Of a stretch of 64,000 nucleotides of DNA, positions 1-64,000 are shown in pieces. Position numbers and translations under genes: made by a program. This DNA comes from Antitrichia curtipendula (lineage: Eukaryota > Streptophyta > Bryopsida > Hypnales > Leucodontaceae): assembly GCA_951230915.1 (NCBI GenBank), contig OX579642.1, forward strand, positions 13,764,001-13,828,000. The letters are read 5' to 3'. Below the pieces are notes generated by a model. The model was not told where the DNA came from. It did not search any database and saw nothing but the letters and a program-made list of their open reading frames with translations. Numbering within the stretch: position 1 is the stretch's first letter; each line of letters begins with the position of its first letter.

Positions 1-290
1 GTATTGCATTTAGTTTGAAACAATTATATTTCAATTTTGACAATTCTATTATTTTCAATACACAAATTGTTTGGTTGCAATTTAAATTTCAAGATTGCTT
101 TTGTATTGCCAAATATATGTTTCAATATTGCAACAATACTGCAACAGTATTGTTTCAGTTCTACATATGCCAATGCAACAATTTCAAATGTCTTGTGCGT
201 ATAGATTGCAAATACCTTCATGTACAGAAGGGCTAGATTGGTCTATACTGAAATGTATAACTATAGTAGATTGCAAATACTACTAAATGT
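1..290. repeat. Cluster of TTGCAA/CAATACTG-type short motifs, cut by window start
   Basis: The first 290 bases contain many variants of a short word of the type TATTGCAACA, CTGCAACAGTATTG and TTGCAAATAC on both strands. The same vocabulary returns at about 6740-7110 and is rare in between. I read the two clusters as subterminal motif arrays of one interrupted element or of two related copies. The left end lies outside the window. Short ORFs here are by-products of the repeat. No gene is supported. Confidence 0.4.
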
Positions 291-299
291 ACAAAAGTA

Positions 300-2815
300 T
301 ATAATCCAAGAAAAATTAGAATAGGTTCGCATATACAAAAGCAATACATTTAAGTATTTCAAAATGTACTATAAGAATACATAGCAAGTACTTCTATATG
401 TACATATCGGTTACAATCTACATCAATGTGTAATTCTCTCTAGCGTAGATTTGTACTATAAATCCAAACACCCTCAACTAACTGCCTTTACACCTACTCG
501 GAATTTCTCTTGCTTCATCGTCACTGAACGCAATGAAGACACAAATTTCCTACAAACAAACCACAACAGAGACTGTGTTACACAACAATAATCCTATATT
601 AGTAAATCTTACACTCCAAAATCCTACACAATGAGAACAAATTGATCTTGAACACCTCAACACTAAAACTTGTGGTGGTTATACATCAATTACCAACAAG
701 TCTTTGAAAGGGTATGTAAATGGGAGGTATCACATACTTTGAATACTTGGATTTAATCCCTAAACCTATCCATATATATATATATTTTGAATCTGAGGGA
801 ACCTACAATGAATAGAATCAACAGAAACTTCCTAATAATCTGCAAAAATATTCACACTTGAGCTACGCCTGATAATATCACCTTTGGAGGATTCAGAACA
901 TTTTTCGAGTCATATTCATCACTTCTAAACATTTCTTTATTAACAATTTAGGTCTGAGCAGCTCGACTGGGCGACCTGATGCCTCCAATATGATTTAGAG
1001 TCTTCATAAACACCGATTTGGTCTAGAATATCTTTCCTAAACATTGATTAAATAGTGACTCCAAATGTCAATTGAATTGCGAGGAACTGAATCAAATATA
1101 CCATTCAATTGGGTAAATTTAGACGCAGCTGTCTATCTTGTTAGTGGCACTTTGGTGAGGGACTAATATCTGAATCCAAATGAACCAAGAAATATTCATT
1201 AGGAAATGAGGTGAAAATGAACAGTAGGCAAAATAAAAACAAAAGCGAAGGCAAGTAAACCAAAAGCTTAATATCACATAAGAACTCACAACTCTTAGAC
1301 ATTTACATTTCAGGAAAACATGATGAGGTACAAACCTGATAGTTGTGGAACCAGATATAATTATCAAGAAAAGATAAAAAAGAATGTAAAGACATAATAA
1401 AAAATTGATCTTGACTTCTGATGGTCCTTCGGAGTGCAAAAAACCTACATAGCACGACCACAAATGGGTTTCAGAAAGGATCTCATGAATCCTAAACATT
1501 GATTTGTAAGGTAATGCTATTAGAATCCTTGTAAAGATGATATTCACAAAAAGGCTACACATTCTTAAAAAATTACTACATGTAAAAGGAGATCTTTCAG
1601 AAGCTGTAGATGAAGGTGAATCTCAAATTCGCTAGTAAAAGAAAGAAGAGGTCTAGCTAGTTTCAAATGATTTCCTGTAAGCTTCAACTCCTTCGTTGTA
1701 TGAACTGCAATTCAAAATCATCAAGATAAAATTCATTTAATCAACTAAATCTGGAAATAACTGAAGTCAAATTTGAGTCATACTCCACCAAAAAAAACAA
1801 GAGCAAATGTTCCTGCTTTATATAAGAACTTTGCAGATGGCCCACTCAGAGATTTTGATAACCACATGTACAAATCCTTTTTCTTCCTGCACTGCAAAGT
1901 AGAAACTATCAAAAGAGCAATTTAGCTAGTTATCCACCAAAATTCAATCTTTGTCCATGAATAAACCTGAAATAACATGAAATCCTAGAGACTCATGGTT
2001 GAGTCTAAACCCTAGAATTGTTGTTCACACCACCGTCCTCAAAAAGCAACACTCCCTACCTAACTAGAAAAGCAAAATATTAAAAAGAAGTACCTCAAAG
2101 AGAAGACAACTGCAACAGCCTTTAAATCCGCGAGCTCACTAAGAGTGTCCGCTTTGATTTCTGTCATCAGTTACAAATTTCAACCTACACAGTAACGGAA
2201 ATTCAATATCTTCAGAGTCTTGCAGCTAACAAGCTCCAATTCATCAACTACAAGCCAAGGGAGAATTTATTCAGCTTACACTCGTTTGCAACAATCAATA
2301 CACCATGACTTTTGCCAGGTTTAAGGTTTAGGGTTTAAGGTTCTCTCTCACTCTACTTCATTAAATTGATGAAGCACACCCAGAATCACATGCACGAACA
2401 ACCCAACAGTTCATAATCAGTAAATTACTGTACTCAAAGAGTGGCCAAAGGATGGAGAAACAAACCCTCATATGGACATGCGACAAAAACCCAACAAAAA
2501 GAAGAGTAATTGTTGACAATGTGTTTTGAAAAAATCAAAGTTGGTGAGAGGAGACTGCAATGATCAATTACATTTTTGCAAAATCTTTCTGTGGAATTCT
2601 GTGATGGAGCAAAAAACTCGAGAGGCTACAGCAAGGCGTCTCAAGGAGAGCAAGAAAATGTAGGCTTGAAACATCTTCTTGAAATGGAGATTGGTGTTAC
2701 CAGAAATCGAAGCTGCAAAATTAGAAGCAGAGAGAGAAGAAACCTGAAATCTCGTTCTCTAAAGGCGTTGAAGGTTCCCCTTCAGAGGAGCGTGAGTGTG
2801 TTTAGAAGGGGCCCA
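300..2815. other. No coding gene seen; possible leader of an untranslated or broken minus-strand transcript
   Basis: No ORF with recognisable protein character occurs here. Read on the minus strand, 2815 to about 2560 is pyrimidine-rich and resembles a plant 5' leader. At 2315-2340 the minus strand carries AAACCCTAAA-type telo-box words, which are common in plant promoters. The 80-codon plus-strand ORF at 2576-2818 is low-complexity and matches nothing I know. I cannot tell a non-coding transcript, a gene fragment and neutral DNA apart. Confidence 0.2.
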
Positions 2816-2896
2816 TAAAAATAGCATGTACAAATTATATACATTTTACAGGTGATTGGTTCTTAATGTCCAAACTATTCTTGAGCCTTCTACCTT

Positions 2897-4495
2897 AGGC
2901 CCTCAACCCATACATGTCCTAGAATTTTTTGGAATTTGTGGGAATTTGTTCTCACTTGAACAAGAAACCAACATTCTAATAAGTGGAATCAATATTTTGT
3001 TTAATGTAACCATAAAAATTTAAACGAGAAATGTCAGAGAACACATAGTAAAAAAATAGAACAATATTTTTTATAGAGTGATAGATTATAATGTTTAATC
3101 TGTCATGGAGCTTTTAGAAACTATGAAAGTGATTTGAAGTCTTCCAATTTTCTTTGCACATATCAAATTTAGAAATTTGGTCACCAAGAAAACTTAAAGA
3201 TAAAGAACCTAACAAGTATAACGTCAATCAATTTATAGTTTTTTAAAATATATTATACCAGATTTTTTAAGTGAATTGCTAACAACATTTTTTCTCCAAG
3301 GCATAGTGTATTTGAGGCTCATTTCCAAGAGCCATCAACAGTATGGAAAGTGAAGATTGCAATGGACACCATTGCAAGAAAATCTTAAATTCAAGAATCA
3401 TAATCAGTGATTTTTTAAATCAAAATTTTTATGCTAAAATTAAACTCTAAAACATTTTTATGCAAAAATACAAAACACCCTCCAAATGAAATTTGTTTAG
3501 ATTTTATTTACCTTTAATGCCTAAAGGACCAAGACCATTTTTTTATCAAAAATCATTGAACACTATCATTTTTGCTTAGGTCATTCAAGAAACAAGAAAA
3601 CTTTTTTCTTAAGAATCTAACTGTAGGGTCTTGTACTTTACCTATCTAAAATCATGTGATAAAAATTTCATGAAATTTGACAACACAAATTGAAAGATAT
3701 TAGCATTCCAAGTTGGAAAAAAAAAATTTGAACATTGGCTTGCAACTTCAAATGACTTTGACCGGCATCTGTCCAAATTTTTGGCACTCTGGACTTAGAA
3801 TTTAAATTTTATTGTGTTGACAAATTCAGTTGAAAGTTTAAGAAAGAAATTGCAAAATAAAATTGCTTGTTTTTTATTCTTTAAGAAATTGTTAAGTAGA
3901 AATAGGTACAAGATTGAAAGAAAAAATAAATCATTACTAGCTCTAAGATGGGATTGAAACACAATAATCCCGATGGTGAGATTGTTGTAGCAAGCAATAT
4001 TAACCTTGTCAAACATTCTTTTTATGAAAAATTATAGAAATTGCATTTAGAAATGAATCCTGTAAGTTATTTTTTTAAGAAGATGCGTAAATTGCCCAAA
4101 AAACAAAATTGTTCATTACTTTCATATTACTAATCCAAATGAAATGAATCAAAGCTTCATGTGTAGCAAAAAATATGAAATTTAAGGAAAAATAATTTAA
4201 AATTTTAATTTCATGTTTTTGTAGATTTATTTCTCTGCCTAGTGACATGAAAATTATGTGTAGGACGGCATAACTTTTTCTCCTAGGCACCAGTTGAAAT
4301 AAAAATTATATTCCTACAAAGCTGAGAAGTTTTTCTATCTTATGAGAAAGTTTCAAAAAGTTTCATTAGAATTTGAGGTCATAGGAACTTATCCAAAATC
4401 CATCTTGTCAATTTTATCCCCCAAGGGGACAAAATGGTCCTTTAGGGATTAAAGTATTGTTCATTCCAAATTTAGGTGCCTTGGGCATGTAGAAG
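2897..4495. mobile_element. TTAA-type non-autonomous transposon (family B), interrupted by a family A copy
   Basis: The left part matches the family B copy at 38441-39076, including a shared block around GAGGCTCATTTCCAAGAGC at about 3312 and 38833. The right end, near TTAGGTGCCTTGGGCATG, matches that copy's right end. The family A element at 3518-4448 splits it. Removing family A rejoins sequence homologous to the intact copy. Both ends have drifted from CCCCTAAATGCCC, so the boundaries are good to about 5 bp. No ORF is conserved. Confidence 0.6.
3518..4448. mobile_element. TTAA-flanked non-autonomous transposon, family A (931 bp)
   Basis: TTAA stands at both edges (3514-3517 and 4449-4452). 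The terminal inverted repeat is of the type TGCCTAAAGGACCA and TCCCTAAAGGACCA. The interior word 'ATCTTGTACTT' and the subterminal ATCCCCCAAGGGGAC recur in the copies near 5339, 11031, 27243 and 39884. There is no transposase ORF. A TTAA target duplication with CCC-starting ends is the pattern of piggyBac, and Kolobok also duplicates TTAA. The superfamily is therefore inferred from the ends only. Confidence 0.7.
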
Positions 4496-5338
4496 TTGAC
4501 AACCAAAAGATGAAGTAATCATATTTGGATTGTTGGCTTAGTTTCAGTTCTTCCCAAATCCATATAACTAATATTTTTGACAATTAATATTTTTCTTGTG
4601 TAGATAATCCAAATTTCTTTCCATAATCACCAAATTTTTTGTTAAAGTTGGACAAAAACTATGTCTTTTGTGATTTTTCAGAGTACATTTCCTAATTATT
4701 TGTAGCCGCAAAAAAAATTTCATTCCATAAATTTTGAATTGTAGAATGATATACCTAAAAAAAAAATTTATACATCCCTTCTCCTTAATTATTTTATAGT
4801 AGTACTAGAAATGCTCCTTTGGAAATCAACTCTGAGAAACATGACTCTAGGTCTCTACAAAACAAAACAAAAAGCCCCTTTTGGTATACCTCGATACCAA
4901 GTGACTATCTATGACCAATGTAAATTATATGTTATATGGTGTAAACTCATTGAAAAGAAATACATTTTCTTTTGGACTTCATTAATTGATTGATTTACAA
5001 AGCCCCAAGATATTAGATAGCATAACATCAATGAACCTCCTTTCAATTTTTATTTTTTTTCTTATATGAAGATATTTATGTATGAAGTTTAAAAATTACA
5101 AAAATTCTTTATGGAGTAAATCTTTTTTAAACAGCATCTTCCTACTTTGACAATTGCTATTTTTGTGTTCTAAAGTAATTATTGTATTATGGGATCAATG
5201 GCAATTTCAAAAGGAGGTTTATGGGTTTCAAGAGGATGTTTGTATGTTAAATACACATGATTTCAACTATGTTATCATATGCATTCCATCTAGGTTGGAG
5301 CTTAGATGGTAAGCTCTTGAACCCCTAAAGTTCCTTAA

Positions 5339-6265
5339 CCCCTAAAGCTCCGTGACTATATTTTCACTGAAAACGCTCAAGAACTGCCGTTTTTAGTACA
5401 AGTACCAAATTTTTGAAATTTTTTTTTTTTGACTCATGTAACCGTAAGATCTTGTAGTATGCTGACTTGAGAATATGTGGTAAAAATTTCAGAAATTTCC
5501 ACCACGTGGATTGCAAGATATAAGCATTCAAAATAACTGAAATCGTTTTTTGACCCCCGCAAAAAACCGGGCAGCTGCACTTCAAAAGCTCACTTTTCTA
5601 TGAAAAAATGTCCAAAATGGTGGTGCTTCTTTGGATTCTTTTTCCTAAACAAGTTGGCTACATGCTTGAAAAATTTCACATCATTTGGAAATGTACAACA
5701 TATAGGAAAAAAATAGTAAGTAGAATGAAGTAGAGAATGATTCAAAATACTAAATTGTCAAGAATTTAGGTATGAAATTGAAAAATGCCAATCCCAATGG
5801 TTGAAATGTTGTATTAAACAATCTACATCCTATGATTTTATTTTTTTCAAAAAATATTGAAAATTGAGTAAGATACTGAAAGACTTCAAAGTTTATTTTA
5901 GAGTAGAGATTTCAAAACTGCCCGCAAACTAAAACTCCTCATAAATTTTGACTCATTGGTCAAAATAGAATGATTAAAAGCTTTCCACGTATAGATAGCT
6001 TTGGAAAACCAGTTTCAAATTTTTGTTTCTGAAAAAAGTGATTTTTTCTGATCTGCCCTAACTGCCCGGCTGAGAAAAAAAGTAACATATTAGGCCATAA
6101 CTTTTGACTCGTATTTCCAAATGTCATAAAATTTAGTTCAAATGAAAGGTACTCCTCGTCTACAACTTCTATTAAAATTTCAGCCTCAAACTTGTAAATC
6201 TCTGGCCACATGTACCTGCCCAATTTTTTTATGTTGCCAAATTCTGCAGGCTGGTCCTCTAGGGG
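5339..6265. mobile_element. TTAA-flanked non-autonomous transposon, family A-like (927 bp)
   Basis: The left end is TTAA then CCCCTAAAGCTCCG. The right end is CCTCTAGGGG then TTAA (6266-6269). The length is almost the same as the 931-bp copy at 3518. The interior resembles the inner element at 11156-12100: both carry TTTTTAGTACAAGTAC-type and AACCGGGCAGCTGCACTT words. A second CCCCTAAAG stands just outside the left TTAA at about 5321, perhaps a scar of an older end. The element is non-coding. Confidence 0.7.
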
Positions 6266-6719
6266 TTAATAATGTTTACACTAAAACCTATCCAAAATGC
6301 CATTGGTGTTACAAAGAGTACTTTTTATTTTTTTTATTTTTTTCATCTCTAACCGTAGGATCTTGTACGAGGGTTGTTTAGGAAAATGATATTTCTTTCA
6401 AAAGGTTTGACTCTATGCATTAGAAAATATTAGTGTTTAGTGTGACTAACTTGTTTAGGAAGGCGTCAAATATAAAGGTACCTGCACTTCATGTGCACTA
6501 ATTTACTCTTATAATAGTCCGTGTAACTTCTACAACTTTGAATTCTTTATTTTGAATCCAAATTTTTATATAATTTTAGTCCATTTGCATAGGTAAGATT
6601 TTTTTTATGGATTCAGTACAAAAGGAGCTTTTTTATGTTATAAATTGCTAACATATATAGTGGAAAAAATTGTAAGATTATTTATTTGAAATTGAAGCCA
6701 ATTTCTATACTAAAACAAT

Positions 6720-7115
6720 CCTAGAAGAATAAAACAATGTGTAACAAAAAAACAACTGCAACAGTACTGCAACAATCTTGAATCAATTAGTAATTGTTGC
6801 AATGCTGAAACAGTCTTATTTTTGAATTGTTTTAGTAGCAAATCACAATTGAAAAAAATTAAAAGACAATATTAAATCAAAATTGAAACAATACTGAAAA
6901 TATTAGTCCTGCTTTTAGTATTGTAACAAGTCTTTTTATATAGTTTGCTATTTTTTGTACAACTTCAATACTGTTGCAAGTACATCACAAAAGCAGTATT
7001 GCAATAGAAGGCTTTGTTACAGTATTGCAATACGTTTGAAATAGTCTCGTTGCAATCTTGCAAACAAAAAGAACTGCCACCGCATTGAAACAATATTGTT
7101 GCAATTCTTTTCATT
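6720..7115. repeat. Second cluster of TTGCAA/CAGTATTG motifs
   Basis: This holds dense variants of GCAACAGTACTGCAACAATC, CAGTATTGCAA, GAAACAATACTG and TTGTTGCAA on both strands, the same vocabulary as 1-290. Short motifs repeated in both orientations are typical of the subterminal regions of hAT and CACTA transposons, where transposase binds. No flanking target duplication could be fixed because the first cluster is cut by the window edge. Confidence 0.4.
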
Positions 7116-7334
7116 TTCCTAATGCTTCCATGTTTGTGTTGTTTCTGGTTAACATATGTTGTCTCATTCCCAGCCAGACCACCTGTGTCTGGTGGGTTTG
7201 TATTTTGCACTTGCAATGAAAATTCTTTTCATTTGTATAAAAAAAAGAAAAATGAGTTGATACTTCAGTTCTTGAAACCCTTCTGAAAATGTGTTTCAAA
7301 TACTTGGATGCTTTCTGGCCTCCACATGAGAATG

Positions 7335-7763
7335 TAGTAGAACCATCCAATACCAACTAGGGATTCAAACCCATCTTATAGAACGCAGCTATTTCCAACC
7401 AAGGCTAGAACAGGTTTTCAACCAAAGTTTGGAATGTGATTTTTCCTCGTTTGCAAGGTTGGCACTAGAAGGTCATTATCCCTGTCCTGATGTAGTGAGC
7501 AAGAAAGTAGGAAGCAAAGAGCTATAAAGTAGTTTTAGAATGATTGGAATTGGAAGACTCTATATATTGGATATGGATTGAAGCTAAATTTTGACTTTCT
7601 ATTTTCATAGCAATTTGAATTCAAGGAAAAAAAATCACATAAAATTGACTATGCCCGTCATTTCTATCTTTCTATAGAACACTAAATTTACATTACCTTC
7701 TATTGCTCCAGAACATATGCAGAATCGCTTAAGTGGTCGACTATGGGTTGGGTGGTTTTACCA
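7335..7763. mobile_element. TA-target transposon copy, TAGTAGAACC family (degenerate)
   Basis: The left end is TAGTAGAACCATCC and the right end GGTGGTTTTACCA followed by TA. Interior blocks CTATTTCCAACCAAGG and TTGCTTAAGTGGTCGAC-like (here CGCTTAAGTGGTCGAC) match the better preserved copy at 24123-24965. The left TA has been lost (TG). It is non-coding and shorter than its relative. Confidence 0.55.
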
Positions 7764-7817
7764 TATATGAATCATTGGTTGTTTCTGTCTGCCTCTTAGA
7801 GAAGATTGAAGGCACTT

Positions 7818-8151
7818 CCATTAGAAAAAATTTGGGCCCTCTAAGGGGCCGCGAGTTCCCATAAGTTCTCCACAAGTTCTGTGCAGTTCCTGACTGCTGA
7901 AACTGCGCCACCGCAGCAGGGTGACATGGCCGAACTTCGGCCACATCAGATTTTCAAAAAAAATAAAAAATAAAAAAATAATTTTTTTTTTCTTAAAATG
8001 AAATTTGGTAAACAAAAATAATTTTTTTAAAATTTTTCTTTTTTTCAAGTATATTTTTCTGACAGCCCATACCACTGTTCACAACATGGGGACAGATTGG
8101 GGAACGGACCTAAAACGGCCCTTTCTTGGGCCCAAATTCCTTCTAATGATA
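7818..8151. mobile_element. MITE with GGGCCC-containing inverted ends
   Basis: The left end, CATTAGAAAAAATTTGGGCC, is matched in inverse by the right end, GGGCCCAAATTCCTTCTAAT. The interior is AT-rich with homopolymers. A related left terminus stands at about 15222 (CATCAGAAAAAATTTGATCC), which suggests a family. I could not fix a target duplication, so the superfamily is open. Minus-strand ORFs crossing it are incidental. Confidence 0.5.
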
Positions 8152-8291
8152 ATGACGAATGAAGTTGCATTCCAGCATCACCATGTGCCGTCCATGATTC
8201 ATTCAATACACATTCAATAGACTAGCATTCAATGGCCATGGAACTGGTTCCAGGCTTCCAGCACTTCACTGTGCAAGGTTCCACTCTGAAT

Positions 8292-10651
8292 CAGTGTCCG
8301 GGGAGTTCTGTGGGCCATCCGGTCCATTTACGGAAGACTTTCATCCCACCCGGTTATTTAAAAAATTGGCCGGAAGTGTGCCGGGAGGTTCCAAAATTGG
8401 CCGGCCAATTTTTGAAGATATTTTTTTTCTTCCGGTAGTATTGCTGCCATTGTCCAATTCTAGTCGGAAATTTTCCTTCAAAGTAAAAATCTATCCGGTT
8501 GTAAAGATCTATCCGGTTCGATTTCAAAGTTCAATAATCATATCTAATCCAAATTAAAAAATCAAGGAAAATTGTGAATTTTTAATATAATTGCCACTTA
8601 TTTGATGTTCTTAAACCACCTTCACTTGCCTTATTTTTCTTCTTCTTAACAACTAAGAAGTCATTATAATACTACTACATATTCATTTAGTTCTTTATAA
8701 ATCAATCTTTCTACAAATATTACAAGAGATGTATATTAAGATAATATATTATTTTGTAGAATAATTATTAATAGTTATACATCCTACTTAAATATCTTGT
8801 ATAGAAATTGATAGAAAAGAAAAAGAACAAACATCTAAGTAATATATAACAATCTTCATAGAAATATGAAGAAGAAAATGACTGACAAATGAAAATAAAA
8901 TATATTAGATGCATGTTCTTTTTATACTAGCCTAGAAGCTTAATACACAAAGTAATAATAGAAATATTTTTATTTTTATAAATTCTAAAATAAAATAGAA
9001 AAAAATAGAAAAATAATAAACATAAAAAAAAAAATTAATTTTTTTTTTAGTGGTTAATACAAAGAACTATTGCTTTTAGTTAACATTGATTTGTTGAAAA
9101 TAGGTGATACATTGTCACTACTTTTCTTCACACGTAGCCAAAATTCAATAATTCAAAACACGTAGAAGCCAAAAATTAGCTTTGAAATTTTCAATTCTCG
9201 CCAACATACATCTACTATTAAACCCTCAACGCCCAAGGGGCTCAAAAGTAGCCTCTCATAGTTTGGAAGTCCAATTCAAAGTGATGTAACTTTTTCATCC
9301 AATGTCCAAATTCAAAAAAACTTATTGGAAAAGTTGAGCATACTATTCTAGTTTATGTGATAAAATTTTCAGACCAATACAAGATGAATTGAGTTTGTGA
9401 CAGACATTCAAAGTTCACAGGTTCAATTTAATTTCAGCATATTGCATTGTCACGGCTGCAACTTCGGGGGCTTGTATCTCCTTCATCCAATGGGTTTTTT
9501 CAATGAAATTTGTTGGATTTTGTTCCTCTAGACATCTAATTAATGTGGTAAAATTTTCATGGCAAGCCAAGTTGTTTTGAATGTTTGGGAGCTATTCGAA
9601 GTTCAAACCCCTAACATTTTTTGGTTAGTGTGAACTTTGGCAGCTTGTTACTTTTTCATACTGTGTCCGCTTTCAAATTTTTTTGAGGGGAAAGTTGCGC
9701 ATACTTGTCTAATTTGTGTGGCTAAAATTTTGTATCAATCAAAGAAGTATCGAGTGACTGAGAAGCATTTTAGTAGAAGTAGGTTCAGCCTTAGATGTGT
9801 TTTTTGCACCCTTTTTTGTTATTTTTTTTTTACATTTCAAAGTCATTTTACAAACAAAATGTTTTAATTTAATGAATTTTTTTTCACCAATGTGTTTATA
9901 TGTTGATTTCAAACCACTTTCAAATGTAAAGTTTTTTCATTTGAGTAGGTTTAGAAATCAGATTTCACCTCCAAATGTGTTTTGAGGAAAATTTCAGCAT
10001 CTTTTTTCAACACTAAAATATTATAATCTTGCAATCTATGAGGTCAAATGACTTCCAATTTGATCCACGTCATCTACAATATGCACACTACAAGATTGTA
10101 CGGTTGAGATTTTGATACCTTCATGACATGTAGACTTATAAGGCTTGAAAAGCATTGATGTTTTTAAGCCCAAAATGGCCGTGGGCCTTGAGGGGTTAAG
10201 ATGGATATGTCGCCTCCTTGCTTTCCTCATCAATTTCTATATATAGCCATAATTCACTAATGTTTATTTGCTGAGTGTCATTTCTATCTCCCAAAGATGG
10301 ATAGAAGTAGCCACCTTGTCGAAAGTTCATCCAAAATTATCGCCACTACTTAGAAAAAGCTAAATCACTAAAAAAAACGTTGGTTAGTACCTAGTTTACT
10401 ATATAAAAAATTTCCTACAAAGTATAATCCTGGCCGGCTAAAATCTGGCTTTATGTATTTTGAATCGGTAATTTTCTGAAATGTTCTTACAATGGACGGC
10501 AAAAAGCCGACATTTTATTTTTTTAACAGGTCCATTTCCGAAAAACTTTTTTTTCATCCGGAACCTTTGCCGAAACTTTTCTATCTCAATCGGAAATTCT
10601 AAAAATCAACCGGCTAGGTTGTAAGGGTTTGCCGATACTCCCCGTTTATTA
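8292..10651. mobile_element. hAT-like non-autonomous transposon (2.36 kb) with CCGG subterminal arrays
   Basis: The flanks are an imperfect 8-bp duplication, CTCTGAAT (8284-8291) and CTTTGAAT (10652-10659), as expected for hAT. The left end is CAGTGTCCGGGGAGT. The right end contains the matching ACTCCCCG, although its last bases have drifted. Both terminal 220 bp are packed with CCGG words (ATCCGG, GCCGG, ACCGG), comparable to the subterminal motifs bound by Ac-type transposases. The middle is AT-rich and holds a TTAA element at 9222-10195. An equivalent host sequence at 12690-12720 plus 13171-13205 lacks this insertion. There is no transposase ORF. Confidence 0.55.
9222..10195. mobile_element. 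TTAA-flanked non-autonomous transposon, family C (974 bp), nested
   Basis: TTAA stands at 9218-9221 and 10196-10199. The ends are ACCCTCAACGCCCAAGGGGC and, inverted, CCCCTCAAGGCCCACGGCC. It sits inside the hAT-like element at 8292-10651 and is therefore younger than it. The interior is AT-rich and shows no conserved ORF. The ends differ from families A and B, so this is a separate family with the same target preference. Confidence 0.6.
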
Positions 10652-11030
10652 CTTTGAATAGCTGGCCATATCTGTTGCTAATCGCATAATCTCACAAACC
10701 TGGCACTATTCCATAATTATGGCCATATGGAAACTCATCAGCATAACATTATTAACCTTCAACGAGGGGGCCCTTTTTGCTCCCCCCATTCGTCGATATG
10801 GTCTTGTCAGAGCTACAGGGATCTCCAAACCAATTGGATGTACTCAATTATAACTAAAATTTCCCCCAAGGCATCCAGGGGGGGATTATACCTCATGTCA
10901 GAGGGAGTGTAGTCGCGCGGTTAACAATGTTATGAGAGCCATCCTCTATTGAGAGCCCTGTGCACTCAAATGTGTCTTATGACCCTCAATTACAACTTGC
11001 CCTGCACTCAAAGAAATAAATGGTAGTTAT

Positions 11031-12548
11031 CCCCTAAAGCCCCGATGGTGTTTTTTGCCCAAAAACACTCAAAACCACCACTTCTGTTGTATTCACTTAA
11101 GGAAGCCAATTTCTTTTGTTTTGGGGAGAATTTAACCGTAGGATCTTGTACTTAACTCCTACAGTTTTTTGACTATGTTTTCACAAAAAATGCTCCCAAA
11201 CTGCCATTTCTAGTACAAGTACGAAATTTTGGAAAAAAAACATTTTTGGACACATGTGACCGTAGGATCTTGTAGTAAACTAGTTTGAGAAGATGTGGAA
11301 GAAATTTCAGAAATTTCCACCGTGTACATTGCAAGATATTAGCATTTGAAGTGACAAAACCCCTTTCTTTGTCCCTGCGGAAAACCGGGCAGCTGCACTT
11401 CACATGGTCACATTTGTATGAAAAAATGTCCAAAATGGTGGTAACTCTTTGGATTCATTCTTCAAAGCAAGTTAGCTACATGCTTGAAAAATTTGAGATC
11501 ATTTGGAAATGTACAACATATAGAAAAAAAATAGTAAGTAGAAAGAAGTAGAAAATGATTCAAAACACTAAATTGTTAAGAATTTAATTATGGAATTGAA
11601 AAATGCCAATCCAAACGATCGTAATGTTGTAATGAACAATCTATAGCGTGGATTTATATTCTTTTCCAAAAATATTGGAAATTGAGTTAATTAAAGGACT
11701 TCAAAGTTTATTTTAGAGTAGAGATTCCATAACTACCCGCAAACTACCCACAACTAAAATTCCTCATAACTTTCATCTCATAAATCAAAGTGGAATGATT
11801 CAAAGCTTTCCTTGTGCACATAAATCTAGAGAACCAATTTCAAATTTTTATTTCTCTAAAAAATGATTTTTAAAGAAGTTTTTTTTGCTGCCGAGGCTGC
11901 CCGCCGAACAATGAAAACTACATATCATACCATAACTTTTTAACCATGTGTTCAAAAGTTATGAAAATTGTTGGTCCCTAAAGCTACTCCTCGGGCACAT
12001 CTTGTGTGAAAATTTCTAAGAAAAAAAATAAAAATTCCATTCGTGGTGAGCTGCCCAAAAATGCTATGTTGTCAAAAAACGGTGTTTGGTCCTTTAGGGG
12101 TTAACTTGTCTGAGATTATGTAGTAAAAATTTCATCAAATTTCACCATACTGATTGGAAGATATTAGCATTCAAAGTTGAACAAAAAGTTTTTTTTCAAG
12201 AAGATGCTTAAATTGCCCGAAAAACTAAGATTGTCCATAACTTTCTCATCTCTAGTCCAAATAGAATGGATCAAAGCTTCACTTATAGGTAAAAATATAA
12301 TCTTTTAGGGGAAATTTTTTTTTTAATTAATTTTGACTTTTGTAATTTTGGGGGTTGCCTGCCAATCTCCATTTTTTGTTTATTGTGCCATAACTTTTTC
12401 ATCCGGCATCCGATTTAAACAAAAATTATATATCCACAAAGCTCTTGCAATGCTATACAACCTCAAAAAAATTCATTTTAAATTGAGACAGTAGGAACCT
12501 ACCCGGACCCAAATTGTCCCCCAAGGGGACAAGCAGGGCTTTAGGGGG
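11031..12548. mobile_element. TTAA-type transposon family A, interrupted by another TTAA element
   Basis: The left end is CCCCTAAAGCCCCGATGG after TTAT. The right end is CAGGGCTTTAGGGGG, preceded by the family signature TCCCCCAAGGGGAC. It is split by the 945-bp element at 11156-12100. With that element and one TTAA removed, the sequence reads ...ATCTTGTAC TTAA CTTGTCTGAG..., collinear with uninterrupted copies at about 3630 and 39990. The right flank is not a clean TTAA, so the outer right edge is uncertain by 2-3 bp. Confidence 0.65.
11156..12100. mobile_element. TTAA-flanked transposon inserted into family A, with perfect TTAA duplication
   Basis: TTAA is duplicated at 11152-11155 and 12101-12104. 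The ends are CTCCTACAG and TCCTTTAGGGG, a partly decayed inverted pair. The host sequence on both sides is family A, and family A copies elsewhere run through this point without interruption. This is therefore a direct demonstration of target-specific insertion. Related, mostly inverted copies stand at 31637 and 40969, and fragments at 28640 and 55990. No transposase is encoded. Confidence 0.75.
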
Positions 12549-12720
12549 GTATGCAGACATGGACATCAGAGTCTATCTGAGATTTGAGGAGATTCAAGGT
12601 CACACGAGTCTGGGCAATGTAATTTCATTGCTAAGGGGAGAGGAACAAATTGTTAGCCACTAGAGACCTGGCGGGGAATAGGCTTGCAACACTTCACTGC
12701 ACAAGGTTCCACTCTGAATA

Positions 12721-13168
12721 AGGTAAACCTGCCCTTCACCACCCTGATTTGCAATCTGAATATCTTGGGGCCAATTTCAAGAGGGGCACATATTTTTCAG
12801 AGGTGTGCGCTTGTTTCACAAATCAAACCCAAGTGGAATTATAATTTTCTGATCAAAACTGTAATTTCTGTGAATTTTTGAAGTAATCAGTCTGAAATTA
12901 GAAAACCGTGCATAGAGTGGAGACATAAACACCCTATTAACAACCCATAACCGCCCTTCTATGTATGTATTAGCACTTAAGTATCCACCAATCAAAAGTT
13001 GACACGTTACCCCATGTTGACGTTACCCCAAAATCTTGTCAGATTTTGTCAGAATCTTAAATGGTTTAGGATACTTTCTAGATAGATTTGGATGAGGCAG
13101 TGAACGCAATTGGGGCCAAATAGTAGGCCACGGAATTGGAAAGCTGACGGTGAAGGGTAGGTTTACCT
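12721..13168. mobile_element. TA-target transposon, AGGTAAACC family (448 bp)
   Basis: TA stands at 12719-12720 and 13169-13170. The inverted ends are AGGTAAACCTGCCCTTCACC and, on the other strand, AGGTAAACCTACCCTTCACC. The flanking host repeat is the same as that around 8284 and 10652, where the equivalent site (TGAATAGCTGGCCATAT) lacks this element. The element at 29321-29863 has the same first nine bases. The TA duplication suggests a Tc1/mariner (Stowaway-like) or other TA-target group. It is non-coding. Confidence 0.65.
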
Positions 13169-13170
13169 TA

Positions 13171-15730
13171 ACTAGCCATATTTGCTACTAATCGCATAAT
13201 CTCACAAGCATGGCGCTAACCCCTTTAAAATGTTCTCAAATGGCATACGTGAGCTGATTTCTACGTATTTTCATGGAAGTGATGTACAACCATTGTATAG
13301 GAACTTTGAACCATGTTTGTTTGATGTGGGATTTTTACACAACACCCGCTTGCAAGTAGGCTACATAGTTTTGCAATCAAAAGTGATTTTGAGGAAAACA
13401 ACCAATGGCAAGAAATTTGTGACTAGAGATGAGTATTTGGTGTTCTATATACAAAGACTATGTTATATGAAGCTGGAAAAGAAAGAAAAGTCAGCACGAG
13501 ATTGCACATTGAACAACCTCACACACTTGCTTTGATGAGTTTGCACTGGTTGCAAGTCCAATATGCACCGGAAGCAACGGTGTCCAAACAAAAAGTGACT
13601 CCGACTTGTAGTGTGATCTATCAAGTGTGGGTCCTCTCTCAGCACACCAATATTGGCTTGCCATCCTCTCTAAGTGCTACACCCACGAGACACTACCCCT
13701 CTCATCTGTAGGTCAAATCTTTTCTATGTTTGTGTGGTTAGTCTATGGTTTTGATGTGTCCCTTGCAATGGAATATTTTCCAATTATTTCAGAAAATGAA
13801 ATAAACATGGCTCCAACGACTTCAACAATAGACCACTTATTAAGGTAATTTACGCGTAAGAATTTTGAAATGTTTATGAAAAATTAGATACCAATTCATT
13901 TTGAAATGGAGAATCTGCAAGGGCAGCATTTCATTGACAAATTTTAAAATTGCATCCCATCCTTTGTGATTTTTTTTGGCAAAGTCAAAGTTTAAAAGAA
14001 AATATAAAGAATAAAAAATGTACTTTTTACAGAAATAAGAAAAGAATGTAGACCCAACTTGTTACAAAAAAATGAAAGATTTCAAAACCTAGCTTGTTAG
14101 GAAAGTAAAAACTGAATCTAAGAACAACCCTTTTTTGAAAAAAAAATTCCAAAATCTAGGCTGTACCATAAAAATTAAAAATTAAAAATCTAGCTTGTTA
14201 TACAAATATAAAATGAATCAAAGACACTACCTTGTTCCAAAAAGAAATATTGTTTGCTAATTGATATATAATGTTGCAGTTGACGTTTTTCTCAATGGCA
14301 TGGTTGATTCTATTTTGGGTAGAAACAACAATATTCTTCAAGAGAAAATACAAAGTACAAATTTTAAAGAAATTCAATCATAAGATGCAGGGGGGAGAAG
14401 TCATTATTATAATAAAACCCATTGTATGTCATAAATCCTCAAAAGGTATGGGGCAATTTAAAGATGAATGACCGCTCATTGTCAAGACAAAGGAATTGTG
14501 TTCAATGTAGAACTTCAGACCTTAATTTGGCATAGTAGAATAATTTTTTCAAAAACTTTGAACTAAAAAAAGTTGGAAAATTAAGATAACTTTCATCTCC
14601 AAAAACCCGTTTGAGATTTCAAGATTTTAATCAAAAGTTATGGACAGCATTCAGAGAGGATGTTTGAAAACGTTAAAGAAAATGTCCCTTCCAAACCCTC
14701 TCTAGATTTTGTCCATAACTTTTGAACGGAATCTTGAAATCTAAAAAAAGAAGTTGAAGATGAAAATTAATATAATTTCTTAACTTTTTTTAGTTCAAAA
14801 TTATTTGAAAAAAGTTATTCTCCTATGCTCAAATGAGGTTTGAAGTTCTTCATTGAACACAATTCTTACTTTTTGACTTAACTAGGTATGAGCAATTTAA
14901 CTATTGCTAATCCTAATTTATATATTTTAACATGAGTTGTTTTACCTCTAATAATCCTAGTTGTATGGAGAGCTTGTCTCTTCACTTTGATACACTCACA
15001 ATAAGTGACTTTCAAATGTATGTGAAGTGATTGTCAAATATGCTTTAATTTTTATGATTTCATTGTCAATTTTTTTGAAAAATGATATTTTAAAATGAGC
15101 AAGTGGATTGAAGAATCCAAGACAAACTTGTTGTCAATATACACACTCGACAACTCGGTGGAGCTGATATAGGATAATAGCTTTTTGACCACTCTTGCCA
15201 GTAGCAAAAGATGTATGCCTACTTTCCATCAGAAAAAATTTGATCCCTATAGAGGGTCACTAACTATGCATTTTTGGAACCCCATCCCACCTCCCGCGGT
15301 GCAAATACAAAAAAAGTAAAAAAAATATTAAAAAAACAAAAAACAATTGATCAAATGTGGCACTAGTAGTGCCACGTCAATTTTCAGAAGAAAAAAATCA
15401 TCATTTTTTCTCTAATTGCACTGCTTCCATTCAAAACTCGCAATCTCTTTTGAAGCCTGAAATTTTTTTAATGCAAGAAGAATACACTTGAGCCAAAGCC
15501 TTCTACAAGAAAGAGCTCGTATTCATTATAAATACATTGAACATGTTTTTTTATTCAGGCATAGTTTATGCCCTTTTATTTCATTTTAAATTTTATAATC
15601 TCATAATTTACTCCACAACTTTGCTAAAGTGTTTATAATTTTGTGTTTTGTCCAATATATAAGGGAACCATTACAGAAATGTGAAATACTCAAAATTTAG
15701 GCCCAAACGTACTCTCCACATCCTAAAGGA
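13171..15730. other. AT-rich stretch, no recognised gene
   Basis: It opens with a host repeat (GCTACTAATCGCATAATCTC) shared with about 10665. The ORF at 13230-13535 and a frame-shifted continuation to about 13711 look slightly protein-like but match no family I know. They could be decayed exons. The rest is AT-rich. Around 14527-14810 there is an imperfect inverted repeat built on TTTTTCAAAAACTTTGAACT, TTTTTTAGTTCAAA and AACTTTTGAACGGAAT-type words. A terminus like that of the MITE at 7818 stands at about 15222. Confidence 0.25.
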
Positions 15731-15735
15731 ATTAA

Positions 15736-15974
15736 CCCTTGAGTGCCCCAATAATAAGATCATGTCTCTTGAAATATAAATATTTTTTTGTTTGACTATT
15801 GCAATCTTTTCAACATTACATTCAAAGAACGTGTATCTTTCCCTTGAACTCCAGGCTTGTCTCTACTACCAATTGGTCGGATCAATTTGTATAGATCTCT
15901 TATTAGGTGATAGTTTGATTGGAATAAGTTCACAAGGGTCTAGATTCTAGTAAACATGCATTGGTACTCAAGGG
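15736..15974. mobile_element. Compact TTAA-flanked MITE (239 bp)
   Basis: TTAA stands at 15732-15735 and 15975-15978. The ends are CCCTTGAGTGCCCCAAT and, inverted, CCCTTGAGTACCAATGC. It has the same target and CCC start as the larger TTAA elements but a distinct sequence, so it is a further family or a deletion derivative. It contains no ORF. Confidence 0.6.
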
Positions 15975-15978
15975 TTAA

Positions 15979-18290
15979 GAAACAAAGAAAAACAACAATC
16001 AGTCCGGCTCAAGTGGACAATTAAGCCTTGTGAGAGAGGCTACAAGTCAAATGCCACTAAGGGCAATGAAAATTGCCGGAGCAAAGAACTTTGTTCTTGC
16101 ACCATGTAAGTTAAGGTAACAGGTTGGAAAAGCGACCCTTTAAAGGTGGGGCTGTATTTTTCATGGTCTTCGCTTACCAAAGAGAATTTTCAATGAATTT
16201 TTAGAAGAGAAATAATTGAGGAGTTTGTGAGAAGTGGTTGCGTAATTTTCAAAGCACTTGTGAATTAGTAATGAATTTGCAAAGAAAAGTGCCGTAGATA
16301 GCTATTTAAGATTGTAGCCCTCACTAAAAGGCACTCATGCATAATCTGTAAGAAGACACACCATTCATTGAAAATAAACAATGTAGTATGCATAAAGTAT
16401 TAAAAAGGCTTCCCATAATCAACAATGAAGGGAACTAAAAATGGACCGTATGCATCTTTAATATGTACGTGTCCATCCAATAGATCCCAAATCCGGCAGT
16501 TTTGCGAGCGCCAAGTTACAAAACTAAGCAAATCACATTATCAGTGCTTCTCTACCGCTTTTGCAAGCTCTGATGTTGCCTTCCACATAACTACCAATCC
16601 ATTATTGGTGCCCAACTATCTCTTTCATCTCTTTGTGCGGACATAATGATGGACCACTCACTTCCTTGTAGAACTATTGATGTCTTAGCGCTGCTTGCCT
16701 ACGTTTGTAGAAGATCGTTCAACTCCTAGCCGCACTTAAGATCATACTTTTGGAGATCGATCTCTCATTTTTGTGATCACAATCTTCTCACCTTCTTGAT
16801 CAACAACAAGTTTCTCATCTTCTCCCTACAGCTGCAGTCCTCTCCGCCTTCTCACCTTCTCTGCACATCTGCAATCCTCTCCACAGAGTTGGAGTCTTGT
16901 CTCAAACTTAGACTTCTTGATCCGCACCATCTCCTCTCCACATAGCTGTAGTCATCTCCATCTCTTGTGGCATTATTCTCATTTCTAGCTTCCTCATCTG
17001 ATCCCACACTTGCAGTCCAATCTCACACTTGCAACTCGAACTCTATATAGACTTTCTTTACAACAACATTGTTGTCATTTCTAGCTCCTACGACATTGTT
17101 CTCATCTCCTACTTCCTGACCTGTAGGTCCTCATCTATAAGTCCAAGCTTCACATTTGCAGTTCCAGCTCTAGACTTCATGATATGTGACTTCAAGCTTC
17201 ACATCCGCAACTCCAAGTTTTACATGCAAAGGTTGAAGCTTCTTGATCTGTAGCTCCAAGATTCACATGCAAAGGTCAAGGATTAGATTCATAGTTGTAG
17301 ACTCAACAGCTCTTCTCATGTTCAACTCCAAGCTTCTACATCGACAAATCTAGTTGACAGGCTTGTTGATGTTGTGCTTTGTGGTGCTCTGTATTTGTGC
17401 CTTCTCCCTATCAATAGCAGTACTAACAACATTCATCGATGATAAGGCGCCCATGGTTGATCGCTAACATTCATGTTGCCTTTCTATTTGCAAACCTCAG
17501 CCAAGTATGCTCAAAATCAGGTGAATCTTCCCGCCTGAGCTAGCCTCTAAACATTGACAATATTTACAAAAACTTGCTTACTGTCATTCATGTCTACCAA
17601 ATTGGCACGCTCTGTGTTATGAGTAAAGGTAGTGAAACGCCTTCCTTTTGTTTCCATTACTATATTTCATTTCCAGTGCCCTCCATTGATGAGCAACTGC
17701 TACTCACTACATTTTTATTTTTGCAAGTACATGGAGTCATCGAGGCTCTAAGAACAGCAGCAAAGAACGAGAGTCTAGGTAAATCTTGCCACCTTTTCAT
17801 TCATGTTGGGGTTGAGGTTGTATAATTTCTTATGCATGAGTGTCCTTGTAGAGTCCTAGTCCTCGGAGTACACTTGTAGTGCCTATAGTGAAGGCCTCCT
17901 TAGAGTGGAAGCTCATTAGAAGGATACCCACCCTTCAAAATAACAAAGGCCCAAAATTGCTTGAATGTTGCCAATGTTGATGGAATTGTGACAAATTTGT
18001 ATGTAGTGCTAACCATGGCTTGGGAACTTCCAATGTAGGAGGTAAGTTGCTAGTGCTTAGTCCCAATTTCCTAGCGTTTTTTCTTGCCATATCTCTTTTT
18101 TGATTCTCCTTACAAATTGGTGGTAGAAATCCACAATAGGGTGTCCTCCATGTTGGCACTGCAATGTTAGTGTGATGATACATAACATCTGAAAACTCAA
18201 AATAATGCATAAGATAGAAGCAAATAGGAGAAAGATTTTGAAATTTTTGCATAGTTATAGGAAATTAGACATAGAAACCAGAATTAGAAA
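15979..18290. other. Non-coding region with a CT-rich degenerate repeat
   Basis: 15985-16110 resembles 29235-29330 (CAATCAGTCCGGCTCA and CAATCGGTCCAGCTCA), a dispersed repeat. From about 16780 to 17350 the plus strand is a degenerate tandem of CTCCAAGCTTCACATT, CATCTCC and GCAACTCCAAG-type words, a decayed minisatellite. ORFs across it are low-complexity. No gene could be supported. Confidence 0.3.
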
Positions 18291-21200
18291 AGAGTTCCTT
18301 CCTAGGAAGATTAAAATTGTATTTAGGATAAAATAGTGTTCCGGAACTAGTTGCCAGAAAGTTGAAAGTTTTGGATCGTAGGGATTTCGGCTAGGGAACT
18401 TACGGGAACTCCGCTGGGTCGGAAATTTAGGGTTTCCAGTTACTATTTAAACCCCGCCGCCTTTCTCATTCTTTGTCTTTTATCTGCGGTTCTTCGCAAG
18501 AGCGTTTAGTAAGTGAAAGGGTGGTGAGATAGGATCGTGATAGGAAGAGGAAGTGAGGTCGATGCAACACACATCCAGGAGTTTTCACTATGACGAAAAC
18601 ACCAATCTGGAAACCGGTGATGATTGCCCGGAGTGTCAGTCTGATGATCCCGTACAATCCGGATCGTCATCAGGAGTTAGAGGAAGATTTGACAATTATG
18701 GGCTGTCTTGGATTTTTGCATAGGCCGTGGAATCTCCGGAGTGAGGGGATGATTGAGGAACTCCTTTATGGAGTTTCCAATCAATATCAGTTGACGGTGA
18801 GGGGACGTCTGAGAGTATGGACTCAAGAACTCTGGGCCGAAACTTACTTCGCCGTAGATAGAGGGGCCGGATGGGCCAGTCGGACAGAGAAGTACGCGAC
18901 GAATAGGTTCTGGAACTCCGCCGACCCAAAGGAGGGATACGCAGCGAGTGATTGCATCCTCCCCCGGGATCAGCAACTCTTAGAGTTCTTGATTCCAATC
19001 ATGTATCCGGAAAAGCCCATCTGGGTGACGATAACGGTGGCAAACAGTCACCATCTTCGGGGCTTTAGGAGATAGGACAAATCCGGCTCCGAGACCCGTA
19101 AATTGGGGCGGGCTTATCCACACCATAGTGGACAAGTTAGCCAAAAGTATTGCAGGGCGGAAGACGAGTCCAATTAGCCCGTATCTGTTCCATCGGCAGG
19201 AGACCCTAAGCAAGCTGGAGCAACTCATGTACCGGAAAGGGGAGAACCTCTTCAAGTACGGACTGCTTCCGGAAAACAAGCCGGAAGAGCTAGAGTCATT
19301 GGAGGAGGAAGTTCTGAAAGCAATCCAGACTACTCCGGAGAAGGCCGGGTCCAGTCGATAGAAATCAACCGATCAGGGCTCACGAGGGAAGCAGAAAGCT
19401 GGAGGATCCGGCGCACAGGAGAGTCCGAATCTGGAGATGGATCTTGTCGAGAGCGCCGTTCATTGGTTGAAAACCACAAAAACGGTGAATGACCGGATGG
19501 CGACAATTCTCTGGAAAGTATGTACCAAGCTGGGAGTGAAGGACGAAATGGAGATCCTTGACGCCCTCGAACGAAGACCTAATCCGGAAGAGCTTCGACA
19601 ACTACACAGCCAGATATGGACTCTGCAAGAAGAACGGAACCATTTCCGGAACCAACATGTCTAGTCGGAACGGGAGATGCATGTGGCCAACCGGAAGGCG
19701 ATGGAGGCAATGGTCCTGGTCCGAATGCTAAGGGAGCTGGTGGACCTTTCCGCCAGCACCATTTCAAGGGCCCACCTGTGGAACTCCCAAATGGTGGCAC
19801 AAGGACACATCTCCAGAACCAAGGTGGTCAACATTCTAACGGATTTTGAGGCCCTGATTGAAGGGGTTCTCAAGGAGATGCGGCAATTGATTGGGAGCCT
19901 CGACCCCATTTTACTAGACCAGGTCATGTTTCTGGACCTGCTGGGTCGAGAGTTTCAAGACACTCCGGGTGCCAGAACGTCAATAGAAGGGAGGAATCCA
20001 AAAATCCAGACTCATTTGGTGACCTTTCCAAAAGCCGTGACGCCCAAGGACGCAGGGACGCAGACCACCGGTCCGGATGAGTCTTCCAGAAGACAGCCGG
20101 TGGTGAATCTGTTTTCCCCTCTTCAGTCCGGAGAGACGGAAGCCAGAATCGTCGCGGCAACGACTGTGAGGAATCCAGCCCGGACCGATCCGGAAAGGTT
20201 CGATCACATGCACTCCACTCCTCCCCCTGCAAATCCAGGGAGCATGTTCATTAACCTCATGGAGACCAAGACGACGCGGTAGAGGAATACAAGGTTCAAG
20301 GAGCCGCTAAAGATTGAGGAGACGGAAGAAGAATCAGCTGAGTCCCACTCCCAGTCAGAGACGGAGACGGATTCGGATCCGCCCCAAATCCGGACCCGGT
20401 CGGCAACCAAGAGGACTCCGCCGAAGAAGCCTGTCCGGAAGACGTCCTCCGCAGCTTTGAGGGCCGGATCTTCATTGAAGAAAGCCCGCAAATGATTAGT
20501 GCGGGTTGCGGCTTTGCTAGTTAGGATTTTGTCCGGTTAGTTCTTTCCGGAACGGATAATCCGGTTGTAGGATCCTTAGTTCTGGACTTTTAGGTTCTCA
20601 ACGGCTTTCCGTTTTGCCCGAAACGGTTAGTTAGACTGTTAGCCAGATTTGTAGTTGGCCTATTGGCCGGATTTTGTGTTGGCCGTTTGGCCGCTTTTTG
20701 TTGTTTTTAAGGGCAGGCCGGCTTGTTGGCCTGTCATTTCTTTTCCTTGTCATTTAATCAAAGCTTATCGGAGATCAATTTGATCATTTCTTTGCGTATC
20801 GCATCTATGTTTCAGTTGTATGCTGGTTTGTAAGTGAGGGTGTGCAAGGGGGAGTCCGGATTCTTTTACTGATGGATGAGTTTAAGTGTATTTTTGACGG
20901 AAGAGTTTAGACTTGTGAGGGAAGAGCTGTGCGTGGTGCCTTTAATTTGCCAGAATGGTGATCCAGTGGAAGCTTGGAAGAGGTGTGGGTGCGAGTCCGG
21001 AAGTCTAGGGAAGATTCCGTGTGGAGATAAGCAACCGCCAGAGGAAGATATCCAGCCATCGGAAAGTCTGCCAACCTTCAGAACAATCGACAACTAGGAC
21101 GTTAGTACTTAATTCTGGAAAGTCTTGATCCATCGTTGTAGTAAGGAAGACCTAACACGGCCTTGTGTGACCTGCTTTCCGGATAAGTCATCTGGGAGGT

Positions 21201-21590
21201 TGTGAGGATACGGATTTCTTCCATTTGCTATTACAGTATAATTCTTGGTGTTGGAGTTTGGATTTGTTTGTTAAGACTAGAGAGAGTGAGAATCAAGAGT
21301 GGTAAAGTCCCTACCCCTCAGAAAGATCAATAGTGGACCCCCTGAGGATAAAACAGGGGTATCTAAAACCAGTTACTTGGAGAGTTGGAACTGGATTCCG
21401 GAAAAGGACGGATTTGGACTAGAATCCGGATAACATTAGTTTCCGGAAGAAAAGCAATAGGTTGAACGGATTGCTTGGATGTTTGGGAAGCGATACCGAA
21501 TACTCGAAACTTGAAACAACGTACTAGAATTCCCTGGGACGATAACTTGTGTCATCTTACCACATTTTTGTGTTAAAGATACTTACGCGC
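18290..21590 (+). mobile_element. CCGG-studded GC-richer element carrying one decayed long ORF
   Basis: Composition changes abruptly from AT-rich to GC-richer DNA saturated with CCGG words (TCCGGA, ATCCGG, GCCGG), dozens over 3.2 kb, in leader, coding and trailing parts alike. A TATTTAAACC box at about 18443 precedes the ORF at 18590. The 1.1 kb after the ORF is non-coding but still CCGG-rich. I found no clear long terminal repeats or target duplication, so the edges are set by composition. It could be an autonomous relative of the hAT-like element at 8292, whose ends use the same word, or an unrelated retroelement. Confidence 0.4.
18590..20496 (+). pseudogene. Decayed ORF of the CCGG element: unknown, gag-like protein (~630 residues)
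   Basis: The reading starts at 18590 in one frame (MTKTPIWKPV...). It must shift near 19030-19060 into a second frame, which then stays protein-like to a TGA at about 20494. In that second frame there are three in-frame stops, at 19359, 19662 and 20280, and all three are TAG. Visible features are a tryptophan-rich N-terminal domain, a helical middle with a likely coiled coil (19560-19980), an acidic serine stretch (20320-20380) and a basic tail (RTPPKKPVRKT). I recognise no catalytic domain. A gag-like structural protein is a guess from the layout. CAG-to-TAG change at methylated CHG sites would explain the stops. Confidence 0.45.
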
Positions 21591-22364
21591 TAACTATGCG
21601 TGCAACAGTTAGCCTTTATCAAAGGATGAAGCCTATCTCCAAATGTAGCTACAGCCTTGGCTGACCATGCTTTTTTGGTTTTTCTTTAACCTTTGGAATG
21701 CTTGTCTTTCCATTTTCTCTTGTTCTTTTTGTCTCTTCTCAACAGCCTTGTGTACTTTGTTGAACTCTTGTTATGACTTGCTCGTAACACTTGGATTGAA
21801 CAACAAAACGACAATTAAATTGAAAACAGTTACAAGCAGTTTGGTTCATCTTCCGATTGTATGTAAATGCCATTGCGGAGGGATTAATCCTCATGCAATC
21901 TCCTGTAATCAAAGGAAACATGACAAGTCTACCTGCTCTATCTCTTTGTGGTTTGTATCGTCCTAATCCATGATTTGATTCTCCATACTGATTGATATTT
22001 ATTCTGATCCATTGTTTACGGAATCCCATGTACAATTAATTGAACTTTGACCTACTCGATTTCTAGTTGCAACTGGAGTGTCAATAATGATCCTGAACCG
22101 TGGCATTGAATTGCAACATTAGATTGCGTCTTAACTGTCCATGCTCCGGAAAAAATTGGAAAGTTACAATAAGTCCATCAAAGGTTCACGATGTGTAGCC
22201 TACACATTGTTCTGTTTAATTAGAAAAAACAGAGTTTCATTGTCATGGATCGAGAGAGGCCAGATATTGAACGAGGACCTTGAGTGCCAGAAGAGTTGGG
22301 TTTCGGATGGGCTGAATTTATTTAGCAACAAATTCAAACTGTATTCCAAGCAACGCTTCCCTAT

Positions 22365-23290
22365 ATGATGCGACAAATTTCTAAACGGGCAATTACAATG
22401 TTGCCGCAAGCCTTGCCTTTCGCCACCATCCACATAGTTGAGCAGGATCAGCAGGGAACCGGAAGATATAATGACCATGGAAGTGGGGAGAGGGAGTCGA
22501 AGGTTGCCAAACCAGAGAAGTTTGCAGGTAGAAGGGGTGGAGAGGTGTATCGCTGGTTTGCTCAACTCCACTTGGTATTTTGTAGCAAACCACACATTTA
22601 TAAATAATATGAAGATAAGGTAGCATATCCTCTGTCTTATATAAGCGGGGCTGCACAGAATTGGGCAATGCCACTATTGCAAGCCCTCAATGAGGGACAT
22701 TGTCATGATTTGTTATTGGAATACAATGCATTTTGGGAAGTTGTCATTGCTGTTTATAGTGAAATTGATCAGAGAAAAAATGCGGAAGACTGTCTGGGAA
22801 GAATCAAACAAACGGGCTTGGTGGCAATTTATATTTCTAGTTTCAATGAGCACGCTGCATAAGTCAATTGGAATAAGTCCGTTTTAATAGCGCGATTTTG
22901 TGGAGGGCTTAAGGATGAATTCTTGACTCCGTTGCTACAGCAAAGAACCAGCCTCGCGGGCTTAGCAAGTGGATGACAATGTCATCACGGATTGATGAGA
23001 GGTTGTGGGCTCGACGCCAAACTCCAAGGCCCCAAGGTCCCTATTCAAACCCAAGGTCATCACCCTTTGCTGCGAGGAATCACGCTTGCCGATCTTAGAC
23101 ACTTCTAGAAATGTCGAGGCCAGTGCCGACAGAGCTGGATGCTGCTCGGGTGACCACAATGCTCGCCAAGACTGCAACAGAGCGGCTAGAGTATCAACAA
23201 CAAGGAAGGTGTTGGGATTGTAGCCATGTAGGGCATGTTTGGGCAAAATGCTCAACTAATCCATCAAAACCCTTATCGTTGGCAATGGTA
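22365..23290 (+). pseudogene. Ty3/gypsy retrotransposon gag remnant with zinc knuckle
   Basis: The segments read as a retrotransposon gag domain: KPEKFAGRRGGEVYRWFAQL near 22510, VAYPLSYISGAAQNWAMP at about 22620 and AVYSEIDQRKNAEDCLGRIK at about 22750. A CCHC zinc knuckle follows, CWDCSHVGHVWAKC (about 23207-23250), with the spacing C-x2-C-x4-H-x4-C. Stops at 22605 and 22860, a frame change near 22960 and another stop near 23100 show that it is dead. Gag packages retrotransposon RNA in the cytoplasm. The protease remnant follows directly. Confidence 0.75.
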
Positions 23291-23370
23291 GAAGGAGTTG
23301 AAATGAATAGTGCGGAATCAAGAGAAGGCCAAGCCCGAGACTGAGGGATCTGACTTGGTACCCGGGCACG

Positions 23371-23883
23371 ATGCAGACAACAGCCGCCACTATTGCAAAG
23401 GAGCATCAAATCGACAAGTGGGGGGAGGATTTGACACTCATAAAAACAAGAAATATGCTTAGCCCGTTATCCTTGCGAGCTACCATCGACCCTGGGACTC
23501 ACTTGACCTTGGTCGCTCACATCAATTCTTTGGCGGCCAAACCATTGGTGGATTCCAGAGCCACTAGGGTGTTCATGCATCCTGAGTTTGCTTCCAAAGG
23601 TGTAGCTATCATCCAACCCAAGAAGGTTTCTCGAGAAGTTCGAGTTATTAACAGGAGAGTAATTAACTTGGGGCTCATTACTCACGAAGCTACAGATTAC
23701 TGCAGTGCAACGTGCATGCAACAGGAGATCAGAGATGACGGCAAGGAGCCTAATACAAGTGTTGGTGTTGTCAGCACCCAAGCTGCAATTATTTGTTCTT
23801 TGAAATTATTCAATATCTTTAATAAGGCAATTGAACTACCAATCCTTAATTTATTTTATTTTGTGGACACCTATCCACTTTGA
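23371..23883 (+). pseudogene. Ty3/gypsy aspartic protease remnant
   Basis: The 170-codon ORF contains KPLVDSRATRVFMHPEFA. Retroviral-type aspartic proteases have D-S/T-G-A at this position. Here the glycine is arginine, so the active-site loop is broken. It lies about 100 bp after the zinc knuckle in a different frame, the usual gag-protease order. Homology fades after about 23740, and no reverse transcriptase, RNase H or integrase follows. The copy is truncated. I could not identify LTRs. Confidence 0.65.
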
Positions 23884-24122
23884 TTAAAATGAACCCATCT
23901 TGGCTCTTATTGCATCCACTGCTGAAGTAAGAAACAACATTTGTCAAATCTAAAATCGCTTTCATAGTGTCCACAATGCATTCACTAGCTAGCAAGTGTC
24001 CATTTTACAACCACTTACTGCCTATTCCTCACCCTCTCGTAGGGAGGATTTCAAGAAGAAGGTCGCTTTAACAGCCCCCTCATATATCTTGACAAGTATG
24101 ATTGTCTTATGACCCTCAATTA

Positions 24123-24965
24123 TGGTAGAACCACCCATTGTCGACCAGGGGCCCATCTCCAACAACTAAAGTGTACTATTTCCAACCAAGGTTGCAATAA
24201 ATTTTCAACCAAGCTTTGAATGTGTTTATTCTTCTTTTCAAAATTAAGACTAATTGAGTCATGACACATGTCCCAAAGCAGTGAGCAGAAAATAGTTCTT
24301 GAATGATCGGCATTAGAAGACTTTACATATCAGCTATAGGTTTGGACCAGCTATCGGCTTCCGAAATTCGTAGTAATTTCAATTCGAGGCATAAAATTAC
24401 AAAAAGAATTGCAATGCCCTTGATTTCTATCTTCCTAAGGTAGAGACACTTATACCCAACTAGGGTCCCATACCCGACAAATAGGGCATCAATATTCTGG
24501 GCCATGGGAGGGTGTGATTTGTGGTTGTAATGAGGTTCCAAGCAGGACCACTGAAAGATCTATGTGTAGTGTTTTGTGAATGCCAAGTGTGATGATAATG
24601 ATAATATGTCATCACACATGCATGTGCTTTTTCAATGCAGAAGTGAACAGTTAGTATGCTCTTCAAAAGTGAAATTAAAAAACTCTATAAACTGACTATG
24701 GGTTCAGTCTACATTTGGACTCCCAAAAATCACAATAATTTCAGTTTTGGAAATAAAATTACTGAAAAATTGCAGTCTCCATATTTCCAATCCTTCTATA
24801 GGGGAAAAATATGCATCCCCTCACACTGCTCATCATATGCTCGAAAACAGCTTAGATGATCAGGTATGGGTGTCTCCACCTTACATGGCAGAAAATTCAC
24901 ATGCCTTATAGTGCTCCAAAACATGCACAAATTGCTTAAGTGGTCGACAATGGGTGGTTCTACTA
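24123..24965. mobile_element. TA-target transposon, TRGTAGAACC family (843 bp)
   Basis: TA flanks both sides (24121-24122, 24966-24967). The ends TGGTAGAACCACCCATTGTC and, inverted, TAGTAGAACCACCCATTGTC match over about 25 bp with one difference. The host sequence GACCCTCAAT-TA-CAACTTGCCCTGCA is uninterrupted at 10981-11005, giving a filled and empty site pair. The interior has no transposase ORF. A shorter relative is at 7335-7763. The TA duplication suggests a Tc1/mariner-type mechanism. Confidence 0.75.
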
Positions 24966-24969
24966 TACA

Positions 24970-26190
24970 ACTTGCCCTGCATTGCAATGAATTGAATGGT
25001 GTAGCCCCAGCTGGGCAGACCCAGACATTAGAATCCAGTATCTGAGGTTCAATCTTGGACACACGTGTTCGCGCAACATACTTTGACCTGCTTGCTGTGT
25101 ACCAAACTTGCAATTCTATATGGAAATAGGAATTCATGCGTGACGGCCAGTTTTACAAGTTGATCCTTTAGCTTTGAATTGAATCAGTTGTAGTGACACA
25201 GATGGTCATGATGGGTATTTGTGGGTTTCAGACTTTGACGAGTACAAAGCATTCCACATTTGAGGAAATCAGCCTTCAAAATGTATGGTCCATGACATAA
25301 AAAGGCACGAGAGATTCCAAATCCATAGTGAAAATTTTGTCAACACCTTCACAACAACATCATACACTCTTCTCCCTTGAAAGTCAACATTGCATTGTTA
25401 TCATAGATAATTTACTTCTTGTTTATACACATGTGGACATGTATGAATTTTTTACAAAGATGATTTAATGGGAGATTCTATTAAGAACTCGAGGACCAAA
25501 GGTCATTAGGTGGCTTCTACAACTATAGTTGCATAAAGTTTCAAAATGTGAACAATTCAGTAACAACAAAGAGACCCTAGATGAATTTTTTTTGTGGAAT
25601 TCAACAATGCAATCCAATCAAGAAATGATTGGTTGTGCGATTTTTGGTAATTTCCACAAAAATGGAGAAGGCTTTAGGAATTGTCAAGGTCTGGTTGTGT
25701 ATTAGTATAAGCAAGGCTCAATGTAACCACACTTAGACTACATAATTCTATGCAATTGCTTGCAAGAGTTTTGAGCATTTTGGACAATTTAATTTTGAGT
25801 TGGATCAATTCAATTTTTTTTTCAATATTTTGGCCCAATCTCTTAAATAAGTTGCTCAAGATCCTCATATCTTTTTTTCCACACCTCAAATTGATTTGAA
25901 AAAAAATCATCAAAACCATAATGATACATACATGTGGAAACAAATCAAAGTTTGGGAAGCACTTTTGAGCAATCTAATTTCAGCATATGTACAAAGTACC
26001 GCCTATCCAAACACCTTTCATCAATGTTGTTATTGGTGGCATTTTCTCAAAACTTGTGTAATAAAAAAAAATACATAAGAAAAACAAAGGCTATACTCAC
26101 CCACCCACCCCTAGTCCTTTAGGGATTAAGAACTCAAGGTTTATGACTTCTTCAAATGCAGAGAAAATTTCCATCAATAGAAGTATATGC
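24970..26190. other. AT-rich stretch, no recognised gene
   Basis: The first 60 bp belong to the host repeat also seen at about 10985. Beyond that I see no conserved ORF, no long repeat and no structured element. At 26113-26125 a CCTTTAGGGATTAA word looks like an isolated right end of a TTAA element with no partner. Confidence 0.25.
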
Positions 26191-26197
26191 AAAACTA

Positions 26198-26646
26198 CAC
26201 TAAAGATGATATTTAGTGTCTTGTACACTAAATACGAAGGCATACACTAAAAGCCAATTACCCTATGAAAGTAAGTAACATTAAATGTCAATTCAAACAC
26301 TAAATGTGAACCAGAGTTGTCATATCAGACGGAATATCACTGTTCACGGACAGAATCGGACCGATTAGGGCTAGGCGGCTGCAAACTTCAGAGCCTTGTA
26401 ACTTTTGCAAAAATTCTTCAAATCAGGAAAATGAGATGTTTTTCGGCATCTAAAGTTTTTGTAGATGCCGAAAAACATCTCATTTTCCTTATTTGAAGAA
26501 TTTTTGCAAAAGTTACAAGGCTCTGAAGTTTGCAGCCGGCACATTCAAGTCTAACACTAATTGTGGACAAGTTCAGATTTAGTGTTGTAGTTAGTAGGGG
26601 GGTAAAAACACTAAATGTCACTCAACACTAAATATCATCTTTAGTG
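26198..26646. mobile_element. Foldback MITE with CACTAAAG ends (449 bp)
   Basis: The left end CACTAAAGATGATATTTAGT (from 26198) is perfectly inverted at the right end (to 26646). The perfect match continues outward for three or four more bases. TA stands at both edges (26196-26197 and 26647-26648) and may be the target duplication. The terminal word TTTAGTGT recurs inside both arms. At the centre lies a much stronger hairpin (26377-26537). It is non-coding. Confidence 0.6.
26377..26537. repeat. Near-perfect hairpin, 75-bp arms, 11-bp loop
   Basis: Arm 26377-26451 (starts GGCTGCAAACTTCAGAG, ends GGCATCT) pairs with 26463-26537 (starts AGATGCC, ends GTTTGCAGCC). I find a single mismatch in 75 pairs. 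A transcript from either strand would fold into a long perfect stem of the kind cut by Dicer-like enzymes, so a MITE-derived small-RNA precursor is possible. Equally, it may be the compact inverted-repeat core of a recent foldback element. No promoter is evident. Confidence 0.8.
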
Positions 26647-27242
26647 TAGTAATTTGGAAGTGCTTACTGATTTTTATGTTAAACTTGTTTTTCATTTCTC
26701 TCACTTTAATAATGACAAGTTTTTTATTTCAATATCAAGTTGTATATTATTTATGCCTTATATGGTGCATCAAGATGAGCTTTTAATCACCGGTGTTAAC
26801 AAAAACAAATCTAGTTCAAATATGTAAGTTGGGGTGTCTTAAAACGTCCTTCAAAGCATTCATTGGATTTTCAAAGGTTTCATATTTCCTGCATTTTCCA
26901 AGTTAATTTTCGTCTGAATTAACATAGAAGTTGCACTTAATTCATTTTCATTCATATGTTTCAAACCCTTCTTGAATTAGTTAGAAATTGGAGGGTTTTC
27001 TAAAAGGTCGTTGTCAATACATTGAAAACTCTAGTATGAACTCTAATGTTAATGGACACTTCAAATGTTGGAGAAATTAAGCACATCCCACCTAGTTTCT
27101 ATGTTCATTGCTAATTTTATTGGCATTATTCTTGACACTTCATGAGAGCATACATCGTTCATCTAATTTTCAATAAAATAAGTACCATTAGCAAGGTCTC
27201 TATACTATTGTCAATAGTAAGTACAACTACATTCCCTCTTAA

Positions 27243-28183
27243 TTCCTACAATCCCAAGGTCTCTTTTCCATCAAAAAAACAGTCAAAACAGTCATTTTTT
27301 TAGCAAAGAGCAAAAAAAATTAAAATATTTTTTTTTCATATCTAACCAGAGGATCTTGTACTATACTAGTTTTAATAATGTGTGGAACTTTCACAAACCT
27401 TGACCATGTAGATTGCAAAATATTGGTGTTTAAAGTGGAGGAATCAAGTTTTTTGGCACTTTGCTCAACTACATTTTATGGCTTTGAACCTTCATAACTT
27501 ATAATTTTTGCTCTAATGATTTTAAATTTCTAAATTTATATGATAAAGAATTGAATTGAGAATCTAGGAATTATATTTTTTTTAAAAACACTTAATTTTT
27601 AATCCTTAAAAAATTGTTAAGTAGAAGTAGGCTCAAGATTGATGGAAAATATAAATTGCTCTAAGATGGAATTGAAATACACTAATCTCAATGGTGAGAT
27701 TGTTCTAGTAAGAGACCTTAACCTTATGAAACTTTTTTTTTTTAAATTCTGAAAATAGAAGTAAAAAATGAATCCTACAAGTTATTTTTCAAGAAGATGC
27801 TCTAATTATTGCCCAAAAAACAAGATTGTCCATAACTTTCACATAATAGATCCAAATGGCATAAATAAAATCTTTCCATGTCAATAAAAATATAATCTAT
27901 ACAAAATAAATAAATAAATTTAAGAAAAATAATAAATTTTAATTTAATTTTTTTACATTAATTTTTTTTGAAGTTTTTTTTCTGCCTGCTGAACTAAAAA
28001 AAAGGCTTTTGTGCTATATCTTTTGCCCATAGGCTCTGATTGAAATAAAAATTATTTTTTTGGAAAGATAATGTGTTTTTCTATCTTCACTAAAAATTTC
28101 AGAAAATCATGACAAATATTGAGACCGTAAGAGCTTGCTAAAAATCCGTTTTGTCCCCCAAGGGGACAATGGGACTTTAGGGG
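27243..28183. mobile_element. TTAA-flanked non-autonomous transposon, family A (941 bp)
   Basis: TTAA stands at 27239-27242 and 28184-28187. The left end has drifted (TTCCTACAATCCCAAGGTC). The right end is intact, GACTTTAGGGG preceded by GTCCCCCAAGGGGACAATG. The interior GGATCTTGTACT, TTAAGTAGAAGTAGG and GATTGTCCATAACTTTC words match the copies at 3518 and 39884. It is non-coding. Confidence 0.65.
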
Positions 28184-28189
28184 TTAACA

Positions 28190-30035
28190 CCTAATTTGGA
28201 ACATAAAGCTTTGATATAGGCTATATAATTAGAGTGGTCAATTTTTAAAATTAATTTCAAAAATTACAAAGAGATTTTAATGCAACTAAATATTCCTTAT
28301 TTAAATACTAAAGGCAATTTTAAATCTTGAAAGGTTCATTTTTGCATAAATGACATAAAACACACACAAATTGTGATGATAATGTTGTGTGCATTCCCAT
28401 ATTCAATTTGTGCTAATCCTTGAAGAATGTCATGATGTCCATTTAGGGTGTTTGTTTAAATAAGGTGAAATTACCTTCTTCAAGGATTAGTTAAATGAAT
28501 TTGCTTGTATGAATTGCTTGCCATGACGATGAAATCATACACATTCTGAGTAACTTCCAATGAGCTTTGAAGAGAGAAATATAAATCACTCAAACTCAAA
28601 AATCCATATCCTACAATAACTATTTAATCATGAAGTCAAAAGTTATAAAAAATTGTTGGGCCTTAAAGCTACACCTCAAGCACATGTCATGTGACAATTT
28701 CAAAGAAATAAAATAAAAATTCCATTTGGAGTGAACTGCCAAAAATTGTTATGTTTTCAAAAAATGCAGTTTGGTGCTTTAAGTGTTATTGAGAATACAC
28801 ATTGTTGGTCTATTGTTTAATTAGCACGGTCTACAAGGATTTTTTCTTAATTATTCTCAATAGCAAGTTGATCTACATCCTTCCTTAAGACCCATTAAAT
28901 TGACAACACCTAATTTGGACATGTAAAACATTGGGTTTAGGTCCTATAATTAGAGTGGTTTGAAATTTTTTTAACTTAATTTCAATAGTTAGAATAATAC
29001 TTTAATCCAACTAAATATTCCTTATTTAGATATACTAAACGCAATGTTAAACCTATGAAGATTTATTATTTTTTTGTATAAATAACGTAGAGCACACATA
29101 AATTGTGATGATAATGTTGTGCACATTCCCAAATTCTATATGTGCTAATCATTGAAGAATGCCATGATGTCCATATACGGTGCTTTTTTTTTGGGTGTGG
29201 GGGGAAGGACGGTGGAAATTAAAAGGGAAAAGAAGAGAAACAATCGGTCCAGCTCACACGGACTCCTCAGCCTGTGCAGCAGGTTGAGGGACAAGTGCCA
29301 CTCAGGCTTGTGGAGAGTTAAGGTAAACCAGCCTATGACAGGCAGATTGCCTGGTTTGCCTTGTTGACATATTTGAAATTTTGAAATTTTTTTTCCATAT
29401 AAAGGCAAACATGAAAAATTGGTAGAACAATTGAAATTTTATTTTTTTGACAAAGTATGAATTTGTTACAGATTTTTGAAGTGAATTGGCCAGATGGCTC
29501 AAAACAGTCTGTAGACTATCCCACAACCATCAAAAACTATACCCATGGTGGTCATCAAACCACCCAATGCAGTTACAATATTTCCTAACATGGTTGAAAT
29601 ATTTTCTAACATGGACATGACATAAAGGAATAAAAAAAGTTAGTTCATGTAATGAATTACACTAGAAAGGGACGAGTTCCTAAAACAGTCTCTAACATCT
29701 CCATCACTATCATACAAAACATTGATTTCAGCCATCCACCTACCTAATAAAGTTTTGCTTACATTAATTGGAAAAAACCTGGCACAGATTGATGGAAAAC
29801 TGTAATGGGTCATCTTATAGATGTCTGTATTAGGCACTTGACCTGTCATAGGCTGGTTTACCTTACAATAGGATGCTTGTTTGAATAAGGTGAAGTTACC
29901 TTCTTCAAGTTTTAGTTGAGTTAGTTTGCTTGTATGAATTGCTTGCCATGACAATGATGAAATTATACACGTTCTGACTAACCTCCAGCAAGCTTTGAAG
30001 AGAGCAATTTGGATCATGCAAACTGAAGGTATCAC
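28190..30035. repeat. Direct duplication of a ~410-bp unit; second copy carries a ~690-bp insertion
   Basis: Unit 1 runs from about 28190 to 28600. Unit 2 starts at about 28908 with the same order of words: CACCTAATTTGGA, TAATTAGAGTGGT, ATTGTGATGATAATGTTGTG and CATGATGTCCAT. After about 29182 it is interrupted, resuming at about 29873 with TTGTTTGAATAAGGTGAA and GAATTGCTTGCCATGAC. The interruption includes the TA element at 29321-29863 and a dispersed repeat. 28640-28792 between the units is a fragment of a TTAA element. There is no gene. Confidence 0.6.
29321..29863. mobile_element. TA-target transposon, AGGTAAACC family (543 bp)
   Basis: TA stands at 29319-29320 and 29864-29865. The inverted ends AGGTAAACCAGCCTATGACA are perfect at both sides. 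The first nine bases match the element at 12721-13168, although the rest of the ends differ, so they are subfamilies. The interior includes CATGGTTGAAATATTTTCTAACATGG-like repeats and is non-coding. The minus-strand ORF at 29640-30035 crosses the right edge and is incidental. Confidence 0.6.
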
Positions 30036-30136
30036 ACAAAATTTGGAGGCATGGATATGGATATGAACGACGTGTAAAATGAAATCACAATGGAGTCTAC
30101 CGTATTCATGAGATTACCTTAAGTTCATGTTCAGAG

Positions 30137-30268
30137 CAGGGTTTTTTTTTTTGGCGACAGGCCACCTTGCGTGCCCTCCCAGCAGAGGTCGATATCGGGA
30201 GGGAGCCGGGCCCAATGGCCAAATGCTCTGACGGATTTGGCGAATATCGCCAGAAAAAAAAACACTGG
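30137..30268. mobile_element. hAT-type MITE (132 bp) with 8-bp target duplication
   Basis: GTTCAGAG is duplicated exactly at 30129-30136 and 30269-30276. The ends are CAGGG followed by a T run and GGCGA, and inverted CAGTG followed by a T run and CTGGCGA. An 8-bp duplication with CAG-starting ends is diagnostic of hAT. The interior is GC-rich relative to its surroundings. Confidence 0.8.
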
Positions 30269-30276
30269 TTCAGAGA

Positions 30277-31630
30277 AGACTCACTAGCTCTTATCACCAA
30301 AATTGTGACACAAATCTGTACCTCTCAAAACTAGGACAGGTATAGATGTAGCTTCAGTGTACGTCCTCAACATGGCAAAGTCGAGGAATAATGTCAATTG
30401 AATGAAATTGACCTTTAGTCCTTAACATTTGAGAAGGAAGCATCATTTTGCTGTGCCCTCTGCTAGTGAATTAATTTCAAAGGTACCCAGATGTTTTGAA
30501 ATAAAACTAGTGTCAGACTCTATCCAGAGTGTGAGCCCATATCCTGGGCCAGGTTCAGGGTCCCCAACTGCTGAGAAAACACAGGAAGCAAGAGACTGAA
30601 GAGAGCCAGGGGAGCAGGAGGGGTTTGATGGGAGACCTTGTCTAAGGTAGCCGACCTCTTTCCTACCGCCACCTATTTTTGCTAGTTGTGGTTCAGGGTG
30701 ACAGCTCACATGGTTAGGTGACAGCTCATGCAGTACAAATATCCAGGAGGTGTACATTGAAAGCATACAATGATCACAAGATGTACATTGGAAGCCATAA
30801 TTATCACCCACATTGAAACATGGTTGATTTTGTAATTAGCCTATGGTTGGAAATGTAGTGACCTATATAACAATATAACAAAAGTTGGTTGAATGAAATC
30901 TTTATGAAAAAAATTCGTAACCATCTCTAATTGTATGCATCTGCGTGCTTGAACATGTTTCATCCATGAGCATGATAGTTTGTTCGTAACCACACTATAC
31001 TCATCCACAAAGTTATTGATGAGAACAATGGTATTGAGTGGGTTTCAAAGTAAGGCATTCCGTTATGTTGCTGCAAGGTTGGTCATTGGATAACTTAAGG
31101 TAGGAGGCTCTGAAAGCGAGCATCTAAGGGCTGGTCTGCTTTTTTCATGTGGTTTCTTGGATGGGATTAGTTTTAGCTCATTTTTTAGACAAAGAAAAAT
31201 AGATTTTGATTGTAACAAAAGTTGTTTCCTTTTTTTTGAAGCATTTTGAATTACTTATGAATTTTTAAACGTGATGAGTCATAGGTCCCTATTTATGACC
31301 CTAGGTCTTCCATAAACCGTTCACATGCAATTTCTAGAGAGAAATGGGAAAAACAAAAAGAATGATTGGCTCTTGCAATAAATAACATTTTTTATACCGA
31401 CCCATTCAATGACTACAGAAGGTCCATTTAAAGACCACCTTACGTCCATTTCAGGCGAGTCTATATGGGCAGTTCTAAATGCCCGCATGCTTTCAGAGTT
31501 TTTTACCTTAGATGAACTTGCTATGTGCTGCACTCACATTGATTTCTTCAACAACTCTATCATTGCTTGTCCCTCTTCAAGGAGGTGAATGATAAATAAC
31601 TTATATAATTTTCAATATGGAAAACCAATT
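30277..31630. other. No recognised gene
   Basis: The longest minus-strand ORF (30443-30811, 122 codons) includes a Pro/Ser-rich stretch and matches no family I know. It has no supporting promoter or conserved motif. I see no repeat ends here. Confidence 0.2.
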
Positions 31631-31636
31631 AATTGA

Positions 31637-32207
31637 ACCCCTAAAGGACCAAACATCGTTTTTTGACAACATAGCGAGTTTGGGCAGCTCACTACGACCG
31701 GAATTTTTGTATTTTTTTCTTTGAAATTTTTGCACGAGATGTACATGAGGAGTAGCTTTAAGGTCCAACAATTTTCTAACTTTTTACTACGTGGTTAAAA
31801 ATTTATTGCATGATATGTCATTTTCTTTGGTCGGCGGGCAGCCCGGGCAGTTGAAAAATTCTTTTAAAAACACTTTAAAAATAAAATAAAAATGTGAAAT
31901 TGGTTCTTTAGATTTATACATACATTAATACATGGGAAGCTTTGAATCATTCCATTTTGATTAATGAGATGAAGTTATGAGGAATTTTAGTTTGAGGATA
32001 GTTGTAAAATCTCTACTCTAAGATAAACTTTGAAATCCTTTATTTAACTCAATTTTCAATATTTTTGAAAAAAAATAAAAACATTGGGTGTAGATTGTTT
32101 TTTACAACATTACAACAGTTGGGATTGGAAATTTTCAATTCCATATTTCAATTCTCAACAATTTAGTGTTTTGAACATTCTCTACCTCTTTTTACTTACT
32201 ATTTTTT
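31637..32207. mobile_element. TTAA-type transposon fragment, inverted copy of the 11156-12100 family
   Basis: It starts CCCCTAAAGGACCAAACATC after TGAA (drifted TTAA). It then reads in reverse order relative to 11156-12100: GCAGCTCACTACGA, GGCGGGCAGCCCGGGCAG, TTACAACATTACAACA and CTTACTATTTTTTCC. Homology stops at about 32207, so roughly the last 350 bp are missing. An apparent small inverted-repeat insert with CATATTCAT and ATGAATATG ends (32214-32331) abuts the break. Confidence 0.6.
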
Positions 32208-32449
32208 CCTAAAGGCCATATTCATTAAAACGAGACGATTTGGAATCTCATTTTGTTCATGATCCTAAATTTAGTATGCAAAAGAGTCCATTAAATTGAG
32301 ACAATTCAATAAAGTGAGACATGAATATGCCAATAGACTTATTAATTTAAGCATGTACATGAAATTGCTTACCAATTTTGGAGTAAAGACAATTCAAAGA
32401 TGATTTTAAAATTCGAAGTCTAACCACTTCAAAGTAAATATTGAAAGTT

Positions 32450-32930
32450 TTTTTTGAACAAATGGAAGACCCACTGCATTAAAAGAAAATACCACATTAC
32501 ACGACAGCCAAGCCATGAGCCTGGACAAATGAAGAGAATAAGAGCAAAAGGGAACAAAGAGAGGGAGCGGAAACGCTAGAAAAAACTACAACTAAGAGGC
32601 CCACACCCTTGCCACCTGATAATGTTACCCTCTCTTTGTACTAACAAGTTCGAGCGGAGCCAAATTTTATTAAAATTGAGCCGAATGGAAGGCGCTTTGT
32701 GAGGATTGAGCTTAGATGACCTTTGGGCTTTAAGACACGCCGCTCTGCCTGAGTCAAGGAGAGAGTCCCAGAAGCTTGTTGGAAAAGGCCACGCGGCCAA
32801 AGTCTATGCGCAAAGACCTTTTGATTCCTAGTAATCCAAATTAACCAAAGCGAGGAACCTCGCAAGAGGGACCAAATGATGGGGCAGCGAAGAGCCGAAG
32901 ATGCAAAGAGTTGGTTTGAATCTCACGTGG
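32450..32930 (-). pseudogene. LINE 3' fragment (5'-truncated)
   Basis: Read on the minus strand, the segment encodes the C-terminal tail typical of plant LINE polyproteins. It has RGSSLWLIWITRNQKVFAH (about 32860-32800) and a frame-shifted W-x-LLDSGRAACLKAQ stretch, then FNKIWLRSN and IIRWQGCGPLSC. The 3' end lies near the run of T at 32448. All catalytic domains are missing, as expected for a truncated reverse-transcribed copy. Confidence 0.55.
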
Positions 32931-33014
32931 GGGCCCATTACATGGTGGTCATCCTGCAAGTGGTGCATAATAAATATTGAACTTAAAGATAAAAACAAAC
33001 GCTTGTGGCATATG

Positions 33015-33030
33015 CTTAGGGTTTAGGGTT
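33015..33030 (+). repeat. Short interstitial TTTAGGG repeat
   Basis: CTTAGGGTTTAGGGTT is two units of the plant telomere repeat. It lies about 380 bp past the stop of the DUF7869-like gene. A longer run in the same orientation lies at 38179-38222 on the gene's other side. Confidence 0.7.
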
Positions 33031-33411
33031 ATAGAAGAATTCATCATACAATGTGGTAATGCATGTAGTCTTACAAATCCATGGTGATGGACCAAAAAAA
33101 TACAATTTACAACAGAAAAATACACAATGCAACACATAAAACAAATTAAAAAATGTATTATATTGCACACCGCCTACAACATTAAATTCTAAAATACCAA
33201 GAAAAATAAATGAACATAATGGACTAAAATAATTTGCGGACTAAATCTATTTCTTCTTTCCAACCTCTTTCTTTATCTTTTTTTCTGTAAATATTTTTAA
33301 GAAAAGCACCTCCACTACTACAAGTACTTCAGTTACATTTTTTCTCTTAAAATATAAGAAAATACACTACAAACTTCTAATCACTTCCCTAAGCCTACAA
33401 TCTATCCACCT

Positions 33412-36255
33412 TCACTCAAAAGATGCATTGTTGTCTTCTCCACACACATAAGCATCCACAGATGCCTTGATTATAGTAATTTGATTTTTGGGAATTTTGA
33501 TTCTTGGATTAGAAGTCCCTACTTTCACACGTGGCTTCCAAGCAGTCATGATACAGTCCGTGTGCGTCCAGCTTGGAGAAATCGCCTTATCCTCGCACCA
33601 AGAATTCCCTTGTTTTGTGTCCCAACCTCCGTATGTATCCTCCATAACGTGTTGAAAAGATGTAGGCGTCCAATATTGCAACTCAATTGAATTAACATGC
33701 CCTGGATCTGGATTAGGATTTGTAAGTGCACGAGCAAGCCAAAATGGGCGGAGGTCATCATCAGCAGGTCGCACTGCAACAAAATAACCTGCGTACACAT
33801 CACGGCCAACACGGAATGAAGGTGCTGGACGGTCACACCTACGACCAACAAATGGTGCATCTTCTGCAAATTCCTCACGCATTTGACCATCGTCAAGGTA
33901 TTGGTCTTCCACTTTCTCAGTGATTTGAGAATTTGGCCAAAAGCCATCCCGCAATTTCTGACGCATCACAAGAGGTGCGTTCAGAGCGCTTCTGACACCT
34001 TCCCAGTATTTCCGCACTGGCTCATTCTTCCTTCGGAATTCTCCAGACAAGTCTTGATTAGCCATTGCACCCCACAATGCAATATATCCTTCTAAACCCT
34101 TGCAAACCTCATCAAAACAATGCATATTTTGTGGAGCCAAAGGTGGAGGTGTACCCCTTGGCACTTTAGGACCTCCATCTGTTGTCTCCTTCCACAAGCG
34201 AATGCCTCCACCGTCCTTTGGAAGCCAATCCACATCAATACACAAGATCTTGTACTGCATCAAGGGCCATCCATTAGAATCCTTGTAAAATTTGAATTGC
34301 TGCGCTTGAGAATGGCCCAAGAGAGAATCATCACCTGTATGTAAATATCCCTCTACAAAACACTTGAAATCAGGAACCTCTTCAATGAGATGAGGAATCA
34401 CAGGCTGTGTTTCACAATCCATGAAAGACTTCATTAACCTTGGAAGTGTAGGGTAATCGTTTGTCTTCAATTTGCTACTCCATCGACCAAAGAGAGCATC
34501 AATGTCCTCATGAGTGTGTCCAACAATGAGGAAATTGATGTAAATCTCTCGAAAAATAGCTCTATAGACTAGGAGAGAGCAAAATGCAAAAACCCAGCGG
34601 TTCTTGTTGTCACCAGAAGCATTGTCAAGTTGAAGAGTCAATGTTGGAGGAAGGGGTTTAGCTTCCACCAACTCATCTGGAGGTGACCCAAGAGAATCCG
34701 TACAAGTTTGTGAGCCTAATAACAAAGCCTTTGTCAATTCAGAACGATCACCTCCTGCAAAAAGTTCACGAGATGAATGTTTGGGTTGCACTTCCAAATC
34801 TCTTAACAATTTTGCAAGTGATCCTATGGTATGGTTGGAGTCTGTAGGGAAGATGTCTAAGCCATAGTGCGCATATCGCACATCTCCATGCCCATGAGCA
34901 ATCATGCCCGTAACTGCCACGGGCATCTTCATGAATGAATCGTTTCCTTTGCTCTTGTGAGAGAAATGGGGAGAAGCGGTTTTTGAGTGATCCATCTTAT
35001 CATGGATAATGGTCAAAACTTTGTCAGGAAACATCTCCGACATTCCACGATTTCCATAATACAAATCCCTATGCGCCTTCTGTCCACCAAGGTGCGCCTT
35101 CAATTTGCAGGCCCACACTTGTTGTGCACGTGAACCAGGAGTGCAAGCACTCTTCAACTGCTTTAACCTATCGCAATATCCACAATGTGCAAAACTATCA
35201 CCCCTAGCCTTTGGAGCAAACTCTGGAAAAGATTGACGTCGAATGTTGCTCAATCCACTAGCTGAAATATGTTGCAATTGAAATGACGAATTGACATTGT
35301 TAATCTCAGGTAACTTGTCTTTCCAGTGAAATCCAGATGGTAAAACCATAGAGGGAACTTTCTCCCCAGAGTCAAGGGTCTTCGTTTTATGCGGCATTGC
35401 GTCAGCTTTGTTGTCCACTAATAATCGAAGAGTGGCCGCAGCTTGTAAAGTATGGGTCCGAGGCTTCTTCATCCCCAAATTACCATGATGCTCTGGTTTG
35501 TCCTCCTTTTTGACTTTCCCTTTGTATCTGTAAAAAGTAGCCCTGGATACTCCATGAATATGGCACCAAGCCGTGGGACAAACTTCATGTTTTGACAAGG
35601 TGATCATATCCCTTCCATTTTGATCATGGTGGATTTGTCCGTGTACATCGAGCAAACGAGACTTCCGAGTATATACTCCTCCATCAACATACATTATGGA
35701 CCGAATGGCTTCAATCTGCCCACGTGGAAATGGTTGTACACAATTTTTGGTGCAACACTCCTTGCTAGACACCTCAGCCACTGACTGCGGGGTCAGAAGG
35801 ACATCTTTTCTCGGGAGGCTGTTTGGCTCCTTCCTCTCTCGCGAGCTTTCATAGGAACGAACTCCAATTCGTTTTCGCCGCCCGGTCCCGTTCAGAGCGG
35901 ATCTGTAGAGATGCGTTTGCTCATGATCATACAAACTAGCACCATTCAAATAGACCCTCGAAATGGGCCAGGAATGCATTGACCACATCCACTCCGAAGG
36001 AACTTCTTCTTCGCATAAAGACTCTGCAATATGAATAGCGACGCGATCGTCACCAAGGGGCTCCCCATTCATGTCAATGACAAGATCCGCATCTATGTTG
36101 TGGCAAATCCCTTTAGCCACTTCCACTGAGCTTTCATTTCTGAGGATGACACACTTCGTATACCAAGAACCACGTGGTATTCCCTCGTAAGGTGCAACAC
36201 CCTCGGGCAATACTGGAACCGGAACTGTAAACTCATTGACATCATGAGTATCCAT
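33412..36255 (-). CDS. DUF7869-like protein of a large mobile element
   Basis: A single 947-residue ORF. I place the start at 36255 because ATG follows a good splice acceptor (TTTCTTGCAG-G) in sense orientation, so upstream exons are untranslated or short. The frame itself opens 24 codons earlier. Central motifs match the DUF7869 family, which is abundant in plants, protists and metazoa and often transposon-associated: IIHDKMDHSKT (about residue 415), LQLDNASGDNKNRW (about 540) and GHTHEDIDALFGRW (about 578). The spaced Asp and Glu residues suggest an RNase H-like nuclease fold; this is inference. A Cys/His cluster, HCGYCDRLK, lies at about 355, and an RxRKR-type basic patch near the N-terminus. 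The frame is intact over 2.8 kb, which implies recent or ongoing selection. Confidence 0.7.
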   Translation of the reverse strand: MDTHDVNEFTVPVPVLPEGVAPYEGIPRGSWYTKCVILRNESSVEVAKGICHNIDADLVIDMNGEPLGDDRVAIHIAESLCEEEVPSEWMWSMHSWPISRVYLNGASLYDHEQTHLYRSALNGTGRRKRIGVRSYESSRERKEPNSLPRKDVLLTPQSVAEVSSKECCTKNCVQPFPRGQIEAIRSIMYVDGGVYTRKSRLLDVHGQIHHDQNGRDMITLSKHEVCPTAWCHIHGVSRATFYRYKGKVKKEDKPEHHGNLGMKKPRTHTLQAAATLRLLVDNKADAMPHKTKTLDSGEKVPSMVLPSGFHWKDKLPEINNVNSSFQLQHISASGLSNIRRQSFPEFAPKARGDSFAHCGYCDRLKQLKSACTPGSRAQQVWACKLKAHLGGQKAHRDLYYGNRGMSEMFPDKVLTIIHDKMDHSKTASPHFSHKSKGNDSFMKMPVAVTGMIAHGHGDVRYAHYGLDIFPTDSNHTIGSLAKLLRDLEVQPKHSSRELFAGGDRSELTKALLLGSQTCTDSLGSPPDELVEAKPLPPTLTLQLDNASGDNKNRWVFAFCSLLVYRAIFREIYINFLIVGHTHEDIDALFGRWSSKLKTNDYPTLPRLMKSFMDCETQPVIPHLIEEVPDFKCFVEGYLHTGDDSLLGHSQAQQFKFYKDSNGWPLMQYKILCIDVDWLPKDGGGIRLWKETTDGGPKVPRGTPPPLAPQNMHCFDEVCKGLEGYIALWGAMANQDLSGEFRRKNEPVRKYWEGVRSALNAPLVMRQKLRDGFWPNSQITEKVEDQYLDDGQMREEFAEDAPFVGRRCDRPAPSFRVGRDVYAGYFVAVRPADDDLRPFWLARALTNPNPDPGHVNSIELQYWTPTSFQHVMEDTYGGWDTKQGNSWCEDKAISPSWTHTDCIMTAWKPRVKVGTSNPRIKIPKNQITIIKASVDAYVCGEDNNASFE

Positions 36256-37990
36256 CCTGCAAGAAATATAACTGACATTAGTATATAATGGAAGATCAAA
36301 TCCACGAGTGCAAGATACATTATACACGAAATTCTAAAAATTCATTGCCAAATTATCTTCGAGCCGAAGATATAAATTTATAGAATTCATCGTACAAGGA
36401 TATGAAGTCCCTCACAAGGGTGAGTGAAATGCAGGGTGAGTTACCTGACTATCTGAATACCCTGAAATTCATTCATTCTATATAATATACATAAAGATAA
36501 TAACATGAGAATCATTCAAATCAAACATGTCACAGACGAATCAGTAAAATACTAAAGCGTAGATTATTACCATCTAAACGAACATAAACATCTAGAGAAC
36601 AAGAGATATGATTCTATTCAAATGAATATGTCTGAAGTGATACCGCCAAAGACGATATCCAACCACCTCACAAATACTCAGAGTGAAAGGAAAGGATCAC
36701 TTCATCATCGACCTGAAGATAACTAAAATGTCAATAAATTCAAAGAGTAATACATTCATTTTCAATTACCAGAACTCAAACCAAACACGCCAGCTAATAC
36801 TTAAAAGAAGTATTATCCTCGATACGAAGATAAATGTGTATAGATCATTTACTAATGAATTGATTCAAATGATATATTTCAGGTCTTTGTGATGTATATT
36901 ACGAATTTGTAAGAGATACATATAAATGAATACTACCACGAATACCAGTTCTAACTCCGATTGGAGGATAAGATTCTTTGAATGCATTCAGAATAAATTC
37001 CAAACAAAAATTGGATAAATGTAATGAAATCAATTTGAAATAATTGATCTTTGACAATTTATCATCGACTCGAAGATAAAAACAAAAAACAGAAATTACG
37101 AGAATCTCTCCGAGAGTGAGGAAGAAGAATCCGGGTGTCCGTATTGGGAGAAAGTGAATCCAGTAATTACTAGTAACTAAATTATTTATCTTCGTGTCGA
37201 AGATAACTGTATGTACTCGAGAAAGTAAATTTGGCCTCTTCAAGTTTTACATTATTCTGATGTATTATCATAATGTGCATTATCATAAACTACTGACACT
37301 TATCTTCGACCCGAAGATAAATAGAATAGGGATTGTTGTTCATGATTATTCTCGAGCCGAGGATAAATATGATCACTCTTGCCCTGGTACTGACGTTCTC
37401 TCCGGATTCTTCGGCGTAAAAATAGGGGAGATCAAACCACGTGAAATTCGACACAGACCTTGGAATCTTTGGCGTCTGAGTGCTTACCGCTCAACACTAT
37501 CATTTGTAGTTGACAAATGGAGAACAAAAAACTGTACCTTGAACAACAATACGGTTTATAATCAAACAGATCTCAATGAAAGACACCAAACACAGAAACT
37601 TTGACAAGAAATACTGAAAAAAGAACCTGCAATTTACGAGAACTCAAGCGATACTAAGCCGCCAAGACACTACTAACTTCGCAAAGACAGAATGCTTTGA
37701 AAATGCACACGTTCAGAAGCCGCGCCGTAACAATGCATACAGGAGGCAAAGGAGGAACAAAAGACTGGAGACAAGAAATGAGGCAATATGGGAAGCTCAC
37801 GAGAGAGAGACGAAGAAGAAAGTGGCGGGATGACTAAGCGGGAAGTTTGAACGTTCCAAAATTTCAGGAAGTAGGGGAGGAGTATCTCCCTACTTTGGGG
37901 GCGTTGACATTCCTATCCCGCAAGTGTTGATAACGGGTTGCAATGGAATCCAACGTTCCACCGACCTCTATTCTTATAAATAGGCGAACT
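36256..37990 (-). promoter_or_regulatory. Leader/intron region and TATA box of the DUF7869-like gene, with palindromes
   Basis: Upstream of the start codon the minus strand has an acceptor at 36257. Six or so palindromes of the type TTATCYTCG-N3-CGARGATAA follow at about 36353, 36813, 37058, 37185, 37299 and 37346. Then comes a pyrimidine-rich leader (37.6-37.9 kb) and a TATTTATAAG TATA box at about 37974-37983. Several short ORFs lie here, none convincing. The palindromes avoid the coding region and could bind a regulator. Confidence 0.5.
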
Positions 37991-38178
37991 TTTACCATCG
38001 AAATTATTGCTAGCCGACTCTTGTCAGGGAATGAGGTATTTACAGAAATACTGCCACATGACATTTGTCATGGAAAGTAAGATTTTTTTGAATGGAATCT
38101 CACGTGCAGGAAATCCCTTACTTTAGAAATCGATTTCAGTGAAATAATTTTAAAAATTGTTGAACCTGTAAAGGTGCT

Positions 38179-38222
38179 TTTAGGGTTCAGGATTTAGGGT
38201 TTAGGATTTAGGGTTTAGGGGG
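38179..38222 (+). repeat. Interstitial TTTAGGG-type repeat array
   Basis: About six units of TTTAGGG, with variants TTTAGGA and TTCAGGA. It lies about 200 bp upstream of the DUF7869-like promoter and has the same orientation as the two units at 33015. The array could be a telomere-repair scar, a telo-box cluster or an element boundary. Confidence 0.75.
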
Positions 38223-38440
38223 CTCATGGTATAGGAGCAAAAGCTATGCCACCAAAATCTCAAAATAGTGAAGCTTGGTCAACAAAAATAATCATAAGGA
38301 TTTGAATTTACAAATTATAAAATTATTTTGTTATAGATTATATTTTGGACTATATATGAATAGATTGATTCATTTCATTTGGATTAGTATGGATAAGATG
38401 TAGAGCATCTTGGTCAGGACAGTTATAGCGTATTTTTTAA

Positions 38441-39076
38441 CCCCTAAATGCCCAAGGCCTGTTTTGAGCTGCTTGAAATTTGCTCTAAATTGAACAAAAT
38501 GCCAACATTTTGATAAGTTGTATCAATTTTTTTTGAATTATAACCGTACAAATTCAACCTAGACATGTTAGAAATCTCATAGGAAAAAAAAACACAGCAA
38601 TATCACTTATGGAATGAATGATTATAATGTTTGACTATGAGGGTGTTAAAATTGCACAAATCTTTCAATCCTCTTTTCACAAGTCAAATCTAAAAAGTTG
38701 GTGACCAAAAAAATATGATGTTAAAGGGCCTAACATGTATAACCCCAATCAATTTATGGCTTCTTAAAATCTACTCTATAACTTTTTTAAATGAATTTGA
38801 ATGTGATTTTTTCTCCAAGATCTAGTGTATTTGAGGCTCATTTCCAAGAGCTCTCAACACTACGGGAAGTCAAGATTGCAATGGGTACCCTTGCACAAAA
38901 TCTTGAGTAGAAAAATCACTATCATTTACTTTCAAGATCAGATTTTTAATGCTGAAACTAGACTTCAAGAAGAACTTTCCAAAAATATAAACTATTAAAA
39001 ATAGCAACTTGGTTAGATTTTATTTAACTTCAAAGTTTTGCAAACACCAGATTTGGGTGCCTCGGGCATTTAGGGG
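38441..39076. mobile_element. TTAA-flanked non-autonomous transposon, family B, intact (636 bp)
   Basis: TTAA stands at 38437-38440 and 39077-39080. The ends are CCCCTAAATGCCCAAGGCC and, inverted, CCCCTAAATGCCCGAGGCAC. This uninterrupted copy defines family B and shows what the interrupted copy at 2897-4495 looked like. It has no ORF. Confidence 0.75.
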
Positions 39077-40561
39077 TTAAAGAACATCATATTGAATCTA
39101 TTTTTTAGCTTTCAATTCAATCCTTCAATCTAATTTCTAGAGTAATTCAAAGTGTATAGTGGAAAAATTTAATGTTGAGCATTCAAATTCTTATTATCAT
39201 GTTTAGTAAGGTAAGAAAACCGAAGCTTGTTTTTATTAAAATAATTATAAAATAATGAACAAAATACAATTCTGGATGAATGGACACAAAAATTATTTGA
39301 ATCAATAGAATAAATTATAAATTAATTTGTGCCTTCAAATACATCTTCAACTCTCGAAGCTTTAATTATTTCTAGTTCTTAGTTTTTATTAAAATACTAT
39401 CTTTGTGGGTGAAGGAACACTCAAATTATTTGAAACAATAGTTCTCTTGGCACTTTGTGTGTCTTCATTTTTTGGCCTCAATTGTGTGACATCATGAATC
39501 TATTGATTCCTTATTTATGTTGTGGTTTCATCTAATGACTTCAGTCGTTTGGCCACAGAATTTTATAGTGAAGCTATGTCTTTATTTCATAGCCTTAGTG
39601 AAATGGCCTCAAAATTCTATTGCCTAATCTCGTATATTTGTCTTTTCACAAGTTGTATAGCATACATTCGGCAGTACACTGATACATATTACCATATATC
39701 AACTAAAACAATTCCAACCTATGTCAAGTACATTGGAAGATATTTGCATTTAAAGTGAATTTTTTTTTTCCATCTTCCTACAATAAATTATAAGACTTGA
39801 ATACTCTTTAACTTATAATTTATGCAATTGAATTTGGATTTTGAATTAATTTTTTTTAATGGAGACATGAATTGATAATTTAGCCTCTACAGGACCAAGG
39901 CCATTTTGGGGGTCAAAATCACTCGAAAATGTCATTTCTATTGCATTCATCCAAAAAAAAATTTGTTTTAAAGAATCTAATTGTAAGATCTTGTACTTCG
40001 CTTCTTTGAGATCGTGTGGTGAAAATTGCATAAAGTTTGACTATACAAATTGAAGATTATCAGCATTTGAAGTTCAAAACTCTTTTTATTTTTAACATTG
40101 ACCTGCAACTGTAGATGACTTTGACTATTATTTCTGGAATTTTTTAGACGAATCTAAACTTTGAATTAAAAAAACATTGTGGTAAATAATTGATTTGATA
40201 GTCTTGGAATATTTTTAAAAAAAACACGCATTTGATTTTCATTCTTTAAAAAATTGTTAGGTAGATGTAAGTGTAAGATCGAAAGAAAAAATAAATTATT
40301 AATAGCTCAAAGATGGGCTCTAGATGCACAAAGAAATAGCTGGGGATTTTCACAATTTTTTTATTTCTAGACTGCTCCAAAGTCCAGAAATAGTTAAATG
40401 TGGCATGATTGAAACACAATAATTTCAATGGTATTACTAAGATTGTTTTAGCAAACAATCTTAAACTTTTTAAACAATTTTCTTGAAAAATTATAAAAAA
40501 TTTCATTCAAAATGAATCCTCCAAGTTAATTTTTTAAGAAGATGCCTAAATAGCCCTTTAA

Positions 40562-41921
40562 CCCCTGAAGCCCCAATGGTCCTACTAGGGTCAAAATGCG
40601 ACTTTGAGTACTAGGCTCATACGGTTTCAATATTCATTATTTACAAAAAAAAATTCTGAAGCTAGAAAAACACACAAGTTTCTTGGCAATATGATTTTTA
40701 TTTCAATCAGTGTCCGGAAATAGAAGTTATTGCACAAAAAGTAAAAAATAGAGGACAGCTGCCAAATAGCCCCCAAAAAATCACAAAAAATCAAAATAAT
40801 TTAAAAACAATTTTGTAACACATTATAATTTTTTGAATTATTTTGTTCACGATGTAAAAATTTCTAACACATTAATGTAGAACTCCTTAACACATTAATA
40901 TGTAAAACTTCTTTAGTTAACACATTATGTTCTTGATAAAAATCCTTTTGTCCAACTTTGAATGTGAATTCCTAAAAGACCAAAGTGTGTTTTTTCGCAG
41001 CATAGCGATTTTGGGCAACTCACTACGAATGGAATTTATATTTTTTTTCTTTGAAATTTTCATACAACACGTGCTCGAGGAGTACCTTAAAGGCCCAACA
41101 ATTTTCATAACTTTTGACTACATGGTTAAAAAGTTATTGCATGATATGTCATTTTCAGTCCTTGGCGGGCAGCACGGGCAGCAAAAAATAATTCTTTATA
41201 AATCACTTCTTAAGAAAATAAAAATTTGAAATTGGTTAATCAGATTTATATGTACATAGAAAGCTTTGAATCATTCCATTTAGATCTATGGGTCCAAAAC
41301 TATGAGGATTCTTAGTTTAAGGGTAGTTATGCAATCTCAACTCTAAAATAAACTTTGAAGTCCTTTATTAAACTCAGTTTTCAATTTTTTTGAAAAAAAA
41401 TAAAAACATTGGGTGTACATTGTTTATTACAACATTACAACCGTTGGGATTGGCATTTTTCAATGCCATAAATAAATTCTTCAGAAATTAGTATTTAGAA
41501 TCATTTTCTACTTCTTTGTACTTACTATTTTTTGTCAATTCAAACACTATTATCTTGCAATCCACATGGTGGAGAATTCTGAAATTTTTTCCACATCTTC
41601 TTAAACAAGTTTACTACAAGATCCTATAGTTACATGTGTCCAAAAATGTTTTTTTTTCTAAAATTTGGCACTAGTATTAGAAATGGCAGTTTTGGAGCGT
41701 TTCTGGTGAAAACATACTAGTCAGAAATATGTAAGAGTTAACATCTTCCAATCCGTATGGAAAATTTTGATGAAATTTTTCTCACATGACTTTAGACAAG
41801 TGAAGTATACAATCCTATGGTTAGATTCTAAAAAAATGTCTTTTTGCTGTCTTAAGTGAATGCAACGCAAATGGCAATTTTGAGTGTTTAGGGCAATAAA
41901 ATAACCTTCGGGCTTTAGGGA
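40562..41921. mobile_element. TTAA-flanked transposon, middle of the nest
   Basis: TTAA stands at 40558-40561 and 41922-41925. The ends are CCCCTGAAGCCCCAATGG and, inverted, TCCCTAAAGCCCGAAGG. It is in turn split at 41738 by the element at 40969-41737. With that removed, ACTTTGAATG-TTAA-CATCTTCCAATCC is collinear, on the other strand, with GGAAGATATTAGCATTCAAAGT at about 12170. Confidence 0.65.
40969..41737. mobile_element. TTAA-type transposon, innermost of the nest (769 bp)
   Basis: The left flank TGAA is a drifted TTAA, and the right TTAA is at 41738-41741. The ends TTCCTAAAAGACCAAAG and, at the right, GTGAAAACATACTAGTC...GTAAGAG match, in inverse, the element at 11156-12100. It is the youngest insertion of the three. 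Confidence 0.65.
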
Positions 41922-42282
41922 TTAAACAAGATTGTCCTTATCCTTTTCATCACCAATCCTATTTGAATAAATTTTATCAATTTATATGAAGAAGAAATAT
42001 AATATTTATGAAAAAACATAATGACTAATAAATATGACATAAGTCATAATTATTATGACTTTCTGCGATTTTTTCTGCATTGCCCATTAAGTTTAGTTTT
42101 AGGCTTTTTGTGGTATGACTTTTACTCCCGCGCACCAACCGAAATAAAAATTATATTTCCACAAAGCTAATAAATGTTTCTATTTGCTCAGAAAGTTTTG
42201 AAAATTTTCACCAAAAATGGAGGCCATAGGAACCGAACCAAAATCTACTTTATCCCCTAAAGGGACAATGGTCCTTTAGAGG

Positions 42283-44040
42283 TTAAGAAAAATTAATTGA
42301 AAACAAATATATTCATTTTTCAAAGATCTACAAAAATGTAATCTACAAGAAATAAATTTTATAAAAATTATTTCAAATTAATATTGTGATTTATTTATTG
42401 CTTGTGGTTGACTACTTTGAGCTTTGTGCAGCAAAATTATTGCAATTTTATTAAAAACTATATTTACAAAATAAAATTTCAAAAAACTTGTTCCCAAAAT
42501 TGAGATAATAGGATTTGCACGGAACCTTCAATTGTCACCCAATGAGACGCTTGGGACTTGAGGGGTTATGGAGTTAATCAAAATAGAATGAATACAAACC
42601 TTTTGAACAAACATCAATCCATGTAATAAAATACAAAAATTTAGTGAGTTTTTTAAAGTAAATTTACTAAGATGATGACTTTGGAATGTAAATTGAAAAA
42701 ATCTTATCATTTGCAGTAATTCCCTTTTTGAATGTTTTTGTTTATAATTGTGAAGAAAATACTTTTAGTTTGTATTTGTTTAAGTTCATTGTTTCGTTCC
42801 TTATTTTTGCAAGAAGGTGATCTATTTTGTCAACCATTCTTCAGATTCTCACATTTGTGTCATTGTGTGAGGATTGAATTTCTACTGCCAAGGTCTTCAA
42901 AGCTAGAAAGGGTCCCAAAATTTTCATTCTTCAATATATAGAAAATAAGGGAGCTCTAAATTCAATGCCTATTTTTATACCATTAAATAAAAATGATAGT
43001 ACAACAATTGAACATACATTTTATATAAATCAAAATGTTGTTTTGTTAATAATTTAGTATGAATTTGATTATGCCATCTGCGAAAGGTTACATCTCTTCG
43101 TGTTTATGGTTTTGATTTTTTTTGCATGATATGTATATTTGAATGTTTTGTAGTTTATTCATGTATCTCTCATCACTTTCATATTGAATTCCAAATATAT
43201 TCACAAAATAATTTTATATAAGATACATGAAGATATCATATTAAAAATGTAAAATCATGTGGAAGCCATTGACTTGGGCACGAAGGTGGATCATACTTTA
43301 GGTTGCTTAAAGGTCTTCAAATTATTAATTTGATTCGTGGTAAATAATATTATTAAATCCAATCATTAAACATAGATTTTTATTAAAAGCCACTATTCAT
43401 ACCAAGTCTTTTTGTAAATATTCATGAGTTTGATGCAATTTTATTCTTGTAGAATTTGTTCTCCTTACATCCATAAAAATGTTATTATTTTCACTTTGCC
43501 TTCCAAACAATGTAGTACTTCACAAGTTATGATGATAATAATTAAAATGCCGAAAGCAATGAATTTGAGAATTAGGTGAAGTGCATATTTTCATATCAAA
43601 TGACAATGTTGAAATGCATGGAATGCCTTTTATGAATCTATTATTGCATTCACATGACTATTTGATTGATATTATAATGGAAATTTAATCACTTGTCATG
43701 CATCTAGAATCTAAGACAAACAAATCTTTTATCTATTACAAAATCACATGAGCATTACATACTAGAGAAGACTTCGTCTATGCAATAAAATTAAATTTTT
43801 GTAATTATAGCATTAAGTCATTCAAATGAATTTGTGTGTCATAGCTTTTGCTCCAACAATTAACAAGGTGACAAAACAATTTATTTTTCGAATAACCGAC
43901 CCGTTGTTCAATGGTTAAAAAATTTCAAACACCAAAATATAAAATAATTCACTTCATGAATGAGTAAATAACTGGACTTGGTACTTGAAAAAACGGTTTA
44001 GTATGGGTATTGGAGGAAATTAGTCAGTAAAACTAAAAAC
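42283..44040. other. AT-rich stretch, one orphan TTAA-element end
   Basis: At 42550-42569 GCTTGGGACTTGAGGGG followed by TTAT looks like the right end of a further TTAA element. Its left end is not obvious. The rest, to about 44.0 kb, is AT-rich with no coding signal. Confidence 0.3.
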
Positions 44041-44157
44041 TACAACTTGCCGAACACTCGTGTGGAGAAGGAACTTAAAATTGCAACTTTGGGGTCCCGG
44101 ACTACAAGTTCGGAACTGGTCCGGGAGGTCAACGCAAGGCCGGAGGAGGTTTGGATA

Positions 44158-44223
44158 GAGGTTCGGTTACAGGCCTGGGAGGTTCGGGAAGAGGTTTGGT
44201 TGCAGGCCTGGGAGGTCGTCACT
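44158..44223 (+). repeat. Two tandem 33-bp units in a GC-rich island
   Basis: GAGGTTCGGTTACAGGCCTG... and GAGGTTTGGTTGCAGGCCTG... are consecutive 33-bp units. A degenerate third unit lies just upstream. They sit in a GC-rich island at 44040-44630, whose ORFs read as low-complexity Cys/Arg/Val-rich protein. I would not call them genes. Confidence 0.6.
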
Positions 44224-44639
44224 CCCGTTTGGCGGCGCAGCTTCATTTTCCGTGACTTTGCAGGTTGTTCTCGTTAGTGGCGCGAATCACTAGGTTGTTG
44301 GGTCGATTCTTGAGTGTCGTTGTTGAAGTTCAATTACTCGTGTGCTTCAATCTCTAGGTTCTTGGATTTCGAAGTCTCTGTGTGTTGCGCGAGAAGTGTG
44401 GTGCGTGAGAAGCCACCGAATTCGGAGAAGCTTGGTTCCTCGATCCCCACGGTGCATTCTCCAACCACACGTTGTCTGCGATTTGGGGTGTGCGCCACTT
44501 GTTTGTGGGTTTCGTGTGCTGCGCGGAGGAGGTTGGTGTTGGTGTGCTCAGTGTGCTGCGCGGTGTCGGGTAGAGAGGAGCGCGCTTAGGGAACACACGA
44601 GGTGTCTGGCTGCAGGTTGTGAGTGTAGATGAAAGGTAA

Positions 44640-46050
44640 ATAGCAAAACTTGAATCTTCACTTAATCTTTTCTTCAATCTTCGCTTGATCTTCACTTCAA
44701 TCTTTCGTTGACCTATCATGTGGTGGTTCTATAGGGCCAAAGATAAGGGTGTGTTATAAAAACAAGGCCTCGGACGGGTAAAACGGGACGGCCAAACCAC
44801 GAGTTGGCCGTCCAAAAGATTGGCTCCTAAAATCAAACCCACGGTGACCAGGAAGCGCCTTTCACCGGTGGGAACAACAAATAAGATCAACCATGTGGGC
44901 CATTAACCCCACTTCGTCGCCACAAACACGAAAAGGAGCGCTTACTGGATAACCACGGCTCGCAACAGGTTTACAATGCAGAAATTGAATTGCAACTAGC
45001 CTCCAAATCCGGCTAGGAATAACAGAAATGAAAACGAACCACAAGCCACAACACACTGGAGACCCTCAAAGCTCCTCAAATCTTCATCTTCAAGTCTTCA
45101 AGTCTTCAAGCCTTCACATCTTCAAAAATATCTTCAAAACTCTAAAAGAACTCCAACTTCACCCTCAAACTACCTAAACTCCACTCAAAAAAAGAAGGCA
45201 GCAGACCTTCCTATGCTTCCATATTCATAACTTTTGCATTTCTTCTTCAAATTAAAAGATTGATAGCTTTTCTGAGAGCTAACAAAACTTCCTATCACTC
45301 CTACAACTTTCAAGTCATTCCAAAACTCTGTCCAACTTCTATGACCTCTCAAAGTTTCGGTCCATATATGGTAAAAACAAGAGACTCTCTCACCTTCCCA
45401 CACTTACAACTCACTCATAAATGCACCAAATTGAATGAATGATAGCTTTATAAAAAGCTAACAACATGTACTACACTCCATCGAAGTTTCATTTTAAACA
45501 AAGGACCTGTCTGTTTTCTATGGTCGGTCGAAGTCTTAGCCCCTCTTCATAGGAGGTAGCAGACCTCCCTCCACTCAAACAAGCATAAATCTCAACTTGC
45601 AACTTCAAATAAAGCAAGAGAGAACAATTTGGAAAGCTAACAGTATGATAAACAACTTCTTCAATTTTCATTACCAAATTCCAAAAACCCAATACACCAT
45701 GAGCTTCCAAACACTCGGTTCCCCCAAAACAACATTGGGAGAGAAGATGAATAGTGTCCATCTTTTCCTCCCCTTTTCCAACACCTTTTGCCCCACCTAA
45801 ACAAGTGTACATCAGCCCTTAACTCCCTCCTAAAGTCAACTTACACCTAATGGCCTTCATATTTGGCCCCACATCTATATCTTTATCTTTAACTTAGAAG
45901 GAAAATCACTTCAAAGTCCAAACTATTTCCATTCTTTCCTTCTACAACTATAACCAAACAAAATAGTTTCAACAAAATACTTCAAATATGGATTGAAGTA
46001 CTAACATTAAACCAATGCCTATTAGAGGTAAAAAACTAGAATTCCAAGAC
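44640..46050. other. Non-coding; internal repeats, no gene
   Basis: 45240-45300 and 45425-45470 share the word GATAGCTTT...AAAGCTAACAA, suggesting a degenerate tandem. The minus-strand ORF at 45489-45812 has no recognisable features. The end of the small gene at 46056 lies just beyond. Confidence 0.25.
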
Positions 46051-46055
46051 TAGTT

Positions 46056-46514
46056 TTACTCCATCTGCAAGAACTTGAGAATGCGCTTGATAGTCGCAGC
46101 GATGTAATCAACACGACCCGCCTTCGTTAAAGGATTCATTGGCCCTTCTAACCAACGATGGTGACCACGACTTCCTTCAGTAGGCTTCATCATACAGTAA
46201 TATTGATCGACGTTGAGACCTTCGAAACATCCTTCAAATGTCACATCTCGACTGCCAGGCTCAACACATCCAACCTGCAACAAAATCATCAGTGCTCGAG
46301 CGTCACGTTGAAGATTCCCGTGCCCTTGCCGCTCCACACGAGGTTGCTTTGGCGGACGAGAAGGCCCAGCTTCTTCTTGTGGACGCTCATGCGGCGGCGC
46401 AAGACTTAGTGGCAGAAGAGATTGATCCGGTAGTTGTGACAATGAAAATTCAAATCCAGGCTCCGATTCTACTTCTTCCTCTTGGGACTCTGAAAAAACC
46501 CTCCAGTTCGACAT
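46056..46514 (-). CDS. Small hypothetical protein of the palindrome-bearing region
   Basis: A 152-residue protein starting MSNWRVFSESQEEE. I chose this ATG over the one ten codons upstream. A TATTTAAAAGG box lies at about 46577-46586, which leaves a normal leader. The N-terminal half is acidic and Pro/Ser-rich (disordered). The C-terminal half is compact, with GHHRWLEGP and a helix, AGRVDYIAATIKRILKFL. I recognise no family. It is divergent from the ParB-like gene at 48198 and could share a regulatory region with it. The continuous frame and good promoter spacing support a real gene. Confidence 0.45.
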   Translation of the reverse strand: MSNWRVFSESQEEEVESEPGFEFSLSQLPDQSLLPLSLAPPHERPQEEAGPSRPPKQPRVERQGHGNLQRDARALMILLQVGCVEPGSRDVTFEGCFEGLNVDQYYCMMKPTEGSRGHHRWLEGPMNPLTKAGRVDYIAATIKRILKFLQME

Positions 46515-47540
46515 TTTGACTATAAAGTGGAAAATTAATATCACTAATGGACTTCAATGAAACTCTAAAGCAAAGCCGTCCTTTTAAATAGATAACATGT
46601 ACCTCCACGAAACGTCATCTTGAAGTTATTCAACAAAATAGCGTCACCATGAAGCTATTCAACAATACATATTATAATATGTTTTTGTACTATGAACAAA
46701 TTTACAACAGGACAGCGGAGAAGCTTCGCGGCGGTTTTCACTTTCTTCTGCAAGTTTGCGGTTGCAATTGCGCGCTTCTTTCTCCTAGGTTGTGAGTTCT
46801 CTACCTCATCTGTATTGCTGTATTGGTCATGATATTATGTAAATGCTCTTGTGTTAGAATTGTTTGGGGTGTTTAGATGCAAGTGAAAGTTCGTTGTCAA
46901 AACTGAAGCTACAGATTTAAACTTTGAGCAAACTTGCTCAGGCTGGGGTGTATGTGTTGATGCAAGAACGATCGATTTGCTCCGATGTAACGAACTTGAT
47001 TACGAACTTTGAGCGAACTTGCTTGTGCTGTATCTGTTGATGCAAGAATTTTGTTTGTTGCGTGGAGAAAGTACTTGCTCAGGGTGTAGGGGTCACTGCA
47101 TAAATTCGGATTGTGGCTAGCCAGGGTTCATTCCTTTTGATGCTAAGGTTTTGAGGTTTAGGGTGACTTCACAAGCTTGTTGTTTTCAAGATTTTCAACT
47201 TCATTACTGTGTTGTGTTTCTTCAATGTGTGGTTTAGTTTTCACTAGTTTCTGTTACTTGTTCCTTGAATTCATGCAGTGTTTGTCCAAGTTCTCGTGAA
47301 ATGTGACATCATTTCTAACGATCTAAGTCTTCTTATGTGCAGATTTTGTAGTGCACAACACTTGAGTTGCGATTTAATTTTGTGTAGACGAAGCAGTCGA
47401 AGATAAGAAATTCCTGCTTCCAAACTCTATCAGTCTTTTTTGTTTGTTTTTGGTAGTTCACATCATGCAATAGTTTTGGGTAAGAACTTAGGGTTTTGAA
47501 CTCGATATTCACAATCTAAAACCGTCACACCTGTTTGAAA

Positions 47541-47808
47541 CCATGCTGGAGCCGGAGATAATTATCTTCGGACCGAGGATAATCGTGCTCGGACCGACGA
47601 TGGTTATCTTCGTCTCGAGCATAGAGATGCTGGAGCCGGAGATAATTATCCTCGGTTCGAGGATAATCATGCTTGGACCGGTGATGGTTATCCTCGGCAC
47701 GAGGATAATTGTGCTCGAACATAGTTATCCTTGAGCCGAAGATAACTATCACCAGTCCAAGCATGATTATCCTTGAGCCGAGGATAATTATCTCTGGCTC
47801 CAGCATGG
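47541..47808. repeat. Array of palindromes arranged as a large inverted repeat
   Basis: A unit of about 90 bp starts GCTGGAGCCGGAGATAATTA and contains two or three short palindromes. It occurs twice in direct orientation (from 47543 and 47629) and once inverted (to 47806, ending ATCTCTGGCTCCAGCAT). The outer ends pair with each other. The short ORFs seen on both strands are a consequence of the symmetry. Confidence 0.75.
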
Positions 47809-47907
47809 GTGAAATCCTCATATACATCAGAAACTACAAACACAATATCCAAAGACAATCCGAACCATTAAAAACCCAAACCAAAATACAAAACAACACA
47901 AATAATA

Positions 47908-48145
47908 TTATCCTCGAACCGAGGATAAATATACAGGTCCGCAGAAATACATACTAATCACGGGCGACAACAACCATGATATATAATGTAAGTAACCTAA
48001 GGCAAGGGATGACTATCCTCACAAAGAAGATTATCCTCGGGTCGAAGATAACCCAAGGCAATGTAGATTCTCCTAAAAGAACACAATCTACCGTAGAAAA
48101 CTGATGAGAAGGTTGTTACGACAATTATCCTCGGACCGAAGATAA
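47908..48145. repeat. Three further dispersed palindromes
   Basis: TTATCCTCGAACCGAGGATAA-type sites lie at about 47908-47929, 48031-48051 and 48125-48145. The half-sites (TTATCCTCGG and CGAAGATAA) are constant, and the central two or three bases vary. There is AT-rich unrelated sequence between them. Confidence 0.8.
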
Positions 48146-48197
48146 TCCTACAGAAAATCGCTAACGTGATGTTCCACTACTTGCAGATTACCTCAGA

Positions 48198-51100
48198 ATG
48201 GAAGGGAAAAAGGAATATGACTACTCAACCACAGCCCCGTTTCTCGAGCCATTTAACAAATGGGCGGTGGAGGATCCATTCATATTCGACATGCCGGAGG
48301 TCTACGGGGAGCTCTGGCAATTCAAGCCCATTGTCGACTCATGGACCTTCGGAATAAATCTGTCAAAGGACTACGTACTTCTCCGCTACAGGGTGAAGAA
48401 TTCAGGAATCTACGTGAATTGGAACCTGGACGAGAAGGTCGCACTCGTGGAGCTCCATCAGGAGAAATTCATTGTCCTAACACTTCATGCGTGCGATCCA
48501 TCTGGAAAGGAAACAATGCACACGCACTCCATTGTCATGCATGAAGAAGACGATGTGGGAGCATTTGATCTGGACAACCTCATAAGGGGTTTGCACGAGG
48601 GAAACCACGATGAACTGGCGGACGAGTTCCAGCAGAGATTCCATCCATGGATACGTAAGAGCGCCATCTTCATGGCAAGAAGGATTGGATACATGTTCAG
48701 CAGACTGAAGGAGTATGCAAAAGATCATGTAGACAGGCAATCTCGACTCAGCCTGGGACGTGGACAAGTGAGATGCAAAGCAGATACCGAAACAAAGTCC
48801 ATTTCCGGGGCACGTGCCCGAACTGGGAGCAGAGGAAGTGGAAGGGGAACAACGCGAGCACAACTCCCAAAACGGAAGAACCCGGAATCGGAGATCTCTG
48901 CGGCCATTGAGAAGCGCCAGAAACCCGTGGCAGACAGTCGGGTAGTAACTGTTGGAAGTTCAGGATCCGCGCTAACAAACGTACATAACGGAAAGACGGG
49001 CGAATATGAGCCCATCCAGAAATTTGAAGTGGTAGGCGCATACCAGAAAGATTTATGGGAGAAGCACGCGTCATGTTTTATTTTTGATCCCAGTACATAC
49101 AAGGTGAACATCTCCAAATGTCACTTGGCACCTCCACGATACATTATCCGGAAATTGGAGATGAAGATTGTGGAGGAAATGAAAGAGACCCTTATCCATC
49201 TAGGGTCAGTCCAACAAAGGCAACTAATATGCTTGACTCCGATTGACGCCAACAAAAGGCTCCTCAAGGAACGTCCATCCAAGTGGGACGATATTAAGGA
49301 AGGAAATTTCTATATTATTAATGGCCAACATAGCATCACCGCCTCCAAGATGCTGCAAAGTGGAGGATGTTGCGAGTCTCGGAAGGTGGAGTTGCAGACG
49401 TGGGATGCAATGATCGTCTACTCGCTTGACTCGAGGAAGCTGACCGAAATATCGAAGTGGTACAACTCCTCAAATCACCTCGTTCATAGTCAGCCAACAT
49501 GGGGGAACCAGATTTCGGCTTGCAGGCAGGTGTGGAAGGAACTGAAGCGGCCAACTAATGTTGAACGAGAAGGACTGGCAAGACTGAACAAGGCCATCTT
49601 CAATCCAACTGTTTACAAGGTATGCTATGTTTTTTCATTTATCTTCGAGGCGAAGATAAACTGTGTGTAGCAATGGTAGGTAATGAAATGGTGCATTGCT
49701 TCTGCCTTTTTATGTATTCGTAGAACACCGTCAAAAGTCATGCCTACGTTTATCCTCGGGTTGAGGATAACTTGCTCTCCTCTATTGTCTAGGAACTGAC
49801 GACTGTTTCAATGACAATATTGCTATGCAGGAATTTGTAGACGCTGTTTTGATACGGTATTGTAGCATAAATCCGGACAAAGAAGGAGCTAAGGTGAAAC
49901 TCGCGTCGGATGTGAAGAATGAAATTAGAATCATAACATTGGCAGATGAGACATACCAGTTGTGGGAGGAGTTCCTCCGGAAACACACTGACGGAGAACT
50001 GGTGGATCCGGTGACGTGTACTGAATACAAGGTTTCCACAAAAAACTTCAATCCCAAGAATTTCTTGCTGAAGCGAGAGTTCTTCAAGCACATGGGGCAT
50101 TTTACGGACAAGGATCTCAAGGAATATGTCCTCCATCTGCTTGGACGAACTAAGGGGCGCAAGTGCGATTACCCAAAAGTCTCCATGGCTGCTGCAAGGA
50201 TTTTGTGCGTGGACAACTATAAGGCCGAGCACTGGGTGGAGCGTAGGAAGCGCAAGAAAATCGTGATGGAAGAGTTCATGGCCATCGACAAGTCCTTGAA
50301 GTTCAGGGACTCACAAGGAGAAGTGATCGATGAGGTATGGAGGAAATGGAAGCGCACGAACAAGTTCACTTCCGCTTCGTGGGATTTTCTATTGACTGCC
50401 CCGCCCAATTCGTTTTTTGTGAAGCGTCTAACCAACGAAGCAAAAAAGAAGTCAGCCGTTGACTTTAAGGACCACCCAAAACTGTCCGTTGTCTATCCCA
50501 TCTTCAAGAGCTTCTTGAAGTTGAAGAAGCAAATCGCGGGAACGGATGGCAATGTGTACATCCGGGGGCACCAATGCTATCCACAGGCTCTTGTCACGAG
50601 CCACGATTGGCCCTACCAGAATAGAGAACTAAGGCTCGCTGTCGTAGACTTCAGAATCCTGCCCAGACCGAGAGCTGGATCCAATGACGGTCCTCCCTGT
50701 ACTCCACTGCTCAATTACTTGGCTGCTCATTTGAAGCCCGTAATTACTACACCAGACGCCTGGTTATGGATTGTGGGAAGTCAATACGACTTGGAGGCGA
50801 CCAAGAAATTTGCTGCTTTGCGGCTCAAGGGCTACGAAGTCAAGGTTTCAACCTATCAGCCCAGCAAGGCTGAGAGGTTGGACAACACGACAACACGAAC
50901 CACGCCTTCCCTGGTGAAGCTTGTGTTTGTGTTGAAGAAAGGGACCGATGGCGAGCCCAAGAATGCGGATGCAGTGAAGAGAGTCTACTCCACGGACGAC
51001 ATTCCATACTACAAGGAATTCCAGAAGAATACGGAGGCCAAATATAGGATCCATGCCAACGAGCTGAGGATGGAGTTCTACATTGACATTCTTCATAGTT

Positions 51101-51774
51101 TCTGTGTGAAGGGAGAGAACGTCATCGGCATCTACACGGGGTCGAAGTTCATGATTGCAGCGAAGGTATAAAACTTACTCCTGCTATCCTCTATCCTCGT
51201 GCCGAAGATAACACTTTGAGTTCGATGGTTATCTTCGGCATGAGGATAACCATCCATGATCAATAGTTAGCCTTGGTTGTGGAATAGGACTTCAGTATCA
51301 ATGCGGATCTCGTAGCTGATCTCATATATCTTCCCTTCATCGTAATTCCTGAACATTTATCTTCGGCTCGAGGATAAATGTGCTGGAGTTTGTCTTCGGT
51401 TTAATGTGAGAATTGGATACTAAATTGTCTTGTTGGTCTTGCAGATGTATGGCCTCTTTTATTATGGGATTACCGAGCGGCATATATCTGAGAAGCATCG
51501 GGAGATGGCGACGTTCGGCAAGTCCTTGGACATCAACGACTTCTGCCATGAGAATTCGCCATACCTCCCAAGATATGAACGTCCAAGCAACCTATCAACA
51601 CCGGAACTAGATTCCGTGTCCACACCGTCCTTAGCGGATCCCATTGAAATTGCAGAGAGGAATGTCGACTTAGGTGGTCACAGTGGTGCCTTGGAACTTG
51701 GGATAAATGAGTTCGGGACGAACACTGATATGGTCGGCGGCGACAACCTGGAGGTTATTATATCTGGTGTCTAG
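48198..51774 (+). CDS. ParB/DGQHR-like protein with a methyltransferase-like domain (three exons)
   Basis: Exons 48198-49619, 49831-51165 and 51445-51774, all joined in phase 0 at GT-AG sites, give 1029 residues. Residues about 285-420 look like the ParB/DGQHR domain: YIINGQHSITASKML at about 372-386 matches the D/N-G-Q/E-H-R box, with Ser for Arg. From about 735, VVDFRILPRP, LAAHLKPVITTPDAWLWIVG and a C-terminal CVKGENVIGIYTGSKFMIAA (about 898-918), running across the splice to MYGLFYYGITE, follow the order of N4/N6 DNA methylases. There DPPY is followed by a 'VLKPGG' strand, then PGDxVLDPFxGSGTT. Here both catalytic motifs are degenerate, so activity is doubtful. A basic linker lies at about 200-250. 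Fusions of ParB and methylase are known in phages and bacteria. Confidence 0.6.
49620..49830 (+). other. Intron 1 of the ParB-like gene, with two palindromes
   Basis: The donor is AAG-GTATGC and the acceptor GCTATGCAG-GAA. Palindromes lie at about 49638-49660 and 49749-49770. Removing the intron keeps the frame and replaces an in-frame stop at 49670. Confidence 0.7.
51166..51444 (+). other. Intron 2 of the ParB-like gene, with three palindromes
   Basis: The donor is AAG-GTATAA and the acceptor GGTCTTGCAG-ATG. Palindromes lie at about 51191-51211, 51228-51250 and 51357-51377. Joining across it completes the glycine-rich motif with YGLFYYGITE. Confidence 0.7.
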
Positions 51775-51777
51775 GTG

Positions 51778-52614
51778 ATGAACCGGTTGCCCGAATCGAC
51801 CCCGCCATCAGTTGAGGAAGAGGTAGAGGACACGGCGCAGGTGGAGGTGATGGTAGCGGCAGAGACGAAGAAAAGAGTGAAGGGCAAGATGCCCATTGAG
51901 GGGTCAGTAGCCATACACGATTTGAGTGAACTCGAGGAGTCGTACTCGAATCTGAATGACATTGAATATGGGGATGCGGAAGCTGACGAGGGGGGGCCAT
52001 CAAGTGCCAACAACGAAGTAGAATCTGCTTTGGAGCTGCAACCTAAGCCTGCTGCGGAGTACTCTGCACATCCAGTTCAGGGTCAAACAGTTCTGCTTCT
52101 GGTGAAGCAAGAAAACAAGGACTTTTGGAAGGAGAGGGCGGAGAGAAAGGCCCTGAAGCGGGCAGAAGAGGAAGCCAGATGGGCAGAGCAGCAGTTGGAG
52201 AAGGACATGTTGAAGGCGGAACTAGAGAAACTCAGGAAAGAGAATGACTCTCTCAAGACAATGACGCAGGACCCGTCAGTCTCTCGATCCATTCAGCAGA
52301 TGAGTTCCGGATCTCCACAAGGCTCCGTTCAGAAGTCGACTTCCGCCAACACCCAGCATTACCCTCGAGGCGAAGATAATGCGGCTTCACCTTGGGACCA
52401 TGTTCGGCGAACAACCTCGACCGATATCCCGAAGGATCTTCGGGTCGAAGATAATGTTGTCTCTCATCCTACCTTGGAGGAGGACAGTACCAGACCCACG
52501 GCTGCTGAATCTGTACTACCGGATGTTCGACGGGAGGAACAAGGGCATGACGAGATCCCGGACCAGCAAGACCTGATGCTGAATTGGGTTATCTTTGATG
52601 CGAGAATAACTTGA
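51778..52614 (+). CDS. Acidic coiled-coil protein or C-terminal extension of the ParB-like protein
   Basis: This is in the same frame as exon 3 of the ParB-like gene and separated from it by one TAG (51772-51774). It may be a readthrough extension, a C-terminal half cut off by mutation, or a separate cistron starting at the ATG at 51778. It is acidic and disordered, with a clear coiled coil (FWKERAERKALKRAEEEARW through LEKLRKENDSLKTM, about 52120-52265). Two palindromes are in the coding frame and are read as RGEDN and RVEDN (52359 and 52436). A third (52588-52610) contains the codons just before the TGA. Confidence 0.45.
   Translation: MNRLPESTPPSVEEEVEDTAQVEVMVAAETKKRVKGKMPIEGSVAIHDLSELEESYSNLNDIEYGDAEADEGGPSSANNEVESALELQPKPAAEYSAHPVQGQTVLLLVKQENKDFWKERAERKALKRAEEEARWAEQQLEKDMLKAELEKLRKENDSLKTMTQDPSVSRSIQQMSSGSPQGSVQKSTSANTQHYPRGEDNAASPWDHVRRTTSTDIPKDLRVEDNVVSHPTLEEDSTRPTAAESVLPDVRREEQGHDEIPDQQDLMLNWVIFDARIT
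52359..52610 (+). repeat. Three palindromes inside coding sequence
   Basis: The sites at 52359-52379, 52436-52454 and 52588-52610 match the intronic palindromes in sequence but lie in a low-complexity coding segment. The third marks the place where the open frame changes from the one ending at 52614 to the one beginning at 52611, as if its insertion had shifted the frame. Confidence 0.65.
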
Positions 52615-52820
52615 GCCGGCTCGCTGATATCGAACTCCAAGGGGAGTCAGTGCCGGAGACGCAAGAGGAAGGTGAGATTCCAGCGGATCCGGTACTGCTT
52701 GCAGTTGCCTCTCCGAACCACAATATGGTCATTGAATTCGAGAATCCGCCTGACGAAGAGGAGAGCTTGGACTACGGGGGTTACATGGACGAAGAAACAA
52801 CCAACGTCGATGTCGGTCAG
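52611..52820 (+). CDS. Acidic linker exon preceding the HAD domain
   Basis: The frame encodes ADIELQGESVPETQEEGE and further acidic residues to VDVGQ. At 52820 a CAG-GTACAG donor could join in phase 0 to the acceptor at 53351 (TTTGATCAG-GAA), linking it to the HAD exon. Without splicing the frame ends at 52862. It has low complexity and no domain. Confidence 0.35.
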
Positions 52821-53351
52821 GTACAGTCTGTCGCATCTTCAGATCCCTACGATTATTCATGAGTCTGTCCATTGGGATGTAATGGATGTTCGTGTTGTGG
52901 GTTTCTCATGAGGGATCTCTTATGTCGATTCATTCTGATTGACAGGAGGGAATGGGCAGTCTCTGATTGTTTGGCGTCGACAAACTGCTCTCTGTGACTT
53001 CGTCTTGTAGGATAGTGTACATACTCAAGCGAAGTGTAGTGAATACTGTAACCAAATTGGATAGTAACTCATCAAAACCGGTAGACCGGATGTATCTTAA
53101 TTACTTGAGAAATATATATACGGGACACTCTGCTTTCGGTGAATTTCGTGTCTAATGGATTCATTTTGACCATGCTTGTGCTCAGCGCAAAAAAAATATG
53201 AGTGTGCTTTGACCGTTGCCACTCAAACTACCATTTACTGGAGGGGTTCTGCAGTCGCTTAGTGGAATTAAGTACTGTTCGCCGTTTTATGAGTCACCTG
53301 ATTCCGCATTTCAACAAGTAACTACATATCTTTTCTGTTTTGTTTGATCAG

Positions 53352-54194
53352 GAAGTAGCAAGGAAGCGCAGAGAGAGAGTGCCGCGAAGTGTGTCCACGC
53401 TAGTTCCTCAACCGCGGCAGAAGTGGTTGAACCTCGTATTTGATTTGAACGGAGTACTGTGTGAGTGCTTGTTTCAAAAGTCATTTTTGAAACAACGGCA
53501 TCACACAGTGCACGATAATATCTTTTCCGATCAAATCCCCACTATCATTGATCCCAAGGCCGTCTTCGTTCGTCCCAACATGAGGGAGTTCTTAGACGAG
53601 CTTTCTAGGATCACGAATCGCATTGTAGTCTGGAGCTCCATGTTGAAGAAGACTGTGGAACCTGTCGCTGGTTTCCTGTTCCAAAACAACAAGGCGCCCT
53701 TCGATATCCTAGGCCAAGAACAGTGCAAGACGATAGAAGTGTCCAAAGGGCAACACCTTAAACAGATTGGGAGCCCTTGGAAGTACCTGCTTCTCAAAGT
53801 GCTTGAAGAGCAATTGTTCTAAGACCCGGATGATCCAACGTCCTTTAACAAGGACAACACTATTCTCATTGACGACTCTCCGCAAAAGAGCATCCTCAAT
53901 GAGAACGGGAATGCGATATTCCTTGAGAGTTGGAATCATGAGATCCATGGGGACAAAGTATTGTTGGGCAGTTTAGTTCCGTGGTTGAGACGACTTCATG
54001 AGGAATGTCCACTTGGTTGCTTGCGCGAGTTCGTTGATGCGAACCGCATTGGCGTGCCCCCCTTGTCTCTTGAGTCCCATCATGCGTATGGACTGTTAGG
54101 TGGCATGAAGGAGTCCGCCAATAATTTTGGGTCCCGTTTCGTCTTGCCGGGAATGAAACTAGTGATTGAGCCAGAGAGACGTAGGAAGAAATAG
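53352..54194 (+). pseudogene. FCP1/NIF-like HAD phosphatase domain with one in-frame stop
   Basis: The exon starts after the acceptor at 53351. FCP1/NIF-family landmarks are in order: motif I LVFDLNGVLCE (about 53436), RPNMREFLDEL (about 53572), motif II IVVWSSML (about 53623) and motif IV ILIDDSPQKS (about 53861). The nucleophile Asp is kept. The second Asp of D-x-D is Asn, as in a plant subgroup with DLNG. A TAA at 53820-53822 splits motif II from motif IV in an otherwise intact frame to TAG at 54192. CAA-to-TAA by a single C-to-T change would explain it. FCP1-type enzymes remove phosphate from the RNA polymerase II tail or similar phosphoproteins. It probably belongs to the same element as the ParB-like gene. 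Confidence 0.65.
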
Positions 54195-54505
54195 TACTTC
54201 TGCTTATACTCGTCGATCGTAGAAAGCGTTGTACATAGTGTGAATACAAATTATTATGTAAATTTCATTCATGGGTATTAGTAAAATTTTGAAGTTTCAT
54301 GTTTTGATTCCATGTTTTCTCTATGTTGAGTTATCTTTGGATCCAGGATAAGTTTTGCTCTTTGAGATCTTGTTGTTTTTGGTTGGAGAATAGTTGTGGA
54401 GGCTTTGTCTTATCAATGAATTGAAGATATTAACTATGCAAGTAGTTTGTTATCTTTGGACCGAGGATAAATTGTGTAAGGTTATGTACTCTCCGTTTTC
54501 TTCAG
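54195..54505 (+). other. Intergenic or intron segment with two palindromes
   Basis: Weaker copies of the palindrome lie at about 54330-54351 (TTATCTTTGGATCCAGGATAA) and 54449-54470. The segment ends in an acceptor-like TTTTCTTCAG at 54505, and the next open frame starts there. Confidence 0.45.
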
Positions 54506-55451
54506 GTCGGAGGGTCCGTATTGCACCTGTTGCAACAGAGACAACCGCTCACCACTAGGAGCTTGTTGTCTGGATCGGATGCACCCATGTCTAAGAAATC
54601 CGAGTCGGTTGAAGGGAGCTTCTTGCCGTTCTCTTATCCTAGGCCTTCTCTTCTGGGCTCTGCAACCGACGCGGCTTCCGCAGCCATTGACTTCTCCAAG
54701 GGGAATGTGGAAGAAGGCGTGGTCGACAGCCCACCGAGTAGAGGATCATTGAGGACCCCGATTTGCTCGCCTTCACCTGTGAAAAAGAGTGACTTCATTC
54801 CTAGTCGATTGTGCTCGCAATCGCCAACTTTACGGACTTCAAACACCCCACACAGGAAACTATATGTAGATGAAGAACACCAGGCAGTGGATCCTCACCT
54901 TGAAGATGGTTTAAAATCACATGCAGCAGTTGCATATCACCCTCTACAGGGTGATGATTACAATACAGATTCGACAAGAGGAGGTTGCAAGAGGAAGGTC
55001 CCATCCGGTGCATGCAATGCAGATCAAGTCCCGCGCATTGCAGAGATTATTGGCTCCATTCCTCCGAAATCCGTGGGAGGTGGATCTTCACCTTCTGGAG
55101 TACCTATATCCCACCGAACAACTCTTCGAAACTTTCGAGGGTCAAATTACACACGATCAACAACAACTGCTGATTTGTACATAAGTACTACCAATAGACC
55201 ATTTCCAAGGCCGCCTTGTCGAAGTTGCAGGTCTCTTTCAAATGATGGCACAGGGCGGAAGTGAACGCAAGCAACGAAGAGAAGTGAAGGAACTAATGCT
55301 GATGGGCATGTTTGGCCGTGTCCTTTCTGCAAGTGAAGATCCAAGGCCTTCTCGACGCGAGGATATCCTTAGAGGGTTGAGCAAGTTGAAAGCAGTAGAG
55401 GCTGCCAATGAAGCAGCAAAAAATTGTTCCTCCACCAAAAATGATGGCTAG
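54506..55451 (+). pseudogene. Unrecognised, possibly decayed last gene of the palindrome-bearing region
   Basis: From the acceptor at 54505 a Ser/Pro-rich frame runs to about 55000. Continuation is more protein-like in another frame (LAPFLRNPWEVDLHLLEYLY and LFETFEGQITHDQQQLL, to 55181). A third stretch (MMAQGGSERKQRREVKELML..., 55242-55451) ends the region with a basic helical segment. Frame changes near 55000 and after 55180 imply either an unrecognised short intron or decay. No family is recognised. Confidence 0.35.
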
Positions 55452-55989
55452 TGGATTAGTTCCCTTTTGGAATGCAATGAATTTTGTATAGCATCCATTA
55501 CTATTAATAGAATATTCATTCACAAAATTTTTTTAGAAAAGGCAAAGGCTTCATGTGCACATGGCCTTCATATTTTTACACTATCATATTCAATCATTAG
55601 AATTACGGCAGTGATTTTAGTTACTAGGCATTACGGTATATGTAAATGAGATAAATTGGTTCATATGTAGATGGGATCTCAAGTAGATTCATGTTCCTGA
55701 ACGTAAATTGACTACTTCACTTGTTATAAATGTTACATACTTTTTGACCACCCATTTGCAATTCCATTTTGCATTGTTTGAGCTTGTGCTTGCTCTAAGC
55801 TTTGACAAAATGTAACAAAAATTTATCTTCATGGCCATTTAAAAATAGCAATCTCTGGACTAACTGTTGGTAAGGGTGTCCATATTTATCTTTGCCTCCA
55901 ACAACTTATCTTTGGAAAGAAAGGACTTAGGTTCTCATACTGACCATTTCGTCTCATTTTAATGAAAATGGCCTTCCTATATGTTTTAC

Positions 55990-56340
55990 AATTCCAAATG
56001 CTCTGAATTTTTTCATTCATGTAGCCACTTGCTTTGAAGAATGAATCCAAAGAGTAACCACCATTTTGGACATATTTTCATACCAATGTGACCTTGTGAA
56101 GTGCAACTGCCCGGATTTTCGAAAGGACAAGAAAAGGATTATTGTCAATTGAAACGCTATATCTTGCAATCCATATTCTGAAAATTTCTGAAATTTTTTC
56201 CACAACTTTTCAAGCTAGTTTAATACAAGATTCTAGGTTCCATTGTCCAAAAATGTTTTTTTTCTAAAGATTGGTACTTCTATTAGAAATAGTAGTTTTG
56301 GAGCGTTTTTGGTGAAAACTTTGTCTCTGACCTTTACGGG
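55990..56340. mobile_element. TTAA-type transposon fragment (11156-12100 family)
   Basis: It reads in reverse relative to 11156-12100 (AAAATTTCTGAAATTTTTTC..., TTTTTGGTGAAAACTTTGTC) and ends at TTTACGGG before TTAA (56341-56344). The left part is missing or unrecognisable before 55990. Confidence 0.5.
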
Positions 56341-57435
56341 TTAAGCTGATCTTTTCATGCTGTGGGATGCTGGAAGTTCATCTTCAAGCTTTGTTTGTGA
56401 TGGGAGACTAATCTTCATGTTACTTGTCTAAGTTAGAAAATGATCTACTGTACAGTTAAAAAATTTAGATTGGAGTTTAAAAGCACTGGTCACTAACATA
56501 AACCAACCCATTGTGGTCAGAATTAGGAGTTTGACCTCATATGGTTGCTGAAATTTTTTAATTTTTTTTCTACTATAATACAAGTGTGAGAAATAGTAAG
56601 AGAAATTGAATTTTTTTTTTTTTAAGTATGATTTTGCTATGAATTTTTGAAGTTCTCAATGCATCATGGTCCAAAAGAGTCTATAGACTACCTTAGAACC
56701 AACAAAACCTAAATCCATCGTACTCATTTTGTTCACCTAAAGCAGTCGTAGTATTTTCTAACATAGAAGGCCTAAAAAGTCAATTCTTACAATCAATTCT
56801 CATTGAAAAATTAGAAGTTCTTAATGAAGCCACTAATCACTCCATTAGTGTTGTGTAAGACATGTATTGAAGCCAAAATCTCACAAACTGAAAAAATCCA
56901 TAATGGGGGCAATTCCTAGATGTCCACTATGGATCATCTAACTACAATGGGTTGTTCCACCTTAGGGCCGCTTTACACTACAGCACAAGATGGAGAGTCT
57001 TTCGATATCAACCAATGAAATTACAGAAATCCCAAAGTTTGGCTTCTCGAGCCTTCACACTAGGAGGCACAATCCAAAGTCTACTAACCTCAAAACTGAC
57101 AATATGTCAGAAAAACGCCTACATGGCGACGGACTCTTGTCATGAGTTTGGGTCAAGCAAAAATGGAAATCCAAACTCTAGTTGAGAGGCCGTTGAATTT
57201 TGAAGAAAAAATAAATAAAATAAATAAAAACTGACAAGATTTCAGCCGTTAGATCTGAACGGACCGTTTCTTTAAGGCAACAAATAAGATGCACTTTCTT
57301 CTCTCTCTCTCTCATGCATCTTGATAGAAATTGCTCAATTTTTTTGCAGCTCTTTGTTGTTTGTTAGCTCTCTCATTTTTTCGCAAGTAGAGAAGATGGA
57401 CAATTTTTCTCAAAATCCTTTTTTTTGCAGCCAAT

Positions 57436-57621
57436 CACTAGAAGAAACCTGTGTTTTTTCTGACGTCCCAAAACTGGACGTCAAATTTTTTGGACATCAA
57501 ACATAACATTAGGATGCTAGTTTTGATGTCAAAACTAGCATCCTAATGTTATGTTTGATGTCCAAAAAATTTGACGTCTAGTTTTTGAATGTCAAAAAAA
57601 TCCCATGGGTTTCTTCTAGTG
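57436..57621. mobile_element. CACTA-type MITE (186 bp) with 3-bp target duplication
   Basis: AAT is duplicated at 57433-57435 and 57622-57624. The ends are CACTAGAAGAAACCTGTG and, inverted, CACTAGAAGAAACCCATGGG. Most of the element folds on itself (GGATGCTAGTTTTGATGTC and its complement). CACTA ends with a 3-bp duplication are the signature of CMC/CACTA elements. An orphan right end of the same type is at 59740-59773. Confidence 0.75.
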
Positions 57622-57689
57622 AATCGCCTTTGATTGGGTCAAAAAAAATTCTGACTCCAATTTCTTACGGAGCATTTCAACCGTTTTCA

Positions 57690-58615
57690 ACTGAAGTTAG
57701 AGAGAAGAGAGTAGAAGAGAGTAGAAGAGAGTCAAAAGACAAATGTTGTAAGGATAGAAGAGAGGGTTGTCAAGGGAGGCGATTGTGAGATTACAGGATC
57801 CTCCAAAAAGAGAGTTGCTCCTAAGCAAAAGGTTGTTTCAAAGAAAAAAGAAGCTCCAAAAAAAAAGGGGGCGGTAAAAATTGAAGGAGAAGTCAAAGGA
57901 GAGAGGCAAATTGAATGGGGGAGGACTCGGAGGTGTTTCAATTGATTGCATTGAAGGGGGAGATGGAGACTAAATTCATCAGAAACGGCAAAAAAACAAG
58001 GTATGTAATTTCTACTCTAATTTAGATTTTTCTACAAAAAATTTGGATTGAGGATTGGGGCCAATTAGGGTCCTAAAGGCCTTTGCTGCGCGCCCGTGCC
58101 TGGCCACACGGCCTCCCTTTTCCCCCATTGTATATGCAAATGGGGTGTTGCCGGTGGGGTTTGAGACCTAGTCTCCACCACCATAATGCAAGAGCCTTTG
58201 CATGATATGAACAAACCCTCCACCTACTTCTTCTACTTGATGAATGCTACCTTCTTTTCTCATTTACATCCTACAAAGTCCTTATTTCACAATGAGAGCA
58301 TGTGTTGTAATTGTTCTTCCAGTGCTGTTTTTGACTCCTTTATGATTTTTGAATCTTTTGCTTGCAAGAATTGATACTTGGGTGAGGCTTCATGTTCAAA
58401 TGCTTGTCATGCTATCTAAATTCAACTGCACTATTGTGGCATGCCATAAGAAATTCAAGGCCATTTTTAATTCTTACATAGAAGACAAAATGGCTAATGG
58501 CATTTCAGGCAATAACCAGCAAGAGAACAAATTCTACGATACTTTAGATGAATGGTATCACCAAGCTGGAAAAATCATGAAGCATGTCTTGTCTACAATT
58601 ATAGATCATGTCTAA
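57690..58615 (+). pseudogene. Myb/SANT-like accessory protein of a PIF/Harbinger transposon
   Basis: Exon 1 is Lys-rich, then reads EDSEVFQLIALKGEMETKF and IRNGKKTR up to the donor AAG-GTATGT at about 57999. Exon 2 (58350-58615) contains ACHKKFKAIFNSYIEDKMAN and FYDTLDEWYHQAGKIMKHV, typical of the Harbinger Myb-like protein of plants. That protein binds element ends and carries the transposase to the nucleus. A one-base disruption near 57920 breaks exon 1. It is oriented towards the transposase at 59081. A GAGAGTAGAA microsatellite lies at 57700-57735. Confidence 0.55.
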
Positions 58616-59080
58616 AATTAGACCAATTCAGCCCCGGATGTGGAGAGTGCAACAACTCCAACAACCATTTCTACAACACCGTCAAAAGATAAACAAAACT
58701 TTCATGACAGAGCCATTGTTATCTTTGAGAAAATGGCATAAACTAGCACATGTTTGATGAAAAACTCTGAGAGAACAAATGAGCTACTAGAAAGAGTAGA
58801 CTATCAATTTGATCGTTTGATCAACAAGCTCTAGAATATGCTACTCCTCATGTAAGCTACAATCATTGTCATCATCATTGTAGGTACAATTTTCAAATTG
58901 AATGTCTAAATTTCTAGCCAAATGACTTTGGTAAAAAGTCTCGGCTAGCAATAGATGAACTCAAGTTGAATTAGCCAACATGTTCTTCATTTTTTGTATA
59001 TTTTTGTTCTTGTTTCTTTACATGCAGGATTTTCCTCATTCTTGATTTCTTCTTCTTCCAATTCTATGAATGGAGTTTCT

Positions 59081-59730
59081 TTATCTTTTGGATTTTTTTT
59101 GGAGTTCTCTCATTTGCCACAATGATGATTCCAAAGTGTGAAACATATCAGTTTCTTGCAGTTTTCCAAATGACACATTGGCTTTAACTTGAAGCTCTTT
59201 TTCTGCTTCTTTAGCCCAATCCATAGAGAATTCATCATTCTCTAGAATGCATAGATTGTAAAGACATAGAGATGCTGTAACAATGTCAGACAAATTTTGA
59301 AGTGACATGTCAATTCTTTTCAATAATATGCACCATCTTCCTTTCAGAATTTCAAATGCTCTTTCCACAGCCATACAGGTGCTTGATTGGATAAAATTCC
59401 AATGTGATTTTTTTCTAGGCAATCCTTCTCCCTTGATGGTGAGTAAAACCAAGGTCTCATAGGATACTCAGCATCACCATGAATTTGTAAGGTAAAAATG
59501 AACCTCTTATAGTCTTCTTTCCAATTTCAGATTTCTAAAATAAGGACCAATCATAAATCCATCCAACCCATCCAAAATCACAGTCCCAGAATTTGCAGTC
59601 AGCATCTACAACTCCTTGTAGTAAACATGAATAATTTCACTTTTGGCAATAGTATGCAACATGGTCATGAGATGGTGCTATAATAGAGATGTGGCTACCA
59701 TCTATTGCCCTTAGAATAAGCATTTGAGAC
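59081..59730 (-). pseudogene. PIF/Harbinger (HARBI1-like) transposase remnant
   Basis: On the minus strand, AIDGSHISIIAP (about 59712) carries the first catalytic Asp. GVVDADCKFWDCDFGWVGW follows near 59600, and GDAEYPMRPW at about 59470 is the G-D-S-x-Y-P-L element. A one-base frame change leads into the 123-codon ORF with SSTCMAVERAFEILKGRW, which carries the final Glu region, and TASLCLYNLC. At least one stop near 59635 and the frame change make it inactive. HARBI1-type enzymes cut and paste DNA at 3-bp targets. The convergent Myb-like partner is upstream. Confidence 0.75.
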
Positions 59731-59779
59731 CATTGTTTTTTTGACATAAAAAAAACACAGGTTTCTTCTAGTGAAGGCA

Positions 59780-59929
59780 CCGATTGAGAAAAAGAAATAA
59801 TATTTCAATCAAGCTAATTAATTTTTCTATCTTCAAGAAATGTTTCAAAAAATAATGAATAAAATACAACCCGTAGGTACCTGCCCAAAATCCCATTTGT
59901 CTTGTGAAGGAACAATGGTTCTTTAGGGA
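59780..59929. mobile_element. TTAA-type family A right-end fragment
   Basis: The segment from GCACCGATTGAGAAA to GAACAATGGTTCTTTAGGGA matches the last 150 bp of family A and ends at TTAA (59930-59933). It abuts the CACTA-type terminus at 59773, which suggests that element inserted into, or removed, the rest. Confidence 0.5.
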
Positions 59930-62610
59930 TTAAAAATTTGCAAAAGCACTCATTGGAAGTTAAACTACTATAGAAGACCTCCCCTTTTTACAACAAAATT
60001 CTAAAGATGAATCAGTGAACTTTTGTCCTATTAGAAGAATTATTTATCATCCATCAAACGCCAAACGTCCATATTGATGTTTAAGATTAAGGTTGAAAAG
60101 GTAAAGGTGCATCCACTTTTTGGATGTGTGGATCTTTAGGGGTTATCTCTATAAAAATATTGTGGATCAAAATGGTCCAATGGATGACTTCACAATTAAT
60201 AGTAGACAAAGAGAATGCACCTATTGGACGAGCTATTGGAGAATTTTGTTGGCTACCTTGGTCATGGGGGCTGCCTCTTTGCATGGTTAAAAGACCATGA
60301 GGGATGCTCTACTAATATAGTATCTTCTATTTATTTATTTATTTATTTTGACACAAATGAAATGGAATTTCATTGCAAAGAAAAAATACAAACTAGCTAG
60401 CCACAAGTGGCCTGGCCGGGAGAGAATTCAACCAACCAACCAAAGACAAGACCACGATCCAACCCAACCCGACCCAAGACAAAGAGCATCAAGCAAGCAG
60501 AGTGCAGCGGAGAGCCGTGAGGCCCCCTACAGCCTACCACCTCAAGTTGAACCAAAGCCCCGATCTGCCGGGCCACCCTTCAAGGCGGTTGAAACACGAA
60601 CCCCACCCTTGGCCCAGCCATCACCCACCGGAGAAGACCCTCAACCATGTCAACAAAGAAACCAAATCAATACCTCCTATCTAAAAAGTTCCCCCGTAAC
60701 TTCTGTTTCTCCTTAGGGGAGCGACGCTTGGGGCTGATCACATTAGCCCATTTGACTCTACCATAATCAATCATCCCTCGCCAAATATGATCAATCAACC
60801 GCTCCAAAGTCCACACTTGATTGTTAAAAACGAGGTCATTGCGTTGCATCCAAAGAGTCCACAAAACTGTAGAACAAAGTTCAAGCCAAATCCTCTTGAC
60901 CTTATTGAAACGTCGGGGGATTGCCACCAAAAAAGTCCCTTGGTGCCACGTGAGTGGCTGCTACGGTCCTTGGACCTCCCGCCCCTCAAGAGCGACGTTC
61001 AAAATGTGAATAGCCCATTGCTATGCTCTCTGTGTTGAGAGACACTCCCAGAATTGGTGGAGGACAGTCTCTTCTGATCTTCACGGGCACACATGGCAAA
61101 GAGTGTCCACCGCCCCATCAATCCTTCCTTGCCATTGGTTGACAACAACAGCATGGTGCCAAATAAGCCGTAAAAGCCCTGCCTCTTTTCTAATCCTCTC
61201 TAGAGGCCACATTGTGCACCACTTCAATTGAAAATCTTCAGGCAAAATACCACCCCATTTCCGCGTGACAGGGTTAGAAACCTGGTGGTGTTTCAAGAGA
61301 AGCTTGCGACCAAGTTTAGCAGTGAAGTTCATCAAAGCTGTATTGGGTTTTGTTGTGTTCCACTTGAACTTATTGGGGTCCAAGCCAACTAATCAATGCG
61401 ACCGTAGAATAGTAAGACTTCAATCTTCTTTGGCCCATATAAAATTGATGTCACCCTGACCCGATGAAAGATCCTAGTGATGGCCCAATCTTTGGAAGGA
61501 CGAAAAGAGGGAGGCTTGGGTCTTAAGATACAAGTTGTAGGGAGGACCAAATAACCATCATGTTTCCATGTATGGGGCCATGTCTGTGCGGGAGTGCCAA
61601 GCATGATATTACTCCGTTCCAGGGCCTGAATAACGATAATGGGGACTCAATGATTGTCTTGATGGTACCACCCTATCCATTCTCCATCCCTCACACAAGG
61701 TTGCGGCTTATCCAACACATCTCCCCACCGCGCTTGAAGGGCTCTTGTGGCAGCTAACCAAGCTCTTGACTCCTTGGGCAGGAGGCCATTGCCCTCAATC
61801 ACCTCCTCGGGGGAAAGAAAATTGCCATCTTTCCACACGTCTTTGATCTAGCAGACACCTTGGCGGTGGAAGCTTGTAGCCTTGATCTTTGAGAAATCAG
61901 GACCAAGGAGTATGAGGTTGGGAGACCACCAAAGCGACTCCACACCAATTTCTTCTAGCATTCTTGGAGGGACCGATATCACATCCTCTCTAAGCTTTCG
62001 CTAGGATGTGCCAACCCGGTTCCACACTGTGGATCCCCTATATGCTTGAGAATGTGGAAGCGTAAAGTACTTTATGCTAGGGGCCCACCGTCCACCTTTA
62101 TATGGTTGAAAATGGCTCAAGCGGTGTTTCAAAAACATATGCAAGCTGGAAGACCCTGGCTCACAGGCCTTGAGAATCCATTTGGTCATGAGGGTAGTGA
62201 GAGCATCATGGAGGTGGATAACATTGATTCCACCATTTTCCTTTGTCTGCCACAGCATTGAATCCACGAGCCTTTGGTTTGGGCTCAATGCATAGAGCCA
62301 AACCACATGTAGTTCTAAATAGAGGAGGTCACTTTCCTGCTTTTGTGTCTGCCCAAATGGAGACAAAGTATAGTATAGAAGATAAAAGCACACTATTGAC
62401 GATCACTCCCTGTCCGGTGGAGTTGATTCTTGCAGTGCACCAATATTGGAGCTTCTGAAATATCCCGTCATGTAATAATTTGTCCACAGAGTGTGTCCCT
62501 AAGTTGATGCCAAATGGTGTCCCTAAGAGCTTACTAACATTGGGGCCATCAACCCACGTAATGCTAAGTTGACCCGTCCCTTGAGGCTGTGCACGCACGG
62601 CCCCAACATG

Positions 62611-63150
62611 CTAGTAACCGCATGATTTGGTCCAATTTAGGGCCAAGCCAAAGGCCAAGCAGAAACGGTTCATTAGTGCCACTCTTGTCACTAGTGTACC
62701 TTCTTCACCCTGTAGTGTGAAGGACATGTCGTCAGCATATTGGGCAAGGACTTGTTGCCGATCCCCCCCATGGAGACTTATACCTTTGATCGTGCTGATG
62801 GTGACCTTGGCCTTGACCATGGTGTTTAGTGCCTCAGCCACAATCAAAAAAAGGTAAGGTGCTAGTGGACAACCTTGTCTAACTCCTCGCTCAATTGCAA
62901 ATTGCTGAGATTGAGATCCATTGACCTTGACTGTCGCTGTAGTATTTTTAAAGAGTAGCTTAGTCATAGCCACAAACTCGAGGGGCATACCAAGTCTTTC
63001 CATGGCACGGAAAAGAAATGACCATTCAACCATATTATACGCCTTAGAAAAATCAAGTTTCAAGAATATGAGGGGTTGTTTGGAGTGTTCTGCCCACGCA
63101 ATCGTCTCATGAGTTAATAATATGTTGTCTAGGATAAAATGCATAGGCAA
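62611..63150 (-). pseudogene. LINE reverse transcriptase core
   Basis: The 179-codon frame has LKLDFSKAYNMVEWSFL (motif with the first catalytic Asp), GVRQGCPLAPYLFLIVAEAL and YADDM (catalytic Asp pair, with Met following). It lacks the start, since the true polyprotein continues 5' across the MITE. It ends at a stop at 62611, while homology continues in other frames (GTPFGI and the rest from 62598). Confidence 0.85.
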
Positions 63151-63232
63151 AAATGCTAACTAGTCAAAATCAATAACTTTCATCAAAATGGATTGAAGTC
63201 AGAGTTGTAGTGCTTTGACAAATAACTTGTAC

Positions 63233-63305
63233 CACTATAGAAAACCCATATTTTTTTTTACGTCTAAAATTTGGACGTCAAAAAAAACACGGGTTTCTTA
63301 TACTG
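63233..63305. mobile_element. 73-bp CACTA-type MITE inside the LINE
   Basis: TAC is duplicated at 63230-63232 and 63306-63308. The ends CACTATAGAAAACCC and, inverted, CAGTATAAGAAACCC resemble the MITE at 57436. The core is a short hairpin around GACGT. LINE sequence continues on both sides, so the insertion is younger than the LINE. Confidence 0.75.
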
Positions 63306-63445
63306 TACGCAACATTGAGTAGTGTGACAGGCCTCCAATTTGTTAATTTGCTCCCCGAGTCTTCTTTGTGTAGCAGTGTGATCAAACCCTTAGTCACTCC
63401 TAGAGGTAGTTGTTGCATATTAATAGATTTGGTGATCATTTGCCA

Positions 63446-63838
63446 TTAGTCATCCTTAATTGTGTCCCAATATTGTTTGAAGAATTCTAAGATGACCCCA
63501 TCAGGGCCTGGAGCTTTGCTTCTATTCAAATCTAAGACGACTGCATCAAGGACCTCAAGTGTGATTGGTTTACTCAGGGAGTGCTTCATGTCTGCCGTAA
63601 GTTTGTTCCTCAAGCATGACAATGCTTTCTCAGCCGTTGCCTCCTTTTCTGCTGAGCGGGGGGGGGAGGAGGTTGTGTATAATTTTTGATAATACCTTGA
63701 GCAAATTGCTTCAAGGTTAGGTTGGTCAGTAAAAGTACTCCCTTGCTCATCTTCAAGCTCTGTGATGTTCAATGCCCCTGTGTGAGCCTTGGCAGCTTGG
63801 AAGAATTTTTTAGTGCAGCCTATCCAACCTTCATCCAT
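63446..63838 (-). pseudogene. LINE reverse transcriptase N-terminal part
   Basis: This frame contains FTDQPNLEAICSRYYQKLY and LNRSKAPGPDGVILEFFKQY, the K-A-P-G-P-D-G motif that opens plant LINE reverse transcriptases. It is separated from the core by about 300 bp, of which 73 bp are the inserted MITE. A stop lies on the 5' side. Confidence 0.8.
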
Positions 63839-64000
63839 TTAACACGGCTACGAATCCTTTGTCCCTCTGCTAGGTGTTGTTCAAATGTGGAGAGTTGGTC
63901 TCCAAGAGCGCCAATTTGCTCTTGGATGTTTTGATTTTGTGGGTCATTTTGAAGGCCTTGGTGCAGATCAACTAGTTGACCATGCAATTCTGACTCCGTT

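What the first reader, a model, noticed from the sequence alone, without database searches (positions are those of the whole stretch)
48198..54194. ParB-like box, methyltransferase-like domain and HAD domain in one transposon-like plant locus
The sequence shows three phase-0 exons that join INGQHS to a region following the N4/N6 DNA methylase order, then a coiled coil, then an FCP1-type HAD domain. Fusions of ParB and methylase are known from phages and bacteria; I do not know of one described in a plant mobile element. Both methylase catalytic motifs are degenerate, so I infer a DNA-binding or regulatory role rather than methylation. It may be a domesticated or transferred module.
Basis: partly seen in the sequence, partly recalled or inferred. 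Interest (0 to 1): 0.9.

Follow-up and report, generated by a model that had tools for sequence, protein, structure and literature searches.

The report
Moss transposon with methylase-like helper protein
The predicted gene is half of a large two-gene jumping DNA element repeated many times in a moss-like genome; its protein carries a ParB-like motif and what looks like a dead DNA methylase, and the element is studded with short mirror-image DNA sites that even its tiny passenger copies keep.

Summary
The locus is real, but it is one gene of a 23,764-bp DNA transposon (32212-55975) with 27-bp terminal inverted repeats and 4-bp target duplications. It recurs many times in a 400-Mb genome whose named relatives are mosses. 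The window copy is broken. The methylase-like reading is moderately supported, with degenerate catalytic motifs. The ParB reading rests only on a near-invariant 11-residue box; the nucleotide-binding Arg is Ser. New here: a 21-bp palindrome, 26 sites in the element and at least 750 genome-wide, clusters upstream of both genes and in introns, persists in subfamilies 40-54% identical, and is kept by MITE-like copies with the same termini. I propose the fusion protein is a sequence-specific accessory factor of the VANC or TnpA type. That it binds the palindrome is inference.

The parts
32212..55975 (.). Whole DNA transposon, 23,764 bp
   Evidence: Copies in the own genome stop matching at these two points; TIR and TSD read; related empty site with a single CCTA
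32212..32238 (+). Left terminal inverted repeat, 27 bp
   Evidence: 25 of 27 positions match the right end reversed
55949..55975 (-). Right terminal inverted repeat, 27 bp
32208..32211 (.). Target-site duplication CCTA, left copy
55976..55979 (.). Target-site duplication CCTA, right copy
33412..36333 (-). DUF7869 gene, 973-residue open frame, probable transposase; 'IHDKMD', 'LDN..GDNKN' and 'GHTHEDID' motifs
   Evidence: Pfam PF25273 E 4e-45; 49 rows in own genome; D570 in 21 of 21, D445 in 20 of 20 with a letter, D610 and D612 in 20 of 21; DDE reading is inference
36353..37366 (.). Seven 21-bp palindromes TTATCYTCGRNNCGARGATAA (0-3 mismatches) upstream of the DUF7869 gene
47562..48145 (.). 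Nine palindromes upstream of the fusion gene, partly in 42/84-bp tandem repeats
48198..49619 (+). Exon 1: N-terminal beta-rich domain (about residues 10-125) and ParB-like INGQHS box (residues 373-383)
49639..49770 (.). Two palindromes in intron 1
49831..51165 (+). Exon 2: helical part, then beta-class methylase-like domain (from about exon residue 250) with degenerate motifs
51191..51377 (.). Three palindromes in intron 2
51445..52820 (+). Exon 3: end of methylase-like domain, acidic linker, coiled coil (by inspection); this copy has an in-frame stop at 51772-51774 and a frameshift near 52560
52359..52609 (.). Three palindromes inside the coding part of exon 3
53352..54194 (+). Exon 4 (inferred): FCP1/NIF-type HAD domain, motif I DLNGV; this copy has an in-frame stop at 53820-53822
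   Evidence: Pfam NIF E 2.4e-10 and 1.5e-4 for the two halves; exon model by inference
54331..54470 (.). Two palindromes 3' of the fusion gene

Best explanation
This is a large TIR-type DNA transposon of mosses. The DUF7869 protein is the likely DDE-type transposase. The second gene makes a multidomain accessory protein: beta-rich N-terminal domain, ParB-like box, pseudo-methylase of the beta/MT-A70 kind, coiled coil, FCP1-type HAD. I propose that this protein, dimerised by its coiled coil, binds the two half-sites of the 21-bp palindrome. The arrays upstream of both genes and in the introns would then let it keep the element transcribed and open to transposition, in the manner of VANC (anti-silencing) or TnpA (transposition helper). 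Shown: element ends, TSDs, two-gene layout, purifying selection, palindromes and their persistence, MITE-like derivatives. Inferred: the moss host, the transposase role of DUF7869, which protein binds the palindrome, the enzymatic inactivity, and the anti-silencing or helper role.
For: Ends and 4-bp TSDs in 5 of 5 full copies with both ends read (W, A, B; D, E read) and in 1 of 2 MITEs read (L041); a related repeat near copy A is uninterrupted at the window's insertion point and has a single CCTA. 33 of 49 DUF7869 rows have a divergent exon-1 neighbour within 40 kb. dN/dS 0.10-0.14 between subfamilies for exons 1 and 2. Palindrome: 26 sites in the window, all within the element, against 0.05 strand matches by chance; 750 + 737 strand matches genome-wide, reversed-pattern control 0. 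4 of 4 diverged copies carry it between exons 1 and 2 and after exon 2. In environmental homologues 7 of 14 exon-1 tails of 10 or more residues translate a palindrome, against 2 hits in 80,537 and 0 in 9,900 control residues; these patterns were written after I had seen the tails. 36 places match MITE end plus half-palindrome exactly. One variant palindrome occurs 14 times genome-wide, 12 of them in pairs beside six exon-1 rows of one subfamily, and 3 of 3 sites of L040 share its change, like the concerted change described for VANC motifs (PMC5735166, passages read, which also place VANC21 in introns and other non-coding regions).
Against: No direct evidence says which of the two proteins, or which host factor, binds the palindrome. 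The six members that share the variant palindrome may simply be recent copies of one another. The four most distant homologues with a tail show no palindrome. ParB homology beyond the box was not detected. Exon models are poor (pLDDT 47 and 45). Among the close copies W, A, B and C dN/dS is higher (exon 1 0.29-0.79, exon 2 0.17-0.44), and none of the five other copies read is fully open. No match to a VANC family was seen, and no methylation or expression data were available.
Confidence: 0.5

Rival explanations
1. The DUF7869 transposase binds the palindrome (subterminal sites, as in many TIR transposons), and the ParB-like/methylase-like/HAD protein has another role, such as licensing transcription through its HAD domain.
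For: In the MITE L041 the outermost palindromes lie 42 bp and 71 bp inside the two ends, where a transposase site could be. DUF7869 is more conserved than the fusion protein across subfamilies (67-84% against 42-54% in the same elements), as the palindrome is.
Against: In the full element the sites cluster at gene starts and in introns of the fusion gene, not at the termini, which fits a regulator better.
Confidence: 0.3
2. The ParB-like box is a chance motif in an otherwise unrelated protein, and only the methylase-like and HAD parts have outside relatives.
For: No convincing family or PDB sequence match for exon 1; masking the box removes all profile signal; the Arg of the GxxR P motif is Ser in 29 of 30 members; AF2 block means there are 24-56.
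Against: The box is near-invariant down to about 31% identity, the low-confidence model has strand-helix-strand-helix around it, and ParB to N6/N4-methylase fusions are frequent in phages (PMC12704722, section 7 read).
Confidence: 0.4
3. The locus is a domesticated or recently transferred module with a host function.
For: Strong purifying selection on exons 1 and 2 between subfamilies.
Against: Many dispersed copies, a good part with stops, TIRs and TSDs, MITEs; selection is as expected for a transposon's own gene. No hit outside the close family at E up to 1.
Confidence: 0.04

Closest known systems
VANDAL transposons and their VANC anti-silencing proteins (Arabidopsis; PMC5735166, PMC10398659)
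   Same: Accessory gene in a DNA transposon, with a short motif in tandem repeats upstream of genes and in introns; motif differs between related families (passages).
   Different: VANC21 motif YAGTATTAY is not a palindrome; the protein here hit no VANC family; recalled: VANDALs are MULEs with 9-bp TSDs, here TSD is 4 bp and the transposase candidate is DUF7869.
Phage ParB-CTPase fold fused to N6_N4 methylase (PMC12704722)
   Same: ParB-like box and methylase-like domain in one protein.
   Different: About 340 residues between box and methylase-like domain, extra N-terminal, coiled-coil and HAD domains; GxxR Arg lost; methylase motifs degenerate; plant transposon. Domain order in the phage proteins was not seen.
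MT-A70 family including pseudo-methylases such as METTL14 (pseudo-enzyme status recalled)
   Same: Same methylase class by Foldseek; catalytic motif lost.
   Different: No significant sequence relation; part of a transposon.
CACTA (En/Spm) transposons with TnpA (recalled, not searched)
   Same: Accessory DNA-binding protein plus arrays of short sites.
   Different: Different TIR, TSD length and proteins; site arrays there are subterminal.

Membership tests
TIR-type DNA transposon | Terminal inverted repeats | tested here: met
   27 bp, 25 of 27 identical in the window
TIR-type DNA transposon | Target-site duplication of constant length | tested here: met
   4 bp: CCTA, AATA, CTTG, and CTGA in MITE L041; AAAG, TAGA. 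MITE L042 could not be scored (altered left end)
TIR-type DNA transposon | DDE transposase | tested here: inconclusive
   DUF7869 with conserved D445, D570, D610, D612; fold not predicted; triad pattern recalled
ParB/Srx (ParB-CTPase fold) | GxxR P motif in Box II | tested here: not met
   G in 29 of 30; R is Ser in 29 and Asn in 1 of 30; Arg seen only in L038, not among those 30
ParB/Srx (ParB-CTPase fold) | Match to ParB_N (PF02195) | tested here: not met
   No match at E up to 1 in the whole genome read in six frames, nor for 8 exon-1 members at E up to 10
ParB/Srx (ParB-CTPase fold) | Fold | tested here: inconclusive
   AF2 block means 24-56 over residues 281-474
Beta-class N6/N4 or MT-A70 methylase | Rossmann-type methylase fold | tested here: inconclusive
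Beta-class N6/N4 or MT-A70 methylase | [DNS]PP[YF] catalytic motif (recalled) | tested here: not met
   D[FIL]R in its place, in 7 of 7
Beta-class N6/N4 or MT-A70 methylase | FxGxG SAM motif (recalled) | tested here: not met
   [YF][TCS]G[SA]K in 7 of 7
FCP1/NIF HAD phosphatase | Pfam NIF above gathering score | tested here: met
   (40.8 and 21.9 bits for the two halves, cut-off 21.8)
FCP1/NIF HAD phosphatase | DxDx(T/V) motif I (recalled) | tested here: not met
   DLNGV in the three copies whose exon 4 was printed, W, A and D; second Asp is Asn
VANC | Sequence homology to VANC | tested here: inconclusive
   No Pfam family on exons 1-3; VANC sequences were not compared directly
VANC | Protein binds the repeated motif and removes methylation | not testable with these tools
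   needs ChIP/DAP-seq and methylomes

The most novel reading that the evidence does not exclude
A plant transposon carries a parS-like site array and a ParB-like clamp fused to a dead adenine methylase: the protein loads on the palindromes, spreads over the element, and shields or remodels its DNA methylation state so that it stays mobile. It would be a ParB-parS-like system evolved for anti-silencing.
Probability: 0.17. Interest if true: 0.92.

Novelty: new variant of a known kind. Interest (0 to 1): 0.72.

Why it matters
It adds a large two-gene transposon with an unusual accessory protein, from a plant lineage for which my searches found no such system described. It offers a second, apparently unrelated case of a transposon whose accessory gene travels with arrays of a short site that drifts between subfamilies. 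If the protein binds the palindrome, mosses become a place to test how transposons evade silencing, and it would show a pseudo-methylase used for DNA recognition rather than catalysis.

Tried and rejected

Profile comparison with 55 phage DGQHR-type proteins gave E 7e-7, but those proteins had been chosen by that very motif and the match spans 20 columns around the box; with the box masked it vanished, so I do not count it. A look for ParB-methylase fusions among 61 phage methylase ORFs, themselves chosen by motif I, found none. The first attempt at the methylase comparison collected no sequences; its printed scores are stale and were discarded. One search stopped with an error after exons 1 and 2; the rest was done, which printed 7 of 15 copy pairs.

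Phage P1 ParB was fetched and not used. CpG: palindromes keep CG at 21 (left) and 22 (right) of 26 sites while flanks have CpG o/e 0.38-0.50; suggestive only, since exons of the element stand at 0.80-0.85. The L037-type pattern (7 strand matches) is one that L037's own sites do not match in full, so it tests little.

Paper searches in which I saw no description of this element: (DUF7869, 0 papers); only listings and abstract beginnings were seen. PMC12704722: abstract, section 7 and passages. PMC5735166: passages. PMC10398659: abstract and outline. The library lacks most subscription journals.
Full report
What is there. The window is a stretch of a 400-Mb genome (G000:C10). Comparing 40-kb stretches around five copies with the window shows the element ending at 32212 and 55975, with only scattered other repeats shared beyond. 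At these points lie 27-bp inverted repeats, AAGGCCAT(A/T)TTCATTAAAA(C/T)GAGACGA, flanked by 4-bp direct repeats: CCTA in the window, AATA and CTTG in copies A and B, AAAG and TAGA in D and E. Copy C's left end was not in the fetched stretch. Near copy A lies a related repeat that is uninterrupted at the window's insertion point and has one CCTA. It is therefore a DNA transposon, 23,764 bp in the window and 21.6-21.7 kb in A and B.

Two genes. On the minus strand, 33412-36333 is an open frame of 973 residues with Pfam DUF7869 (E 4e-45). Of its 109 database hits, those that bear an organism name are from the mosses Ceratodon purpureus and Physcomitrium patens, so I infer a moss host. In 21 aligned relatives D570 is invariant, D445 is present in 20 of 20 with a letter, D610 and D612 in 20 of 21, in the settings IHDKMD, LDN...NKN and GHTHEDID. 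This looks like a DDE triad; that is inference. 33 of 49 DUF7869 rows have an exon-1 row within 40 kb in divergent orientation, 2 in another orientation, 14 have none listed. Third-position bias in comparison with copies C, D and E marks stretches of these two genes only; no 300-base step between 36.4 and 48.1 kb shows it, but several steps there had few aligned bases.

The three exons join at GT..AG in phase 0. Both junctions hold in 4 of 5 other copies; copy D has lost the AG of the exon-2 acceptor. dN/dS in the nine pairs that involve D or E is 0.10-0.14 for exons 1 and 2; among the close copies W, A, B and C it is 0.17-0.79, as expected where few changes and decaying copies are compared. 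For 7 of 15 pairs printed it is 0.20-0.27 for the start of exon 3, 0.29-0.44 for the coiled-coil part and 0.16-0.63 for the two HAD pieces. In those copies exon 3 has a length divisible by three up to a donor at 52821, and an acceptor at 53351 leads in phase 0 into the HAD frame, which lacks an ATG before motif I. This gives 1,659-1,662 codons. None of the five is fully open: A has a late stop in exon 4, B one stop each in exons 1 and 3, C stops in exons 1 and 2 and a frameshift in exon 2, D one stop in exon 3, E one in exon 2. The window copy has two stops and a frameshift in exons 3-4, so it probably makes no full protein. The 3' part is less diverged between these copies (dS about 0.09-0.15 in the HAD exon, against 0.44-0.58 in exons 1-2), which suggests that elements have exchanged their 3' parts.

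The palindrome. TTATCYTCGRNNCGARGATAA occurs at 26 sites with up to 3 mismatches in the window, all inside the element, where 0.05 strand matches are expected. Seven lie just upstream of the DUF7869 gene, nine just upstream of the fusion gene (in part in 42/84-bp tandem repeats), five in introns 1 and 2, three in exon 3, two downstream. Genome-wide there are 750 + 737 strand matches without mismatch, hence at least 750 sites; the reversed control pattern has none. Four copies with 40-54% identical exon 1 (L037-L040) all keep palindromes between exons 1 and 2 and after exon 2 (against exon places; the third exon of L040 was not located). In the environmental database, exon-1 homologues often read on into intron 1: 7 of 14 tails of 10 or more residues translate the palindrome, while the same patterns occur 2 times in 80,537 and 0 times in 9,900 control residues. 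I wrote these patterns after seeing the tails, and one of the seven (P0123) rests on the loosest pattern. The four most distant homologues (P0129-P0132) show none. Letters drift by subfamily: L040 has ...GGTTA in all three of its sites, and that variant occurs 14 times in the genome, 12 of them in pairs beside six exon-1 rows of one subfamily; these six may be recent copies of one another.

Passenger elements. Many of the genome-wide palindromes listed (only the first 100) are pairs 121-122 bp apart. Two were read: L041 is a 378-bp element with the same TIR, TSD CTGA and three palindromes; L042 is about 250 bp with two, its left end altered and no TSD assigned. 36 places match TIR plus 20-50 bases plus half-palindrome exactly; letters were shown for 32. 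A sequence kept in 0.25-0.4-kb passengers is likely a functional cis site; in L041 the outer palindromes lie 42 bp from the left and 71 bp from the right end.

Mechanism. Shown: transposon, two genes under selection, conserved cis sites. Best inference: a helper protein binds the sites. The layout matches VANC21, which sits on motif arrays in introns, intergenic and terminal non-coding regions, VANC causing methylation loss (PMC5735166, passages; PMC10398659 abstract). A coiled coil plus a two-half-site palindrome fits a dimer. The dead methylase fold would serve DNA or base recognition, or compete with host methylation; this is speculation. The main rival is that the DUF7869 protein binds the sites. 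I found no description of the element in the searches made, which cover open-licence papers only; elements of this kind may be in repeat libraries that I could not search.

Noticed in passing
window 44564-46715: About 2.15 kb present in the window element but absent at the same place in copy C; it holds a 165-residue minus-strand ORF at 46056-46553 without Pfam match. Probably a nested insertion.
   Followed up: partly
window 59081-59467 (-): Fragment of a DDE_Tnp_4 / Harbinger-like transposase (Harbinger is recalled), outside the element.
   Followed up: no
window 62611-63838 (-): Open frames that read like a LINE reverse transcriptase ('ADDM' box), by inspection only.
   Followed up: no
G000:C5: Contig C5 (37 Mb of 400 Mb) holds 50 of 93 exon-1 rows, many decayed; it may be a sex chromosome or otherwise low-recombining.
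   Followed up: no
window 52821-55975: In the parts measured (intron 3 and HAD exon) the 3' side of the element is much less diverged between subfamilies than exons 1-2: mosaic elements by recombination or conversion.
   Followed up: partly
window 31636-32211 and 55974-56319: The element sits in another repeat, of which uninterrupted relatives lie near copies A and D: related empty sites.
   Followed up: partly
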